From positions 62,001-126,000 of the forward strand of contig NZ_AOMO01000024.1 in assembly GCF_000338875.1 (NCBI RefSeq): 64,000 nt of DNA. The letters run 5' to 3'. Every line of letters begins with the position of its first letter. Position 1 is the first letter of the stretch. The stretch comes from Vibrio mimicus CAIM 602 (GTDB lineage: Bacteria > Pseudomonadota > Gammaproteobacteria > Enterobacterales > Vibrionaceae). Below, one piece after another: positions 1-64,000 of this stretch. The notes beneath the pieces were generated by a model, which was not told where the DNA came from, ran no database searches, and saw only the letters and a program-made list of their open reading frames with translations. The position numbers were made by a program, and so were the translations under genes.

Positions 1-1
1 A

Positions 2-1334
2 GCCAGACGAGAAATGCACACTGGTCGATATAACTTCCTTCATCGTTCATGGGGCCCCTTAGAACCATTCGACCATTCACTACCCGAACTGCTGATGAAA
101 AAGAACATTTATTCACACTGTTCTACCGACCACTGCCACTACTGGCATGATGGAGGACTCACATATCTAAGCCGTTTTTCATCCTATGACATGATCCGGG
201 GCCAAGAAGGTGACTGGTGGAAACCGCAGGTGGAAGGTTTTCAACACAAATGGGACATCAGACGCCAAGATAGAGTCAATCGCCTCTATATGGACGACGA
301 AAAAAAAACATCCGCACGTACGTACTTTTGAAAGCGGCATGGAGTTTCTGCGCGCAAATAAAAATTCAGACAACTGGTTATTACAACTTGAATACTTCGA
401 TCCACATGAACCTTTCACTGCCCCAAAACGCTTTTATGAAATGTATAGCTTAGAGTCTGATGAACACGACTGGCCTAAATACGCTTCCACTCAAGAGCAG
501 AGCATCGGCATTCAACGAGACGCCCGCCGCCATTACGCAGCAGCATTAAGTATGTGTGATTATTACTTAGGTAAAGTGCTTGATTTTCTAGACGAACATA
601 ACCTCTGGGAAGACACGATGTTGATCGTTAATACTGACCATGGTTTCCTGCTCGGTGAACACGATTTTTTTGGTAAAAACTACATGCCAACTTATCAAGA
701 GTTGTGCAATATCCCCTTGTTTATTTGGGATCCAAGATCTAAACAAAAAAACCAAACACGTTATTCGCTGGTACAGACCATCGACCTTATGCCAACTTTA
801 CTCAGTTATTTTGGTCTGGATATTCCTGATGAGGTTATGGGGAAAGATCTCGCTGAAGTCATTGCCAGCGACAAGAGCGTCCGTGAAGCCGCCCTTTTCG
901 GCTATTTTGGTAAACATGTCAACGTGACGGATGGACGTTATGTCTATATGCGGTCAGCACAAAACTCAACAAATGCTCCCCTTTATAACTATACGTTAAT
1001 GCCCTCTCATCTATTCACCCCATTCAGCCCGGAAGAAATCAAGCTTGCGGACGAAACCTTAGTCAGTAACTTCCGCTACGCACAAAACACGCCCATGTTA
1101 CGAGTCAATGCGAACCATGATTTATTCCCTAATAACAGTTGCTACCAATTCAACCAACATTTGTCTTGGGGCGATCTCTGTTTTGATCTCCAAAACGATC
1201 CCCAGCAGCTGCAGCCTATTCAAAACGAAGCGGTCAAAACACGGATGTTAGGTTTGATGTATCAGCTTATGCAGGAACATGAAAGTCCGGATGAACAATA
1301 TGAACGCTTGGGCTTACCTTATATAAAAGTGTGA
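2..1334 (+). pseudogene. Sulfatase, 5' partial, frameshifted at an A9 run
   Basis: An arylsulfatase-type hydrolase that would remove sulfate esters from a glycan. The reading frame is open from base 2 (A-R-R-E, then TGRYNFLHRSWGPLEPFD), just after where the C/S-x-P-x-R active-site motif should lie, so the true start is left of the window. The first frame runs to a stop at 329-331; the second frame carries the rest of the fold to 1334, including FDPHEPF and the metal-binding NTDHGFLLGEHD block with its following lysine. Joining the frames needs one A removed from the nine A at 300-308, giving E-K-K then HPHVRTFE. Either the gene is broken, the run is miscounted, or slippage restores it. The substrate is unknown. 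Proximity to mannosidases hints at sulfated or mannose-rich glycans, which is inference. Confidence 0.8.
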
Positions 1335-1694
1335 GGTTCACTTAATTACCTCGCTTGCTAGGTTAGATTAAGGATTAACGTAAGATGACAGACTTAAGAA
1401 CCAGTCCCAAAGGGATATACCCTACACAGTTAAGCCACAGCCGAAACGTAACATCGCTTCGTAGTTTTCTATTTGTTACATCGATAATTGGACAATCATG
1501 ACAACCCTTGTTGGAGTAGGTTTTAAACCTTATCTGAACTCAGGATAAAAAGTGAGGGAACTAAAAACCCGCTATGCGTAAACGATACCCAAACGAAATG
1601 GTGTTAGAGGTAGACTGAAAGTCAGTGAATTCCCATGAGTATTGATAGCTAACTGATTGGGATAAGCGAGCAATTTTCATTATTTTCAGATAAG
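1335..1694. other. Intergenic stretch, nothing recognised
   Basis: About 360 bases between the sulfatase stop and the terminator downstream of tRNA-Ser. I see no convincing coding frame, repeat or RNA gene. A weak inverted pair (GAGGT/ACCTC) overlaps the sulfatase stop but has no T-run. Confidence 0.5.
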
Positions 1695-1722
1695 AAAAAA
1701 GACGCCCTAAAGCGTCTTTTTT
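1695..1722 (-). terminator. Rho-independent terminator of tRNA-Ser
   Basis: GACGC/GCGTC stem (1701-1705 with 1712-1716) flanked by six A on one side and six T on the other, so it can stop transcripts from either strand. It lies just downstream of the minus-strand tRNA. Confidence 0.85.
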
Positions 1723-1730
1723 CAAGAATG

Positions 1731-1818
1731 TGGCGGTGAGTGAGAGATTCGAACTCTCGATACGTTGCCGTATACACACTTTCCAGGCGTGCTCCTTCAG
1801 CCACTCGGACAACTCACC
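1731..1818 (-). tRNA. tRNA-Ser (anticodon GGA)
   Basis: An 88-nt class II tRNA read from the minus strand. The acceptor stem GGTGAGT pairs with ACTCACC, followed by a G discriminator and an encoded CCA at 1733-1731. The anticodon stem CACGC/GTGTG encloses the loop CTGGAAA, giving anticodon GGA, which reads UCC and UCU. A long variable arm precedes the T arm with GTTCGAATC. The 84-codon minus-strand frame across it is an accidental reading. Confidence 0.96.
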
Positions 1819-2160
1819 GAATCGTTAACCGCTTGGCTAACGAGGCGCTAATTTAATGATTCTGGTATGGATGGTCAAGCGAAAATCTGAAAAAAAGCCT
1901 CACGCCCTGTTTGTTTGCTTACTAATTGTCTAAACAGAACAAATTCAAACCAGAAAGCCAATGCAAACCTATTCATTCAGACGCGGTGAGCCTACAAACT
2001 AGGGTCAGCTACAGCTGTCTATCGGGAATGTCCCCTCTTGTTACCTCATTCCAATGACACTCCCCCTTAGCAAATCGAGTGGTAGATCGGCGGCCTGTGC
2101 TCGAATACAACCAACATCATTGGGATTTCGAGTAAAAAGTGGATGTAGATTGGCTATGGT

Positions 2161-2193
2161 GGAAGATAAGTGCTCCTCCACTACTTATCTTCC
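2161..2193. repeat. Perfect 11-bp inverted repeat
   Basis: GGAAGATAAGT pairs exactly with ACTTATCTTCC across an 11-base loop. No run of T follows on either strand, so it does not look like a standard terminator. It could be an operator or an RNA hairpin. Confidence 0.6.
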
Positions 2194-2268
2194 TTATTCA
2201 TGGAAATAGTATATAAGCCATGATTATTCATTTAGCTTGAACTTATGTGTACGCTATCCAAAATATCT

Positions 2269-2284
2269 AATGACTTATATCACA
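2269..2284 (+). promoter_or_regulatory. Candidate CRP site upstream of the EIIA gene
   Basis: AATGACTTATATCACA keeps the TGA-N6-TCA core of the CRP consensus and matches 11 of its 16 positions. It ends 110 bases before the EIIA start. CRP control of a sugar PTS is expected, but the left half is weak. Confidence 0.35.
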
Positions 2285-2394
2285 CTTAATTAGGTGTGGT
2301 ACAAATGTATAGCGAGTGAATTATTTTTGCTATTTAAGTGAAACATCGCATGAATTAATTTTAGCTCATCAGTTAATGACTTATGAGCGAGTAA

Positions 2395-2835
2395 ATGATT
2401 AACCAGCTAACAAACTTTCATTTAATTAAAAACAATCTTCAAGCAAATAATAAAAAAGAACTTTTTGAAGAGTTAGCACAAATGTTATTGGAAAATAATC
2501 GCATCAATAACAAAGAAGCTTTCTTAATCGACCTTGAGGCGCGTGAAGCTATGAGCGTGACTTCTATGGACGGTATTGCGTACCCACATTCAAAAAGCAA
2601 AGCGGTCACAGAGCCAGCCATCGCGGTTGGTGTTAAGCGTGATGGGATTGATTATGGCGATGAAGAGGGAATCAAGCCCACTGTATTTTTCATGATTGCC
2701 TCTCCAGATAATGGCGCAGACCATCATATTTATGTTCTTCAAGAGTTATTCGGGAAATTCAGTGATGAATTCATTGAAGATATTCAAGATGCAAAAAACG
2801 AGAACGAAATACTAAATATTTTAATTCATTCATAA
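2395..2835 (+). CDS. PTS fructose/mannose-type EIIA
   Basis: A free-standing cytoplasmic EIIA of the fructose (EIIA-2) family, 146 residues, the usual size of one domain. It takes phosphate from HPr (or an HPr-like protein) onto His65 in AYPHSKS and hands it to an EIIB cysteine. It is separated by 11 bases from the EIICB gene and surely shares its transcript, so the pair makes one complete permease. The sugar cannot be read from sequence; nearby mannosidases and manA suggest mannose or a related hexose. The upstream bases are GAGCGAG, a modest ribosome site. It resembles the EIIA parts of the two other permeases in the window (same PHAKS/PHSKS block). Confidence 0.9.
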   Translation: MINQLTNFHLIKNNLQANNKKELFEELAQMLLENNRINNKEAFLIDLEAREAMSVTSMDGIAYPHSKSKAVTEPAIAVGVKRDGIDYGDEEGIKPTVFFMIASPDNGADHHIYVLQELFGKFSDEFIEDIQDAKNENEILNILIHS

Positions 2836-2846
2836 GGTGTGAAATT

Positions 2847-4250
2847 ATGAGTACCCTAACAGCTCAAACTACGAATAATAGTAGCGACTTCAAAAAATTA
2901 TTAAGTTCCATGAAGGGCCACCTTTTATTTGGTACTTCTCACATGCTTCCATTTATCGTTGCCGGTGGTGTATTGCTTGCTTTAGCAGTCATGGCGTCAG
3001 GTAAAGGTGCGGTTCCTGCTGATGGTTTATTAGCTGATATTTCAAATATCGGCATTAAAGGTCTGGTGTTGTTCCCGATTATTCTTGGTGGTTTCATTGG
3101 TTATTCGATTGCCGATAAACCTGCACTCGCTCCCGCGATGATCTCTTCTGGCATCATGGCCGATATGGGCGGCGGCTTCCTTGGCTGTATCGTCGCAGGT
3201 TTCATCGCAGGTGGTGTGGTATTCCAACTTAAGAAAATTCCTCTTTCTGCCAACATGGCCGCACTGGGCGCGTACTTCATCTATCCACTTGTGGGTACGA
3301 TCATCTCAGCCGGTATCGTCCTATGGGGTATTGGTGAGCCAATCAAGATTTTCATGGCATCGATGAACGAATTCCTCGCTTCAATGGCAGGTGCTTCTAA
3401 AGTGGTGCTCGGTACCATTCTTGGGGGGATGACTGCGTTTGATATGGGCGGCCCTATCAATAAAGTGGCAACCTTATTTGCTCAAACTCAAGTGGATACT
3501 CAACCATGGTTAATGGGTGGTGTGGGTATCGCTATCTGTACGCCTCCTCTAGGCATGGCGCTTGCCACTTTCCTATTCAAGAAGAAGTTCACTAAAGAAG
3601 AGCAAGAAGCCGGTAAAGCAGCTGCCATCATGGGTTCTATCGGTATCTCTGAAGGTGCAATCCCATTTGCTGCAAATGACCCGATGCGCGTGCTTCCTTC
3701 AATTGTTGCTGGTGGTATCGTCGGCTGTGTGTTCGGTTTCCTAACTAACATTCTGCTCCACGCACCATGGGGGGGGTTAATTACAGCCCCGGTATCAAGC
3801 AACATCCCAATGTATGTGGTGGGTATCGCGCTAGGCTCTATAACCACGGCACTTATCGTTGGATTCTGGAAACCCGTAGTAGTGGAAGATCCTGAAGCAA
3901 ACATGGAAGAATCAGCTCCCGCACAAGTTCAAACCGCCCCTGTCGCTGGCGAAGGTGAGTACGACATCGTAGCGGTAACCTGCTGCCCATCAGGTGTAGC
4001 GCACACCTTCATGGCAGCCAAAGCGCTAGAAAAAGCAGGTGCAGCCGCGGGCCTCAAGATCAAGGTTGAGACTCAAGGCCAAAACGGTATCCAGAATCGC
4101 ATTACAGATTTAGACGTCGCAAACGCGAAGTTGGTCATCTTAGCTCACGACATCCAAGTGAAAGATGCTCATCGCTTTGCCAATGCGAAAGTCATCAAGT
4201 GTTCGACCAAACAGGCAATGAAAAATGCCGCCGAACTTATCCAAGCTTAA
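2847..4250 (+). CDS. PTS fructose/mannose-type EIICB permease
   Basis: Membrane permease of 467 residues. Residues about 20-335 are the fructose-type EIIC channel with GTSHMLPFIVAGG near the start and a GGPINKVATLFAQTQ block in the middle. After a linker rich in Pro, Ala and Glu, residues about 370-467 are EIIB with the phosphorylated cysteine (about Cys380) in VTCCPSGVAHT. The domain order C-B differs from the A-B-C order of the permease at 24325. Its EIIC is strikingly similar to that of the minus-strand permease at 19943-21807, so the two look like paralogues flanking the mannosidase array in opposite orientation. It imports and phosphorylates a sugar together with the EIIA encoded just upstream. 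Confidence 0.92.
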   Translation: MSTLTAQTTNNSSDFKKLLSSMKGHLLFGTSHMLPFIVAGGVLLALAVMASGKGAVPADGLLADISNIGIKGLVLFPIILGGFIGYSIADKPALAPAMISSGIMADMGGGFLGCIVAGFIAGGVVFQLKKIPLSANMAALGAYFIYPLVGTIISAGIVLWGIGEPIKIFMASMNEFLASMAGASKVVLGTILGGMTAFDMGGPINKVATLFAQTQVDTQPWLMGGVGIAICTPPLGMALATFLFKKKFTKEEQEAGKAAAIMGSIGISEGAIPFAANDPMRVLPSIVAGGIVGCVFGFLTNILLHAPWGGLITAPVSSNIPMYVVGIALGSITTALIVGFWKPVVVEDPEANMEESAPAQVQTAPVAGEGEYDIVAVTCCPSGVAHTFMAAKALEKAGAAAGLKIKVETQGQNGIQNRITDLDVANAKLVILAHDIQVKDAHRFANAKVIKCSTKQAMKNAAELIQA

Positions 4251-4267
4251 ACCTTAAGCTCCTCCCC

Positions 4268-4296
4268 AGAGCCCTTCCCCCAAGGGCTCTCTTTTA
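4268..4296 (+). terminator. Rho-independent terminator after EIICB
   Basis: Nine-base-pair stem AGAGCCCTT/AAGGGCTCT with a five-C loop, followed by CTTTT and a further T-run. It separates the PTS transcript from the mannosidase array, so the array probably has its own promoter in 4297-4366. Confidence 0.9.
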
Positions 4297-4366
4297 GTTT
4301 TTTAAGTTTTAGTAATACCCCGGAATTATTTAATTAAATAACCATAATGTTTACAGGACTTTAAAA

Positions 4367-7096
4367 ATGAGACTCAAACCTTCCCTACTCGCTTGCACAG
4401 CCCTTAGTGGCCTAATTGTTCTGACTGGTTGTAATGAAGAAACCATCAGTAACAACACAGAACAAGGTCTAAACATGGGTGTCCATAAACCCGTCGATTT
4501 CGACGATATGAACATCACACGTTATGTAAATCCCTTTATCGGGACAGGCAATCTAGGTAACACATACCCCGGCGCAACCACTCCTCACGGTATGGTTCAG
4601 CTTTCGCCCAATAACGGTGCGAATGGTTGGGAGTACATTTCTGGTTATTACTATCATGATTCAAGAATGGCCGGTTTCTCTCATACCCATCTTTCCGGTG
4701 CTGGTGCTGGCGACTTAAACGACATTCTAGTGATGCCCATTAACTCCCGATCGGATTACCTGCTTAACGAAGGTTCAGCAACCCTCAACCTTGAAGCTTC
4801 TCGTTTCAAACATCGCGATGAGCAAGCGACAGCAGGTTACTACAAAGTGGATTTGCTGGACTATGGCATCACGGCTGAGCTCACAGCCTCTGATCGTGTT
4901 GGCGTCCACCGCTATACCTTCCCTCGTGATAAAAAGTCAGAAATCATCGTCAATACGGGCTTCAAAGTTAACTGGGATTACACCTCAGATTCTTACTTGA
5001 AATGGGACAAAGAAAACAACCGGTTAGAAGGCCACCGATTCTCTGATGGCTGGGCACCAAGTCAAAAAGAATTCTTTGTCATGGAATTCAACCAGCCGAT
5101 CAAAAATGTCCGTTTTTCTTATTACGATAAAGAGCAAGAACGCTACTTAGATGTACCTGAAGGCATAACAGAAATCGGGAATGAGACGCTCGGGAAATAC
5201 CAATATGCTCGTGCCTATGTAGAATTTGATACTAAAAATAGTGGCCTAGTTGTTGAAGCTAAACTGGCGCTCTCGAACGTAGAAATCGGTCAAGATGGCG
5301 AATCAGGCGCTTCATTGAACATGACCGAAGTGGCTGACATGAACTTTGACCAAGTTCGCCAAGCGGCAACAAAAAAATGGGAAGACGAACTCGGTAAGAT
5401 CGAAGTCTCTGGTGACGAAGCTGACAAGCAAACCTTCTACACCGCGATGTACCATGCTTATTTAGGCCAAACCATTCACTCTGACTTAGATGGTCGTTAC
5501 CGGCAAGTTCATCAGGGCCGTAACGCCTACCCAGATGGCAATACGCCTTGGGGCGAGAAGATTGATACGCTAAAAGAATCAATCCGCACTGCCGATGCCA
5601 ACAAAGATGGCGTCACTGACTTCACTCGCTACGATACTTTTTCACTGTGGGATACCTACCGAGCAGTACAACCTCTGTCTTCTATTTTGGAACCAGACCG
5701 TCTCGCGGATGTTGTGCTTTCGATGCTTTCTTACGCGGAAGAAGAATGGATCGATGACAAAGGAGCCGTACGCAAAGGTCGCCTGCCTGAATGGACATTC
5801 AAAGGCAACGAGACAGGCATGATGATGGGCATGCATTCCACAACGGTGATTCACGATGTCCTATCCAAGGGCTCCTTGGAAAAACGGATGTACGACCTAG
5901 GCTTCAGTGATGCTGATCGTCAAGACATTAAACAACGTTTAGTGGAAGCGATGATCACCGATGCACGCGCAGCAACAAGCCAAGGCGTTGCTTGGATCAA
6001 AGAGTACGAAGAGCAAGGTTACGTGCCAGCACAATTGCACGATACCCCGCCTGATTCATACGGAGCGCACTCCCCATTTAAAGACTCTTGGACCGCCTCT
6101 TACTCGCTTGAATATTCGATGAATGATTGGGCAATCGCGCAATCTATTAAGGAAGTGTTTGGTGAAAGCGATCCTCGTTATACCGAGTTCGCCAACCGCT
6201 CTAAAAACTGGCAGGCACAGTTCGACTTTGGAGGAGATGAGTACAAAGGTTGGTTCAAAGCTCGCGATTATAACGGGGAGTTCATCAATTCTGGCTGGGT
6301 GGATCCAATCACAGGTCGTACCTTAGATAAGGACTGGCGTCCCGATATGTTCAACTGGGCGTTTTCAGAGTCCAACGGCTGGCAATACTCGTTCAGTGTT
6401 CAGCACGATATTCATAGTTTGATTGACTTGATGACGCGCTTCAACAAAACACAGAATTCAGATGCAAAACGCGGCGAACTGTTCGCAGCTCGTTTAGATG
6501 AATATTGGTCAACCTACCCAGATCGCAATGCAGGCGATAATCAATTCCCCGTATTCAACACGGGTAACGTGGGTCAACACGTACAAGGTAACGAGCCAGA
6601 CATCCACGTTCCCTACCTTTACAACTACGTAGGTCAACCTTGGAAAGGCCAAGCCGCAATCGCAGAAGCAACAAACATTTGCTACAAAAACACCGCGGAT
6701 GGCATTTGTGGCAACGATGATTTCGGTACCCTCTCTGCGTGGTTCGTATTTAGGGCTCTTGGCTTCTACCCGGTAAATGCCTCTTCTGGCATCTACGAGA
6801 TCGGCACACCTTTATTTGAAAGTGCGTCGATTAATGTCGGCAACAACCAGACGTTCACAATAAAGGCGAAAAACGTCAGCCGCGAAAACATCTTCATCCA
6901 ATCGGCTCGCTTCAATGGCAAGCTTTTTAACCGCACCTATCTGACCCATGACGAAATCATGAACGGCGGAGAGCTTGAGTTCACCATGGGCGAACAACCC
7001 AATGAACGTTGGGGTTCAACGGAACAAGACCTGCCACCAGTACAAGGCATCGGCAAATTCCTACACGAAGACAAGATGCCAGCCGGTTCTCGATAG
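4367..7096 (+). CDS. GH92 alpha-mannosidase lipoprotein 1 (divergent member)
   Basis: Exo-acting, calcium-dependent alpha-mannosidase of glycoside hydrolase family 92, 909 residues. A type II signal peptide ends in LTGC, so Cys22 would be lipidated; the next residue is Asn, not Asp, which favours the outer membrane. The N-terminal beta-sandwich carries YVNPFIGTG and SHTHLSGAGAGD; the catalytic barrel carries Glu668 (SESNGWQ) and Asp785 (GNDDFG), which by position correspond to the catalytic acid and base of the studied Bacteroides enzyme (correspondence from memory). The N- and C-terminal blocks differ from those of the four following genes (GNDDFGTLSAW instead of GNEDVGQMSAW; a polar tail), so it probably has a different linkage or substrate preference. 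An ACAGGAC ribosome site precedes the start. First gene of the array. Confidence 0.92.
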   Translation: MRLKPSLLACTALSGLIVLTGCNEETISNNTEQGLNMGVHKPVDFDDMNITRYVNPFIGTGNLGNTYPGATTPHGMVQLSPNNGANGWEYISGYYYHDSRMAGFSHTHLSGAGAGDLNDILVMPINSRSDYLLNEGSATLNLEASRFKHRDEQATAGYYKVDLLDYGITAELTASDRVGVHRYTFPRDKKSEIIVNTGFKVNWDYTSDSYLKWDKENNRLEGHRFSDGWAPSQKEFFVMEFNQPIKNVRFSYYDKEQERYLDVPEGITEIGNETLGKYQYARAYVEFDTKNSGLVVEAKLALSNVEIGQDGESGASLNMTEVADMNFDQVRQAATKKWEDELGKIEVSGDEADKQTFYTAMYHAYLGQTIHSDLDGRYRQVHQGRNAYPDGNTPWGEKIDTLKESIRTADANKDGVTDFTRYDTFSLWDTYRAVQPLSSILEPDRLADVVLSMLSYAEEEWIDDKGAVRKGRLPEWTFKGNETGMMMGMHSTTVIHDVLSKGSLEKRMYDLGFSDADRQDIKQRLVEAMITDARAATSQGVAWIKEYEEQGYVPAQLHDTPPDSYGAHSPFKDSWTASYSLEYSMNDWAIAQSIKEVFGESDPRYTEFANRSKNWQAQFDFGGDEYKGWFKARDYNGEFINSGWVDPITGRTLDKDWRPDMFNWAFSESNGWQYSFSVQHDIHSLIDLMTRFNKTQNSDAKRGELFAARLDEYWSTYPDRNAGDNQFPVFNTGNVGQHVQGNEPDIHVPYLYNYVGQPWKGQAAIAEATNICYKNTADGICGNDDFGTLSAWFVFRALGFYPVNASSGIYEIGTPLFESASINVGNNQTFTIKAKNVSRENIFIQSARFNGKLFNRTYLTHDEIMNGGELEFTMGEQPNERWGSTEQDLPPVQGIGKFLHEDKMPAGSR

Positions 7097-7115
7097 CTCC
7101 TGTACTCACAACCCA

Positions 7116-7142
7116 ATCGGGGGGACACGCATTCCCCCCGAT
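7116..7142 (+). terminator. Intergenic hairpin after GH92-1
   Basis: Perfect 10-bp stem ATCGGGGGGA/TCCCCCCGAT with a seven-base loop, between GH92 genes 1 and 2. No T-run follows, so it may be an mRNA-stabilising or processing hairpin rather than a full terminator. Confidence 0.6.
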
Positions 7143-7170
7143 AACCCCTACACAATAACGAAAAAACGGT

Positions 7171-9588
7171 ATGCACATGTTTAAACGTAATCTTATCTCT
7201 TTGGCTGTCCTAGTGGGTCTGACGGGAAGCTTAACTGGCTGCAAAATCGACAATGAAACGTCTTCTGAACCCAGTGTTGACCTTGCAGTACTGAAATACG
7301 TCGACCCTATGATTGGCACAGCAGATTCCGGTCATACTTTTCCCGGGGCGACCGTACCTGCAGGTATGGTTCAACTGTCTCCCGATACTTTCATCGGTTC
7401 AAACACCGACCACGAATCCGGTCTGAATCCTTGGCATTCAGCTTCTGGTTACTGGGACTCATCCAACTACGATACAGGTGAAGTGGTAAATACAGAGGTT
7501 CCACTTTACGGCTTCTCCCATACCCACCTTTCCGGCACAGGCGCAACCGACCTAGGTGATATTTTGGTCCTGCCATATTCAAACATGGCGGATGCCCAAC
7601 AGAACACTTTCGATAAAGCCAACGAAGAAGCCAGTGCTGGTTACTATAAGACCAAGCTCAACAAGGGTCAGATTGAAGTTGAGCTAACAACGACCAAGCG
7701 CGTTGGTTTACACAAATACGTGTTTGCGAATAGCGCAGATCGTAACGTGAAGTTCGATTTGGGCCATACCCTAATGAACAACAACGGCAAGTCACTAAAT
7801 AACAAAATTGAGGTGGTAGACGACTACACGATTCGTGGCCTCAAAACTTCGACAGGTTGGTTCCAAGGGCAGAATCATCAAGGGCAGAACCTCTTCTTCT
7901 ACGCGAAATTTAACCAACCGATTGCCAAAGCCATGCTGGGCGAGCAAGGCCAAGAACCCACTCGCGAAATTCTCCCAAATGACGTTTACGAAGGAGAAGA
8001 TCTGACTGCTTACCTCAATTTCGGCACGGGTAAGGAGCCCATTGAAATCCGTGTGGGAATCTCTCCAGTGAGTTGGCAAGGCGCGCAGAAAAACTTAGAA
8101 GTGGAAGCTCCAAACTTCGACCTCGCAAAAGTGAAAAAAGAGGCGGAATACGCGTGGGCTGAGAAGCTAGCGAAGATCAAAGTGGAAGGCGGCACAGACG
8201 CAGAGAAAACCAACTTCTACACTGGTATGTACCACATGATGATCGCACCAATTGAATTTTACGATGTAGATGGTCAGTACGTGGATATGCTTGGCACCGT
8301 TCGCAAGTTAAAAGATGGCGACACACCAAACTATTCTATCTACTCAACGTGGGATACGTTCCGCGCGGTTCACCCAATGTGGACCATCATAGATCCAAAC
8401 CAAGCAACACTGTACGTCAAAGATTTAATTCGTAAATCCAACGACGAGTTCGGTCTATTACCTAAGTGGGAAGGCCATGGTTCAGAAACAGGCACCATGA
8501 TTGGCTACCCATCGGCAGCAATTCTGGGCGATGCGGTGACCAAAGGTTTGATTTACGCAGAAGAAGCCTATACCGCATCGGTAAAATCGGCACACTACAC
8601 GCCGCAAGAGTACCCACAGATTCATGATGACATTCTAAGTTCGCTCATGGCGGGTCAGTTGAAATACCACGAGAAAGAACAGTGCGTGCGCTACCCGAAC
8701 TGGAACTCAGTGTCGTACTCGCTGGAACTCTCATTCTATGACTGGACCATCGCTGAAATGGCGAAAGCCGCCGGTCATATGGATGCTTACGAAACGTTCA
8801 AAACACGTTCTTATCATTCGCTTAAACACTGGGATGCAAAAGCAGGCAATGCAGACGGCAAGGGTTTCTTCGTACCAACGGAGCTGAAAGAAGATGACCC
8901 ATGTGCACTGAAATACGCTTCTTCAGACTTCGATCCCTACAAATCAGATGCGTTCTACTACACCGAAGGCAACGCGTGGCAGTGGCAATGGTCATTCATG
9001 CAAGACTTAGACAAGCTGACGGAAATCATGGGCGGCACACAAGGTCTGAACGACAAGTTAAACAACCTATTCAATGCAGATCCAAATGCTGGTGAAGCAC
9101 ACCAAGACATGACGGGCTACATCGGACAGTACATTCACGGAAACGAGCCATCGCACCACGTGATCTATTTGTACAACCGTACCAAAGAGTCATACAAGGT
9201 GCAGGAATACCTAGACCAAGTCTACGACCAGTTCTACAAGCCAACGCCAGACGGCATCATAGGTAATGAAGACGTCGGCCAAATGTCGGCTTGGTACTTA
9301 ATGTCGGCACTGGGCTTCTACCAAATCTCGCCAACCGATCCAACTTACAGCATAGGTCGTCCAATCTTCGACAAAGCGACGGTAAACATTGGCTCTGGCA
9401 CCTTCACGATAACCGCTGAAAACAACGGCCCAGACAACCTATACATCAAAGAAGTGACCATCAATGGAAAACCTTTGGATGTGTACAACACCTTCCAGCA
9501 CAGCGAATTCAAAGCAGGCGGTGAACTGCATTTCGTTATGACTGCGGACAAGTCTGAAGCAATGAAAGCCAATCTAAGCAAATCATAA
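7171..9588 (+). CDS. GH92 alpha-mannosidase lipoprotein 2
   Basis: Family 92 alpha-mannosidase, 805 residues. The signal peptide ends in LTGC (Cys24 from the first ATG; a second ATG at 7177 is an equally possible start), giving an outer-membrane lipoprotein (next residue Lys). Recognisable blocks in order: YVDPMIGTADSGHTFPGA, FSHTHLSGTGATDLGD, Glu599 in YTEGNAWQW, HGNEPSHH, and Asp701 in GNEDVGQMSAW. The candidate acid and base are both intact. The protein ends in GGELHFVMTADKSEAMKA, almost the same as GH92-3. Its role would be release of terminal mannose from mannan or N-glycans. The gap to gene 1 is 74 bases. Confidence 0.94.
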   Translation: MHMFKRNLISLAVLVGLTGSLTGCKIDNETSSEPSVDLAVLKYVDPMIGTADSGHTFPGATVPAGMVQLSPDTFIGSNTDHESGLNPWHSASGYWDSSNYDTGEVVNTEVPLYGFSHTHLSGTGATDLGDILVLPYSNMADAQQNTFDKANEEASAGYYKTKLNKGQIEVELTTTKRVGLHKYVFANSADRNVKFDLGHTLMNNNGKSLNNKIEVVDDYTIRGLKTSTGWFQGQNHQGQNLFFYAKFNQPIAKAMLGEQGQEPTREILPNDVYEGEDLTAYLNFGTGKEPIEIRVGISPVSWQGAQKNLEVEAPNFDLAKVKKEAEYAWAEKLAKIKVEGGTDAEKTNFYTGMYHMMIAPIEFYDVDGQYVDMLGTVRKLKDGDTPNYSIYSTWDTFRAVHPMWTIIDPNQATLYVKDLIRKSNDEFGLLPKWEGHGSETGTMIGYPSAAILGDAVTKGLIYAEEAYTASVKSAHYTPQEYPQIHDDILSSLMAGQLKYHEKEQCVRYPNWNSVSYSLELSFYDWTIAEMAKAAGHMDAYETFKTRSYHSLKHWDAKAGNADGKGFFVPTELKEDDPCALKYASSDFDPYKSDAFYYTEGNAWQWQWSFMQDLDKLTEIMGGTQGLNDKLNNLFNADPNAGEAHQDMTGYIGQYIHGNEPSHHVIYLYNRTKESYKVQEYLDQVYDQFYKPTPDGIIGNEDVGQMSAWYLMSALGFYQISPTDPTYSIGRPIFDKATVNIGSGTFTITAENNGPDNLYIKEVTINGKPLDVYNTFQHSEFKAGGELHFVMTADKSEAMKANLSKS

Positions 9589-9593
9589 AGTTA

Positions 9594-9615
9594 GGGGACC
9601 TCGTGTCCCCTTTTT
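9594..9615 (+). terminator. Terminator-like hairpin after GH92-2
   Basis: Six-base-pair GGGGAC/GTCCCC stem with a five-base loop and five T directly after it. GH92-3 starts only 15 bases further on, so it would act as a partial terminator inside the array unless GH92-3 has its own promoter. Confidence 0.75.
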
Positions 9616-9630
9616 CGTGGAATAAAAACA

Positions 9631-12336
9631 ATGAAACTGAAAAGAACCCTACTCGCTACTTCCTTGCTATTTGCAATGCTTGCTCTTCCCGGATGTAACA
9701 TCGACTCTGACTCGGAAACACCCGTTATTTCTACCCCAACTTTGGATTATGTGGATACGTTGATCGGCACAAAGGGGCTTGGCAACGTTAATCCCTCCCC
9801 TGTCATGCCTGAAGGCATGATTCAACCTTCGCCAGATAACTTTGACCCAAGTGGTTGGGAAGGCAAAGGATCTCCTGTCGAATACGATCCTGTTCATAGC
9901 CTCCTTTCTGGCTTCTCCATGACCCACATTTCTGGTGCAGGTAAAGGCGACTTGAACGACTTCGCCTTCTTGCCATACACAGGCTCCAACACCAATCCAG
10001 TCACCATGGATAAAAGCGCTGAAGTGGCGAAAGTGGGTTATTACGCTGTAGAGCTTGTCGAAACAGGCGTGAAGGCAGAACTGTCCGCAACAGACCGTGT
10101 GGCGTTCCAACGTTACACCTTCAAACCGGATGAGGATCGTAAACTCCGTATCGACCTTCAACACGAGCTTTTAGAGCAATACGGAAACCACTCGCGCAGC
10201 ATCTACTACAAACGCGTGGATGACACCACTGTCGTGGGCGCTCGTACCTCAAATGAATGGGGTCAATGGCAAACCGTGTTTTTCGCGGCTCAATTTTCTG
10301 ACCCAATTATCGAAGAGGATCTGTACACCAAGCTCGCTTCAGAAAGCACATTGACACAGACCGATGCAACCGAAGTCGGCTTGGAAGATTACCGGGGTTA
10401 TGCGGAACATAACCCAATGTCGGGCGAGCCTGAGCCTGATCCAGAACGTTTGGCCAAACGCGCAAATGATGTTCTTACTCATTTGAACTTTGGTCAGAGC
10501 AACGAGCCGTTGATCGTCAAAGTCGCGATTTCTGGCACTGGGGTTGAAGGAGCACTGAAAAATTTAGCCGCAGACACTAACGGTTGGGACTTCGACAAAG
10601 TCGTGCAACAAAACCGCATTGCATGGCAAAACATCCTTGGTGAGTTTGAACTGGAAGGTGGAACCAAAGCTGACAAAACCCTGTTCTACACCTCGCTATA
10701 CCGCACCTTTATTGCGCCATTCCTCTATCAAGATGTGGACGGGAAATACCGTGGCATGGATGGCAAAGTACACCAAGCGGAAGATGGACTAGTGAACTAC
10801 TCGGTTTACTCCATGTGGGACACCTTCCGCGCGGCTCACCCTCTGAAAACCATTATCAACAAAGACCGTGCCATTGAACATGCGCGCGACCTTCTCAACA
10901 AGTACCAAATCGGCGGCGTACTGCCGAAATGGGAACTGCATTCTGAGTACACTGGTGAAATGGTTGGTCACCCAGCCATCTCTGTGATTGCGGACATCAT
11001 GGTCAAACATCCTGAAGCCTTCACTGCTGCAGAGTTTGACTTGGCGTTAAACGCGGCGGATGAAACGGCCAACTTCAATCTGGATAAAACCGAAAGCTGG
11101 GTGCCTTACCAAGACGCTTGGAACGGCGATAAACGCTTTACGGTAATGACTCGTCACAACAACTACCAAGAAGACGTCGGCTTTATTCCTGCCAATACCA
11201 AATGGGCACCCGATTCCAGTGACAAACCAGGTTACGTGGAAGGCTTGAAGATTGATAAATACGACGAGCTGGTGAACGAATCCGTTTCTTACGGTCTGGA
11301 GAACGCTTACTACGACTGGTGCATCGCACAAATCGCCAGGCTCGCAGGCAATGATCAACAGTACGATCGTTACATGGCACGTTCTGAATCATTCAAAAAC
11401 TACTTCGACTACAACCCTAAACAATACGGCAAGCTGCAAGACACTAAAGGCAAAGCATTAGGTGCGACGGGCTTTATGCGCCCGGCTTACATGAACAGCG
11501 GAACTAAGGTTTGGGCAAACAACCTCAAAGCAGAATGTTTAGATGACAACATGGCGCTCACTATCCCCGACGGTATGGATTACAACGCCTGTAAAGACCG
11601 TAAAGCACTGAACGAAAGCGACGCGTTCTGGCCTTACCGCGCCGAGCACCGAGGCGAAGACTTCACCGAAGGCAACACATGGCAATGGACATGGTTTGCA
11701 CCGCACAACCTAAATGGCCTTGCTAACGTAATGGGCGGTAAACACATCGACCGTACCGATTTCACTCTTCCTGAAGCACTAACCGAGCAAGGCAAAACTG
11801 CGTTTCTAGCGAACTTAAACGCACTGTTTAATGCCAACTCCAACGCGGATACCAGCCAATCACACGACATGTCAGGCTATATCGGTCAATTCGTGATGGG
11901 TAACGAGCCCGATCACCACGTGCCTTACCTATACAACTGGACGGCCGAACCGTGGAGGACACAAGAAGTGCTTAGCCACGCGATGAGTGAGTTCTACCAC
12001 CCCACTCATGAAGGCCTGATTGGTAATGAAGACGTCGGTCAAATGTCGGCGTGGTACGTCATGTCAGCTCTGGGCTTCTACCAAGTTACCCCAGGTGATG
12101 CAACGTACACCATAGGTCGCCCTTTGTTCGACAAGGCCATCATTCCTGTCGATGGCGGCAAGTTCACCATCACCTCGGAAAACAACAGCCCAAAGAACAT
12201 CTACGTGAAGTCGGCAACCATCAACGGCAAACCGCTAGGTAGCCACTTCAGCTTCGCACACAGCGAATTGAAAGACGGTGGTGAACTGCACTTCGTGATG
12301 ACGGCTGACAAGTCTGAAGCGATGAAAGCGCAGTGA
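9631..12336 (+). CDS. GH92 alpha-mannosidase lipoprotein 3 (long form)
   Basis: Family 92 alpha-mannosidase, 901 residues, about 90 longer than its neighbours 2, 4 and 5. The signal peptide ends in LPGC (Cys22, then Asn). Extra residues are seen around 230-280 and in a cysteine-containing segment before the catalytic glutamate. Glu680 (FTEGNTWQW) and Asp801 (GNEDVGQMSAW) are kept. The usual FSHTHLSG block reads FSMTHISG, losing the first His, and QLSPDT reads QPSPDN, so substrate recognition near the N-terminal domain may differ. The C-terminal 200 residues are nearly those of genes 2 and 4. Transcribed with the array; its start is preceded by GTGGAA. Confidence 0.93.
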   Translation: MKLKRTLLATSLLFAMLALPGCNIDSDSETPVISTPTLDYVDTLIGTKGLGNVNPSPVMPEGMIQPSPDNFDPSGWEGKGSPVEYDPVHSLLSGFSMTHISGAGKGDLNDFAFLPYTGSNTNPVTMDKSAEVAKVGYYAVELVETGVKAELSATDRVAFQRYTFKPDEDRKLRIDLQHELLEQYGNHSRSIYYKRVDDTTVVGARTSNEWGQWQTVFFAAQFSDPIIEEDLYTKLASESTLTQTDATEVGLEDYRGYAEHNPMSGEPEPDPERLAKRANDVLTHLNFGQSNEPLIVKVAISGTGVEGALKNLAADTNGWDFDKVVQQNRIAWQNILGEFELEGGTKADKTLFYTSLYRTFIAPFLYQDVDGKYRGMDGKVHQAEDGLVNYSVYSMWDTFRAAHPLKTIINKDRAIEHARDLLNKYQIGGVLPKWELHSEYTGEMVGHPAISVIADIMVKHPEAFTAAEFDLALNAADETANFNLDKTESWVPYQDAWNGDKRFTVMTRHNNYQEDVGFIPANTKWAPDSSDKPGYVEGLKIDKYDELVNESVSYGLENAYYDWCIAQIARLAGNDQQYDRYMARSESFKNYFDYNPKQYGKLQDTKGKALGATGFMRPAYMNSGTKVWANNLKAECLDDNMALTIPDGMDYNACKDRKALNESDAFWPYRAEHRGEDFTEGNTWQWTWFAPHNLNGLANVMGGKHIDRTDFTLPEALTEQGKTAFLANLNALFNANSNADTSQSHDMSGYIGQFVMGNEPDHHVPYLYNWTAEPWRTQEVLSHAMSEFYHPTHEGLIGNEDVGQMSAWYVMSALGFYQVTPGDATYTIGRPLFDKAIIPVDGGKFTITSENNSPKNIYVKSATINGKPLGSHFSFAHSELKDGGELHFVMTADKSEAMKAQ

Positions 12337-12357
12337 ACAACAGGAATCCAAATACTA

Positions 12358-12378
12358 AAGGGGCAACCTCAACCCCTT
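12358..12378 (+). terminator. Intergenic hairpin after GH92-3
   Basis: AAGGGG/CCCCTT stem with a nine-base loop, followed by CTTTCT. This is a weak terminator or an mRNA hairpin, at the same relative place as the other hairpins of the array. Confidence 0.5.
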
Positions 12379-12414
12379 CTTTCTGTAGAAACTTAACTTC
12401 TGTGGAACCATAAA

Positions 12415-14865
12415 ATGAAACTCAAAAGCCCACTTATCCCTACCGCTATTCTCACTGCTATTTTTGGTCTTGCAGGCTGTAACATTGACGACGACAAGCC
12501 CGGATCCCCCGCCCTCAATACGTCATTGACCCAGTACGTCAATCCACTGATTGGTACTGGCGCAGATGGTCACACCTTCCCCGGCGCAGTTGTGCCTTAC
12601 GGTTTGGTGCAACTTTCACCGGATACTGAAATGGAAGGCTGGGGCTCAGCCGCCGGCTATTTTGACCACGGCAAGCTCACCGAAATCCCAGTTTACGGTT
12701 TTTCCCACACTCACCTTTCTGGTACAGGCATTGCTGACCTTGGCGACATTTTAGTTCTGCCTTTTACTAAGAAAGAACACGCCATCTTCAACACCTTCGA
12801 TAAAGAAAACGAAACGGCTGAAGCAGGCTACTACTCCGTGGAACTCAACAAAGGTGAAATCAAGGCAGAGCTAACCACAACGCAACGTGTTGGCTTTCAT
12901 CGCTACACCTTTAAAGAAGGTACCACACCGCACATTAAGTTCGACCTAGACCACACCCTTAATAAAGGTCATTTAAACAACCGTACCATGAAGGGTGATC
13001 TTGAGTTCATCGACGCATACACCATTCGTGGTTTGCGCAGTTCAAACGGCTGGGCGAACAATCAACACATTTATTTCTACGCAACCTTCAACCAACCTAT
13101 CATGAAGGCGATGGCTTTGGTTGATGATGCTGAAACAGAAATCGATGTGAACAATGACAATATCGATGCCATTAAAACCATTGCATACCTAGAGTTTGCG
13201 CCATCCTCGACGCCGCTAGAAATCCAAGTTGGCTTGTCTCCAACAGGTACAGAAGGTGCGCAAAAAAACCTAGAAGCGGAAGCGAAGAATGTGTCGTTTG
13301 ACACGACACGTGCACAAGCGAACGACGCTTGGCAACAAGAGTTGAGTCGAATATTGGTGTCTGGTGGTACAGAAGATCAGAAAGAGATCTTCTACACCGC
13401 GCTTTACCATGCCTCCATCGCACCAATGATTTTCCAAGACGTGGACGGTCAATACCCAGCAATGCGCACTCGCATTCAAAAAGACGCGGGCAATACACCA
13501 AACTTCTCCGTGTATTCCATGTGGGATACCTTCCGTGCAGCGCATCCACTGAAAACCATCATTGATCCAGAGCGTGCGAAAGCATTCGCTAACGACCTAA
13601 TTCGCAAATACCAAGATGGCGGCATCCTACCGAAATGGGAATTACACAGCCATTACACAGGAACCATGATTGGTTTCCCGGCAGTGTCGATCATTGCTGA
13701 TGCAATGGCGAAAGGTTTGGACATCGACTCGCAACAGGCCAAAGAGGCGGCGGAGTTTACCGTCCGTTACCATGAAACCTCTGAATTTCCAGACTGGACT
13801 GAAGATAACAACATTGGCGCTGCAAACGTGTTGCAAGTGGAGGCATACCAAGAGAATGGCTTTGTGCACCACGGCTACTGGAACAGTGCATCTTACTCCC
13901 TTGAGTTCGCTTATGGTGACTGGGCAATGTCTGAAATCGCACGCATGGCGGGCGATGTGAAGTTGCAAGAAGAGTTCCTGACCCGCTCAAAGAACTGGCT
14001 CAATCATTGGGATGCGAAAACCGGATTCTTACGTCCGAAGAACCACCCTCTTAGTTCATCGCCAAACAAGCCACCATTGGAATTTAATAGACCCGTTGAT
14101 GAAGACCGTTTGGATGAGTGCGTGATGATTGAGTGGCCGGAAGGCTCTGGCGAGAAGAAGGAGAAATGTCCCCTACTGCCATTTGACCCTTACTACGTAG
14201 ATGAATTTGCCTACACAGAAGGGAACGCATGGCAATGGAAATTCCAGCCAATGCACGATTTCAACCGATTAAAAGAAGAGATCTACAAAGCCGATTTAGT
14301 ACAAGGCAAAGACACCACACCAGAAAAAGCCTTTCGCGAAGATTTGGATGAATTATTCAATGCACGCTCATCGAATACAGGTGAAGAGCTGCCAGATCTA
14401 ACGGGTTACATAGGCCAATACATGCATGGTAACGAACCGTCGCACCATATTCCTTACCTCTATACACTGACGGATGAACCTTGGAAAACACAAGAGTATC
14501 TCGACCGCATCATGTCTGAAATGTACACCATAGAACCAACAGGTTTAATTGGTAACGAAGACGTGGGTCAGATGAGTTCGTGGTACGTGATGTCAGCGAT
14601 GGGCTTCTACCAAGTCACTCCTGGTGACGCCACTTACACCGTTGGCCGACCTATGTTCGATGAAGTCACCATTCCAGTGGCAGACGGCGAATTTAAAGTC
14701 ATCGCCGATAACAACAGCCCGCATCATAAGTATGTGAAGTCCGTAACCATTAACGGCCAACCACTCGACAAAAACTTTACTTTCAAACACAGCGAAATCA
14801 GAGCCGGTGGCGTGCTGCACTTCGTGATGACCGGCGACAAGCAAGAGGCACTCCCCGCCGATTGA
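12415..14865 (+). CDS. GH92 alpha-mannosidase lipoprotein 4
   Basis: Family 92 alpha-mannosidase, 816 residues. The signal peptide ends in LAGC (Cys22, then Asn), pointing to the outer membrane. Blocks in order: YVNPLIGTGADGHTFPGA, FSHTHLSGTGIADLGD, a stretch around 550-590 with Cys and acidic residues not seen in gene 2, Glu602 in YTEGNAWQW, HGNEPSHH, and Asp716 in GNEDVGQMSSW. Both candidate catalytic residues are intact. The tail is GGVLHFVMTGDKQEA. Closest by eye to genes 2 and 5. It would remove terminal mannose outside the cytoplasm; linkage cannot be read from sequence. Confidence 0.94.
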   Translation: MKLKSPLIPTAILTAIFGLAGCNIDDDKPGSPALNTSLTQYVNPLIGTGADGHTFPGAVVPYGLVQLSPDTEMEGWGSAAGYFDHGKLTEIPVYGFSHTHLSGTGIADLGDILVLPFTKKEHAIFNTFDKENETAEAGYYSVELNKGEIKAELTTTQRVGFHRYTFKEGTTPHIKFDLDHTLNKGHLNNRTMKGDLEFIDAYTIRGLRSSNGWANNQHIYFYATFNQPIMKAMALVDDAETEIDVNNDNIDAIKTIAYLEFAPSSTPLEIQVGLSPTGTEGAQKNLEAEAKNVSFDTTRAQANDAWQQELSRILVSGGTEDQKEIFYTALYHASIAPMIFQDVDGQYPAMRTRIQKDAGNTPNFSVYSMWDTFRAAHPLKTIIDPERAKAFANDLIRKYQDGGILPKWELHSHYTGTMIGFPAVSIIADAMAKGLDIDSQQAKEAAEFTVRYHETSEFPDWTEDNNIGAANVLQVEAYQENGFVHHGYWNSASYSLEFAYGDWAMSEIARMAGDVKLQEEFLTRSKNWLNHWDAKTGFLRPKNHPLSSSPNKPPLEFNRPVDEDRLDECVMIEWPEGSGEKKEKCPLLPFDPYYVDEFAYTEGNAWQWKFQPMHDFNRLKEEIYKADLVQGKDTTPEKAFREDLDELFNARSSNTGEELPDLTGYIGQYMHGNEPSHHIPYLYTLTDEPWKTQEYLDRIMSEMYTIEPTGLIGNEDVGQMSSWYVMSAMGFYQVTPGDATYTVGRPMFDEVTIPVADGEFKVIADNNSPHHKYVKSVTINGQPLDKNFTFKHSEIRAGGVLHFVMTGDKQEALPAD

Positions 14866-14915
14866 TTTGGAATTATCGCATTTCTGCCACCTAGCACTTA
14901 GGCACCAATGCAACT

Positions 14916-14934
14916 GGGGAGTCATAGGCTCCCC
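14916..14934 (+). terminator. Intergenic hairpin after GH92-4
   Basis: GGGGAG/CTCCCC stem with a seven-base loop in the gap before GH92-5; no T-run follows. Probably an mRNA hairpin rather than a stop signal. The GH92-5 ribosome site AAGGAG lies just after it. Confidence 0.45.
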
Positions 14935-14953
14935 CTAATAAGGAGTCAACATA

Positions 14954-17410
14954 ATGAAATTAACAAAAACCTGTATCTCAATAGCGGTCAGCGCAAGCGT
15001 GTTTGGCCTCACTGGTTGTAACGTTGAAGATGATTCCTCAGCCGTCGATACCAGCGTTCTAAAATACGTAAACCCATTTATCGGTACTGGCTTTAACGGC
15101 CATACCTTCCCAGGCCCTGTTGTACCAGAAGGCATGGTGCAACTTTCTCCGGATACTGAACTGATTGGCTGGCACTCTTCTTCCGGTTACCACTTCGATA
15201 AAACAACCTTATTTGGCTTCTCTCATACCCACCTTTCTGGCACAGGTATGGGAGGTTTAGGTGATATTCTGTTCCTGCCATTTACTGAAGACAAATCGAA
15301 ATACATTGAAGACAGTGACGACTATCGCAAAGCGATTGCAGTCAAAATGGACAAAACATCCGAGGTTTCGGAGCCAGGATATTATTCGGTGACGATCGAA
15401 GAAAACGGCATCAAAGCAGAGTTGACGGCATCAGAGCGCGTTGGTTTTCACCGCTACACGTATCCGCAAGGCCAACCACAGCGGTTAAAGATCGACCTAA
15501 ACTCCATCCTCAACAGTGATTGGGGCGCCACTTCCCTACGCAACAAGCTAACGATTAGCGAAGATGGTTACAGCGTGACAGGTGAGCGTGATGCCGCGCA
15601 CTTTTCTGGCTGGGCAAAAAATCAAAGAATCTTCTTTTATGCAACGTTCGATAAGAAGATTAAAGATGTCTACATTCTCTCCAATGGCAAACCAGTGGAC
15701 GGCTTGACTGCAGAACACATCGGTGACCCGAGCAAACGCATCAAAGCTGACGTAACCGCGTATATTGAGTTTGAAGATGAGGGCACACCACTACTCAACG
15801 CTCAAGTTGCGTTATCTGCCGTCGATCCACAAGGGGCGATAAACAACCATGATGCAGAAGCAAATATCTCATTCGATACTGCGAGAAACAACGCCCGTAC
15901 GAAATGGAAGAATGCGCTGAACTTCTCTATCGAGGGGGGGACAGAAGATCAGAAAAAAATCTTTTTCACCGCGCTCTACCACACCAAGATTGCCCCTATT
16001 GTTCACCAAGATGTGGATGGTCGATTCCGTGGCATGGGTAAAGGCTCAATTCAAAATGGCGAAGGTGAATACGCCATCGCTTACGGCCAAGCGACAGAAG
16101 CACAACCAAACTTCTCAGTCTTTTCATTATGGGATACCCAACGCGCATTGCATCCGCTAAAAACCATTACCGAGCCCACTCGTGCCATCCAATATGCGAA
16201 GAGCCTTGTGCAGAAGTACACCGAAAGTGGTTTGCTTCCGAAATGGGAGCATTTAGGCGATGAAACAGGCACCATGGTGGGCTACCCTGCAACCACCATC
16301 ATTGCGGATGCGCTCACTAAATACCCAGAGGAATTTACCCAAGAAGAAAAAGAACTGGCGCTGAAAGCCGCCATCGATTCCTCCACTTACGATAACTACG
16401 CAGCACTGCAAACTGAGTGGGATCCGGACGTATTGGACCGAACCCTAACCAAGCACATCGATTACATCGAAAAGTATGGTTTTGCGCCTGCGGTTCAGCG
16501 AATCGATGGAGAACCTGTGTTTGAAGACTATACGTTGGAATCGGTATCGTATGGCTTAGAAAACGCGTTCTACGATTGGGCCATCGCACAAATTGCAAAA
16601 GCTGCGGGCGATACTCAAACCGAAGAAAAATACCTCAAGCGTTCAAAAGGCTATCAAAAGTATTTCGATTACAACCCAGCCGAATATGCTGAGCATGGTG
16701 TCACGGGCTTTATGCGCCCGGTGATGATTGACAAGACCTTTATGACACCATTCGATCCCTACGGTACGGAGCACGAAACGGGCAACTATACCGAAGGGAA
16801 TGCATGGCAATGGACGTGGTTTGTGCCCCATGACATCGTGGGCTTGAAGCACATCATGGGTGGCGAAGCGCAGTTCCTGAAGAACTTAGAAGCTACCTTC
16901 ACTGCCGAAAGCCAAGGCAGCGAAACACCCGACATGTCCGGCTTGATTGGCCAAGTAGCTTTTGGGAACGAACCTTCACACCATATCCCTTACTTATATA
17001 ACTGGACAGCGGAACCATGGAAAACCCAAGAAGTGGTCGATCACATTCTTGATGATATGTACTTGGCAACACCAGCAGGCGTGGTTGGCAATGAAGATGT
17101 CGGTGCTATGTCGGCGTGGTACATAATGTCTTCACTCGGTTTTTACCAAGTGAATGCCGCAGAGCCTACCTACACAATCGGTCGTCCTCTGTTTGATAAA
17201 GCGGTTATTCCGGTGAAAGGCGGCAAGTTCACCATCACAACGGAAAACAATGCCGATGACAATATGTACATTAAGTCTGTCACCATTAACGGTAAAGCAT
17301 TGGAAAATGGTTTGTTCTTCCATCATTCGGAGTTTATACCGGGTGGCGAGCTGCACTTTGTCATGACGGGCAATCAATCTGAAGCGATGAAAGCTAACCT
17401 AAGCAAATAG
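14954..17410 (+). CDS. GH92 alpha-mannosidase lipoprotein 5
   Basis: Family 92 alpha-mannosidase, 818 residues, last of the array. The signal peptide ends in LTGC (Cys22, then Asn). Blocks in order: YVNPFIGTGFNGHTFPG, FSHTHLSGTGMGGLGD, Glu614 in YTEGNAWQW, FGNEPSHH (Phe replaces the usual His), and Asp715 in GNEDVGAMSAW. The candidate acid and base are kept. The C-terminus GGELHFVMTGNQSEAMKA matches genes 2 and 3 closely, a sign of duplication. A good AAGGAG ribosome site lies 8 bases upstream of the ATG, better than in the other copies. Confidence 0.94.
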   Translation: MKLTKTCISIAVSASVFGLTGCNVEDDSSAVDTSVLKYVNPFIGTGFNGHTFPGPVVPEGMVQLSPDTELIGWHSSSGYHFDKTTLFGFSHTHLSGTGMGGLGDILFLPFTEDKSKYIEDSDDYRKAIAVKMDKTSEVSEPGYYSVTIEENGIKAELTASERVGFHRYTYPQGQPQRLKIDLNSILNSDWGATSLRNKLTISEDGYSVTGERDAAHFSGWAKNQRIFFYATFDKKIKDVYILSNGKPVDGLTAEHIGDPSKRIKADVTAYIEFEDEGTPLLNAQVALSAVDPQGAINNHDAEANISFDTARNNARTKWKNALNFSIEGGTEDQKKIFFTALYHTKIAPIVHQDVDGRFRGMGKGSIQNGEGEYAIAYGQATEAQPNFSVFSLWDTQRALHPLKTITEPTRAIQYAKSLVQKYTESGLLPKWEHLGDETGTMVGYPATTIIADALTKYPEEFTQEEKELALKAAIDSSTYDNYAALQTEWDPDVLDRTLTKHIDYIEKYGFAPAVQRIDGEPVFEDYTLESVSYGLENAFYDWAIAQIAKAAGDTQTEEKYLKRSKGYQKYFDYNPAEYAEHGVTGFMRPVMIDKTFMTPFDPYGTEHETGNYTEGNAWQWTWFVPHDIVGLKHIMGGEAQFLKNLEATFTAESQGSETPDMSGLIGQVAFGNEPSHHIPYLYNWTAEPWKTQEVVDHILDDMYLATPAGVVGNEDVGAMSAWYIMSSLGFYQVNAAEPTYTIGRPLFDKAVIPVKGGKFTITTENNADDNMYIKSVTINGKALENGLFFHHSEFIPGGELHFVMTGNQSEAMKANLSK

Positions 17411-17415
17411 TGATT

Positions 17416-17442
17416 GGGGGGAATGTATATCTCCCCCTTTTT
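17416..17442 (+). terminator. Terminator at the end of the GH92 array
   Basis: A G-rich strand pairs with TCCCCC across a short A/T loop, followed by five T. It lies six bases after the GH92-5 stop and closes the array. Confidence 0.8.
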
Positions 17443-17522
17443 AAAAGATCGGTATTTTTTACTCAGGTTTCCACCATCTCTCACTTTAGTACCACGAAGC
17501 TACTTGGGCATTACCCATCCCA

Positions 17523-18413
17523 TTAGCTTTCTAACAACTCGGAACGTACTTTAGTTACTTTAGCAGCAGGTTTAACAATCAAACTGATACCAACGAGAAA
17601 CATCACACAAGCTACAATTTGCGCCGAACTGAGCTCCTCACCATACATAAAGTAACCCGAAATTAATGCAAACACAGGAACCAGCAAAGTCAGCGGCGCA
17701 GTGGTACTCAGCGGATAACGAATCAGTAATCGGTTCCATACCCAGTAACCAAATAGTGTGGTTGGGTAAGCCTGAAAAACAACAGCAACTGTAGTACTCA
17801 CATCCCATACTTTGAAAGCGTGCGAAATGATGTTGGGTCCATAGAGGGTGACAGCAAAAAGAATCAAAGGAATCGGCGCGAATAACATTCCCCACACATT
17901 AAAAGCGAAAGCTTGCGTCGTTTTCGATGCTTTAACGATCATCCCCATCACTGTCCAACATGCTGCCGCAACCATAATGAACAGCAAACCTAGAAGAGTA
18001 ATATTGCCATTGGTTGTCGATACCAGTACCAATAAAGCCACCAGCGCAGTTCCTGCCCCTAGCATTTTGCGTTTTGACACAAGTTCTTTATGAATAAATA
18101 CCCCAACGGCCATGCTGATCAGCGCATTGGATGAAAGCAGCACAGAAGACATTCCAGAAGAGAGTCCCGCAGTTATCGACCAAGAAGCCATGCCCCAAAT
18201 CCCAACACCAAACACTAAGCCGTAGCTGAATAAGTAACGCCAAGCCACAGTGGGTCGTCGAATAAAAAAAATCGCCGGTATCACGGCCAGAGTAAACCGG
18301 GCTGCGGTTGCCAACAATGGGTGTACTTCCGTGATTCCCAGTTTAATCATCGAGAAATTAAAGCCCCATATCGCCATAACAAAAATCGCCAAAAGCAAAT
18401 CGTTCCTTTTCAT
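17523..18413 (-). CDS. EamA/DMT-family exporter
   Basis: Inner-membrane transporter of 296 residues with about ten hydrophobic segments and two EamA repeats, opening with WGFNFSMIKLGI as in E. coli EamA. Members export amino acids or other small metabolites; the substrate here is not known. It is divergent from a MocR-type regulator (start 18510) across 96 bases that contain repeated GTACAGTTA boxes, a common arrangement in which the regulator controls the exporter. It lies between the mannosidases and the second PTS without an obvious role in sugar use. Confidence 0.87.
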   Translation of the reverse strand: MKRNDLLLAIFVMAIWGFNFSMIKLGITEVHPLLATAARFTLAVIPAIFFIRRPTVAWRYLFSYGLVFGVGIWGMASWSITAGLSSGMSSVLLSSNALISMAVGVFIHKELVSKRKMLGAGTALVALLVLVSTTNGNITLLGLLFIMVAAACWTVMGMIVKASKTTQAFAFNVWGMLFAPIPLILFAVTLYGPNIISHAFKVWDVSTTVAVVFQAYPTTLFGYWVWNRLLIRYPLSTTAPLTLLVPVFALISGYFMYGEELSSAQIVACVMFLVGISLIVKPAAKVTKVRSELLES

Positions 18414-18452
18414 AACTGTCCTCCTTTTTGCTTGAAAAGCAGTATTACGCGA

Positions 18453-18503
18453 GTACAGTTAGCAATACAGATACAATTTTTCACATAAAAATCGGTACAG
18501 TTA
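18453..18503. promoter_or_regulatory. Direct repeats GTACAGTTA, candidate MocR operator
   Basis: GTACAGTTA occurs at 18453-18461 and again at 18495-18503, exactly 42 bases apart (about four helical turns). A related ATACAGATA lies between them at 18465-18473. MocR regulators are known to bind direct repeats in the divergent region next to their own gene. The right-hand copy ends seven bases before the MocR start codon, so binding there would also repress that gene. Confidence 0.6.
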
Positions 18504-18509
18504 TAGGTT

Positions 18510-19895
18510 ATGACCATTTACAGGACGTTGGCGAGTCAGTTTATACGAGAGATTGAAACGGGTAAGCTTACGGAGGGAAGCCGCATGCCATCATTACGGC
18601 AGCTTTCTAAGCAACAAGCCGTCAGTATGTCGACCGTTGTCAGTTGCTATCAAGAGCTTGAATCTCAAGGATGGATACAGGCACGCCCTCAAGCAGGATA
18701 TTACGTCTCATCTCGACGGAATAAACATAACACGCCTGATTGGGCGCAATTCGTTAGTCAGGTCTCTCAGGTAAATCAGAGCTTTGCTATTCAGTCACCG
18801 CATAACGGCCCACTTGGAATTTCCAGTACAGATATTGATGAGATGGCGCTGAATGAACTAGAACGCAGTTTTCGCCGAGCCAGTAAGCGATTAGGGAAAC
18901 GACTGAATCAATACCCTAACACGCAAGGCGAGCCTTCACTGCGCAACGCATTAAGCCATCACTTTGCCAAACTTGGCCTCCCTATAAATCCAGATGAGTT
19001 GGTTATCACCTCTGGATGTATGCCAGCCATTAAAACTGCGCTTGAATCTTGCACTCAAGCAGGTGATACGATTGCCATTAGCTCACCTTGCTTTAGCGGC
19101 ATTTTGGACTTACTTGGAAAGATGGGGCGTAACATCGTTGAAATTCCCTCTTTAGACGATGGTATCGACCTCCCTCAACTGGAAGCCCATTTGCAACAAG
19201 GCATTGTTAAGGCAGGGATATTCTGCACCTCACACATGAACCCCCAGGGGATAACCATGTCAGCGAAGCAAAAAAAGAAACTCGCAGAACTGGCGAATCG
19301 TTACCAAGTTCCAATGATCGAAGATGATGTTTACCTAGAGCTTTCTTACTCTGAGCTCACACCATTGCCTGCTAAATATTACGATCAAGGAGGTTATATT
19401 CTCTGGTGTGGATCCATCTCTAAAAGTTTATCCCCCGGTTATCGTCTTGGCTGGTGTTTACCGGGTCAATACCTCGAACACTATCGCCAGCAACATACCG
19501 CCTCATGTTTTGGTGTGTCACTGCCGATACAACTTGCCATCGCTGATTTCATCGAATCTGGTCATTATGCAAAGCAATTGAAACGTCGTCGCAGCAAGTT
19601 GCTGACCTTAAGGCAGTCTTATCTTCACTTTTTGTCTGAGCGGTTACCGAAGAGAGTCAACATCAGTGACCCACAAGGTGGGATGGTGCTCTGGCTACAA
19701 ATTCCAGATCTCAACTTAACCAAGTTCACCGAACTTATCGAGAAGAACCGGATTGATGTCCGCCTAGGGCAGCTTTTTAGTACCTTGTCGCTCTATAACG
19801 ACTGCTTAAGAATCAACATGGGCTTTGAACTAACCCAAGAGGTTCAGGATGAACTAAGCCTACTCATTGATGCGATAAAACTGTCGATGCAATAA
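18510..19895 (+). CDS. MocR-type regulator (GntR HTH plus aminotransferase-like domain)
   Basis: 461 residues. Residues 1-70 are a winged-helix GntR domain (SRMPSLRQLSKQQAVSMSTV then GYYVSSR). From about residue 110 a class I aminotransferase-like fold follows, with the PLP-binding lysine (Lys305) in GSISKSLSPGYRLGW and the preceding IEDDVYLEL. Such proteins sense PLP or an amino-compound and switch a neighbouring gene. Its divergent partner is the EamA exporter, and repeated boxes lie between them. The start codon follows GGTT without a strong ribosome site. Effector unknown. Confidence 0.92.
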   Translation: MTIYRTLASQFIREIETGKLTEGSRMPSLRQLSKQQAVSMSTVVSCYQELESQGWIQARPQAGYYVSSRRNKHNTPDWAQFVSQVSQVNQSFAIQSPHNGPLGISSTDIDEMALNELERSFRRASKRLGKRLNQYPNTQGEPSLRNALSHHFAKLGLPINPDELVITSGCMPAIKTALESCTQAGDTIAISSPCFSGILDLLGKMGRNIVEIPSLDDGIDLPQLEAHLQQGIVKAGIFCTSHMNPQGITMSAKQKKKLAELANRYQVPMIEDDVYLELSYSELTPLPAKYYDQGGYILWCGSISKSLSPGYRLGWCLPGQYLEHYRQQHTASCFGVSLPIQLAIADFIESGHYAKQLKRRRSKLLTLRQSYLHFLSERLPKRVNISDPQGGMVLWLQIPDLNLTKFTELIEKNRIDVRLGQLFSTLSLYNDCLRINMGFELTQEVQDELSLLIDAIKLSMQ

Positions 19896-19942
19896 TGACG
19901 TCGAGTGAAAAGACACATAAGCCATATTTTCCACTCACACCA

Positions 19943-21807
19943 CTACCGTTTCATCTGTACCAAGGCAGCGGCGTTTAAAATCGCATCTTTCGTTGTGACG
20001 TCGATGACCTTGATGTGTTTGAAGCGTTCGGGTTCTTTGATCGCAACATCATGCGCGAAAATCACTCGTTTCGCCCGTTGTACATCTTTGGCAGTAATAC
20101 GGTTAATGATGCCGTTGGCACCTTGGTTTCCACTTTGATTTTTACCCCAAGTAAGCAAGCGGCTTTTTCTAATGATTTGGCTGCCAAGAAAGTGTGCGCG
20201 ACACCAGAAGGGCAAGAGGTCACGGCCAGAATTTCGGCTTGCCCTTCCCCAACCACCGATGTAAACGCGAGTGAATCTCCCTGCTGGTTTTCCTGTTCAT
20301 TCACCGTTTTCTTGAGGGCAATAACAATCAGCGCGGTGGTTAATGCTCCCGCCAAAGTACCGAGAATGTAACCGAGTTTGCCATCAATCACCGGAAGCAC
20401 AATCCAACCGCCCCAAGGCGCATGGTTGAGCACCTGAAAGAGAAAACCAATCACGTTACCAACGATGCCACCAATAATGGCTGCGGGCAGTACACGAGCG
20501 GGATCGGCAGAGGCAAACGGAATCGCTCCTTCGCTAATGCCAATCATGCCCATAATGCCCGCCGCTTTGCCCGCTTCACGTTCATCACGTTTGAATTTAC
20601 TGGGTGAAAGAAAGGTAGCCAGCGCCATACCAAGCGGCGGAGTGCAAATGGCGATGCCGACACCACCCATCAACCAAGGTTGAGTATTCACTTGAGTTTG
20701 TGCGAACAGTGTAGCCACTTTGTTGATGGGCCCACCCAAATCAAATGCCGTCATTGCGCCGAGCACAGCGCCCAAAGCCACCTTACCAGAATCGGCCATT
20801 GAGGCCAGAAACTGATTGAGCCACAACATGCTGCTAGCAAGCGGTGAACCAATCAACCACATAATTGCACTGCAGGTGATAAAGGTGCCGACCAATGGAT
20901 AAATAAATATAGACCCAAGCGAACTCATACTGTCTGGCAGCTCAATTTTTTTGAGCTGGCGAACCACAAAACCCGCAAAAAAACCAACGATGATCGCTCC
21001 AAGAAAACCAGTGTGGTACTGGTTTACCGCAATCCAAGTCCCAATCATTCCCGGCGCTAAACCCGGTTTATCCGCCATGGAATAAGCGATGTAGCCACCC
21101 AACACCACAGTAAACAGCGTTAAACCTGCAATGCCCATTTGGGCGATATCGGCCAACATACCACTTTCAGGAACTGCGCCATGACCAGAGATCATGACCG
21201 AAAGGGAAAGCAGCACCCCACCAGCAACGATAAACGGCATCATGTGAGATGTACCAAACAGCAAATGCTCTTTGATGCGAGCCAACCTTTGCGCTATCGG
21301 GCTTAGCGGCTGGTACTCCATCTCACCATTTCCATGTAAGTCACTGAGGTTAGAGTGTTTGGGATCAACAAAGAGTGCTCTCACCTGCTCAACATCTTCT
21401 GCGGCTTTGAGCTGTTCAACAAAACCATCTTCAATCCATTTACTGGAGATTTGTGCCAACACTTCGATGTGGTGATGGTCTTCCCCATCGGGTGATGCAA
21501 GCATAAAAAACACATCAGAAAGTAGGCCATCTTCTGCACCGTAGTCGATCCCTTGACGACTAATTCCTATTACCACGGCAGGTAAAGCAACGGCTGTACT
21601 TTTGGCGTGTGGAATTGCAATGCCCTCTTCAAACCCTGTGTTACCAATCTCTTCCCTCTGCCAAACATCTTTTAAAAACTGCTGCTTATCAGTGAGCTTT
21701 CCTGCTTTATCAAGCAAATCAACCAGTTCAATAAGAATCTCTTCTTTGCTACTGGCTTTTAGCTCTAAACAGATGAGTTCAGGTTCGATCAGATTGGTAA
21801 TATCCAC
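19943..21807 (-). pseudogene. PTS fructose/mannose-type EIIA-C-B, frameshifted in EIIB
   Basis: A three-domain permease of about 620 residues if the frame is repaired. EIIA (residues 1-150, His67 in AIPHAKS) is followed by EIIC (about 185-490, GTSHMMPFIVAGG, GGPINKVATLFAQTQ) and EIIB (Cys532 in VTSCPSGVAHT). In EIIB the frame breaks after KIKVET: the mRNA-sense sequence reads ACCAAGG where ACCCAAGG would give V-E-T-Q-G-A-N-G and continue in the downstream frame to the stop at 19943. One base is therefore missing near 20125-20126. As read, the protein ends early at 20062 with an altered tail and an incomplete EIIB, so it may not phosphorylate sugar unless the gap is a sequencing error. Paralogue of the EIICB at 2847. 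Confidence 0.85.
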
Positions 21808-22033
21808 GATTGCTTTACCTTGCGATTATTTTGCGTTGCATTGTCGTCCATAGACCTCGCGCGCGAGTAGGCTAGAGTAACGAGCGAAGCACTTTCAAAA
21901 CATAGGACTAAAAATGCAATCGCTGGATTAATGTAACATCCGTTTTGAACTGTGAAGTGTGTCTTTAGTGAAGGCAAAATATTTACTAACCGCTGTGCTA
22001 CTATCGCGGCAAAAGTTACAACGAGGCATTCCC

Positions 22034-22333
22034 ATGAAAATTGTTGCAGTTACCGCGTGTCCAACGGGCATTGCGCATACTTACATGGCGGCCGATGCAT
22101 TGACCAAAACCGCGCCAAAATACAATGTGCAGATCAAAGTCGAAACTCAAGGGGCAATGGGCATTGAAAATCAGCTCACGCATTATGACGTCGCTCATGC
22201 AGATAAAGTGCTGATCGTCTCAGACATAGAAATCGAGCAACCCGCGCGTTTCGAAGGGATGAACGTCGTTAAGCTCTCTATCGAAGACGTCCTGCTCAAC
22301 GTCGACAAAGTCTTTCTCGTTCACTGTCGCTGA
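22034..22333 (+). CDS. PTS fructose-type EIIB, single domain
   Basis: A free-standing EIIB of 99 residues with the phosphorylated cysteine (Cys9) in VTACPTGIAHTYMAA. I chose the ATG at 22034 because the protein then starts right at the domain (MKIVAV) and GAGG lies just upstream; a longer frame to 21959 adds 25 residues unlike any EIIB. It could pass phosphate to an EIIC of one of the nearby permeases, perhaps substituting for the broken EIIB of the divergent gene at 19943-21807, or act in signalling. It is followed eight bases later by the HPr-like/EIIA fusion, so the pair is one operon. Confidence 0.9.
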   Translation: MKIVAVTACPTGIAHTYMAADALTKTAPKYNVQIKVETQGAMGIENQLTHYDVAHADKVLIVSDIEIEQPARFEGMNVVKLSIEDVLLNVDKVFLVHCR

Positions 22334-22341
22334 TCCTCTGC

Positions 22342-23121
22342 ATGATGCATGAATTCCAAGTCACTTTCTTGGTGAATGATGTCAATGCCAGTGCCCATGT
22401 GGCTCAGCCGCTTTCTCGCGTGTCGCGTAAATTCAAAAGCACGTTACACATCATCAACATCACTCGTAACCGAAGTGCCGAGTTGACCAAATCATTGGCC
22501 GTTTTACAAGTTGGGTTACAAGTGAGCGATTTGTGCCAAATCACTGCCTTCGGAATTGATGCCGAACTTGCCTGCTTCGTGATTAAAGACATGCTTTCCG
22601 ATCACTACACCGTGGTTGGCTCCAAGATCAATTATGAGTTTTCCAGCCAGTTGGCTGAACGCTTACCGCAAATTTGCCCACCGAGCGAGATCCAATGGCA
22701 CTACGCTAAAGCGCAGACTGAATTGACGAAGTTTGAGTGCCTAAAAGGGCTGGCTCAGTTGATTTATCCGAACTCTCCGGATGAGTTGATCTTAGCGTTT
22801 ATCAAGCGTGAAGAACGCTCCTCCACCTGTGTTGCTCCCGGCATTGCGATTCCTCATGTCATGTTTGAAGACGTTGAGCACATTACCGTTGCCGTCATTA
22901 AAAATGATGAATCGATGGATTGGGCATCGAAGATGGGAGATGTCCATCTAGCCATCGCCTTAGTAATGCCAAATCAACTCAATCGAGAGCAAATCATCGC
23001 AGCAACCAACCTAACCCGAAATTTGCTGTGTGACCAAATGGTAGAACGCCTGCTGCTGACAAGAAGCGGGGTCGATCTGCAAGCATTGCTGATGTATGCC
23101 ATGTCGCGCCTGTTAAATTGA
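22342..23121 (+). CDS. HPr-like domain fused to PTS EIIA
   Basis: 259 residues. Residues about 1-90 align with HPr along the fold (EFQVTFLV, then TKSLAVLQVGLQVSDLCQITAFG, which includes a Ser51 at the place of regulatory Ser46). The H-x-R-P phosphorylation signature is not present in normal form; the nearest histidine is His19 in H-V-A-Q-P, without the arginine. Residues about 105-259 are a fructose-type EIIA with His172 in GIAIPHVM. It forms an operon with the EIIB gene upstream and is convergent with the AraC gene, overlapping it by 9 bases. It may feed the nearby EIIB or act as a regulator; neither is proven. Confidence 0.8.
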   Translation: MMHEFQVTFLVNDVNASAHVAQPLSRVSRKFKSTLHIINITRNRSAELTKSLAVLQVGLQVSDLCQITAFGIDAELACFVIKDMLSDHYTVVGSKINYEFSSQLAERLPQICPPSEIQWHYAKAQTELTKFECLKGLAQLIYPNSPDELILAFIKREERSSTCVAPGIAIPHVMFEDVEHITVAVIKNDESMDWASKMGDVHLAIALVMPNQLNREQIIAATNLTRNLLCDQMVERLLLTRSGVDLQALLMYAMSRLLN

Positions 23122-23952
23122 GGATCGATAATCCGTGGGTGTGCGACCCGTGCGATTTTTAAATACACGGCAGAAGTAATTCACATCCTTAAACCCACAA
23201 CGTACCGCGACTTCATTAAGCTTAAAGTTGTACTTTTTCAGCATAAACTTCGCCCTATCTACCCTTACCCATGTGATGTAATCGGCCAGTGTCATGTGAC
23301 CTTGCTGTCGAAACAGTCGCGATAAGTGATTGGCAGAAATACTAAAACGTGAAGCGATACTTTCACGAGTAATGGCGCGATGAAAATTCTCTTGGATATA
23401 AATGCAGATGCCTTGATACAGATCTTGCACTCGATTGTGAGGCTGTTCCGTTGGCGCATCGAGCATCGTTTTAGTGTATTGCAGCAAAGCTTGCAGTAGC
23501 AGCTCATCCATCGGCTTTTTATGATTCTCACGCGCCAATGAACTGAGTGCCTCTAGGATGTTATCAATAGCAAAACCCGAACGTGTTTGGATGCTGTATT
23601 TCTGAACATCGTAAAACTTCGCTTCTCCCTTACGCTTACTAACCAAACTCAACCCTAACTGTCGGCGACCAAATAACATGCTCAGTACCGAGCAATCGGT
23701 ATCCCAATTCGGTTTATTCCAGCAGTTAGAAGGAATAAAAATCGCATCACCCGCTTTCGCGATAATTTTCGTCACTTTACGATCGTGACTTTCCATTTCA
23801 TTAATATATTCACCACCTAGAACTAATTCTAAACGAGGAAAGTTAACCTGATAGCTAAATTCAGGCGGTGTATGAAAATCACCAGCAAACCAAATATGAT
23901 GAAATGATTCACGCTCATTTAGTATCGATGAAATCAAATCATCAAATATCAT
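23113..23952 (-). CDS. AraC-family regulator, probably of mannose uptake
   Basis: 279 residues. The N-terminal half looks like a cupin-type sensing domain; the C-terminal 100 residues hold two helix-turn-helix motifs (ISANHLSRLFRQQGHM and the VAVRCGFKDVNYFCRVFKN block followed by GRTPTDYR). It reads away from the third PTS gene; the shared upstream region contains three GTCCAGT heptamers that are good candidates for its operators, and a CRP site. From memory, V. cholerae has an AraC-type activator at the same position next to a mannose PTS. Its 3' end overlaps the HPr-like gene. Confidence 0.88.
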   Translation of the reverse strand: MIFDDLISSILNERESFHHIWFAGDFHTPPEFSYQVNFPRLELVLGGEYINEMESHDRKVTKIIAKAGDAIFIPSNCWNKPNWDTDCSVLSMLFGRRQLGLSLVSKRKGEAKFYDVQKYSIQTRSGFAIDNILEALSSLARENHKKPMDELLLQALLQYTKTMLDAPTEQPHNRVQDLYQGICIYIQENFHRAITRESIASRFSISANHLSRLFRQQGHMTLADYITWVRVDRAKFMLKKYNFKLNEVAVRCGFKDVNYFCRVFKNRTGRTPTDYRSSI

Positions 23953-24324
23953 TAATAGACTCTCTTTTCATTATTCTTTTTTTTGACGGCGCAAGATATA
24001 CAGCAAACAACACTTTGTCACTATGAACAAAATCACACTCCAATTCGAGCGATACAATGGTCCAGTTTTAGCACCAATTCTCTAGCACTAATTTCATAAG
24101 TTAATAACAAAATACATAGCCCAACCTGATGAAAAACTTGAATTTCTATAAAATAACTCTGAATTCAACTGGACTAATACGCCACTGAAATACAGAGCGA
24201 TCTAAATCACACCCACTCAATATCGTTACAATTGTCCAGTAAATGTTCTATTTCTGCACTAATCGTACAGAAGGAAAAATTAAAGAATACCTCTGACATA
24301 AAAATAAAATTTATTGAGGTTTCT
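23953..24324. promoter_or_regulatory. Divergent control region between the AraC gene and the third PTS
   Basis: 372 A/T-rich bases without a gene. GTCCAGT occurs at 24060-24066, 24168-24174 (minus strand) and 24234-24240, with similar flanks (T-rich after the heptamer). A CRP site lies at 24196-24211. The layout, two distal boxes and one near the promoter, fits an AraC-type activator that could loop DNA. Likely promoters point both ways. Confidence 0.6.
24196..24211 (+). promoter_or_regulatory. CRP site upstream of the third PTS
   Basis: AGCGATCTAAATCACA agrees with TGTGATCTAGATCACA at 13 of 16 positions, with a perfect right half. It sits 114 bases before the PTS start codon and between two GTCCAGT boxes. 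Confidence 0.7.
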
Positions 24325-26223
24325 ATGATCAACCAATTAATTAACGCCAATTTAATTCAGCTTGATCTGCAAGCAAATTCAAAACAAGAGGTTTTTGAAG
24401 AACTGATTAATATCCTGCATGCACAAGGACGTATTTCAGAGAAAGCCACTTTCCTAAATGATATTCAAGCGCGTGAAGAATTAGGTAACACCGGTTTTGA
24501 AGACGGGGTTGCCATTCCTCATGCAAAAAGTGCCGCCGTAACGCAACCAGCCGTAGCGATTGGCGTCAGCAAAAAGGGCATCGACTACGGTGCTGAAGAT
24601 GGTTTGCCTTCAAAACTCTTTTTCATGATCGCCTCCCCTGATGGCGGTGATGACCACCATATTGAAGTGCTGGCAGAACTCTCTTCCAAATTGATCGAAG
24701 AAGGTTTTATTGATGCTTTCCTTAACGCAGAAACCTCAGAGCAAGCCCTTGAAATATTGCTAAAAAAATCAGAACGGGTGACCACTACTGCTGAAAAAAG
24801 CAAAGGGCTCATTATCGGTGTCACTGGTTGCCCAGCAGGGATCGCTCACACTTACCTTGCCGCAGAGGCTCTAGAAAAAGGCGCAGCGGCACTCGGTTAT
24901 CAAATCAAAGTGGAAACCAATGGCTCAATTGGAGTGAAAAACAGCCCAAGCGCGGAAGAGATCGAACAAGCGGAAGCCATTGTTGTGGCCTGTGATAAGC
25001 AAGTGGATTTGACGCGTTTTGCCGGAAAGCGACTCATCAAAACCAATGTGAAAGCCCCCATTCGCGATGCACAAAGACTGATTAACGAGGCATTAAACGC
25101 ACCAAGCTACCAAGCAGACAATACGAGTAACCCGTCGGTAGCGAACAAAGCTTCACAAGCTCGCTCCGATCTTTACCGTTTTCTGATGAATGGCGTTTCT
25201 CACATGATTCCCTTCGTTGTCACTGGTGGTCTTTTGATTGCCCTAGCTCTTGCGGTTGGCGGGGAGCCAACCGAAGCAGGCATGGCGATTCCTCCGGGAA
25301 GCATGTGGAATCAAATTCTTGAAGTCGGCGTTGTCGCCTTTACTTTGATGATCCCAATCCTTGCGGGGTACATCGCATACGCGATTGCGGATCGCCCAGC
25401 GTTAGCTCCGGGTTTGATTGGCGGCTGGATTGCCAACAACGGCTCATTTTATGGCGCAGAAGCAGGAACAGGCTTTATCGGTGCCATCGTTGCAGGCCTG
25501 CTGGTCGGTTACTTCGTTAAGTGGATCACTTCGATTAACTATCACAAGTTCATTCAACCATTAGTCCCCATCATGATCGCGCCGATCACTGGGTCTCTGT
25601 TTATCGCAGGGCTGTTCATTTTCGTCATCGGTGCGCCTATTGCCAGCTTAATGGATGGCCTGACGGCACTCCTCACCAGTATGAGCACGGGTAACGTCAT
25701 CCTGCTTGGCATCGTACTCGGTGGCATGGCTGGCTTTGATATGGGCGGGCCATTTAACAAAGTCGCGTTCCTCTTCTCTGTCGGCATGATTGCCAGCGGC
25801 CAAACCCAATTTATGGGTGCTATGGCGTGCGCGATTCCTGTTGCTCCACTGGGTATGGCATTGGCTACCGCCATGGGACGTAAATTCGATCTGTTTGAAC
25901 CTTCTGAAATCGAAGCGGGTAAAGCAGCAGGCGCGATGGGCTTAGTGGGCATCTCCGAAGGCGCGATTCCATTTGCAGCGCAGGATCCAATGTCTGTCAT
26001 TCCTGCCAACGTATTGGGCTCAATGGTGGCAGCAGTGATGGCGTTCTCTTTCGGTATTACAAACAGCGTGGCACATGGCGGCCCGGTTGTCGCACTCCTA
26101 GGCGCGATGAACTATCCACTTCTTGCTCTGATTTGTATGGCGGCAGGCGCAGTAGTAACAGCGATCACTTGCGTTACGCTGAAGAAACTGCGCTCTCAAA
26201 AACTCGCGGCAGCGACCGCTTAA
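24325..26223 (+). CDS. PTS EIIABC, probable mannose permease
   Basis: 632 residues from the ATG at 24325, which starts directly on the EIIA domain and follows TTGAGG; a longer frame from 24232 adds 31 residues unlike EIIA. Domains: EIIA (1-150, His66 in AIPHAKS), EIIB (about 160-260, Cys169 in VTGCPAGIAHT) and EIIC (about 290-620, GVSHMIPFVVTGG, GGMAGFDMGGPFNKVAF). It imports a hexose and phosphorylates it. The downstream manA and the AraC/CRP control region upstream make mannose the best guess; V. cholerae has a similar gene tied to mannose uptake at the same place (memory). Of the three permeases here it is the one with all domains intact in one chain. Confidence 0.92.
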   Translation: MINQLINANLIQLDLQANSKQEVFEELINILHAQGRISEKATFLNDIQAREELGNTGFEDGVAIPHAKSAAVTQPAVAIGVSKKGIDYGAEDGLPSKLFFMIASPDGGDDHHIEVLAELSSKLIEEGFIDAFLNAETSEQALEILLKKSERVTTTAEKSKGLIIGVTGCPAGIAHTYLAAEALEKGAAALGYQIKVETNGSIGVKNSPSAEEIEQAEAIVVACDKQVDLTRFAGKRLIKTNVKAPIRDAQRLINEALNAPSYQADNTSNPSVANKASQARSDLYRFLMNGVSHMIPFVVTGGLLIALALAVGGEPTEAGMAIPPGSMWNQILEVGVVAFTLMIPILAGYIAYAIADRPALAPGLIGGWIANNGSFYGAEAGTGFIGAIVAGLLVGYFVKWITSINYHKFIQPLVPIMIAPITGSLFIAGLFIFVIGAPIASLMDGLTALLTSMSTGNVILLGIVLGGMAGFDMGGPFNKVAFLFSVGMIASGQTQFMGAMACAIPVAPLGMALATAMGRKFDLFEPSEIEAGKAAGAMGLVGISEGAIPFAAQDPMSVIPANVLGSMVAAVMAFSFGITNSVAHGGPVVALLGAMNYPLLALICMAAGAVVTAITCVTLKKLRSQKLAAATA

Positions 26224-26240
26224 TCCTCTCCTTTCCTGCA

Positions 26241-26269
26241 ATGGCTTGAACACACGTTCAAGCCATCTT
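26241..26269 (+). terminator. Hairpin between the PTS gene and manA
   Basis: Perfect 11-bp stem ATGGCTTGAAC/GTTCAAGCCAT with a four-base loop, then CTTT. It lies right in front of manA and probably lowers rather than blocks read-through. Confidence 0.65.
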
Positions 26270-26285
26270 TCTGATGGTGACTAAG

Positions 26286-27506
26286 ATGTCTGACCTCCAA
26301 TATCTTGATGCGACTCTGCCACTGGCAGTGTTCTTCCCTATGACTAACCCAATCCAAAACTACGCATGGGGCAGTAAAACTGCTCTGCAAAAGCTGTTTG
26401 CTATCGAGAATCCCACTCAAGAGCCTCAAGCCGAACTCTGGATGGGCGCTCACCCTAATGGTTGTTCATGCCTCACTGTTCATGGTCAAAACGTCAAACT
26501 TTCCGATTTTATCGCACAGAATCCAACGTTAATCTTGGGTGAGAAAACCGCACTACAATTTGGCGAATTGCCCTATCTGTTTAAAATTCTGGCGGCAGAA
26601 AAAGCGTTGTCGATTCAGGTGCACCCAAACAGGAAACAAGCAGAACAAGGTTTTGCCAAAGAGGAACAGCAAGGTATTGCGCTCACTGCAGCACATCGAA
26701 ATTACAAAGATCCCAACCATAAACCTGAGTTGGTCTATGCGCTGACCGAATACCAAGCGATGAATGGTTTCCGTGCGATGAGTGAAATCCTGAATCTTTT
26801 CTCTGAACTGGCGATAGAAGAGCTGAAAACTCTGGTGGACACGTTTAACACGAACCAAACCGAACAAGGCTTAAGTGACTTTTTCTCTGGCCTATTGTCT
26901 CTACAAGGAGAAACGAAAGCTCGCGCGGTTCAGGCGTTAATCACTCAAGCTAAGCAGATCGATCTTCCTCTCTTCAATTTGATTGCCGAATTGGAACAAC
27001 AGTATCCCAATGATATTGGCTTGTTTGCTCCCCTCCTGCTCAACGTCATCACGCTACAACCTGGCGAAGCCATGTTTCTGGATGCGCAAACTCCACACGC
27101 CTACTTGCATGGCACCGGACTTGAGATCATGGCCAATTCAGACAACGTGTTGCGTGCTGGGCTTACACCGAAATACATAGATATCGAAGAATTAGTGGCT
27201 TGTACGCTGTTCAAACATAAGCCATTTGAACAGTTACGTCTTAAGCCTGATGTTATCGAAGGGAACGAGCAATATCCTATTCCCGTCGCGGATTTTAAAT
27301 TTTCAATCATTCCAGCTACAGAGCAGAAAACGCTCAAAATTACTAGCGCTGAAATCTTGCTGCCTCTCGATTCTCCATTGATTCTGCAACATCCCAATGG
27401 TGAACAGTGCATTGCGGCAAAAGGGCAATCCATCTTTATTCCCGCTTATGCACATCAATACACAGTCCAATGCAGTGGCCGTGTTGCGAGAGCATTTAGC
27501 GAGTAA
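26286..27506 (+). CDS. manA: Mannose-6-phosphate isomerase, class I
   Basis: Zinc enzyme that interconverts mannose-6-phosphate and fructose-6-phosphate, linking the imported mannose to glycolysis (and the reverse to GDP-mannose). The N-terminus has the family block TNPIQNYAWGS; metal-site residues are seen in QVHPN, in KPELVYAL and in the cupin PHAYLHGTGLE; the catalytic arginine region is NVLRAGLTPKY. About 406 residues, normal for type I. The start is uncertain: ATG 26286 has GGTGA upstream, ATG 26274 in the same frame adds four residues, and ATG 26340 is closer to the conserved block. It follows the PTS gene on the same strand and is probably co-transcribed. Confidence 0.94.
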   Translation: MSDLQYLDATLPLAVFFPMTNPIQNYAWGSKTALQKLFAIENPTQEPQAELWMGAHPNGCSCLTVHGQNVKLSDFIAQNPTLILGEKTALQFGELPYLFKILAAEKALSIQVHPNRKQAEQGFAKEEQQGIALTAAHRNYKDPNHKPELVYALTEYQAMNGFRAMSEILNLFSELAIEELKTLVDTFNTNQTEQGLSDFFSGLLSLQGETKARAVQALITQAKQIDLPLFNLIAELEQQYPNDIGLFAPLLLNVITLQPGEAMFLDAQTPHAYLHGTGLEIMANSDNVLRAGLTPKYIDIEELVACTLFKHKPFEQLRLKPDVIEGNEQYPIPVADFKFSIIPATEQKTLKITSAEILLPLDSPLILQHPNGEQCIAAKGQSIFIPAYAHQYTVQCSGRVARAFSE

Positions 27507-27639
27507 TGATGGCGCTATCCCCTTGTTTCACTTATCGCTGAAACAAAATAGGCCACTCTCATGTCACTCGATCATAGAATTCTCTATTGTTTTCGAGATA
27601 ACTGAAAGTGGCCTACCTACACAAATGGCTTAAAGATAT

Positions 27640-28092
27640 TTAGCTTTCAGAAACGGTATAGCCCGGCACTTTAAACCAGCGGCGGCACATATCGAGGAAG
27701 TAGCCATACAACACGCCCATTCCACAAGAGACCAGCGCGTTGGTTGCTACCGCTGTGATGATTTGATCGGTTGAAGCTCCAACCGTAAAGAGAATTGCGG
27801 CATAAACGGGAGATTGGAATAGAACGTAAGCCACGAGATCAGACAGGTTTTTCATCCAACCTGTTGGTGAAATCTTGCGGCCTTGTCGTAAAACGTAGTC
27901 TCTAAAAACACCATATGGCCAAGCTATCGCAATGTTCACGGGAATAGAAAGTGTTCGTGAGGCCAAAGATTGCTGAAAGGTCATGCCTGAAATAAAAATT
28001 TCAATGATCATGCCTGTGACAAAGCAAAACACCACCATCGCAAAAGTATCTGCCGCTGCATGACGAATACAAAACGGACCACGAGCTTTCAT
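27640..28092 (-). CDS. alaE: L-alanine exporter AlaE
   Basis: Inner-membrane protein of 150 residues, the size of E. coli AlaE (YgaW), with the family blocks [26 protein letters not shown] and [10 protein letters not shown], and four hydrophobic segments. It exports L-alanine and protects against its accumulation. It is on the minus strand with an isolated promoter region upstream; in E. coli it responds to Lrp, but I saw no clear Lrp site. Confidence 0.92.
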
Positions 28093-28484
28093 TTACATCC
28101 CCTATAAAATATATCACTACGATTTCGCAATCATTACCAGACATGGAACTGCCATATATCCTAATTGGCAGTTTATGGCGCTATTAAATCACACAAAATT
28201 TAGTTTTAGGCTTTGTTTTTGAACTCAGAGGGTAAATAAACAACCAGAAAATGTAACTAAAATAGCATCTATAGCTGGTTTTCAAGATTAGATACAAAAC
28301 TATCAGTTGGTGAGTTTACGTTTGGTAAGTTAATTACACACCTGGTGGATTCACATCGGTGCTCACAGGTGGTTATCGAGGCCATAAAATCAGAATGACA
28401 TACGACGAATTTCCGCAAAGTGACATGAAGATTAACCACAATGATGAGAGTGATGTACGGAATAAATATTCGATGTGAACTATT
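28093..28484. other. Intergenic region between alaE and the sensor kinase gene
   Basis: 392 A/T-rich bases upstream of alaE and downstream of the kinase gene. No gene seen. A short inverted pair CACCTG/CAGGTG (28339-28344 with 28366-28371) is the only structure noted. Confidence 0.5.
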
Positions 28485-30692
28485 TCAATCCGTCGCTTGG
28501 ATTAAACGTTCTGCGTGGAATTGGTAGAGGCGTTCGGAATGCAATTCAAGAGCAAGATCTAACTCATGCTCAGCAATAGGTTTAGCAATGATGTCATCAG
28601 CACCAGCCGAAATCATTCTATCTCGTGTTTCTTTGAAAACATCAGCAGTGCACCCAAACAGGAGGATGTTTGACTGCGGCAGTGGTAATTGGCGGATTTC
28701 TCTAGTCGCTTGAATACCATCTTTGAGTGGCATGTGGTTATCCATCAGCACCAAATCGTATGAGCTGTTTTTTAGCGCATAAATAGCCTGCTCACCATCT
28801 GTCACACTATGGCATTCAAAGCCTTTGTTACGCATAAAGGCTTCAAGAATCATAATATTGGTTCGGTTATCTTCAACGATGAGCACACGCAGGCCTGGGT
28901 AGGTTTTGGCTTTAACCGGCTTGTACTCTTCTTTTATTGGTTCAGAAGCTGCTAATTTCACTCTCACTTCAAAGCAAGTGCCCTGCCCAACTTCACTCTG
29001 AACAGACACAGTTCCACTCATCAGCTCTGCTATTTGTTTGACAATCGCAAGGCCGAGCCCTGTTCCACCGAAGCGACGCGTAGTATGCGATTCGGCTTGC
29101 TCGAAAGGTTGAAAGATACGGTCTAACGCATCTTGCGGAATGCCTATACCACTATCTTGAACCTTAATCGTGAGAAAATACTCATCACCAATGTTCTCTT
29201 CGCTCAATCCAACCGAGACAAAACCTTGCTCTGTAAATTTGACTGCGTTACTGAGTAGATTGAATATGATCTGCCGCAGACGGGCTTTGTCTCCATAGTA
29301 CCAACGAGTGTCTATGATTTCTGAATGCAGTTGAAACTGAAGACCTTTTTCAAAACAAAGGCTTGAATAGATACTTTTAATACTGCCAATAATGGATCTC
29401 AGCGGGAATGGACTATAGTCCAATTCAAACTTACCTTGCTCAATTTTCGAGTAATCCAAAATCTCATTGAGCAAATACATCATATGCTCACCAGACTCAT
29501 AGAGGCTGGTTAAATGCTGCCTCTGTTTCGCCGTCAGTTCATCTTTCAACAAAATTTGTGCAGTACCGAGCACCCCATTCATTGGGGTCCGAATTTCATG
29601 GGAAAGCGTTGCCAGAAACGCACTTTTTGCTTTGGTAGAAGCTTGTGCCTTCACTTTTTCCGCTTCTAAATAGATCGTTTTCTGATTAAATGTATCAATA
29701 AGATGGCGTATTTCATCCTGATTTTTGTAGCGAATATCAATGATTTCGCCCTCTCCTGATTCACTGACTTTTTTGGCAATCAAGACAATCGGACGGATCC
29801 AGTAATGGCTAATTAAAAAATAGCCTACCATGACACACAGTAAGAGGATCGGCATCAACCCTTTTTCAATGTTGATGATCAAGTTGAAGATAATTTCGTC
29901 GACATGTTGAATTGCGTTAACCACTTCGATTTGCCAATTAAATTCGCCAAAATTGTAGTAACTAACCAGCGCATTGTCGTAGGTACGGAAATTGTGTGAG
30001 ACGATCTCAACCCCAAAAGCATCTTTGAGATTTACCCCTAAGTTGTATTGCTCCGCGGTTGAAGCCACAAATTTGATCAAACCTTCAAGAGATAAATCGA
30101 CGGTCGCAACGCCAGCAAACACACCATTCCGGTAATACGGAGTTGAGACGGTGATCATTTCCACTCGAGTGTATGCATCCACATACACCGGAGACCAAAA
30201 ATACATCCCTTCCGCTTCATTCTCGGCTGCAACATACCAACTCTCTTTGTCATAACCGCCAGCTTTAGGGTTATTCCAAGAAATCAGTTGATCAACTTGT
30301 CCATCAATAGCCTTGTTGAAAAATAGGCTGTCATAACGTAACGGCTTAGTTGTAGATAAGTTAGGATCTGGCCACAAACCACCACTGATAATGACCCCGC
30401 CAACCACGGCAAAGAGAGAACGTAACATTCGCTCCTGCTCTTCTTTATTAATGGCATCTTTACCAATGCTGGTGACACTTTGCAGAACTCCAATCGAATT
30501 ATTCAAAGGTTCACGAATTTGAGTTGCCAGCAGTTCGGCTCTGAGAGCAAGGTTATTCTTCAGCTCTTTCCTGAAAGGGACTTCCAACCCCCAATAGCTC
30601 AGCGTCCCCACGATTGCGAGGAAAAAAGCCAAGTAAATAGTAAGTGCTAAAATACTTTTCTTTTTGAGTGAGGAACGGATAGCCATAACCAA
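28485..30692 (-). CDS. Hybrid sensor histidine kinase with Cache sensor and receiver
   Basis: 735 residues. A transmembrane segment near residue 15-35 is followed by a periplasmic Cache-like sensor (about 40-270), a second membrane segment, a linker resembling HAMP, then the dimerisation domain with phospho-accepting His365 in [11 protein letters not shown], an ATPase domain ([28 protein letters not shown]), and a receiver with Asp651 in LVLMDNHMP. No Hpt domain, so it must hand phosphate to an unlinked Hpt protein. The periplasmic half resembles chemoreceptor ligand domains, so a small molecule is the likely signal. Monocistronic; target unknown. Confidence 0.92.
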
Positions 30693-30881
30693 CTGAATTA
30701 CTTTTTGTTTACAAAATTATAGCGAAGTTATTGTACTCAGCTTTGTTTTCTGTTTGATTTCCATCGAGTGGCGCACAAACTCACTTACTTCTTAGTCAAT
30801 AAATCCACACCGAAGCGAATGCAGCGAACAAGCAGATGCTCTCAAACTGCTTTCCAGATAAAATACCCGCACTGATTTTTA

Positions 30882-31472
30882 TTGAGCAAAAAAAACCTCA
30901 TGCAAACCTTACAAGACATCCTTCAGCAGCCTGAATTAGAAAACAAGTTACTCAACCAAGCAAAAACGGTTGGGTTCGTTACCGCAATGGCTTGCTGCCC
31001 AAATGTATTACCACCTGAAGAGTGGTTGCCTTTTTTATGGGGTGGTGAAGAGATCGCCCCCTTTTCTGAACCTGCGCAATTAGAGAACTACTTCCAACAC
31101 ATCATTAATCTTTGGAATGAAACTCGTCCACAACTGCTTGAAGGCGAATGGCAATGGCCAGCCGGGTATCGACTTGATGAAGAAGAGATCGTTAATCAAG
31201 AAGTGAGAGATTTCTGCGAAGGGATGCTGCAAGGTTGGCAATTAGCACGAGATGATTGGGAAGTGCTGATGCCAGAAGAGAGCTCTGATAACACTTTGCT
31301 CGGTGGTGTTCTACTTTCTTTAAGCATGCTTTACGATCCAGAAACCTCAATTGCGACACTCTATGAACAAGGCTTCACTGGTTTAGAACAATTCGCTGAA
31401 ATCTATAATGCGATTCCAGTTATGTTGTGCGGCATCACCCAACGCGGTGTCAATTTAGCCGAAGCTCAATAA
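30882..31472 (+). CDS. UPF0149 family protein (YecA-like)
   Basis: 196 residues with the UPF0149 fold: GFVTAMACCPNVLPPEEWLPFLWGG near the start and FCEGMLQGWQLARDDW in the middle. It lacks the C-terminal SEC-C metal motif of YecA. Function is unknown. The frame opens with TTG at 30882; an ATG at 30900 would shorten it by six residues and neither has a strong ribosome site. Convergent with nadA and sharing its terminator. Confidence 0.85.
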   Translation: MSKKNLMQTLQDILQQPELENKLLNQAKTVGFVTAMACCPNVLPPEEWLPFLWGGEEIAPFSEPAQLENYFQHIINLWNETRPQLLEGEWQWPAGYRLDEEEIVNQEVRDFCEGMLQGWQLARDDWEVLMPEESSDNTLLGGVLLSLSMLYDPETSIATLYEQGFTGLEQFAEIYNAIPVMLCGITQRGVNLAEAQ

Positions 31473-31504
31473 GCCTCAAAAAAACAACGAGCAGCTTAAT
31501 AGAA

Positions 31505-31530
31505 AAATGCCCATCAAATGATGGGCATTT
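31505..31530. terminator. Bidirectional terminator between UPF0149 and nadA
   Basis: Perfect 12-bp palindrome AAATGCCCATCA/TGATGGGCATTT with a minimal loop, flanked by A-runs and T-runs, between convergent genes. Confidence 0.85.
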
Positions 31531-31534
31531 ATGT

Positions 31535-32596
31535 TTATGCGTTACCTTTCACTTGCAGGTTGAGTTGTTCTGCAAAATCTAACATGCGATTGAGCGGTAT
31601 CAGCGACTTAACTCTTAGCGCTTCATCGACAAAAATTTCGTGCTCTTTACCACCATCACGTAATGCTTTAGCAATCGCTTTTAAGCCATTCATCGCCATC
31701 CAAGGACAATGAGCACAACTACGGCAAGTTGCCCCAGCCCCAGCGGTCGGTGCTTCAATCAATTCTTTCTCAGGCACCATCTGCTGCATTTTAAAGAAAA
31801 TGCCTTTATCGGTGGCAACAATCATCTTCTGTTGTGGTAATGCTTTCGCTGCTTTGATCAATTGGCTCGTTGAACCAACAGCATCAGCCAACTCAACCAC
31901 ACTCGATGGTGATTCCGGGTGCACGAGAATCGCGGCATCAGGGTATAACGTTTTCATCTTGCGCAAAGCATCTGCGGAAAATTCATCGTGAACCACGCAC
32001 TCACCTCGCCATAGCAACATATCTGCGCCCGTTTTATTGGCGATGTAAGAGCCTAAATGTCTATCAGGTCCCCAAATAATCGGTTTTCCTTCTGCATCAA
32101 GATGCTCAACAATTTCTAACGCAATACTGGATGTTACAACCCAATCCGCTCTCGCTTTTACTGCTGCTGAAGTGTTGGCATAAACGACCACCGTATGATC
32201 AGGGTGCGCATCACAAAACTCGGTGAATTTATCTGCTGGGCAGCCTAAATCCAACGAACACTCCGCTTCTAATGTTGGCATCAGAATACGCTTTTCCGGG
32301 GTCAGAATTTTTGCAGATTCGCCCATAAAGCGAACCCCAGCAATGATCAGCGTTGTTGCTGGGTGGCGGTTACCAAACTTGGCCATCTCTAATGAGTCAC
32401 CAACGAATCCACCTGTGGCTTCGGCAAGCGCCTGAATTTCTGGGTCGGTATAGTAATGAGCAATCAACACTGCATCTTTTTCAATCAACAGTTGTTTGAT
32501 CTCGGCGATATAAGTTTGCTTTTCCTCATCCGTGAGAGGAATAGGCTTTGGGGGAAAGGGATAAACCGTATTAATAGTATCGAGTATGTGGCTCAT
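31535..32596 (-). CDS. nadA: Quinolinate synthase A
   Basis: Joins iminoaspartate and dihydroxyacetone phosphate to quinolinate in NAD synthesis, using a [4Fe-4S] cluster. 353 residues from the ATG at 32596 ([18 protein letters not shown]), the usual start; a longer frame to 32659 is not needed. Family blocks: [15 protein letters not shown], the first cluster cysteine in [19 protein letters not shown], and the C-terminal [13 protein letters not shown]. Alone on its strand, directly downstream of the tol-pal-cpoB cluster but separated by a terminator. Confidence 0.97.
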
Positions 32597-32711
32597 TGCT
32601 CTGCTCTGCACAACTTCCATAGACGGCGCATTGTACACCCTAAACAAAGCTTCAAGCAAAATCGAAAGCCTGAATCAGTCGAGAAAGGTAAGCTAAAAAT
32701 TCAATAAGTGT

Positions 32712-32746
32712 TTAAAACGAACAAGAGCTGCATTTGGCAGCTCTTG
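32712..32746 (-). terminator. Terminator of the tol-pal-cpoB operon
   Basis: Perfect 10-bp stem CAAGAGCTGC/GCAGCTCTTG; on the minus strand it is followed by TTCGTTTT. It lies just after cpoB. Confidence 0.85.
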
Positions 32747-32749
32747 TGT

Positions 32750-33511
32750 TTACTTTAGACTTTCTTTGGCAACTTTAGCAGAAGCACTATCAGGATATTC
32801 ATCGATGGCTTGCTGGTAAAATTTACGCGCCTGTTCGGCATTGTTATTGCGTTTGGCAATATCACCCAATTTGACTAGTGCATCAGCTCGCTTGTTAGAA
32901 TCCTGATGGGAAACAACGGCAATAAAACTTTTCGCTGCTTCTTTGTCTTCTTTCTTAGCAAAATAGAGCTGACCTAACCAATAATGCGAATTAGCAGAGA
33001 AGGTCGAATTGGGGTAGTCGGTCTGAAACTTCTTGAAAGCAGCGATCGCACCTGCGTAATCACGCTTCTTGAGGATCAAATCAACGGCATTCTGGTAAGC
33101 AGCTTGCTCATTCGCATCGCTACTGAATGTACCTTGTGCAGCTTCATCATTGCTGCTTACGGGAAGTTGGCTCGCCGCTGCAGGAGATTTAATCTCACCA
33201 CGTAAACGGTCAAGTTCTACAAACAACTCGCGCTGACGTTGCAACATCTGTTGCATGTCATAGTTGTTCTTTTCAATTTGGCCCCGTAATTCATTGACTT
33301 CAAGCGCCATATCATCGAGCTGCTTTTGCATTTGCAACTGCATGAGATTACGGTTTTCAAGTAAACGTTCAAGACGTTCAATTTCAGAATTCCGCGAGCC
33401 ACTGGATACGTTGCTACTTAAATCAGATACTGGAGCGGGTGCAGCGAGCGCATAGCTCGCTGCACTTGCCAGTAACATCAGCATGACAACGTGCTTTAAG
33501 TTACTGAACAT
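32750..33511 (-). CDS. cpoB: Cell division coordinator CpoB (YbgF)
   Basis: Periplasmic protein of 253 residues. A Sec signal peptide (cut near ALA-AP) is followed by a coiled-coil trimerisation helix (about 40-105, RLERLLENRNLMQLQMQKQL) and then tetratricopeptide repeats (about 130-250, AYQNAVDLILKKRDYAGAI, SHYWLGQLYFAKKE). It links the Tol machine to cell-wall synthesis at the septum. Last gene of the ybgC-tolQRAB-pal-cpoB cluster, 15 bases after pal. Confidence 0.95.
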   Translation of the reverse strand: MFSNLKHVVMLMLLASAASYALAAPAPVSDLSSNVSSGSRNSEIERLERLLENRNLMQLQMQKQLDDMALEVNELRGQIEKNNYDMQQMLQRQRELFVELDRLRGEIKSPAAASQLPVSSNDEAAQGTFSSDANEQAAYQNAVDLILKKRDYAGAIAAFKKFQTDYPNSTFSANSHYWLGQLYFAKKEDKEAAKSFIAVVSHQDSNKRADALVKLGDIAKRNNNAEQARKFYQQAIDEYPDSASAKVAKESLK

Positions 33512-33526
33512 GAGGCATCACCTCAA

Positions 33527-34048
33527 TTAGTAAACCAGAACCGCACGACGGTTTTTCGCGTACGCATCTTCTGATTGACCTAGTACTAGTGGCTTCTCTT
33601 CACCGTAGCTAACGATAGAAACTTGGCCAGCTTGAACACCCAGAGCTTCTAGGTATTTTGCAACAGCTTGAGCACGACGCTCGCCCAGTGCGATGTTGTA
33701 TTCTGGAGTACCGCGCTCATCAGCGTGACCTTCGATAGTCACTTTCAGGCTTGGGTTTTTCACCAGGTAAGCCGCGTGTGCAGCTAGCATTGCTTCGTAG
33801 TCGCTTGCGATAGTTGCGTTGTCGAATGCGAAGTAGATAGTTTGGTTTTCACGCAGAGCTTGCTCTTTCAGTTCTTGCTCAGTCAGTTGACCTTGTGCAT
33901 TCAGACCGTTTGAATCAACAGTAGAAACTGCTGATTGGTTAGTTTGAGAACCTGATGCATTTGCAGCGTCATCGCTTGAACTACAAGCAGTAACTGCTAA
34001 AACTGGTAGCGCAATCAGTAGCCCTTTAAGAACTTTGTTAAGTTGCAT
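33527..34048 (-). CDS. pal: Peptidoglycan-associated lipoprotein Pal
   Basis: Outer-membrane lipoprotein of 173 residues. The signal ends in VTAC (Cys22, then Ser). The OmpA-like domain (about 70-173) has the peptidoglycan-binding [21 protein letters not shown] block. It anchors the outer membrane to the wall and partners TolB during division. It sits between tolB and cpoB, and its codons are of the high-expression type, unlike the neighbouring cpoB. Confidence 0.98.
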
Positions 34049-34079
34049 TTCTTATTCCTTTCTATTAAATAGTTACTTG

Positions 34080-35432
34080 TTATAAAAACGGTGACCAGGC
34101 TGGAGCACGAACTCGTCCATTGGTTGCCGGTAATCTTGCTTTAAATCGTCCATCAATGGAAACCATCGACAAGACGTTGGCCTTATTGTAGATGGAGCTA
34201 TAAATCACCATACCACCATTCGGCGCAATACTTGGGGACTCATCCAACAAAGTTTTTGTCAGAATCTGCATTGCCCCTGTTTCTAAATCTAACTTCGCGA
34301 GATTGAAGCCAGAATCACTACGATTCACCATCACCAAGAATTTACCATCCGGCGTAATTTGGCCACCAAGATTTTGGCTACCTTGCCAAGTTAAACGCTT
34401 GGTTGCACCGTCGGATAAATTTACTTGATAAATCTGTGGTTTACCACCCCGATCTGAGGTGAAAATTAATGATTTACCATCTGGATGCCAGAAGGGCTCG
34501 GTGTTATTGGAGCGGCCACTGGTCACTTCTTTTAAGCGACGCGTCGCCAGGTCCATTGTGTAGACCTGTAGATTACCAGTTTTTGATAAAACCAGTGCTA
34601 GCGTTTTACCATCTGGTGAGAATCTGGGCGCACCATTATGACGTGGGAATGAAGTCAGCTTGTCACGTTGCCCGGTGTAGATGTTCATCATGAAGATTTC
34701 GGCTTGCCCGTTTTGAAAACTGACGTAGGCAAGTGTTTGTCCATCTGGCGACCAAGCAGGCGACATGAGCGGCTGTTTTGAACGAAGTACTAAGCGTTCG
34801 TTATATCCATCATAGTCCGCAATTCTCAGTTGATAAGGATAAGGATCCTTGTCATTGACCACAACATAGGCAATGCGCGTTAAAAAGGCACCACGTTCAC
34901 CAGTCAGCTCTTCATAAACCAAGTCCGCAATGCGGTGCGCGTATTCGCGCATCCGAGAAGGTGGAACTGTCGCTACCTTGTTGAACAAGACGTGATCTTT
35001 AGAAAGAACTAATTGGCCATCTGGTGATAGTGCTTTGCTCTGCCCTTGAGTCAGTTGACCACGCACAATATCAACCAGTTGATAGCTAATGACATAGCTA
35101 CCTTCTGCATTTTGTGTGATGGTACCGGTCAATAACGAATCAACACCGAGTGATGTCCATTTACCAAAATTAACTTGCTCTTCACTGTATGGTGTTTGCG
35201 GCATTTTACTCGTTGGGACAGGGCTAAACTTACCACTGCGTTGTAGATCAGAGGCAATGACCGCAGAAACATCTTCAGGTAACTTGGTGCCACCTTCCCA
35301 TTTGAAAGGGATAATGGCAATCGGACGTGCCGAATCAATACCGTCAGTGATCACTAGCTCCAATGCAGCATTCGCTACATTGGTAAAACCAGTGCCGATG
35401 AGCATCAAAACAAAAATCAATCGCTTAAACAC
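34080..35432 (-). CDS. tolB: Tol-Pal translocation protein TolB
   Basis: Periplasmic protein of 450 residues: Sec signal peptide ending near ANA, an N-terminal alpha/beta domain, then a six-bladed beta-propeller visible as repeated [22 protein letters not shown] blocks. It binds Pal and TolA. 15 bases separate it from tolA upstream. Confidence 0.98.
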
Positions 35433-35446
35433 AAGCCTTCCCTTCC

Positions 35447-36517
35447 TTATTCAGGTGCTACGGTTAAATTAATATTTTTCAGTTTTTCCACTACGTCAGG
35501 CTGATCTTTCGGTAATGGAAAACTATTCACTTGGGCGACTGCGCGTTTGGTTGCTGCGCATAAACGACTGTCACCATCCAAAACGGTTAAGCTACCCAGC
35601 AATGCGCCAGTCCCAGTAGGGATAAGCTTTAGGTTTACCCTACACTGCTTTCCACGAAAACTGTCTTCCACTAACAGGTTTTGTCGGATGAGCTGGGTGT
35701 AGATGGCACCATAGCGCCCTACTTCCGAAGTAACAAACTGTTGACGTGCCGAATTATTTTGCTGACTTTCTTCACTTAAGCTGCCAAAGATGTCATTCAA
35801 TGCGGCTTCTTGTGCTTTGCGATCGGCTTCCGCTTTGGCTGCTTTCTCTTTTTCTTTCTTCGCTTTCTCGACCGCTTCTTTCGCAGCCTTCTCTTTTGCT
35901 AAACGATCTTGCTCTGCTTTCGCTGCAATTTCTTTTTCACGTTTGGCTTTTTCTTCGGCTAGCTTGGCTTCTTTTTCACGCTCAATGCGCTGTTGTTCCG
36001 CTTTCGCTGCCGCCGCTTCCTTAGCTACACGTTCTTGTTCAGCTTTTTTAGCCGCTTCTTCCTTCACTTTACGTTCGGCTTCTGCTTTTGCTGCACGCTC
36101 TTTTTCTTCACGTGCTTTCTGCTCTGCCGCTAAACGTTCTTGTTCCTTTTGCTCTCGTAGCTTTTCTGCTTCTCGAGCTGCTTTTGCTTCTTTCGCTTGC
36201 TGCTCTTTCAACTCGCGGATACGTTCTTCTTCCGCTTGCCGATTTTTCTCTAGCTGCTCGCTTTCACGGCGTAATTTATCTAATCGCTCTTGCTCTTTCT
36301 TCGCAGCCTCTTCACGCTGGCTACGAATCTGCTGGGCTTGTTGACGAACTAACTGAGGATCAATTACTACTGCTTCAATCATCTGCCCTGTCGGTTCAGG
36401 ATCAGACATAGTGAAATCAGCTCCCCAGAGCAAAATCGCCACTAACGCACCGTGCATCGCCAGCGAAACAGTTATCGATTTAGCATCATTACTTTTTCTG
36501 GACTTATTCTCTTTCAT
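35447..36517 (-). CDS. tolA: Tol-Pal protein TolA
   Basis: 356 residues: an inner-membrane anchor (about 15-37), a very long alanine, lysine and glutamate-rich helix (about 70-240, many AAKAE/EKAKKE repeats) that spans the periplasm, and a C-terminal domain (about 255-356, with the disulfide-type pair in [11 protein letters not shown] and [10 protein letters not shown]). It transmits energy from TolQR to TolB-Pal at the outer membrane. The repetitive helix gives long false frames on the other strand. Confidence 0.97.
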
Positions 36518-36534
36518 GCTCAGTATTAAACCTA

Positions 36535-36975
36535 TTACTTAAGGTCCGTGAGTAGCCCTACTTTAGGAATACCAGCTTGACCCAACTCGTCCAATACCAA
36601 AACAATCTCTGCGTAAGGTGTGGCTGCATCGCCACCCACTGCAACAGGTGAATTAGGTTTAAGAGACAATTCTGCCTTCACTCGAACAATCACATCTTCG
36701 AGTGATAAGCCACGTTGGACTTCCTCATCATTAACACTCAACCCAAGATTACCCTCTTTATCAATCTCAACAATGATAAAGCTAGAATCACTCTCATCTG
36801 CCATTTCTTGGGCTGATTTAGCTGAATGTGTTTTTGGCAACTCAACATCAACACCTTGAGTAACAAAAGGCGAAGTCACCATGAAGATGATTAAAAGCAC
36901 CAACATAACGTCGATATAAGGCACGACGTTAATTTCGGCAGTCATCTCACGCTTTTTAGGTTGGTATCCAGCCAT
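36535..36975 (-). CDS. tolR: Tol-Pal protein TolR
   Basis: 146 residues, ExbD/TolR family. One membrane helix near residues 17-38 holds the key aspartate in NVVPYIDVMLVLLIIFM; a periplasmic domain follows. With TolQ it forms the proton-driven motor for TolA. Two bases from tolQ and 17 from tolA. Confidence 0.98.
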   Translation of the reverse strand: MAGYQPKKREMTAEINVVPYIDVMLVLLIIFMVTSPFVTQGVDVELPKTHSAKSAQEMADESDSSFIIVEIDKEGNLGLSVNDEEVQRGLSLEDVIVRVKAELSLKPNSPVAVGGDAATPYAEIVLVLDELGQAGIPKVGLLTDLK

Positions 36976-36977
36976 AA

Positions 36978-37661
36978 TTATTCTCTGCCAGCCATCGCTT
37001 GACGATGTAGGATTGTATGGAATTCTTCTGAGAAAGTGGCGTAGTTGTGTTCAAGTTTACTCACTTTATTGCTGAGACGGTTATAAGCCATTACTGCTGG
37101 AATCGCAGCAAATAGGCCAATCGCAGTTGCAATCAAAGCTTCCGCAATGCCTGGTGCCACCATAGCCAACGTTGCTTGTTTGACTTCACCAAGTGCGATA
37201 AAGGCATGCATGATACCCCATACCGTACCAAACAGACCGATGTATGGACTGATCGAACCAACGGTAGCCAAGAAAGGCAAACTGGTTTCTAGCGAATCCA
37301 CTTCACGGGCTACAGCCACTCGCATCGCTCGCCCTGTTCCTTCCATAACAAAGTCCGGTGCACTTGGGTTAGTTTTGCGTAAACGAGCAAATTCGGTAAA
37401 GCCCGCATAAAAGATTTCCTCAATACCATAGATATCATCTTTACGTTTTTTGACATCTTGATATAGCGCACCGAGATCGATGCCAGACCAGAAGCGGTCT
37501 TCAAAAGTATCCGCTTCTTTCTCAGCTGCAGAAATCACTTTACTGCGTTTGATAATTGCCGCCCATGAGGCAACAGACATACCCAAAAGGGTCAGCATTA
37601 CCATTTTTACTAGAAAACTAGCTTGTAAAAAAAGGTCAAGAAATGAAATATCAGCAGTCAC
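36978..37661 (-). CDS. tolQ: Tol-Pal protein TolQ
   Basis: 227 residues, MotA/TolQ/ExbB family, with three membrane helices (about 17-37, 130-155 and 170-190) and the block [13 protein letters not shown]. It forms the five-subunit proton channel around TolR. The start codon overlaps the end of ybgC by 11 bases. Confidence 0.98.
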
Positions 37662-38058
37662 TGCAGTTTAACTCCAAACTGATTAGTTGAGGCAAAGCCT
37701 TTGGCCTCATATTCTCATTGTCAATACATGCTACCTTAACCGTTGCTTTAGACAACAACATACCCTCAGGATTAACGAGTTCCTGACAGAAAGTTAAAGA
37801 AGCTTTTCTTAATTCGGACACGGTGGTGATTACCTCAAGGTGGTCATCTAATTTTGCCCCTTTCAGAAAATCGATCTCCATGTGTCTGACCACAAAACCA
37901 GTACCTTGTTCCAACAAAGCCTGTTGGTTCATGCCAACAGCTCGGAGCATTTCAGTACGGGCTCTTTCAAAGAATTTTAGGTAGTTTGCGTGATAAACCA
38001 CTCCACCAGCGTCAGTATCTTCGTAATACACCGTGACTGGCCAACGAAAAGTGTTCAT
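37651..38058 (-). CDS. ybgC: Acyl-CoA thioesterase YbgC
   Basis: Hot-dog-fold thioesterase, 135 residues from the ATG at 38058 ([20 protein letters not shown]), which matches the E. coli start; a longer frame to 38109 is unlikely. The active-site aspartate lies in [15 protein letters not shown]. It hydrolyses short or medium acyl-CoAs. First gene of the tol-pal cluster. Confidence 0.96.
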
Positions 38059-38156
38059 GGTTTTGATAAAAGTCTCATATACCAAGGAATGGCTGCTACT
38101 ATAGCGCAACTCTCTGACGATAGTACAAGGGCGTGCAAAGTTTTCTTACCTAATGA

Positions 38157-38193
38157 TAAAAAATTGGCGCGGTCTCAAAGAGACAGCGCCAAT
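38157..38193 (-). terminator. Terminator of the cydABX-ybgE operon
   Basis: ATTGGCGC/GCGCCAAT stem with an inner GTCTC/GAGAC helix; read on the minus strand it ends in six T. It lies between ybgE and ybgC. Confidence 0.88.
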
Positions 38194-38213
38194 CTGATTA
38201 AAGGTGCAGCAAG

Positions 38214-38519
38214 TTAGTTTAAAAATTGAACCGCTGTAATATAGCTTAATATCGCGAGCGATATGTATGGGCTAAAAATAATTTGCCACAGCCAGTAACG
38301 TGGTTTGAAACCAATGCCAAACACCATACTGGAACAAATGGCCCAGATCATTAGCGGGGCAATAAGAGCATTAAAACCGCCAATTCTGTCAGCGTAACTA
38401 TTCGGATCCCACATCACCATAGCGGCATTATAGAATCCTAGGAGTAAAGATAAGGCCTTAAAAAAGGCCTTATCGATAGCTTGGTGACAGAGAGCGATCT
38501 TTTCAGACCAATTACTCAC
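38214..38519 (-). CDS. ybgE: Cyd operon protein YbgE
   Basis: Small inner-membrane protein of 101 residues with three hydrophobic segments, found next to cydABX in many gammaproteobacteria. Role unclear. It starts with GTG at 38519 and overlaps the end of cydX by 8 bases, so the two are translationally coupled. Confidence 0.9.
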   Translation of the reverse strand: MSNWSEKIALCHQAIDKAFFKALSLLLGFYNAAMVMWDPNSYADRIGGFNALIAPLMIWAICSSMVFGIGFKPRYWLWQIIFSPYISLAILSYITAVQFLN

Positions 38520-38619
38520 TATCTTTATCCATCATTTCGCTATGCTCTAACCAAAGAGCATTAATGATACCGAATGCACAGGCGAGCAATACGCCAAGAA
38601 TCCATGCAAAATACCACAT
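38512..38619 (-). CDS. cydX: Cytochrome bd-I small subunit CydX
   Basis: A 35-residue single-helix protein, MWYFAWILGVLLACAFG at its start, then LEHSEMMDKDSE. This is the usual CydX length and sequence type; it is needed for a stable, active CydAB oxidase. It begins 12 bases after cydB ends and overlaps the ybgE start. Confidence 0.95.
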   Translation of the reverse strand: MWYFAWILGVLLACAFGIINALWLEHSEMMDKDSE

Positions 38620-38631
38620 AATATCAACTCC

Positions 38632-39768
38632 TTAGTACAGTGAATTCTTGTTATCTTCGATGAATTTATCATCAAGACGACCAAACATTTTGTAGTAACT
38701 CCAAATGGTGTAACCCAAGATGATTGGAACCATGACGACTGCAACCATTGTCATCAGCTCAAGTGTCAATTTGCTTGATGTGGCATCCCACATAGTCAAA
38801 CTATGTGCTGGATTCAAACTTGATGGCATAACAAATGGGAACATAGCAAAACCCGCCGTAAAGATAACACCTGCGTTACCCAGACTTGAGGTTAAGAATG
38901 CTAGGCCACCTTTATCAAAGCGTGATGCAAACGCAGCAAGCAGAGGCATGAATACACCAAGTGCAGGAGCTAGCCATAACACAGGAACTTGTTCAAAGTT
39001 ACGTAGCCAAGCACCAGCCTCGCGAACGACTTCTTTGTTCAACGGGTTTGAAGCTGCATTACCATCAATAGCACCCACAACCATGTAGCCATCGATATGT
39101 TGAATCCAGAAACCTGCAGCAACGAAACACGCCACTGTTAGCAAACCAGCCAGCTGAGATACATTGCGCGCACGTTGATGTACGTTTGCTGTGGTTTTCA
39201 TTTGTAGCCATGCTGAACCTTGTAGCAAGGTCATAAACAGGCTAACTAAGCCACACAACAGGGCAAATGGATTAAGCAAACCAAAGAACGAGCCATGATA
39301 AGTCGGCATCAAGAAATCGCTCAGTTGGAATGGTACACCTTGCAGTAAGTTACCGAATGCCACACCAAAGATAATTGGCGGAATAAAGCCAGAAGCTGAA
39401 ATCGCCAAATCCCAGTTATTGCGCCATTTAGTGCTTTCTATCTTAGAACGATAATCCAAGCCAAGTGGACGTAGCCATAATGCAGCAAGTGTTACGATCA
39501 TCGCTAGATAGAATCCAGAAAATGATGTCGCATAAACCAATGGCCAAGCAGCAAACAGTGCACCACCTGCAGTGATTAACCAAACTTGGTTACCATCCCA
39601 GTGTGGGGCAATAGAGTTGATCATGACTCGACGTTCTGTGTCTGTTTTACCAATCACAGGCACTAACGCGCCAACACCCATATCAAAGCCATCTGTGATG
39701 GCAAAACCCACTAGGAGCACGCCGATGAGTACCCACCAAATGAGTCGTAAGATCTCGTAATCAAACAT
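38632..39768 (-). CDS. cydB: Cytochrome bd ubiquinol oxidase subunit II
   Basis: 378 residues, about eight membrane helices. It opens with FDYEILRLIWWVLIGVLLVGFAITDGFDMG as usual. With CydA and CydX it forms the bd oxidase, which reduces oxygen to water at low oxygen tension without pumping protons. It lies 17 bases downstream of cydA. Confidence 0.98.
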   Translation of the reverse strand: MFDYEILRLIWWVLIGVLLVGFAITDGFDMGVGALVPVIGKTDTERRVMINSIAPHWDGNQVWLITAGGALFAAWPLVYATSFSGFYLAMIVTLAALWLRPLGLDYRSKIESTKWRNNWDLAISASGFIPPIIFGVAFGNLLQGVPFQLSDFLMPTYHGSFFGLLNPFALLCGLVSLFMTLLQGSAWLQMKTTANVHQRARNVSQLAGLLTVACFVAAGFWIQHIDGYMVVGAIDGNAASNPLNKEVVREAGAWLRNFEQVPVLWLAPALGVFMPLLAAFASRFDKGGLAFLTSSLGNAGVIFTAGFAMFPFVMPSSLNPAHSLTMWDATSSKLTLELMTMVAVVMVPIILGYTIWSYYKMFGRLDDKFIEDNKNSLY

Positions 39769-39785
39769 GTTTGTTTCTCCTTGCC

Positions 39786-41372
39786 TTATGCTTCAACTTG
39801 GCGGTTGACTTGATCCTGAACAGACTCTTCGCCTTGTTCAAAATGGTAACGTCCGGTTTTCAGGCTGCTAGGGCCTTTACGTGCGAATTTCACCATCAAG
39901 TACACTTCAGCAATCAGGAAAATCGTGTATAGAGCAAGAATTGCCAACATTGAGGTAATGATCTCACCTGCACTTAATGCAGAAGCAGCAACATGTACTG
40001 GAAGAATCTCACCTACTGCCCATGGTTGACGGCCGTATTCTGCAACAAACCAACCTGTCTCAACAGCAATCCAAGGCAATGGAATACTGAATAGCGCAGC
40101 TTTAAGCACCCATTTTTTCTGTTCGATTTTTTGACGACAAGTCTGAATGAATGCCGCACCAAATACGAACAGCATGATGAAGCCACAAGCTACCATGACG
40201 CGGAATGACCAGAATAGAGGCCAAACCGTTGGGATAGAATCATCCGCTGCTGCTTGGATCTGCTCTTCAGTCGCATCTGTCACTTTGTCGGTATAACGTT
40301 TCAGAAGTAAGCCGTAGCCTAAATCATGTTTTACTTCATCAAATGCAGCCATGTTTTCTGGTGTTTTTTCACCAGCACGTAGGCGCTCAAGAAGATCATA
40401 GGCATACATACCACTGCGGATGCGGTCAACGTGCTCTTCACGCAGATCGCGAAGACCAATAACTTGTTCATCTAATGAACGAGTCGCAATAATACCTAAA
40501 GCATATGGGATCTTAATGGCGTAATCTGTGTGCATCTCTTCCTGATTAGGAATACCAAACAGAGTAAATGCCGCAGGTGCTGGCTGGGTATGCCATTCAG
40601 ATTCAATCGCTGCCAATTTAACACGCTGAACTTCACCAAGTTCATAACCTGATTCGTCACCTAATACGATAACAGACAGGATTGACGCCATACCAAAAGA
40701 CGCAGCAATTGCGAAAGAGCGACGCGCAAATGCAACATCACGGCCTTTCAATAAGTAGTAAGCACTGATACCAAGAATGAACATTGCACCCGTTGTGTAG
40801 CCTGCCGCAACAGTGTGAACAAATTTCACTTGTGCAACTGGGTTAAGCACTACTTCTGCAAAGCTCACCATCTCCATACGCATGGTTTCGAAGTTGAACT
40901 CTGAGCCAACTGGGTTTTGCATCCAGCCATTCGCGACCAGAATCCACAATGCAGAGAAATTCGAACCTAATGCCACCAGCCAAGTCACCACTAAGTGCTG
41001 TCGTTTGGTGAGTCTGTCCCATCCGAAGAAGAATAAACCAACGAATGTAGATTCAAGGAAGAATGCGACCAGAGCTTCGATAGCTAACGGAGCACCAAAA
41101 ATGTCACCTACATAATGAGAATAGTATGACCAGTTAGTACCGAACTGGAACTCCATGGTAAGGCCTGTTGCCACACCAAGAGCAAAGTTAATCCCGAACA
41201 ACTTACCCCAGAATTTGGTCATGTCCTTGTAAATCTGCTTGTCGGTCATGACATAGAGTGACTCCATGATAGCAAGTAAAAATGCCATCCCTAGAGTGAG
41301 GGGAACAAACAGGAAGTGATACATCGCAGTCAGCGCAAACTGCAACCGCGATAAATCAACGACATCGATCAT
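39786..41372 (-). CDS. cydA: Cytochrome bd ubiquinol oxidase subunit I
   Basis: 528 residues from the ATG at 41372 ([15 protein letters not shown]), preceded by AAGGAG; a longer frame to 41411 is not needed. It has nine or so membrane helices, His19 as a haem ligand in AMYHFLF, and the quinone-site and haem blocks [16 protein letters not shown]. It oxidises ubiquinol and carries haems b558, b595 and d. The upstream region has an ArcA repeat and two FNR boxes, fitting oxygen control. Confidence 0.98.
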
Positions 41373-41491
41373 GGTAACTCCTTTGTGTCGGCTGAATGAC
41401 ACGTTCGACATAGGACAACACTAGCAATGTTAAAAATTCTATAAAACCTTGCTACAAAAAACTTTTATTGTTGCAACTATGTACCACTATG

Positions 41492-41508
41492 GTTAGTTAA
41501 TTGTTAAG
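41492..41508. promoter_or_regulatory. Candidate ArcA site upstream of cydA
   Basis: GTTAGTTAATTGTTAAG has two GTTA direct repeats 11 bases apart, the ArcA arrangement. It lies 120 bases before the cydA start. ArcA activation of cyd at low oxygen is well known in E. coli. Confidence 0.6.
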
Positions 41509-41584
41509 TTATAGCTAATATAGCTGCGTCTAATACTAATGCCAAAACCTGCTTGTTTCAAAAGGTTTATGGGAGAATTACGCC

Positions 41585-41598
41585 TTGATCTAAATCAA
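41585..41598. promoter_or_regulatory. FNR box upstream of cydA
   Basis: TTGATCTAAATCAA is a perfect TTGAT-N4-ATCAA FNR palindrome, about 213 bases before the cydA start. Confidence 0.75.
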
Positions 41599-41634
41599 GA
41601 TTTAAACCCAAAAACTGGTCAATAAACAAACAAA

Positions 41635-41648
41635 ATGATCCAAATCAA
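41635..41648. promoter_or_regulatory. Second FNR-like box upstream of cydA
   Basis: ATGATCCAAATCAA differs at one position from the FNR palindrome and lies 50 bases from the first box. The rest of the 458-base region between ruvB and cydA (41373-41830) holds no gene. Confidence 0.55.
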
Positions 41649-41785
41649 AGGATAGCGGCAATTTCTGTTACTAGCTCGTAAACAAACTAATCTGACGCGA
41701 ATGAAAACAACCAATGAGTTAACATAACGTCTGCAAAAGCTAACAATTACCAAGAGGAAAGAAATGTAAGAAATGAGATCTTTAT

Positions 41786-41820
41786 CAAAAAAGAAAGACT
41801 CACCCGGTATGCCGGGCGAG
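41786..41820 (-). terminator. Terminator of ruvB
   Basis: CTCGCCCGG/CCGGGTGAG stem with a four-base loop on the minus strand, followed by TCTTTCTTTTTT. It closes the ruvCAB group. Confidence 0.9.
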
Positions 41821-41830
41821 AGTTGTAACA

Positions 41831-42835
41831 TTATTTTTCAAGACCGAAGTGCAGATATGCTCGATCTGTGGCTATACGACCACGTGGAGTTCGTTGTAAA
41901 TAGCCTTGCTGAATGAGAAATGGTTCTAGAACATCTTCTATCGTATCTTTCTCTTCACCAATTGCAGCGGCAAGGTTATCCAACCCCACTGGGCCACCTG
42001 AAAACTTTTCCATAATCGCCAGCAAAAGTTTTCTATCCATATAGTCGAAACCTTGGTGATCAACATCAAGCATATCGAGTGCTTTATCCGCCGTTTTCGC
42101 ACAAATATGCCCATCCCCTTTGACTTCTGCATAATCCCTTACACGACGTAGCAAACGGTTGGCAATCCGTGGCGTACCGCGAGCACGGCGAGCCACTTCA
42201 AGCGCACCGTCACTGTCCATAGAAAGCCCAAGACAATGGGCACTGCGTTGGACAATGTTCTGCAAGTCAGCAACATTGTAATACTCCAAACGCTGCACAA
42301 TCCCAAAACGATCACGCAATGGTGATGTCAACGAACCTGCACGGGTTGTTGCTCCAATCAAGGTAAATGGAGGAAGGTCGATTTTGATTGAACGTGCTGC
42401 AGGCCCTTCACCAATCATGATATCCAGTTGGTAATCTTCCATCGCAGGATAGAGTACTTCTTCCACCATTGGGCTCAAACGATGAATTTCGTCGATAAAT
42501 AAGACGTCGTTTTCTTCAAGGTTCGTCAGCAGTGCAGCCAAATCCCCCGCTTTTTCTAACACTGGACCAGAAGTCGTGCGGATATTCACACCCATCTCAT
42601 TGGCCACAATGTTCGCTAAGGTGGTTTTACCAAGCCCTGGGGGCCCAAAAATCAGCAAATGATCCAAAGCTTCCTGCCGTTGCTGTGCTGCTTTGATGAA
42701 AATCTCCATCTGATCACGCACATGATCTTGGCCTTGATAATCGGCAAGTTTTTTAGGACGAATCGCTCTATCAATCACTTCTTCATCTTTGAAGGTGTGA
42801 TTAACAGGGGCAATTAAACGATCGGCTTCTATCAT
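41831..42835 (-). CDS. ruvB: Holliday junction branch migration helicase RuvB
   Basis: 334-residue AAA+ motor. Walker A is [12 protein letters not shown], Walker B FIDEIHRL, sensor [18 protein letters not shown], and the C-terminal winged helix has [14 protein letters not shown]. Hexameric rings drive branch migration with RuvA. 57 bases downstream of ruvA. Confidence 0.98.
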
Positions 42836-42892
42836 ATTTTCTCTACAAACTGAGTGAGTATGTGTCTAGTGCTTTTCAATAAAGGCAGATAC

Positions 42893-43507
42893 TTACACCA
42901 TAGATTTGAGTGCTTCACGGATCAACTCTTCACTGCTCATTCCCGCTTTCGCTACTTGTGAAACGGCTTTGGAAGCTTGTGGTGGTTTATAACCCAGAGC
43001 CAGAAGTGCGCTTATTGCTTCTTCTTGCGCATTTTGGGCAATCGCAGGAGCAGAGTCGATAGGCGCTGCATCTGTAGCAGGAGTGAAGAGATCACCAGCA
43101 CCCCACCCTTTTAAGCGATCTTTCATTTCAACAACCAGTCTTTCTGCGGTTTTTTTACCCACTCCAGGTAGTTTGATGAGTGTGGATATATCTTCTTTTT
43201 CAACACAGAAGACAAACTGATTCGCCGTCATGCCAGAAAGAATCGCTAGCCCCATTTTCGGGCCAACACCATTGGCTTTAATTACTTCACGAAACAGAGC
43301 TCGTTCACTCACTGTATTGAAGCCATACAGTAACTGGGCATCTTCCCTAACCACAAAGTGTGTATAGATAATCGCCTCTTCACCGATGTTAGGCAGTTCA
43401 TAAATACAGCTCATAGGCATTTGTACTTCGTAGCCAATACCACCGATCTCAATCAAAATTTGAGGTGGTAATTTTTCAATCAGCGTACCGCGAAGACGTC
43501 CAATCAC
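42893..43507 (-). CDS. ruvA: Holliday junction DNA-binding protein RuvA
   Basis: 204 residues: an OB fold ([12 protein letters not shown]), tandem helix-hairpin-helix motifs ([19 protein letters not shown] and [15 protein letters not shown]), an acidic linker, and the C-terminal domain that contacts RuvB. It binds the four-way junction. Confidence 0.98.
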
Positions 43508-43603
43508 TTGTGTTTCCTTATTATTGGGGAAAGAAAGATGCTCAGGATGATAATCAATAACTGGATGGATAGCCAGTAAAATGCTCGCATAATCAGGCTT
43601 AGC

Positions 43604-44125
43604 TTAACGATAACGGCCTTTGCGCGCACTCGTTGCCTGTCCAGCCAATGCTATCAAGGTTTTGTTGGTATTAGCATGACAAATGGCAACGCCTAAAGCG
43701 TCCGCCGCATCCGCCTGTGGTTTACCGGGCAGCTTGAGCATCTGCTGTACCATATGCTGAACTTGGCTTTTATCAGCAGCACCAGTGCCGACGACAGCTT
43801 GCTTAATTAATCTTGCCGCATACTCATAAACAGGAAGATTGGCATTCACTGCAGCCACAATCGCGCTGCCACGTGCTTGACCGAGTTTTAATGCTGAATC
43901 GGCATTCTTTGCCATAAACACTTGTTCAATCGCAAATGCATCTGGCTGAAATTGGGTGATGATTTCACTCACCCCTGCATAGATCTGTTTGAGTCGGATT
44001 GGTAGTTCTTGCTCTGAAGTACGAATACAGCCACTACCCAAATAGATAAGATGTCGCCCTTGCTGGCGAATCACTCCATATCCTGTGACGCGAGAGCCCG
44101 GATCTATCCCTAAAATGACAGACAT
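43604..44125 (-). CDS. ruvC: Holliday junction resolvase RuvC
   Basis: 173-residue RNase H-fold nuclease. Catalytic acids are in [12 protein letters not shown] (Asp7), AIEQVF, and [14 protein letters not shown]. It cuts junctions symmetrically. First gene of ruvCAB here; the yebC gene found next to ruvC in E. coli is absent. Confidence 0.98.
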
Positions 44126-44173
44126 AACTATCTTGCCTTGTTAATTTGATCTTTACGCCAAGAAAGCGCGTCT

Positions 44174-44199
44174 GAAAAAGAGAGTGGGCTTTCGCCCAC
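44174..44199 (-). terminator. Terminator of cysS
   Basis: GTGGGC/GCCCAC stem with a four-base loop; on the minus strand it is followed by TCTCTTTTT. It separates cysS from ruvC. Confidence 0.85.
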
Positions 44200-44217
44200 C
44201 CTTTAATTTATTGCTTA

Positions 44218-45597
44218 TTACTTACGACGCCACGTTGTGCCATTAGGGCTATCTTCGAGAACAATGCCCATTTCGTTCAATTTATCACGCGCCATATCTG
44301 CATTTGCCCAGTCTTTCGCAGCACGAGAATCATTACGTAGCTTGATCAATGCTTCAATTTGCTCCGCTTCTTCATCTTCAGCACTGCCTTGGAAGAAAGT
44401 CTCTGGCTCTTGGTAAAGAATACCGATCACATCAGCCAACTCGCGCATCAAACTGCCCAAAGCACTGGCATTGGTCAAATCTTCACTTTTAAGTCGGTTA
44501 ATCTCACGCGCCATATCAAACAGTACTGAGTATGCTTCTGGTGTGTTGAAGTCATCATTCATCGCTGCTGTGAAGCGACTTAGGTACTCTTCACCTCCTG
44601 CTGCAGGCACACTGCGATCTAGTCCACGCAACGCGTTGTAGAGGCGCTCTAACGAAGCACGTGCTTGGTTGAGGTTTTCTTCACTGTAGTTCAGTTGGCT
44701 TCTGTAATGACCTGACATCAAGAAATAGCGAACAGTTTCAGCATCATAATGACCAAGCACATCGCGAATAGTGAAGAAGTTGCCTAGCGATTTAGACATT
44801 TTCTCTTTATCCACCATCACCATGCCACTGTGCATCCATGTGTTGACGTATTGAGTATCATGAGCGCAGCAAGATTGTGCGATTTCGTTTTCATGGTGAG
44901 GGAATTGCAGATCCGAACCACCACCGTGAATATCGAAATGATTACCCAAGATGGATGAGTTCATCGCTGAACATTCGATATGCCAGCCCGGACGACCAGG
45001 TCCCCATGGCGATTCCCATGTTGGTTCACCTGGCTTAGACATTTTCCACAACACGAAGTCCAGTGGGCTGCGCTTAGCGGCTTCTACATCAACACGCGCA
45101 CCAGCTTGAAGCTGTTCTAGGTCTTGCTTCGAAAGCTTGCCGTATTCATCGTATTTGCCAACTTCAAACATCACGTCGCCATTGTCTGCCACATACGCAA
45201 AACCACGTTCAATCAGTCGTTGCACCAAAGCAATGATTTCTTCGATGTAAGCAGTCGCACGTGGCTCGACATCCGGTCTTTTGATGTTTAGTGCATCAAA
45301 ATCGGCATACATTTCCTGAATCAAACGTTCGGTCAATGATTCACAAGTCTCTGCATTTTCTGCAGCACGTTTGATGATCTTGTCATCGATGTCGGTGATG
45401 TTACGAACAAAGGTTAAATCATAACCGAGGTAGCGAAGATAACGCGCTACGACATCAAAAGAAACAAATGTCCGTCCATGCCCGATATGACAGAGATCAT
45501 AAATGGTGACTCCACACACATACATGCCCACTTTGCCGGCAACGATTGGTTTAAATTCCTCTTTCTGTCTTGTGAGTGAGTTATAAATCTTCAACAT
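44218..45597 (-). CDS. cysS: Cysteinyl-tRNA synthetase
   Basis: 459 residues, class I synthetase. The HIGH motif is [13 protein letters not shown], the KMSKS motif [11 protein letters not shown]; zinc-binding residues fall in [17 protein letters not shown] and HHENEIAQ. It charges tRNA-Cys. Divergent from ppiB across about 145 bases, a very common pairing in gammaproteobacteria. Confidence 0.98.
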
Positions 45598-45742
45598 GAT
45601 CTCTATCTGATTACCATCAAAATTATAAACGGTGGACAGTATAACAACTCAAAGATTGTCAGGTCATCCATTTGATGTTTTGAATGCAGAAAAAGTTAGG
45701 CTAAACTCTTGCTCTCCATTGATAAATGCGAAGGTAAAACTC

Positions 45743-46237
45743 ATGATCACCCTGCATACCAATTTTGGTGACATCAAAATTCAGCTCAATTTTGAAAAAG
45801 CGCCTGTAACTAGCGCAAACTTTGAGCAATATTGCCGTGAAGGTTTCTACGACAACACTCTTTTCCACCGTGTCATTGACGGTTTCATGATTCAAGGTGG
45901 CGGTATGACTTCAGGACTGCGTGAGAAAGAAACTCGCGATCCAATCCGCAATGAAGCGAACAACGGTCTTAGCAATAAAGTAGGTACCATTGCGATGGCG
46001 CGTACTATGGATCCTCACTCTGCCAGTTCGCAATTCTTCATTAACGTGAATAACAACACTTTCCTAGATTTTCGTTCAGAAAGCCGTGACGGTTGGGGTT
46101 ATTGTGTATTTGGTGAAGTGGTTGAAGGTATGGATATCGTCAACAAAATCAAAGGTGTTAGCACTGGTTCTTACGGCATGCATCAAGATGTGCCACTAGA
46201 CGAAGTGGTGATTACCAGCACCACCATCGAAGCTTAA
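45743..46237 (+). CDS. ppiB: Peptidyl-prolyl isomerase B (cyclophilin)
   Basis: 164 residues from the ATG at 45743 ([15 protein letters not shown]), preceded by GAAGG; the longer frame from 45632 adds 37 residues with no cyclophilin match. The active-site blocks are [23 protein letters not shown] and [11 protein letters not shown]. Cytoplasmic, as no signal peptide is seen. It is separated from lpxH by a terminator. Confidence 0.97.
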
Positions 46238-46244
46238 ATTGATT

Positions 46245-46268
46245 AGGAGCGCTCAGGCGCTCCTTTTG
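46245..46268 (+). terminator. Terminator between ppiB and lpxH
   Basis: AGGAGCGC/GCGCTCCT stem with a four-base loop, followed by TTTGTT. lpxH starts only ten bases later, so some read-through is likely. Confidence 0.75.
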
Positions 46269-46277
46269 TTGTGAAAG

Positions 46278-47009
46278 ATGCATACATTATTTATTTCTGA
46301 TCTCCATCTGTCCCCCAATCAACCAGAGATTACTGCTAGTTTTATCCAGTTTATGCGTGAAGAAGCGCCAAAAGCCGATGCTCTTTATGTTCTGGGTGAC
46401 CTGTTCGATTTCTGGATTGGCGATGACGACCCAACCCCATTCGCTCAGCAAATAAAAGCAGAGTTCTATCAATTAAGCCAAAAAGGCGTTGTGTGTTATT
46501 TCACCAAAGGAAACCGCGATTTTTTGATAGGAAAGAAATTTGCTAAAGAAACGGGGTTCCATCTATTGCCAGATGAAGCTGTGATTGACTTATATGGGAG
46601 GAAAGCCGTTATCCTGCACGGGGATACCCTCTGCACTCAAGATACGCAATACCTTGCCTTCAGAAAGAAAGTCCATCAACCGTGGCTGCAATGTCTGTTT
46701 TCACTCCTACCATTTGCGCTTAGACGACGTATTGTGAGAAAAATACAATCAGATATTAGAGGTGAAAAACAACACAAATCCATGATGATTATGGATGTTA
46801 CGCCGAGTGAAGTCGTCGATGTAATGCAGCGCCATCAGGTTGATTTGATGATCCATGGTCATACTCATCGACCTGCAATTCATCAAATCTCGCTCAATGA
46901 CAGCAATCTAAAAACTAGAATTGTTTTGGGGGATTGGTATAACCAAAGTTCAGTGTTGGTCTATTCTAAACTAACAGGTTACTCATTACAGTCGAAACCA
47001 CTAAGTTAG
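46278..47009 (+). CDS. lpxH: UDP-2,3-diacylglucosamine diphosphatase
   Basis: 243 residues. Calcineurin-like metal motifs: SDLHLSPNQPE, GDLFDFWIGDD, GNRDFLIG, LHGDTLC and HGHTHRPAIH. It makes lipid X for lipid A at the inner membrane. The ppiB-lpxH order is conserved in related bacteria. Confidence 0.97.
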   Translation: MHTLFISDLHLSPNQPEITASFIQFMREEAPKADALYVLGDLFDFWIGDDDPTPFAQQIKAEFYQLSQKGVVCYFTKGNRDFLIGKKFAKETGFHLLPDEAVIDLYGRKAVILHGDTLCTQDTQYLAFRKKVHQPWLQCLFSLLPFALRRRIVRKIQSDIRGEKQHKSMMIMDVTPSEVVDVMQRHQVDLMIHGHTHRPAIHQISLNDSNLKTRIVLGDWYNQSSVLVYSKLTGYSLQSKPLS

Positions 47010-47112
47010 TAATGACTCATAACACATTAATAAAGATGTTTTTACCTGAACAGCGTCAAAGTATAATGCCGAAATACTAACAAAAAAGATAGAAACCAAG
47101 GAAAGGCAACCT

Positions 47113-48328
47113 TTGAAGTACTCATACGTAGCGAGACAACCCATTTTAGACCGTGAGAAAAGCACCATCGGTTATGAACTGCTATTTCGTGATGGGCCTA
47201 AGAATACTTTCCCTGATATCGATCCTGAGCAAGCCACTAGCCGCTTGCTCTCTGATCATTTTTTAACAGCTCATTACAGCACTCTTGGCAATCATCTGGG
47301 ATTCGTGAACTTTCCATATCAAAGCCTAATCAACATGGTGCCGACGTTATTCCCGGTTAAAAGTTTAGTCGTAGAGATTTTGGAGGATTGTCCTCCAACA
47401 AGTGAACTACTTGAAGCTATAAAAAAAAATGGCTCTACTTGGCTACAAAATTGCTCTGGATGACTTTATACCGAGCAATGAATGGAAAGCTTTTCTGCCT
47501 TTCATATCCATTATCAAGTTTGATATTCGCCTAGTGCCCATTCCAAAAGCTAAGCTGTTTATTAATAAGCTACGTTCTACAAAAATTGAGTTTCTGGCGG
47601 AAAAAGTCGAAACCTATGAAGAATTTGAACTTGCTAAACAAGCAGGCTTCCACTATTTCCAAGGCTATTTCTTTAGTAAACCAGAGATTATCCAACGTAA
47701 AGCTTTACAACCCTCTTTTCTTACCATTGTCAGTCTGCTCAAAGAGGTCGCGAAGCCAGAAGTCGATTATCGTGAAATCGAAGCTATTGTTGCCAAAGAT
47801 ATCTCTCTTTCTTATAAATTACTGACTTATGTCAACTCATCAGCAACCGTGAGTTCCAAAATTCAGTCATTTCGACAAGCTTTGGTTTACCTAGGTCAGC
47901 AGAAATTAAGAAAATTTATTTCTTTGGTCGCGATTGCGTCAACACAAGACTCCAAACCCGATTATCTGTATAACCTTGCCATACTTCGTGCTCGTTTCTG
48001 CGAAATGCTCAGTGAGCGAGTTTCAACACAAATCTCTCCTGGAACAGGGTTTCTGACGGGGATGTTTTCATTGCTAGATAGTCTCCTTGACCAACCTCTA
48101 GATGCCATAGTGAAAGAAATGCCCATCGAAGAGGAAGTAAAGTTTGCTTTAACCGAAGGGAAAGGCATTCTTGGGCAAATATTGGAGCTAAATAAAGCCT
48201 ATGAAATGGCGGATTGGGGACAAGTGATTACATTGGCTCAATCGCTTAACCTACCGAGTGAAGCTCCAACAGAATGTTACATTGAAGCTGTTAAATGGAC
48301 AGCAGACCTATTGGGCGTACATACCTAA
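47113..48328 (+). pseudogene. EAL-HDOD signalling protein, frameshifted at an A9 run
   Basis: A two-domain protein of about 405 residues when repaired: an EAL domain (about 1-200) and an HDOD domain (about 200-405, LLTYVNSSATVSSKI). It starts with TTG at 47113 behind AAGGAAAGG. The frame breaks at nine A (47421-47429); with eight, the reading is E-A-I-K-K-M-A-L-L-G-Y-K-I-A-L-D-D-F. EAL residues are mostly kept (YELLFR, GFVNF, EILED, LDD, IKFD, EKVE, FQGYFF), but the loop after LDD reads FIPSNEW instead of FGTG. It may degrade or bind cyclic di-GMP. As read, two fragments result, and the second (from an ATG at 47429) has most of the protein. Confidence 0.85.
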
Positions 48329-48392
48329 ACTGGCAATTCAGCTAACAGGCCGATAAACTTGCCGATATCTTACTTACCGTCTCGGTCAATCT

Positions 48393-48851
48393 ATGTCTTG
48401 TTATTGCGGAAATACTCAACCTTACTTGCAGTGTTGCGAGCCCGTTCATCATGATGCTCAACGAGCACAAACACCAGAGCAACTGATGCGGGCACGCTTT
48501 AGTGCCCATGTATTACATAATGTCGACTTTGTAGTAAAAACCTATCACCCTTCCTGCCAAGCCAGCAATGAGTTAGAAGCGATCCGTGAATCAGTCCTGA
48601 GCCAGTGGGTACGCCTAGAAGTCGTTTCAACAGCTGAGGGAAGCAATGAAAATGAAGGCTTCGTGCATTTCAAAGCTTTTCTTGAGCAAAACGGTGGCGA
48701 ATATTGTCTTGAAGAACGCTCTCGTTTTATAAAAGAAGACGGCTACTGGTATTACATTGATGGTGAATTTCCCTCAGCTCCAGCTAAACAAGGACGTAAC
48801 GATCCCTGTGCCTGTGGTAGTGGTAAGAAATTCAAAAAGTGTTGTGGATAG
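48393..48851 (+). CDS. YchJ family protein with SEC-C metal motifs
   Basis: 152 residues of the UPF0225 (YchJ) family. A cysteine-rich N-terminus (CYCGNTQPYLQCCEP), an NTF2-like middle, and a C-terminal SEC-C zinc-binding motif (RNDPCACGSGKKFKKCCG). Function is not established. Convergent with the porin gene, sharing a terminator. Confidence 0.93.
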   Translation: MSCYCGNTQPYLQCCEPVHHDAQRAQTPEQLMRARFSAHVLHNVDFVVKTYHPSCQASNELEAIRESVLSQWVRLEVVSTAEGSNENEGFVHFKAFLEQNGGEYCLEERSRFIKEDGYWYYIDGEFPSAPAKQGRNDPCACGSGKKFKKCCG

Positions 48852-48914
48852 CTAACTTCAATTGCAGCAGTCATCACCACATGAGCAATGGTTTAAGGGT
48901 GAAAATAAAAAAAC

Positions 48915-48940
48915 AAAGGCCAATCAAAAGATTGGCCTTT
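48915..48940. terminator. Bidirectional terminator between ychJ and the porin gene
   Basis: Perfect 11-bp stem AAAGGCCAATC/GATTGGCCTTT with a four-A loop, with A- and T-rich flanks; it serves both convergent genes. Confidence 0.92.
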
Positions 48941-48963
48941 AATTTTGCAACTAGGCGATTCGA

Positions 48964-49965
48964 TTAGAATCTGTAGTATGCTGCTGCGAACACGTAAGTT
49001 TCTTCGTCTTCACCTTGCTTAACTTCTAGGTCTTGGCGAATATCCAGACCCATGTCGATCTTGTCGCTGTGAGTGTACATTGCTGCAACGTTCACGTAGC
49101 TACGATCAATATCTGCTGCGCCATCTTCTTTAGTGGTGTTAGTTGCATAACCTGCAGCAAGAGTAACGCTATCAGTCACTGCGTAACCAGCAGATAGGTA
49201 GTAACCGATCTTCTCTAGGTTAGTTGTGTTGTCTTTAACATCTGTTTTACCTTCGTCGATCCAGAAGTTTGCACCGATAGTCAGCGCATCACCCAGTTTC
49301 GCATTACCTGAAACAGAAGTTACATTGTAGTCAGCATCATCACGAGTTTCGTAACCCGCGTACACTTTGAATGCAGATTGTTCGATACCTACATAACCGT
49401 TGTAAGCTGTATCTGCTTTAGTGCGGTCATCGCTAGTTTCAGAAGTAGAGATACCGTAAGCAAAGCCAGAAGTAGAACCTTGGAACTTGATTACGTTGAA
49501 ACCGTCAGATGCATCACCAGCAGAAGCGCCGAATTCATAAGTTTGGTCGCCAGCGCCATCAACTTTATCCAGTGCTGTATCGTTTTCCCAACCGAATGAC
49601 AGAACGCCGTAACCAGTGTCAAAACCTAACCATGCTTTATCAACATCGGTATTTGGACCAGATTGGATTGGTTGCTTAACTTCATCAGTGCTGTAGTTCA
49701 TTTCTAGGTCAACTTCAAGGTAACCAACCAAACGGTTGTTCTTGTAGTTAACTGCTACAGTCAGTGCAGTTGCCCAGTCATCATATAGAGCATCTGTTTT
49801 AGTATCGTAGTAACCACCGACACCCCAAGCACCAGAAACAGAGAACTGTTCTTTGTGCATTGGATCGAATTCAAACATTGGCTTAGAGTTTTGAGAAGTT
49901 GTTTCTACTGCAAACGCTGATGCAGAGATGCTAGCGATAGCTAGTGCTAGTAAAGTCTTTTTCAT
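48964..49965 (-). CDS. ompT: Outer-membrane porin, OmpT type of Vibrio
   Basis: 333 residues from the ATG at 49965, where a typical signal peptide begins (MKKTLLALAIASISASAFA); a longer frame to 50154 runs through untranslated leader. The rest alternates polar and aromatic beta strands and ends in AAAYYRF, the C-terminal Phe needed for assembly. It forms a general diffusion channel. The name rests on position: V. cholerae carries ompT between ychJ and dinG (memory). This is not the E. coli protease of the same name. In V. cholerae it is repressed by ToxR and activated by CRP; I found no certain sites. Abundant-protein codon use. Confidence 0.85.
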   Translation of the reverse strand: MKKTLLALAIASISASAFAVETTSQNSKPMFEFDPMHKEQFSVSGAWGVGGYYDTKTDALYDDWATALTVAVNYKNNRLVGYLEVDLEMNYSTDEVKQPIQSGPNTDVDKAWLGFDTGYGVLSFGWENDTALDKVDGAGDQTYEFGASAGDASDGFNVIKFQGSTSGFAYGISTSETSDDRTKADTAYNGYVGIEQSAFKVYAGYETRDDADYNVTSVSGNAKLGDALTIGANFWIDEGKTDVKDNTTNLEKIGYYLSAGYAVTDSVTLAAGYATNTTKEDGAADIDRSYVNVAAMYTHSDKIDMGLDIRQDLEVKQGEDEETYVFAAAYYRF

Positions 49966-50475
49966 GTTAATCCACTGCCTTTTCTTAAATTGGGAATTCC
50001 TTGTCCGGTTCCCTGTTTTTTTGATGGTGGTTTTCCAACTCTTTGTTTGGTCACCACCGCCATTAGATTCGTGGTTAAGATTGCAAAAGAATATTCTGTA
50101 TGTCAAATACCATAAAAAAATCAAAGCAAAAAAACATAAAACATTTAAAATCATACGCTTACATGTTTTTCATCTTTTTTTTCGGCTGACTTCTTAACAA
50201 ATGGTCGCAAAATTCACCAATTGGCAACACGCCACAAAACAGTATAAAATTCCAATAAGTGATAAATAAAAAGTAAAAAAAGGATTTTAATAAAAAACAA
50301 CACTAGGATTTGGAGCTATATATTTTTTATAAAACAAAATAAATTTAAGTTCCTGATGGTTCAGTTTTTATTTGTGAACAAGATCTAGATTTCTATTAAA
50401 AGCATACGATTTCGTGAGGTAGGTATCACTCAGTGATCTGTGCTACCATCGCGCCAACGCACTTTGGACACCTCT
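49966..50475. other. Divergent region between the porin gene and dinG
   Basis: 510 very A/T-rich bases with no gene. It holds the porin promoter and leader. A perfect palindrome ATCACTCAGTGAT (50425-50437) lies 38 bases before the dinG start, and a half-conserved CRP-like TGTGA-N6-TC is at 50373. Neither is certain. Confidence 0.5.
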
Positions 50476-52551
50476 ATGCTGACAAAAAACATCCAAGATT
50501 CCATTCGCAACAGTTATCAAAATCTACAAAATCAACTGGAAAACTTTATCCCGCGTCGAGCCCAAAACTTTTTAGTGGCTGAAATGGCCAAAACACTGTG
50601 CGGCACTTATCACAAATCCACTCGGATGTTAGTCGCTGAAGCGGGAACTGGCATAGGCAAGTCTCTCTCCTATTTAATGGCAGCGATCCCTGTCGCTGTG
50701 GTGAATCGACGTAAAGTCGTGATATCGACTGCAACTGTCGCACTGCAAGAACAATTGCTAAATAAAGATTTACCGCTCTACCGTCGTATCAGTGACCAAA
50801 ATTTCTCATTCATTCTGGCTAAAGGCCGGCAGCGATACTGCTGTGCAGAACGGTTAGCAGCCGCTAGCGGAGCGGACGATTCGCAGATCGCTTTATTTGA
50901 AAGCAAACCCAAACCGCAAGAAACTGAACTGCTGGCTGAGCTCTATACCGCTCTGAACCAAAGCAAATGGGATGGAGATCGCGACTCTTGGCCAACTCCC
51001 ATTCCTGAGGAGCTTTGGTCCATCATTGTGAGTGACAAGCATAGCTGTAATGGTAGTTTTAGTGCTCATCGCCACTGCCCATTTCAAAAAGCGCGCTCAG
51101 AACTTGATAAAGCTGACGTCATCATCGCTAATCATAGTTTGGTCATGGCTGATGCTGATTTAGGTGGCGGTGTGATTTTGCCAGCACCAGAAGAAACGAT
51201 TTACGTATTTGATGAAGCCCATCACTTGCCTACTGTCGCTCGCGAACATGCTTCAGCTTCCGCAACCCTGAAAGGAGCAGCCAGTTGGTTAGAAAAGCTC
51301 AATCAGTCTTTATCTAAATTCACGGCACTAGCGGATGAAAAACGAGCTGGGCGTTTTGCAGAAGAAGGGCGGAGTTCAATACAGTATCTAATACCAACTT
51401 TAAACCAGTTACCTAAACAGTTTGTTGCTGAACAATTTGTCGATGGCATCTATCGCTTCGAGCATGGTGAGTTACCACAATGGTTAGCTGAGGAATCGCA
51501 GACACTCAGTAAGTCATCGCAAAAAGCCATGCAGTCAGTCGGTAAAATTGCGGATTTAATTGCAGAAAAAGTCAAAGAGGGTGAACTCGCGGCCAGAATT
51601 GCTGAACCCGCACTAGGTGAATTGGGTTTTTATATTCAACGTTTGGAGAATCTAACCCAAGTCTGGCAACTCATGGCTAAACCCAATAAAGACAAAGGTG
51701 CTCCTTTGGCCCGTTGGTTAGAAGTAAGCCAAGAACGTGAAGGCGACTACTTAGTCAGTGTTTCACCTTTAGAGATCGGCTGGCAACTCGATCAACAAAT
51801 TTGGAGCCGCTGTGTAGGTGCAGTATTAGTTTCTGCAACATTAAGAGCTTTAAATTCGTTCAGCTTCTTTTGCCGACAAGCGGGTATCAGTGATAAGCCT
51901 GAAGATGGTGTTCAGTTTTTAGCCCTAGCCTCTCCTTTTGATTACCTAGGCCAAGGTGAGTTACTGATCCCCAAAATGGAGATGGAACCACAAGCCGAAG
52001 GCTATACAGCGTATTTAGCACAAAAAGTGCTTTGCTATTTGCAATCGGATAAAGCCAATCTGGTTTTATTTGCTTCCTATTGGCAGATGCGTGAAGTTGC
52101 ACAAAGCCTGCAAAAAGAATTCATCAAACGGGGCTGGGCACTGCAAGTTCAAGGTGAAAAATCTCGTACTGAAATTCTCAATAAACATAAAAAGCTTATT
52201 GAGAAGCAAAAAACGAGCATTTTATTTGGAACCGGAAGCTTTTCGGAAGGTCTTGATCTACCAGGTGAGCTACTTGAGAACGTCATCATCACTAAGATAC
52301 CTTTTGCTGTTCCCACCTCACCGGTTGAACAAGCTCACGCTGAATATATCCAAGAGCTGGGAGGCAACCCCTTTATGCAGATCACCGTTCCTGAGGCCAG
52401 TAAAAAGCTCATTCAGTCTGTTGGGCGTTTACTGCGTAAGGAAAGGGATTCTGGTAGAGTGGTCATCCTTGATCGGCGGGTGGTATCTAAACGTTATGGC
52501 AAAGCCTTGCTAGATGCCTTACCGCCGTTTAAGCGCACCATAGAATACTGA
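50476..52551 (+). CDS. dinG: ATP-dependent DNA helicase DinG
   Basis: 691 residues from the ATG at 50476, the length of the family. Superfamily 2 helicase: Walker A EAGTGIGKSLSYL, DEAH box VFDEAHHL, and the iron-sulfur cluster cysteines in GRQRYCCAE and DKHSCNGSFSAHRHCPF. The last motif VGRLLRKERDSGRVVILDRR matches the XPD group. It unwinds R-loops and replication obstacles. A frame extended to 50440 adds 12 residues and is unlikely. Confidence 0.96.
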   Translation: MLTKNIQDSIRNSYQNLQNQLENFIPRRAQNFLVAEMAKTLCGTYHKSTRMLVAEAGTGIGKSLSYLMAAIPVAVVNRRKVVISTATVALQEQLLNKDLPLYRRISDQNFSFILAKGRQRYCCAERLAAASGADDSQIALFESKPKPQETELLAELYTALNQSKWDGDRDSWPTPIPEELWSIIVSDKHSCNGSFSAHRHCPFQKARSELDKADVIIANHSLVMADADLGGGVILPAPEETIYVFDEAHHLPTVAREHASASATLKGAASWLEKLNQSLSKFTALADEKRAGRFAEEGRSSIQYLIPTLNQLPKQFVAEQFVDGIYRFEHGELPQWLAEESQTLSKSSQKAMQSVGKIADLIAEKVKEGELAARIAEPALGELGFYIQRLENLTQVWQLMAKPNKDKGAPLARWLEVSQEREGDYLVSVSPLEIGWQLDQQIWSRCVGAVLVSATLRALNSFSFFCRQAGISDKPEDGVQFLALASPFDYLGQGELLIPKMEMEPQAEGYTAYLAQKVLCYLQSDKANLVLFASYWQMREVAQSLQKEFIKRGWALQVQGEKSRTEILNKHKKLIEKQKTSILFGTGSFSEGLDLPGELLENVIITKIPFAVPTSPVEQAHAEYIQELGGNPFMQITVPEASKKLIQSVGRLLRKERDSGRVVILDRRVVSKRYGKALLDALPPFKRTIEY

Positions 52552-52591
52552 TAATAACGATTAACCAATTACAATTAGGATTGCGCTTTTG

Positions 52592-53368
52592 ATGGAATGG
52601 ATAGAACCCACCACGTTTATGGTGCTGGCTCTTGTTGCTTTTATTGCCGGATTTATTGACGCCGTTGCAGGCGGTGGGGGAATGCTCACAGTACCTGCAT
52701 TGCTTTCACTTGGCTTACCTCCTCATTTGGCATTAGGAACCAATAAATTGGCCGCAACGTTTGCTTCTTCGACGGCGGCTTGGACTTATTACAGAGAAAA
52801 GCTGTTTGATCCTGCTTGCTGGAAACGAGCATTTATTGCCACTTTGATTGGGGCAATATTGGGTACTCTAGCCGTTAGTGCGATCAGCACCGAATGGTTA
52901 CGTAAAGTTCTTCCATTGGTAATTCTTGCTGCTGCACTGTATACCGTTTTTCATCGCCCCATACAAACTCAGCAAACTGCGACTCCAAGCCCTTGTCCTA
53001 AGCTCAATCGTAAACAAATTCTGCAAGGTTTAGGGCTTGGCTTCTACGATGGTCTTGCTGGCCCCGGCACGGGAGCTTTTTGGACGGTCAGCTCAATGGC
53101 GCTTTATCGCTTTAACATACTCTTTGCCTCAGGGCTGGCTAAAGCGATGAATTTGACCAGTAACCTGACTTCATTGGTTACGTTTGCCATTCTTGGGCAC
53201 ATTGATTGGTTACTGGGTTTGACTATGGGGGTCTGTTTGATGGCAGGCGCTTTTGTGGGCGCTCATTCCGCGATTCGTTTTGGCGCTCCCTTTATTCGCC
53301 CTCTCTTTATTTTAGTGGTCACTCTACTGGCGGGTAAGCTGGCCTATGATGCATGGTGGATTGGATAA
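52592..53368 (+). CDS. TauE/SafE (TSUP) family membrane permease
   Basis: 258 residues, about eight helices, with AGFIDAVAGGGGMLTVPALL near the start and GFYDGLAGPGTGAFW starting the second half, as in E. coli YfcA. Members export or import sulfur-containing anions; the substrate is unknown here. ATG 52592 is preferred to the TTG before it. Its stop overlaps the priC start (TAATG), so the two are coupled. Confidence 0.9.
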   Translation: MEWIEPTTFMVLALVAFIAGFIDAVAGGGGMLTVPALLSLGLPPHLALGTNKLAATFASSTAAWTYYREKLFDPACWKRAFIATLIGAILGTLAVSAISTEWLRKVLPLVILAAALYTVFHRPIQTQQTATPSPCPKLNRKQILQGLGLGFYDGLAGPGTGAFWTVSSMALYRFNILFASGLAKAMNLTSNLTSLVTFAILGHIDWLLGLTMGVCLMAGAFVGAHSAIRFGAPFIRPLFILVVTLLAGKLAYDAWWIG

Positions 53369-53916
53369 TGGACGGTTACGAGAAATTTCATAATATTCTC
53401 ACTGAATTAAAGCTTTCTGCTGCTCAGGTTGATCGACAGCGTGGTGAACATCATCGCCCTTTATTTGACGAAGTTTTGTTTCACTGCCACGGCAAACTTT
53501 TAACGCCTTGTGTTGAAGAAACACAGTCGACTCTACAAGCGTTGATTCGTGAGAAAGAGAGCGGACGTTTGACTGCCTTACGAGCGGAATATTTGTCCGA
53601 ACGTTTATTAGCACAAATTTCGGCATTAACTCGTGAATTATCGACACAGAATGTGCGTCGTAAAGAACCCAAACCACACGCTTATTTCAAGAAACCAATC
53701 AATGAACTTTACCAAGAACTGGCTCAGCATCAAGATTGGGAACGTAGATTGATGGATTTAGTCCGTGACAAGGCAATGTTGCTAGAACAAGCTTCTATGA
53801 CCAATAAAGCATTGGCTCAGCAAGCTCTGTTGCAAGCAGAACAGCGCCTTAGTCGCTGCCGAGAAGCCAAAACAAAAATTGAGAAGCGAATTACCACTCA
53901 GGAGAGAAAAGCATAA
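53368..53916 (+). CDS. priC: Primosomal replication protein PriC
   Basis: 182 residues, mostly helical and basic at the C-terminus, with PriC features (DEVLFHCHG near residue 35, KEPKPHAYF in the middle). It helps reload DnaB at stalled forks. The ATG overlaps the upstream stop codon and rsmS follows immediately, as priC and its neighbour ybaM/rsmS do in E. coli, which supports the call. Confidence 0.87.
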   Translation: MDGYEKFHNILTELKLSAAQVDRQRGEHHRPLFDEVLFHCHGKLLTPCVEETQSTLQALIREKESGRLTALRAEYLSERLLAQISALTRELSTQNVRRKEPKPHAYFKKPINELYQELAQHQDWERRLMDLVRDKAMLLEQASMTNKALAQQALLQAEQRLSRCREAKTKIEKRITTQERKA

Positions 53917-54099
53917 ATGTCGACCTCGTCTATTCCACTGAATGAAGCAGCAGATGAAATCAAACTCGCTGTTGATCTCATCTACTTATTGGAATCACAC
54001 GGTATTGAGCCACAAACGGCACTTGCGGCGCTTGAGATCGTCAAACGCGATTTAGAGCATAAATTATCTGCCATCTCTGCCCCACTTTCAGACGAATAA
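53917..54099 (+). CDS. rsmS: Small DUF2496 protein RsmS (YbaM)
   Basis: 60 residues. The core DEIKLAVDLIYLLESHGI and ALEIVKRDLEHKL matches E. coli YbaM, also encoded next to priC. It has been linked to pleiotropic regulation in plant pathogens, but its mechanism is unclear. It starts right after the priC stop. The end of the gene overlaps the hairpin that follows. Confidence 0.88.
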   Translation: MSTSSIPLNEAADEIKLAVDLIYLLESHGIEPQTALAALEIVKRDLEHKLSAISAPLSDE

Positions 54100-54116
54100 T
54101 CACTCGTCTGAAAGTG
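54083..54116. terminator. Hairpin between rsmS and the chemoreceptor gene
   Basis: Perfect 13-bp stem CACTTTCAGACGA/TCGTCTGAAAGTG with an eight-base loop, between convergent genes and overlapping the last codons of rsmS. It has no T-run, so termination would be weak or Rho-linked. Confidence 0.65.
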
Positions 54117-54131
54117 AACCTTACTTAAACA

Positions 54132-56252
54132 TCAATCGACTTTGAACTGAGCAACCAGCGTTTGCTGTTCAGAAGAGAGTCGTGCAATCTGCTCGCCCAC
54201 TTTTTCAGACGCTTCTGTTTCACGTAAGATTTGCGCACTCAAATCACGGATGTTCACCACACTCTCTGTGACTTGTGATGACACGGTTTGCTGATCTTGA
54301 GCAGCCTGCACGATTTGATGACTCATCTCGTTGATCGCATGAATAGCGGAGAATACGCGATTCAATTGCGTCACCGCATCTGCGACTTGCTCGGCAGTAA
54401 CCTGAGCCGTTTCGTTACTGCCCTGAATGGCTTTCACTACTTCTTGTGTACCCAGTTCTACTTTACTAATCACAGTACGAATTTCACCGACGGATGCTTG
54501 AGTTCGACTGGCAAGATTTCTCACTTCATCAGCGACAACGGCAAATCCTCGACCTTGTTCCCCTGCTCTGGCGGCTTCAATCGCTGCATTGAGCGCAAGC
54601 AAATTCGTTTGCTCCGAAATGCCTTCAATTACACTTAAGATTTCAATGATGCCAGTATTATTGCGTGCTAGCTCTTCAACCACAGGCACAGCAAGACTCA
54701 TTCGTTCTACTAGGGCATTCATTTGAGCTTGCGAGTGACGAATCACCGTATCACCTGTTTGTGCCGCGAGCTGCGCTTCATTGGCGGCACTTACCGCACG
54801 CTGCGCATTGTCAACAACATGAGCTGAAGTCTGAGTCATCTCTTCTGCCGCCGTTGCAACACTATCTACTTCTTTAAATTGGGCTTCACTGCTACGACGT
54901 GTGGATGCTACTGTGCTTTTCGCGTGTTCAGTGGTTTCTACCACTTGCCCCGTATTATCTACTACACGGCGAATGATCGGCTGCAATTTATCCATAAATA
55001 GATTAAAGCCTTGAGCCAGCTGGCCAATCTCATCAGAAGAGGTCACATTCAAGCGCTGCGTCAAATCGCCTTCCCCAGAAGAAATGTTTTGTAATCGTTC
55101 TGCTACTGCTCGGATAGGTTTGACTAAACGCATCGCCATCAAAGCGATAATCAGTAAACCGACCAACACCATAATGGTACCGACAACCAACTCACTTCGA
55201 ATCCCACGTTCCAGTTGCTCAGTGAGTAAAATATCCAGCTGTTCCGCATCTTGCATAACGCTGCGGCGCGGCATTTCAAAAATAACCCCCCAGTTTTGAT
55301 TCGCTACTGTGACAGGAGCAAATACCACCAACCATTCGCTATCTTCACTCCACTGAGTGTTCACTTGGCCCGTTTGCAACAAGGAATCCAATGCTGAATG
55401 GGTTAAATGCTCGCTTTGAAAAACACTACCTAGTGTGAGTTTTGGATCGTCACTGGCAACTAATACTTGGTTTAAGCTGACAATAGAGACCTTGCCTTCA
55501 CCATCAAACAAATTGCTATCCGATTTTTGGGTGATGCCGATCAGCGGTGCGAGAGTGAGATCAATGCCATAAAAGCCAATCGCTACGCTATCAATCAAAA
55601 TTGGTACAGAGAGGGAAGCGGCAAGATAGCGCCCAGTCTCAAGCTCTACCATTCTGGGCGAGGTGATACAAGGTGTCGCCTTTTCCAATGGACAAACAAA
55701 GCGCTCTTTATCCGAATCTTGTGTCAATTGCACTTGAGTCAGAACGCGGGAAACCACATTTTGCCCATTTTCAGCTTTTGTCCAATACGCAGCAAACTGG
55801 CCAATGTCGTTTGAGCCAACATAATCAGCATTGACGTAATTTGAGTCTTCGTTATCAAGCATGTTGGGACGAAATACCAAATAAGCGCCTTCTATCGTGT
55901 CAAAATTCAGCACTGATTTACGCACCATCTCATCTAATGAAGTACGCAGCACTTCGCTTTCACCGAAGTTCTCTTCCGAATTATTTTTCAAAAATAGGGC
56001 ATTGGCAGCCAACATTTCGGCTCGATAAATCGCCTCACTAAGATATTCCGAGATTTCAGTGGCATTTAGCAAAGCCCCTGTTTGTAACAGTTGTTGTGAC
56101 TTATCGATAACCGATTCAGCACTCTGCTGCTTAGCGGTTTGCTGACTGGTACGAGCGTTGTAGATCGAAAAACCAATCAACGCGAGAGAAGTAAAAACTA
56201 GACAAAGCCCAGCAAGTAGTGTGATTTTCCACTGAACTGAAATTTGGCGCAT
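54132..56252 (-). CDS. Methyl-accepting chemotaxis protein, Cache type
   Basis: 706 residues from the ATG at 56252, which has AGAAGGA upstream; the longer frame to 56282 adds ten residues. A membrane helix near the start ([14 protein letters not shown]), a large periplasmic double-Cache domain (about 35-355), a second helix, HAMP (about 385-440) and the signalling hairpin with [21 protein letters not shown]. It directs the CheA kinase in response to a periplasmic ligand, not known. No CheR-binding pentapeptide is seen at the end. Monocistronic. Confidence 0.95.
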
Positions 56253-56450
56253 ACAACATCCTTCTGTTTGCGTTTTAGACATGGAAATATAGAGATAGAA
56301 CTAAAAATAAGTCTAACCCCCATTTTAAACAACATTTTTATTACTTTTGTTTTACCAAAATTACAAACTATCGAACCACAAACGCTTCACACTTGTGATC
56401 GCGAGCTTAGGTGATAACATCACCCCCTAAGTCAACCAAAAGGAATCGCA

Positions 56451-57257
56451 ATGAAAGTCATTAGTTTCAATATCAATGGACTCAGAGCCAGATTGCACCA
56501 ATTGCAAGCCCTAATCGATAAACACCAACCCGATGTGATTGGTTTGCAAGAAATCAAAGTCCATGATGAGGCGTTTCCTCGCCAAGAAGTCGAGGCTATG
56601 GGTTATCAAGTTTTTTTCCACGGCCAGAAAGCTCATTATGGTGTAGCTATTTTATGTAAGCAGACGCCTGTGGAAGTCATTAAAGGTTTCCCAACTGACA
56701 GTGAAGAACACCAAAAACGCATGATCATGGCGACATTTGCCGACAAAGATGGCAATAAAACCACGATTCTTAACGGTTATTTCCCTCAAGGCGACAACGT
56801 AGAACACGAAACCAAATTTCCATATAAACGCCAGTTTTACCGTGACTTAATGACTTATCTGCGTGAACACCGTAGCAATACAGAACGTCTGGTTGTTATG
56901 GGTGACATCAATATCAGCCCACTCGATCTGGATATTGGTATCGGTGAAGCCAACCGCAAACGCTGGTTACAAACCGGAAAATGTTCATTCCAACCTGAAG
57001 AACGCGAATGGCTGCAAACCTTGATGGATTGGGGACTGGTTGACACTTTCCGTCAACTCCATCCAGAAGTTAGCGATCAGTTTTCGTGGTTTGATTACCG
57101 TTCACGTGGCTTTGATGACAACCGAGGCCTGCGTATTGATGTGATTTTAGCAACGCCGACGCTTGCCGAAACCTGTCAAGAAGCCGGGATCGATTATGAA
57201 TTACGCGGTATCGACAAACCTTCTGATCACGCACCAATCTGGGCAACATTCAAGTAA
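56451..57257 (+). CDS. xthA: Exonuclease III
   Basis: 268 residues, AP endonuclease and 3'-5' exonuclease of base excision repair. Motifs: [57 protein letters not shown] and [15 protein letters not shown] ribosome site precedes it. Convergent with the ABC transporter operon; they share a terminator. Confidence 0.98.
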
Positions 57258-57283
57258 TCCATTTGCCCATAGTAGTTAAAGTT

Positions 57284-57314
57284 AAATCCCCATCGATTAG
57301 CGATGGGGATTTTT
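57284..57314. terminator. Bidirectional terminator between xthA and the ABC operon
   Basis: Perfect 12-bp stem AAATCCCCATCG/CGATGGGGATTT with a five-base loop, with T-run on the plus side and A/T flanks on the other. Confidence 0.92.
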
Positions 57315-57316
57315 AT

Positions 57317-57994
57317 TCAGCTCAATGGTCTTAAATAAGCCAGAAACCGCTTTTCAGCCTGCTTAAAGCACCACAAGATGATGAATGTCAGTGCCATATA
57401 AAACAGTCCTGCACTCAAGAAGGCTTCAAATGGCGCATAGTAACGGGAGTTCACTAAACGGGCTGCCCCAGTTAAATCCATAATGGTGACTATCCCCGCA
57501 ACCGCACTTCCGTGTAGCATGAAAATCACTTCATTACTGTAAGCGGGTAATGCACGTCGCAGCGCGCTAGGCAGAATAATTCTCTTATACGTCTGCAAGC
57601 GGCTCATTCCATAGGCTTTTGCTGCTTCGACTTCACCTTTTGGTAAACCATTGATCGCACCGCGAATGATTTCCGCTGTGTAGGCCGATGTATTCAAAAT
57701 AAAAGCGACTAAAGCACAGAACCATGCGTGTTCCCATAAGGTTCCTTTAACCGGAAACCATTGATCCATACCGTAATAAATCAGATATAACTGCACCAAA
57801 AGTGGCGTTCCGCGCAAAAAGTAGATGTAACCCCAAGCAGGATAGCTCAGCAGCTTCTGTTTGCTATTTCTGGCAATGGCCAAAGGGATAGCACACATCA
57901 AGCCTATAACTAAGGAAAGGCTGACTAGCCATACCGTGGTCCATAAGCCGCTTAAGTAAACGGGTAAACTTTCGATGATCAGAGAAAAATCCAT
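57317..57994 (-). CDS. Basic amino acid ABC transporter permease (ArtM/HisM-like)
   Basis: 225 residues, about five helices, with the EAA loop AEIIRGAINGLPKGEVEAAKAYGM typical of polar amino acid permeases. With the other permease, the ATPase and the binding protein it imports a basic amino acid, most likely arginine, lysine, ornithine or histidine. Last gene of the operon, two bases after its partner. Confidence 0.92.
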   Translation of the reverse strand: MDFSLIIESLPVYLSGLWTTVWLVSLSLVIGLMCAIPLAIARNSKQKLLSYPAWGYIYFLRGTPLLVQLYLIYYGMDQWFPVKGTLWEHAWFCALVAFILNTSAYTAEIIRGAINGLPKGEVEAAKAYGMSRLQTYKRIILPSALRRALPAYSNEVIFMLHGSAVAGIVTIMDLTGAARLVNSRYYAPFEAFLSAGLFYMALTFIILWCFKQAEKRFLAYLRPLS

Positions 57995-57996
57995 GT

Positions 57997-58737
57997 TTAC
58001 CTCGTATGTATACTGAATCTACGTTCTATCAGTTTGAGTAAACCGGTAGACACACTGGTAAAAAACAAGAAGATAATGGCCACTGCCATGTAGAACGTAA
58101 ACGGCATTTTGGTCGAGCCTGCAGCTAATGAGCTGATACGCACCATATCTTCAAGGCCGATAATTGAGACTAACGCTGTGGTTTTTAGCAGCACTAACCA
58201 GTTATTTCCAAACCCAGGTATCACGTGACGAATCATCTGCGGCAACAAAATACGGCGAAAACTCATCGAAGAACTCATACCGTAGGCTTTCGCCGCTTCT
58301 AGCTCACCTTTATCAACCGCGAGAATCGCACCACGAAATGTTTCCGCCATATAGGCACCGAAAATGAACCCTATGGTCAGCACCCCAGCAACAAACGGAC
58401 TCACGTCGATATAGTCCGGCAAGTAAGATACCCACTCATGGTTGGGATCTCGTTCGGTAAACCATTGGTTGAGAAACTCATTGAAGCTACTGAGTCCATT
58501 ATTCAACAGTATTTGACCACCGAAGAAAATCAGCATCATCAGTACTAAATCAGGAATACCACGGATGATAGTGGTATAGAGTGTTGCTATCCAACGTGCC
58601 CAGCGGTATGGCGCCATCTTCGCCAAAGCCCCAAGCATACCCAACACCACAGCCAGTAGCAGTGAGAGTAGTGCAACCTCAATTGTGACGAGCGCCCCTT
58701 TAGCAATCGAGGCCTCATAACCTTGCAAATCCAGCAT
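57997..58737 (-). CDS. Basic amino acid ABC transporter permease (ArtQ/HisQ-like)
   Basis: 246 residues, about five helices, with the EAA loop AETFRGAILAVDKGELEAAKAYGM. It is longer than E. coli HisQ because of an external loop with FTERDPNHEW. It pairs with the permease that follows. A hairpin separates it from the binding-protein gene upstream. Confidence 0.92.
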   Translation of the reverse strand: MLDLQGYEASIAKGALVTIEVALLSLLLAVVLGMLGALAKMAPYRWARWIATLYTTIIRGIPDLVLMMLIFFGGQILLNNGLSSFNEFLNQWFTERDPNHEWVSYLPDYIDVSPFVAGVLTIGFIFGAYMAETFRGAILAVDKGELEAAKAYGMSSSMSFRRILLPQMIRHVIPGFGNNWLVLLKTTALVSIIGLEDMVRISSLAAGSTKMPFTFYMAVAIIFLFFTSVSTGLLKLIERRFSIHTR

Positions 58738-58758
58738 ACTCGTTCCCTGTGGGTAAAG

Positions 58759-58803
58759 ACCGGATTGTTGGTGACATCAGGAACGAGCGGCCAACAATCC
58801 GGT
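58759..58803 (-). repeat. 13-bp inverted repeat between the binding-protein and permease genes
   Basis: ACCGGATTGTTGG pairs perfectly with CCAACAATCCGGT across a 19-base loop. Located between a solute-binding gene and its permeases, it could protect the upstream mRNA or reduce read-through, giving more binding protein than permease. No T-run. Confidence 0.7.
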
Positions 58804-58847
58804 TGCAGGAAGTTAAAAGCTATCCTTGAATATGACTTCTCTGCGAA

Positions 58848-59624
58848 TTAATCGCCGTACACGTCATATTTGAAGTATTTCGCTTCAATTTGCTGATAAA
58901 TGCCCTTTTCACGCAGTGAAGTGATCGCAGCGTTGAGCTTTTCGGTCAAATCTTTATCTTGCTTACGAACGGCAATACCAAAACCTTCACCGAACCATTT
59001 AGGATCAGTCAGTGAAGGGCCAACAAATTCATAAGCATCACCACCCGCCTTGTTCAGTACGCCTTCTTCGAGTGCCGAAGCGTCACCCAACACGGCAGCA
59101 ATACGACCGTTCGCCAAATCTAGATATGCTTCATCGAACGAGCCATAACGAACGATATCTACAGAATCGCCATAGTTATCGGAGATGTATTTGTCATGTG
59201 TCGTCGCACGTTGCACACCGATTTTCACACCTTTTAAACCTTCTTTAGTAAAAGCAAGGTTCGCACCTTTTTTGGCAATGTACTTGTTTGGAATAAGGGC
59301 ATATTTCCCCGTGAAATCGACCTTTTTCTTACGCTCTTCAGTAATCGACATTGCAGCAATAATCGCATCGTACTTCCGAGCTAAAAGTGAAGGGATAATG
59401 CCATCCCAATCTTGCGGCACAATTTTGCACTCGACTTTCATCTCAGTACACAGCGCATTAGCCATGTCCACATCAAATCCTTTGAGTGAACCATCTGCTT
59501 CCGTCCAACTGAATGGAGGGTAAGCGCCTTCAATACCAAAACGCACCGTTTTCCATTCTTTAGCTTGCGTTACACCACTGATTGTTGTCGCGATTAAGGC
59601 TGTAGCAACTAACCACTTCTTCAT
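58848..59624 (-). CDS. Basic amino acid-binding periplasmic protein
   Basis: 258 residues from the ATG at 59624, which has AGGAG seven bases upstream; the ATG at 59630 touches that site and is less likely. A signal peptide (MKKWLVATALIATTISG, cut near TQAK) and a two-lobed binding fold follow: GIEGAYPPFSW, GFDVDMANALC, MSITEERKKKVDFTG, RATTHDKY, typical of arginine/lysine/histidine-binding proteins. It brings substrate to the permeases encoded downstream. Confidence 0.95.
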   Translation of the reverse strand: MKKWLVATALIATTISGVTQAKEWKTVRFGIEGAYPPFSWTEADGSLKGFDVDMANALCTEMKVECKIVPQDWDGIIPSLLARKYDAIIAAMSITEERKKKVDFTGKYALIPNKYIAKKGANLAFTKEGLKGVKIGVQRATTHDKYISDNYGDSVDIVRYGSFDEAYLDLANGRIAAVLGDASALEEGVLNKAGGDAYEFVGPSLTDPKWFGEGFGIAVRKQDKDLTEKLNAAITSLREKGIYQQIEAKYFKYDVYGD

Positions 59625-59782
59625 ATCCATACTCCTGTGATTGTTTGTCTTTATGTTGTGTTTACTATTGAGTTTATTGTTGTGTTCAGTCATCGATTTC
59701 GATTAACAAGCAAGACTTTGTTCTGCGCTAAACAGAGCCAAACCCGTGCTGAAACATTCATCGCCCGATGTTGTTTTAATGC

Positions 59783-60553
59783 TTAATAAATAGACGAAAC
59801 AAACTGTTTTAACCGTTCTGAATCGGGATTTTTAAACAATTTTTCCGGCTTACCCTGCTCTTCCACTTTTCCTTGGTGCAAGAACATCACATGATTTGAG
59901 ACATCACGAGCAAAAGCCATTTCGTGAGTGACCACCAGCATAGTGCGGCCCTCTTCAGCCAGATCTCGCATAACGCCTAATACTTCCCCAACTAACTCAG
60001 GATCGAGTGCAGAAGTCGGTTCATCAAACAACATGACTTCAGGCTCAACGGCAAGAGCCCTTGCAATAGCGGCACGTTGTTGCTGGCCACCGGAAAGATG
60101 GCCTGGGTAATAATCTTTGCGCTCGTAGAGCCCCACTTTCTGCAATAAACGTTCGGCCTGTTCAATGGCTCGAGCTTTAGGCACTCCCAACACATGAACA
60201 GGCGCTTCAATGACGTTTTCTAGCACGGTCATATGTGACCACAGGTTAAAGCTCTGAAACACCATAGCTAAGCGCGAACGAATACGTTGAACTTGTTTCT
60301 CTTTGGCGGGTTGTACTATGCCTTGACGTGAGGTTTTCATTTGGATCAGTTCACCTTTGACCCAAATCTCACCAGAAGTTGGCGTTTCTAATAAATTGAT
60401 ACAACGAAGAAAGGTACTTTTGCCAGAACCTGACGAGCCAATAATGGAGATGACATCGCCTTTACGTGCCTGAAGGGAGATCCCTTTCAGCACTTCATTC
60501 TGCCCAAAAGTTTTGTGTAGGTTTTTAATTTCAAGCGCGGGTACATCCGTCAT
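59783..60553 (-). CDS. Basic amino acid ABC transporter ATP-binding protein
   Basis: 256 residues: Walker [15 protein letters not shown]-loop [18 protein letters not shown], signature [15 protein letters not shown], Walker [29 protein letters not shown] is the form seen in HisP. First gene of the four-gene operon; a gap of 158 bases precedes the binding-protein gene, which may have its own promoter. Confidence 0.95.
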
Positions 60554-60898
60554 GCGCTAACGCTCCCTGTTTAAATCGATGAACTTCACTGTTCATTTTT
60601 GGAACAAGCTAACACTCAACCCAAGCCAGCGCAACAAATTATTAACCCACAAAATATGACTGAAAAGTTATTTAATTTGCAGATTAATGCACCAATGAGT
60701 GAATAAATCTTAAAAAACGAAATAAGCAGTCATTTTTGCAATAATTATTTATTAATAATTTTTTAACAAAATCACATATCAGCTACAGCCTTGCTTTTAT
60801 TGACTGATATTTCCTTAGTTTTTATGCGCCATTTTCCGCACTAAAAAACGTAATAAAACTCGCAATATGAAAAAATATTTCAAATTAAATCTGACCTA

Positions 60899-60914
60899 TG
60901 TGTCTGATATCACT
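60899..60914. promoter_or_regulatory. Candidate CRP site upstream of DUF3360
   Basis: TGTGTCTGATATCACT keeps 8 of the 10 conserved positions of TGTGA-N6-TCACA. 230 bases before the DUF3360 start. Confidence 0.5.
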
Positions 60915-60950
60915 AGGCATGTGTAGTTTTCTTTCATATCTATTCTTAAA

Positions 60951-60964
60951 GTGATCAAGATCAA
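60951..60964. promoter_or_regulatory. FNR-like box upstream of DUF3360
   Basis: GTGATCAAGATCAA has one mismatch to TTGAT-N4-ATCAA. It lies 180 bases before the start codon, next to the CRP-like site; together with pflB downstream this suggests expression without oxygen. Confidence 0.6.
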
Positions 60965-61143
60965 TCGTCCTTATTGATAAGCACGTTAAACTCGCCGCAA
61001 ATATAAGGTCATCATAATGATCAGTATTTGTGTTAGAGGTGGCACATTTGACTCGTGTCAGAAACACTTCAACACTTTATTCATTCATGCAATGAAACAG
61101 TATTCACAACTGAATTACTTACTTTTACAAATATGAGGAATCT

Positions 61144-62685
61144 ATGTCAGACGTTATGAACAAAGAGCGCTCAGACATTGAGACGAAAAGCTACCAGGAG
61201 CTTCACCGTCCTGCGTCTGAGTTTGCGACTCGCTCAGAATATCTGGATCATGAACTGCAAATCATGAAGCCACGACGCTTTGGTCTCAACTTACCTGGGC
61301 GAGATTTCCGCTTTGAGCTAGAGGATTTAGTTCCTGCTCTGGCTGGTACTATCGGCATTATCTCAATGTACTCCGCGGTAATGATGTCTTGGGCTGACGG
61401 CCTGACTCAAGCGTGGGATCACATTAACTTGGGTAAAGAATTTGCTATCGAAGTTGCTCGTGTAGAAATGCTTTTCCCTGCTCTTTTCTTCTGTGTGATT
61501 GCTTCTGGTTTCCTCAACCCTAGAGCTAACCTTGCGGGTAACCACGGTCCGATGATTCCTTTGATCGGCTCTATTGCTCTGGCCGGCGCTCACCCTCTTG
61601 CTCTTGCTATTCTTCTTGGCGTTTTCGGTCTTCTGCTCAGCTACTTCAAAGGGGGTTCCAAACTGGTTAACCTCACCTCTGAAGGTACGGCCGGTGGTTT
61701 GCTTATCTTCCTCGGTTTTACCGGAACCATGAGCCAAATCACCTCGATACAAGAGTGGGCGGTAGGCCTTCAATCCGCGGATATTGCGGCAGGCAGCATG
61801 GGTTACATTGGTTTAGTGGTACTGGGTGTAAACATTGTGATTTACGCGCTACTGGCCAAATTTAACCTGCGTTGGCTGGCCATTCCTGTGTGTGCCTTTA
61901 CAGGTCTAGTTATTGCGCTCGCATTGGGTGCAGGTTTCGACTTGAAATTTGAAACTCAAATGGGCTTACCTAACCTGAACCCAGTTTACTGGTGGGGCAG
62001 CACTGAACAGGGTTGGATGTTGGGTATGCCAACACTACAACACTTCATCGCTTCACTACCATTTGCCATTCTTGCGGTTGCGATGTGGTCACCAGACTTC
62101 CTTGGTCACCGTATCTTCCAAGAACTGAACTATCCAAAACGTACTGAAAAAGTACTGATGGATGTGGATGACACAATGACTATGTGTTCTATTCGCCAAA
62201 TGGTAGGTACTGCACTGGGTGGTGGTAACATCACATCATCTTGGGGTACGTACATGATCCCAGCAGCGATTGCGAAACGTCCAATTCCTGGCGGAGCTAT
62301 CATCCTAGGCTGTTTGGTAATGCTCATTGCTATCCTTGGCTTCCCAATGGATGCTGCGGTATGGCCACCAGTAATGCGTTGTGCTCTGCTCGTAGGTGTG
62401 TTCCTACCTCTGCTTGAAGCAGGTATGCAAATGGTGAAAAACACCAAAGATTCACAAGCTGCGGGTATCTGTATTTTTGGTTCAGCTGTAGTAAACCCTG
62501 TACTGGCTTGGGCTCTGACCATGCTACTGGACAACAACGGTCTTATCGGTGACAAAGAGCGCGCAGCAAAATTGTCATTCATGGATAAAGTTGTGATCCC
62601 TGGCGGTGTGCTAATCATCTGTTTGATTGCTATGCTTGCTGTTGGCATGCTGGAAAGCCAATACGGCTTACAAGCTTGGTTGTAA
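61144..62685 (+). CDS. DUF3360 membrane protein (putative permease)
   Basis: 513 residues: a polar N-terminus of about 65 residues, then about twelve hydrophobic segments. It resembles the xanthine/sulfate permease superfamily in layout (NPRANLAGNHGPMIPLIG, NLTSEGTAGGLLIFLGF) and carries a cytoplasmic stretch RTEKVLMDVDDTMTMCSIRQ. The family has no known substrate. It stands directly before pflB, where enterobacteria have the formate channel focA, although it is not related to FocA. FNR-like and CRP-like sites lie upstream. A role in moving a fermentation product or precursor is inference. Confidence 0.88.
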   Translation: MSDVMNKERSDIETKSYQELHRPASEFATRSEYLDHELQIMKPRRFGLNLPGRDFRFELEDLVPALAGTIGIISMYSAVMMSWADGLTQAWDHINLGKEFAIEVARVEMLFPALFFCVIASGFLNPRANLAGNHGPMIPLIGSIALAGAHPLALAILLGVFGLLLSYFKGGSKLVNLTSEGTAGGLLIFLGFTGTMSQITSIQEWAVGLQSADIAAGSMGYIGLVVLGVNIVIYALLAKFNLRWLAIPVCAFTGLVIALALGAGFDLKFETQMGLPNLNPVYWWGSTEQGWMLGMPTLQHFIASLPFAILAVAMWSPDFLGHRIFQELNYPKRTEKVLMDVDDTMTMCSIRQMVGTALGGGNITSSWGTYMIPAAIAKRPIPGGAIILGCLVMLIAILGFPMDAAVWPPVMRCALLVGVFLPLLEAGMQMVKNTKDSQAAGICIFGSAVVNPVLAWALTMLLDNNGLIGDKERAAKLSFMDKVVIPGGVLIICLIAMLAVGMLESQYGLQAWL

Positions 62686-62700
62686 TAACCACTCTTTTTT

Positions 62701-62745
62701 GGGTAGCGCTGACCGCGCTACCCAAACTTTATTTTAAATTTTTAA
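62701..62745. terminator. Terminator between DUF3360 and pflB
   Basis: Perfect 9-bp stem GGGTAGCGC/GCGCTACCC with a five-base loop; six T precede it and A/T-rich sequence with T-runs follows. pflB therefore probably has its own promoter. Confidence 0.75.
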
Positions 62746-62824
62746 CTTTTATTGATTTAGTTTAAGGTTTACGAAAAATTTTTAGCGTAGAGTGGCTACA
62801 TAAAAGGAACTAATAGCGATATCC

Positions 62825-62926
62825 ATATTCAAACAGTATCTGATTGCATTTGAATATCGTTATTGAAGAGTGTACTGCTCCCTAACGGGATAGCTGGCTC
62901 AACGGCGAAGACAGTACGTGTTTTTT
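62825..62926 (+). promoter_or_regulatory. Structured leader region upstream of pflB
   Basis: Two inverted repeats precede pflB: ATATTCAAA/TTTGAATAT (62825-62833 with 62849-62857) and GTACTG/CAGTAC (62872-62877 with 62912-62917) enclosing CCC-TAAC-GGG. Six T follow the second (62921-62926), so it resembles an attenuator or a small-RNA terminator. It ends 23 bases before the start codon. Confidence 0.5.
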
Positions 62927-62949
62927 CTACTCATAAAGGTAGGTATGTC

Positions 62950-64000
62950 ATGGCAGAGCAATTTGCTAAAGCTTGGGAAGGTTTTGCAGCAGGTGACTGG
63001 CAAAACGAAGTAAACGTTCGTGATTTCATTCAAAAGAACTACACTCCGTACGAAGGCGACGAATCTTTCCTAGTTTCTGAAGGTACTGAAGCGACTAACA
63101 AGCTTTGGGCTAAGGTAATGGAAGGTATCAAAGTTGAAAACTCAACTCACGCTCCAGTTGATTTCGATACTGACCTAATCTCTACCATCACTGCTCACGA
63201 TGCAGGCTACATTGAAAAAGATCTAGAGACTATCGTTGGTCTACAAACTGACGCACCTCTAAAACGCGCTATCATCCCTAACGGTGGTATCCGCATGGTT
63301 GAGGGTTCTTGTAAAGTTTACGGTCGTGAACTCGATCCTCAAATCTCTAAAATTTACACGGAATACCGCAAAACACACAACGCTGGCGTATTCGATATCT
63401 ACACTCCAGATATCCTAGCTTGTCGTAAGTCTGGTGTTCTAACTGGTCTTCCAGATGCTTACGGCCGTGGTCGTATCATCGGTGACTACCGTCGTGTTGC
63501 ACTTTACGGTATCGACTTCCTAATGAAGGACAAACTGGCTCAATTCAAGTCTCTACAAGAGCGTTTTGAGAACGGTGAAGATCTTCAAATGACGATGCAA
63601 CTTCGTGAAGAAATTGCAGAGCAACACCGCGCTCTAGGTCAAATGAAAGTGATGGCAGCGAAATACGGTTACGATATTTCTCGCCCAGCTGAAACTGCAC
63701 AAGAAGCGATCCAGTGGACTTACTTCGGCTACCTAGCGGCTGTTAAGTCTCAAAACGGTGCTGCAATGTCTCTAGGCCGTACTTCTACGTTCCTAGACGT
63801 ATACATCGAGCGTGATATCGCTGCTGGTAAGATCACTGAAGTTGAAGCTCAGGAAATGATCGACCACTTCGTAATGAAACTACGTATGGTTCGTTTCCTA
63901 CGTACTCCTGAGTACGATGATCTATTCTCTGGCGACCCAATCTGGGCAACAGAATCTATGGGTGGTATGGGTCTTGACGGTCGTACGCTAGTAACGCGTT
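62950..64000 (+). CDS. pflB: Formate acetyltransferase (pyruvate formate-lyase), 3' partial
   Basis: The open frame from ATG 62950 ([18 protein letters not shown]) runs to the window edge, 350 residues of a protein that is normally about 760. It converts pyruvate and CoA to acetyl-CoA and formate in fermentation. Family blocks seen: [73 protein letters not shown]. The active-site cysteines and the radical glycine lie beyond the window. AGGTAGG is the ribosome site; an ATG five bases earlier is out of frame. Codon use is of the highly expressed type. Confidence 0.97.

Follow-up and report, generated by a model that had tools for sequence, protein, structure and literature searches.

Alpha-mannan use has been described mainly in the SusCD systems of Bacteroidota, and the locus considered here raises the question of what a Vibrio would do with five consecutive alpha-mannosidase genes and how these might be connected to the mannose uptake genes among which they lie. 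The window analysed is a 64,000-nucleotide portion of contig C24, from a genome of 4.32 Mb, and ORF calls together with domain profiles place at 4367-17410 an array of five full-length GH92 genes, all on the + strand:

4367..7096, + strand: GH92-1, predicted lipoprotein of 909 aa, of a lineage apart from GH92-2 to -5 (Pfam, alignment, tree)
7171..9588, + strand: GH92-2, predicted lipoprotein of 805 aa (Pfam, alignment, tree, orthologue rows)
9631..12336, + strand: GH92-3, probable lipoprotein (LPGC) of 901 aa, with Lys and Glu in the +1 region (Pfam, alignment, tree, orthologues)
12415..14865, + strand: GH92-4, predicted lipoprotein of 816 aa (Pfam, alignment, tree, orthologue rows)
14954..17410, + strand: GH92-5, predicted lipoprotein of 818 aa (Pfam, alignment, tree, orthologue rows)

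Each of the five proteins scored above the cut-off for PF17678 (GH92 N-terminal; E-values 5.9e-49 to 8.8e-72), PF07971 (GH92 catalytic; 1.3e-124 to 4.3e-141) and TIGR01180, and a profile search of the whole genome returned exactly five PF07971 matches, all of them in the array. Alignment with five solved GH92 sequences, using the BT3130 numbering found in the available text of PMC5930347, places the general acid Glu (E535) and the base Asp (D637) in all five proteins, along with the -1 subsite residues D353, W390 and M400. Among the orthologue rows the acid is kept in 110/112 (the others having a gap and an X) and the base likewise in 110/112 (Asn and X). The initial annotation, which had described five consecutive same-strand GH92 genes, was therefore correct in this respect, with complete domains and both catalytic residues kept throughout. 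We infer that the array proteins are Ca-dependent inverting exo-alpha-mannosidases. Values of dN/dS against other genomes range from 0.024 to 0.061 (15 comparisons, of which GH92-1 contributed one), and the array is under purifying selection.

Where these enzymes would act can be considered from their leaders. The lipobox Cys lies at positions 22, 24, 22, 22 and 22 in GH92-1 to -5, as had been reported for all five; four carry an ordinary lipobox, and GH92-3 carries the variant LPGC, which falls outside the motif used for scoring. A lipobox occurs within the first 60 aa of 12/18, 14/14, 20/21, 25/25 and 22/29 orthologues of GH92-1 to -5, counts in which some rows are cut off at locus ends. In the array proteins the residue following the Cys is Asn or Lys and never Asp, and under the lipoprotein sorting rule the lack of Asp at this position fits outer-membrane placement. 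The proteins are thus most likely anchored as lipoproteins in the outer membrane. The earlier suggestion that all trimming is done outside goes further than this sorting, from which exposure on the cell surface need not follow.

Linkage preference in GH92 is said to be set by the +1 subsite (PMC5930347, available text), and a triad of Trp88, His584 and Glu585 (BT3990 numbering) has been tied to alpha-1,2 cleavage in the accessible parts of PMC10167667 and PMC9522356. Sought by alignment, this triad was absent from all five array proteins: the Trp88 column is Gly in every case, the His584 column is never His, and the nearest approach is in GH92-4 and -5, where Glu585 alone is matched by a Glu, inside a gapped loop. 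We therefore set aside alpha-1,2 cleavage as an activity of the array, while other routes to this linkage are conceivable. Given the missing triad, capped Man9 or yeast mannan would be less likely substrates than mannosides ending in alpha-1,3, alpha-1,4 or alpha-1,6 linkages. A phmmer search against solved structures found BT3130 to be closest for each protein; a shared alpha-1,3 motif was not found by the authors of PMC9522356, as far as its available text goes. The Ile of GH92-4 matches Ile71 of BT3965 and GH92-3 has the His-Asp of the BT3965 loop, and the position of BT3965 Tyr45 is Trp in all five array proteins.

Differences among the five become apparent at or beside the +1 subsite, where the Ala93 and Cys399 positions of BT3130 and the 580-loop are found. 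In orthologue groups of 19, 15, 22, 26 and 30 rows for GH92-1 to -5 (window included), the Ala93 position is Ala in 15/19 GH92-1 rows (the rest being gaps) and 15/15 GH92-2 rows, Lys in 22/22 for GH92-3, Ile in 26/26 for GH92-4 and Met in 30/30 for GH92-5. The Cys399 position is Met, Thr, Glu, Thr and Thr, respectively, in all rows, and the 580-loop is also group-specific, with, for example, His-Asp in 18/22 GH92-3 rows. Since each paralogue keeps its own signature across genera, the five are likely to differ in specificity, and, taken together with the low dN/dS values, these signatures point to different functions that have been maintained. Thr is shared by GH92-2, -4 and -5 and Ala by GH92-1 and -2, so the signatures fall short of five fully different linkages. 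The linkage cleaved by an individual enzyme is not readable from its residues, and any such assignment would be provisional. The proposal that the enzymes split alpha-1,2, alpha-1,3, alpha-1,4 and alpha-1,6 linkages between them thus survives in the weaker form of differing specificities and loses its alpha-1,2 component.

The phylogeny with characterised Bacteroides enzymes that had been called for has now been run, from ORFs no shorter than 620 aa that aligned over 500 or more (188 kept). The tree holds 110 of 198 available rows, was obtained by a quick search, and has the reference enzymes on long branches, which leaves us unsure of their deep position. A single clade of 54 rows, all gammaproteobacterial, takes in GH92-2, -3, -4 and -5 (SH-aLRT 100), and support is 100 for the GH92-2, -3 and -4 groups and 99 for a GH92-5 core of 13 rows; each of these groups contains Vibrionaceae plus Aeromonadaceae and/or Endozoicomonadaceae. 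The GH92-1 group (11 rows, SH-aLRT 100) lies outside this clade, grouped with BT3130 and a B. massiliensis enzyme in a set of 18 rows (86). As far as the tree goes, four of the genes would have arisen by old duplication and one arrived separately. Recent tandem duplication is ruled out by the pairwise identity of 32-49% among the five proteins and by the presence of at least two bacterial families within each paralogue group. Nor is the array unique to this genome: counting this one, 48/329 genomes of the family carry GH92, and Photobacterium, Grimontia, Enterovibrio, Aeromonas and Endozoicomonas have the same paralogues, so the idea of a design special to this Vibrio has to be dropped. Orthologues in V. 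harveyi, V. jasicida, V. owensii and V. diabolicus are 87-91% identical, and a search of a plasmid collection gave one record covering 4% of the query. GH92 in V. vulnificus is mentioned in the available text of PMC6381281; a prior description of this array was not found in the literature searched, mostly without subscription journals.

The genes on either side of the array offer the clearest indication of its context:

2395..2835, + strand: PTS EIIA, fructose family, VC1820 position (PF00359, E 8.8e-33; gene order; PMC9392796, available text)
2847..4250, + strand: PTS EIIBC, fructose family, VC1821/FdgA position (TIGR01427 and TIGR00829 above cut-off)
20062..21807, - strand: PTS EIIA-EIIC-EIIB, VC1822 position (domains, gene order)
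21959..22333, + strand: PTS EIIB, VC1823 position (TIGR00829 above cut-off, PF02302)
22342..23121, + strand: EIIA-like regulator, VC1824 position (PF00359, E 2.2e-14)
23113..23952, - strand: ManR, AraC-type regulator, VC1825 position (PF12833, gene order)
24232..26223, + strand: ManP, PTS EIIABC, VC1826 position (EIIA, EIIB and EIIC domains in that order)
26274..27506, + strand: ManA, mannose-6-phosphate isomerase, VC1827 position (TIGR00218 above cut-off)

Between the array and EIIACB stand EamA (- strand) and then MocR (+ strand), giving the order EIIA-EIIBC-(GH92 x5, EamA, MocR)-EIIACB-EIIB-EIIA-ManR-ManP-ManA. Judged by gene family and order, the eight block genes match VC1820-VC1827, which the available text of PMC9392796 gives as EIIA, EIIBC, EIIABC, EIIB, EIIA-like, ManR, ManP and ManA. 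The same text reports that in the wild type mannose or fructose induces all of these genes, that this induction is lost in a manR mutant, that ManR responds to mannose 6-phosphate, and that AATCC is common to the ManR sites. For ManP, fructose-family models scored over their cut-offs and the closest full-length model, that of a mannosylglycerate PTS, fell below its own; its mannose specificity is assigned by position only. Biofilm in V. cholerae is also affected by mannose and ManR according to PMC9392796 (available text), which might suggest that the enzymes remodel a mannose-containing polysaccharide or biofilm of the cell itself rather than foreign glycans. We regard this as highly improbable, given that the array lies inside a catabolic block with ManA and that none of the genes annotated in the first 33.5 kb of the window is for polysaccharide synthesis.

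EIIBC relatives (E at or below 1e-60) are present in 262/329 family genomes, with widely varied identity, and many genomes have the PTS without GH92. Among the matches listed, in 18 of the 19 GH92-bearing genomes of the genus (this one included) an EIIBC relative lies no more than about 4 kb from GH92, with identity of at least 90% in 14 and of 72-74% in four; no EIIBC place was among the matches listed for the remaining genome, G246, and the distances are upper bounds because at most four GH92 matches were listed for most genomes. G128 has a partial GH92 match, a remnant, and an EIIBC with an internal stop. In the GH92-free stretches examined (L095, L096, L097 and L100) the PTS genes are kept in 4/4: L096 has EIIBC and EamA 57 bases apart in place of the array, followed by MocR and the rest as in the window, L097 is without EamA and MocR as well as GH92, and L095 and L100 have another gene order. 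At the array's spot L098 has GH92-1, -2 and -3. Other gene orders with PTS genes beside GH92 are seen in Aeromonas (L017-L019), Grimontia/Enterovibrio (L012, L029, L038, L102) and Endozoicomonas (L030), and in Grimontia a fused HPr-EI-EIIA lies immediately 5' of GH92-2. In the fetched stretches L020-L028, L032, L034-L036 and L043, where most other ORFs are unannotated, genes resembling the PTS genes of the window were not seen; these stretches come from Photobacterium, Aliivibrio, two Enterovibrio MAGs and an Oceanospirillales MAG. The position of the array inside a ManR-type block, together with the PTS genes kept in GH92-free stretches, supports the earlier view that mannose is taken up by PTS.

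That view had also held that SusCD is missing, and this stands: SusD (PF07980) gave 0 matches genome-wide with a positive Bacteroides control, and the eight matches to the TonB plug (PF07715) in the genome all lie away from contig C24. Searches of the genome for GH76, GH85, GH38 and GH125 likewise gave 0 matches, with positive controls. The lack of GH76 and GH85 leaves access to polymers or protein-bound glycans unexplained; the array enzymes would act on chain ends only, and long or protein-bound glycans would need outside help. One candidate substrate is the sulfated alpha-mannan of diatoms, attacked jointly by sulfatase and GH92 as in the Polaribacter pathway (PMC13063451, available text). 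A sulfatase gene whose end is at 1334 has an anaerobic sulfatase maturase some 4 kb upstream, and all five GH92 proteins are on the side of BT3130, PbGH92_1 being an alpha-1,3 enzyme in the same source. The sulfatase, however, reads as two pieces in different frames and comes after a tripartite tricarboxylate transporter set, apart from the mannose block. Mannose 6-sulfate is not known to be a PTS substrate, and we consider this target improbable.

How the GH92 genes would be switched on needs careful interpretation. Candidate ManR sites in the window are as follows:

2300..2318, + strand: candidate (variant) ManR site upstream of EIIA, a conserved block in the upstream alignment and the single window match to a pattern built from that very site, hence no independent evidence
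21922..21935, - strand: candidate ManR site TACATTAATCCAGC, containing AATCC, before EIIB (one mismatch to the pattern)
24053..24066, + strand: exact ManR-pattern match (pattern search, gene position)
24227..24240, + strand: candidate ManR site 2, core TGTCC (exact pattern match, gene position)

The two exact matches lie between manR and manP and read GGTCC and TGTCC, without the AATCC core; site 2 runs into the TTG at which manP begins in the mechanical ORF call, though translation of manP probably starts further downstream. Allowing one mismatch raises the number of matches in the window to 7, where 3.0 would be expected, and 3/100 shuffles also reached 7; weight is therefore given only to the two exact matches, together with where they lie. 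The bare AATCC 5-mer is also present some 270 bases before EIIA and in the spacer between GH92-3 and GH92-4, as is usual for so short a motif. In the 116 bases that precede GH92-1, pattern scans and alignment revealed nothing like a ManR site. Two hairpins frame the array:

4268..4290, + strand: hairpin behind EIIBC, common to GH92-free genomes, with a weak T-run where GH92 follows (cross-genome comparison)
17416..17436, + strand: terminator-like hairpin after the array (scan, comparison)

The missing site and the short T-run hairpin before GH92-1 count against co-regulation of GH92 with the block, and control of GH92 by ManR is put forward here as a proposal. Promoter and terminator scans were no richer than shuffles (14 against 22.9 and 17 against 19.2), and so the case for the hairpin rests on comparison between genomes. 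It was also found in 4/4 GH92-free genomes first compared, which makes it either older than the array or a feature that outlived the array's loss. A T-run of at least five follows it in 0/19 GH92-bearing genomes and in 21/39 GH92-free genomes with a hairpin, counts that are uncorrected for descent. The GH92-free sample comprised 44 genomes, mostly from the top of the EIIBC-relative list, and five without a hairpin by the rule were left uncounted; nine of the 19 share one tail, four have a hairpin of other sequence, and the 19 include the G128 remnant. One row per different tail gives 0/11 against 16/33 (Fisher 0.003), and hand-picked hairpins of the AGAGCCC type only give 0/7 against 7/13 (0.044). 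These data suggest read-through from EIIBC into GH92 as the favoured route. The hairpin itself, the further hairpins inside the array and the missing ManR-like site would also be expected if the genes, as true mannosidases, had their own ManR-independent promoter and had merely inherited their place in the mannose block. We think this rather unlikely, since the T-run is weak in 19/19 genomes where GH92 follows and GH92 stands beside PTS genes again in different gene orders. In V. diabolicus (L013), moreover, the corresponding place behind the hairpin carries a GH92-1-type leader joined to a GH92-2 body, so the start there has been kept though a different enzyme comes next.

Taken together, we consider it likely that lipoprotein exo-alpha-mannosidases free mannose for uptake through ManP and isomerisation by ManA, and are wired to the ManR block, partly via read-through. 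Each enzyme would take terminal mannose off a different alpha-mannoside, none via the known alpha-1,2 triad, and trimming of mannose-rich sugars would probably take place outside the inner membrane. Freed mannose would cross that membrane through ManP (EIIABC) to become mannose 6-phosphate, which ManA would isomerise and which, bound to ManR, would turn the block on. The hairpin with its weak T-run would probably let some EIIA-EIIBC transcripts continue into GH92, resulting in a feed-forward loop. A more far-reaching account, which we put forward tentatively and as doubtful, is that of a gammaproteobacterial alpha-mannoside system in which one GH92 became four, a separate fifth joined, the ManR regulon captured the set by terminator wear in the EIIA-EIIBC operon, and GH92-3 has a specificity unseen in GH92. 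The Lys (22/22) and Glu (22/22) of GH92-3 stand against Ala/Cys/Ile/Met and Cys/Thr/Met in the others compared, and under this account its target may perhaps be a charged or substituted mannoside.

With the regulator and signal of the mannose PTS already known in V. cholerae, direct tests can be made of the substrate, of the regulation and of the change from terminator to read-through, and the array offers five conserved candidate mannosidases as a possible source of further specificities. Compared with the GH92 enzymes of B. thetaiotaomicron (BT3130, BT3965, BT3990, BT2199), the array proteins have the same domains, acid, base and tested -1 residues, with identities of 35-40% to BT3130, 32-36% to BT3965 and 28-32% to the alpha-1,2 enzymes BT3990 and BT2199; they differ in lacking the triad of the alpha-1,2 pair, in their +1 signatures and in having no SusD nearby or elsewhere in the genome. 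The V. cholerae ManR regulon agrees with this locus in all eight kinds of gene and in their order, and the candidate ManR sites have a similar core, whereas here the GH92 array, EamA and MocR stand between genes 2 and 3; a mannosidase is not named in the available text of PMC9392796. In the N-glycan pathway of S. pneumoniae (PMC10154615 and PMC5215778, available text) GH92 enzymes trim mannose outside before import, as is proposed here, but there alpha-1,2 trimming precedes GH85 (PMC10154615), and the genome studied here has neither GH85 nor the alpha-1,2 triad. The marine alpha-mannan loci of Polaribacter (PMC13063451) and Salegentibacter (PMC9213526) share the marine setting and GH92, while these pathways, in the accessible parts of both papers, belong to Bacteroidota and include an endo-enzyme, either GH195 or GH76; in the genome studied here our searches found neither GH76 nor SusD. 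What appears to be new is an exo-alpha-mannosidase set that would be tied to a fructose-family mannose PTS in place of SusCD, an ordinary enzyme family in a setting that is both unusual and recurrent.

The EIIBC gene, a fructose-family PTS gene which lies just upstream of the five tandem alpha-mannosidase genes (GH92-1 to GH92-5), appears in more than one form among relatives. Among the matches listed, the EIIBC of Photobacterium sanctipauli (G073) shares 91% identity with that of the window and those of at least four further Photobacterium genomes share 90-92%, whereas P. malacitanum (G062) and others carry an EIIBC near 77% identity. Judged by sequence identity, Photobacterium thus holds two kinds of EIIBC, and the high-identity kind was perhaps acquired by transfer from Vibrio.

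Another Vibrio genome carries a divergent GH92 in three tandem copies (L099:7287-15848), which are 41-42% identical to GH92-5 and adjoin an EIIBC of 73% identity; this triplet is a separate GH92 expansion. In a MAG of an uncultured Oceanospirillales, GH92 genes adjoin a gene for an effector-like IpgD-type phosphatase (L028:15145-17355).

A G+C-rich hairpin is predicted in all five spacers behind the GH92 genes (window 7097-17522), and most GH92 spacers of relatives also contain one, differing in sequence from those of the window, both observations being made with no shuffle baseline. Unlike most spacers compared, that at L012:12485-12512 in Grimontia has no such hairpin. Staggered expression or mRNA protection are possible roles for these elements.

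The window opens with a sulfatase gene, placed behind a LysR gene and a tripartite tricarboxylate transporter set:

Window 1-1334; L006:17700-19400: sulfatase, its coding sequence falling into two pieces that do not share a frame

The split reading frame may reflect sequencing error or decay, and both pieces are among the 10 sulfatase matches in the whole genome. Upstream of the window, L006:8079-13868 encodes a GH31 enzyme whose tail resembles a GlyGly-CTERM sorting signal. The same segment also encodes a lipoprotein, whose beta-helix match is weak and stays below cut-off, and an anaerobic sulfatase maturase that scores above the cut-off of TIGR03942.

Two related genera encode a fused phosphotransfer protein:

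L012:2336-4825: HPr-EI-EIIA fusion, immediately preceding GH92-2, Grimontia
L102:18587-19900: EI-EIIA part of a like fusion, the remainder lying beyond the stretch end, Enterovibrio

Such a fusion may energise the PTS specifically for the mannosidase cluster.
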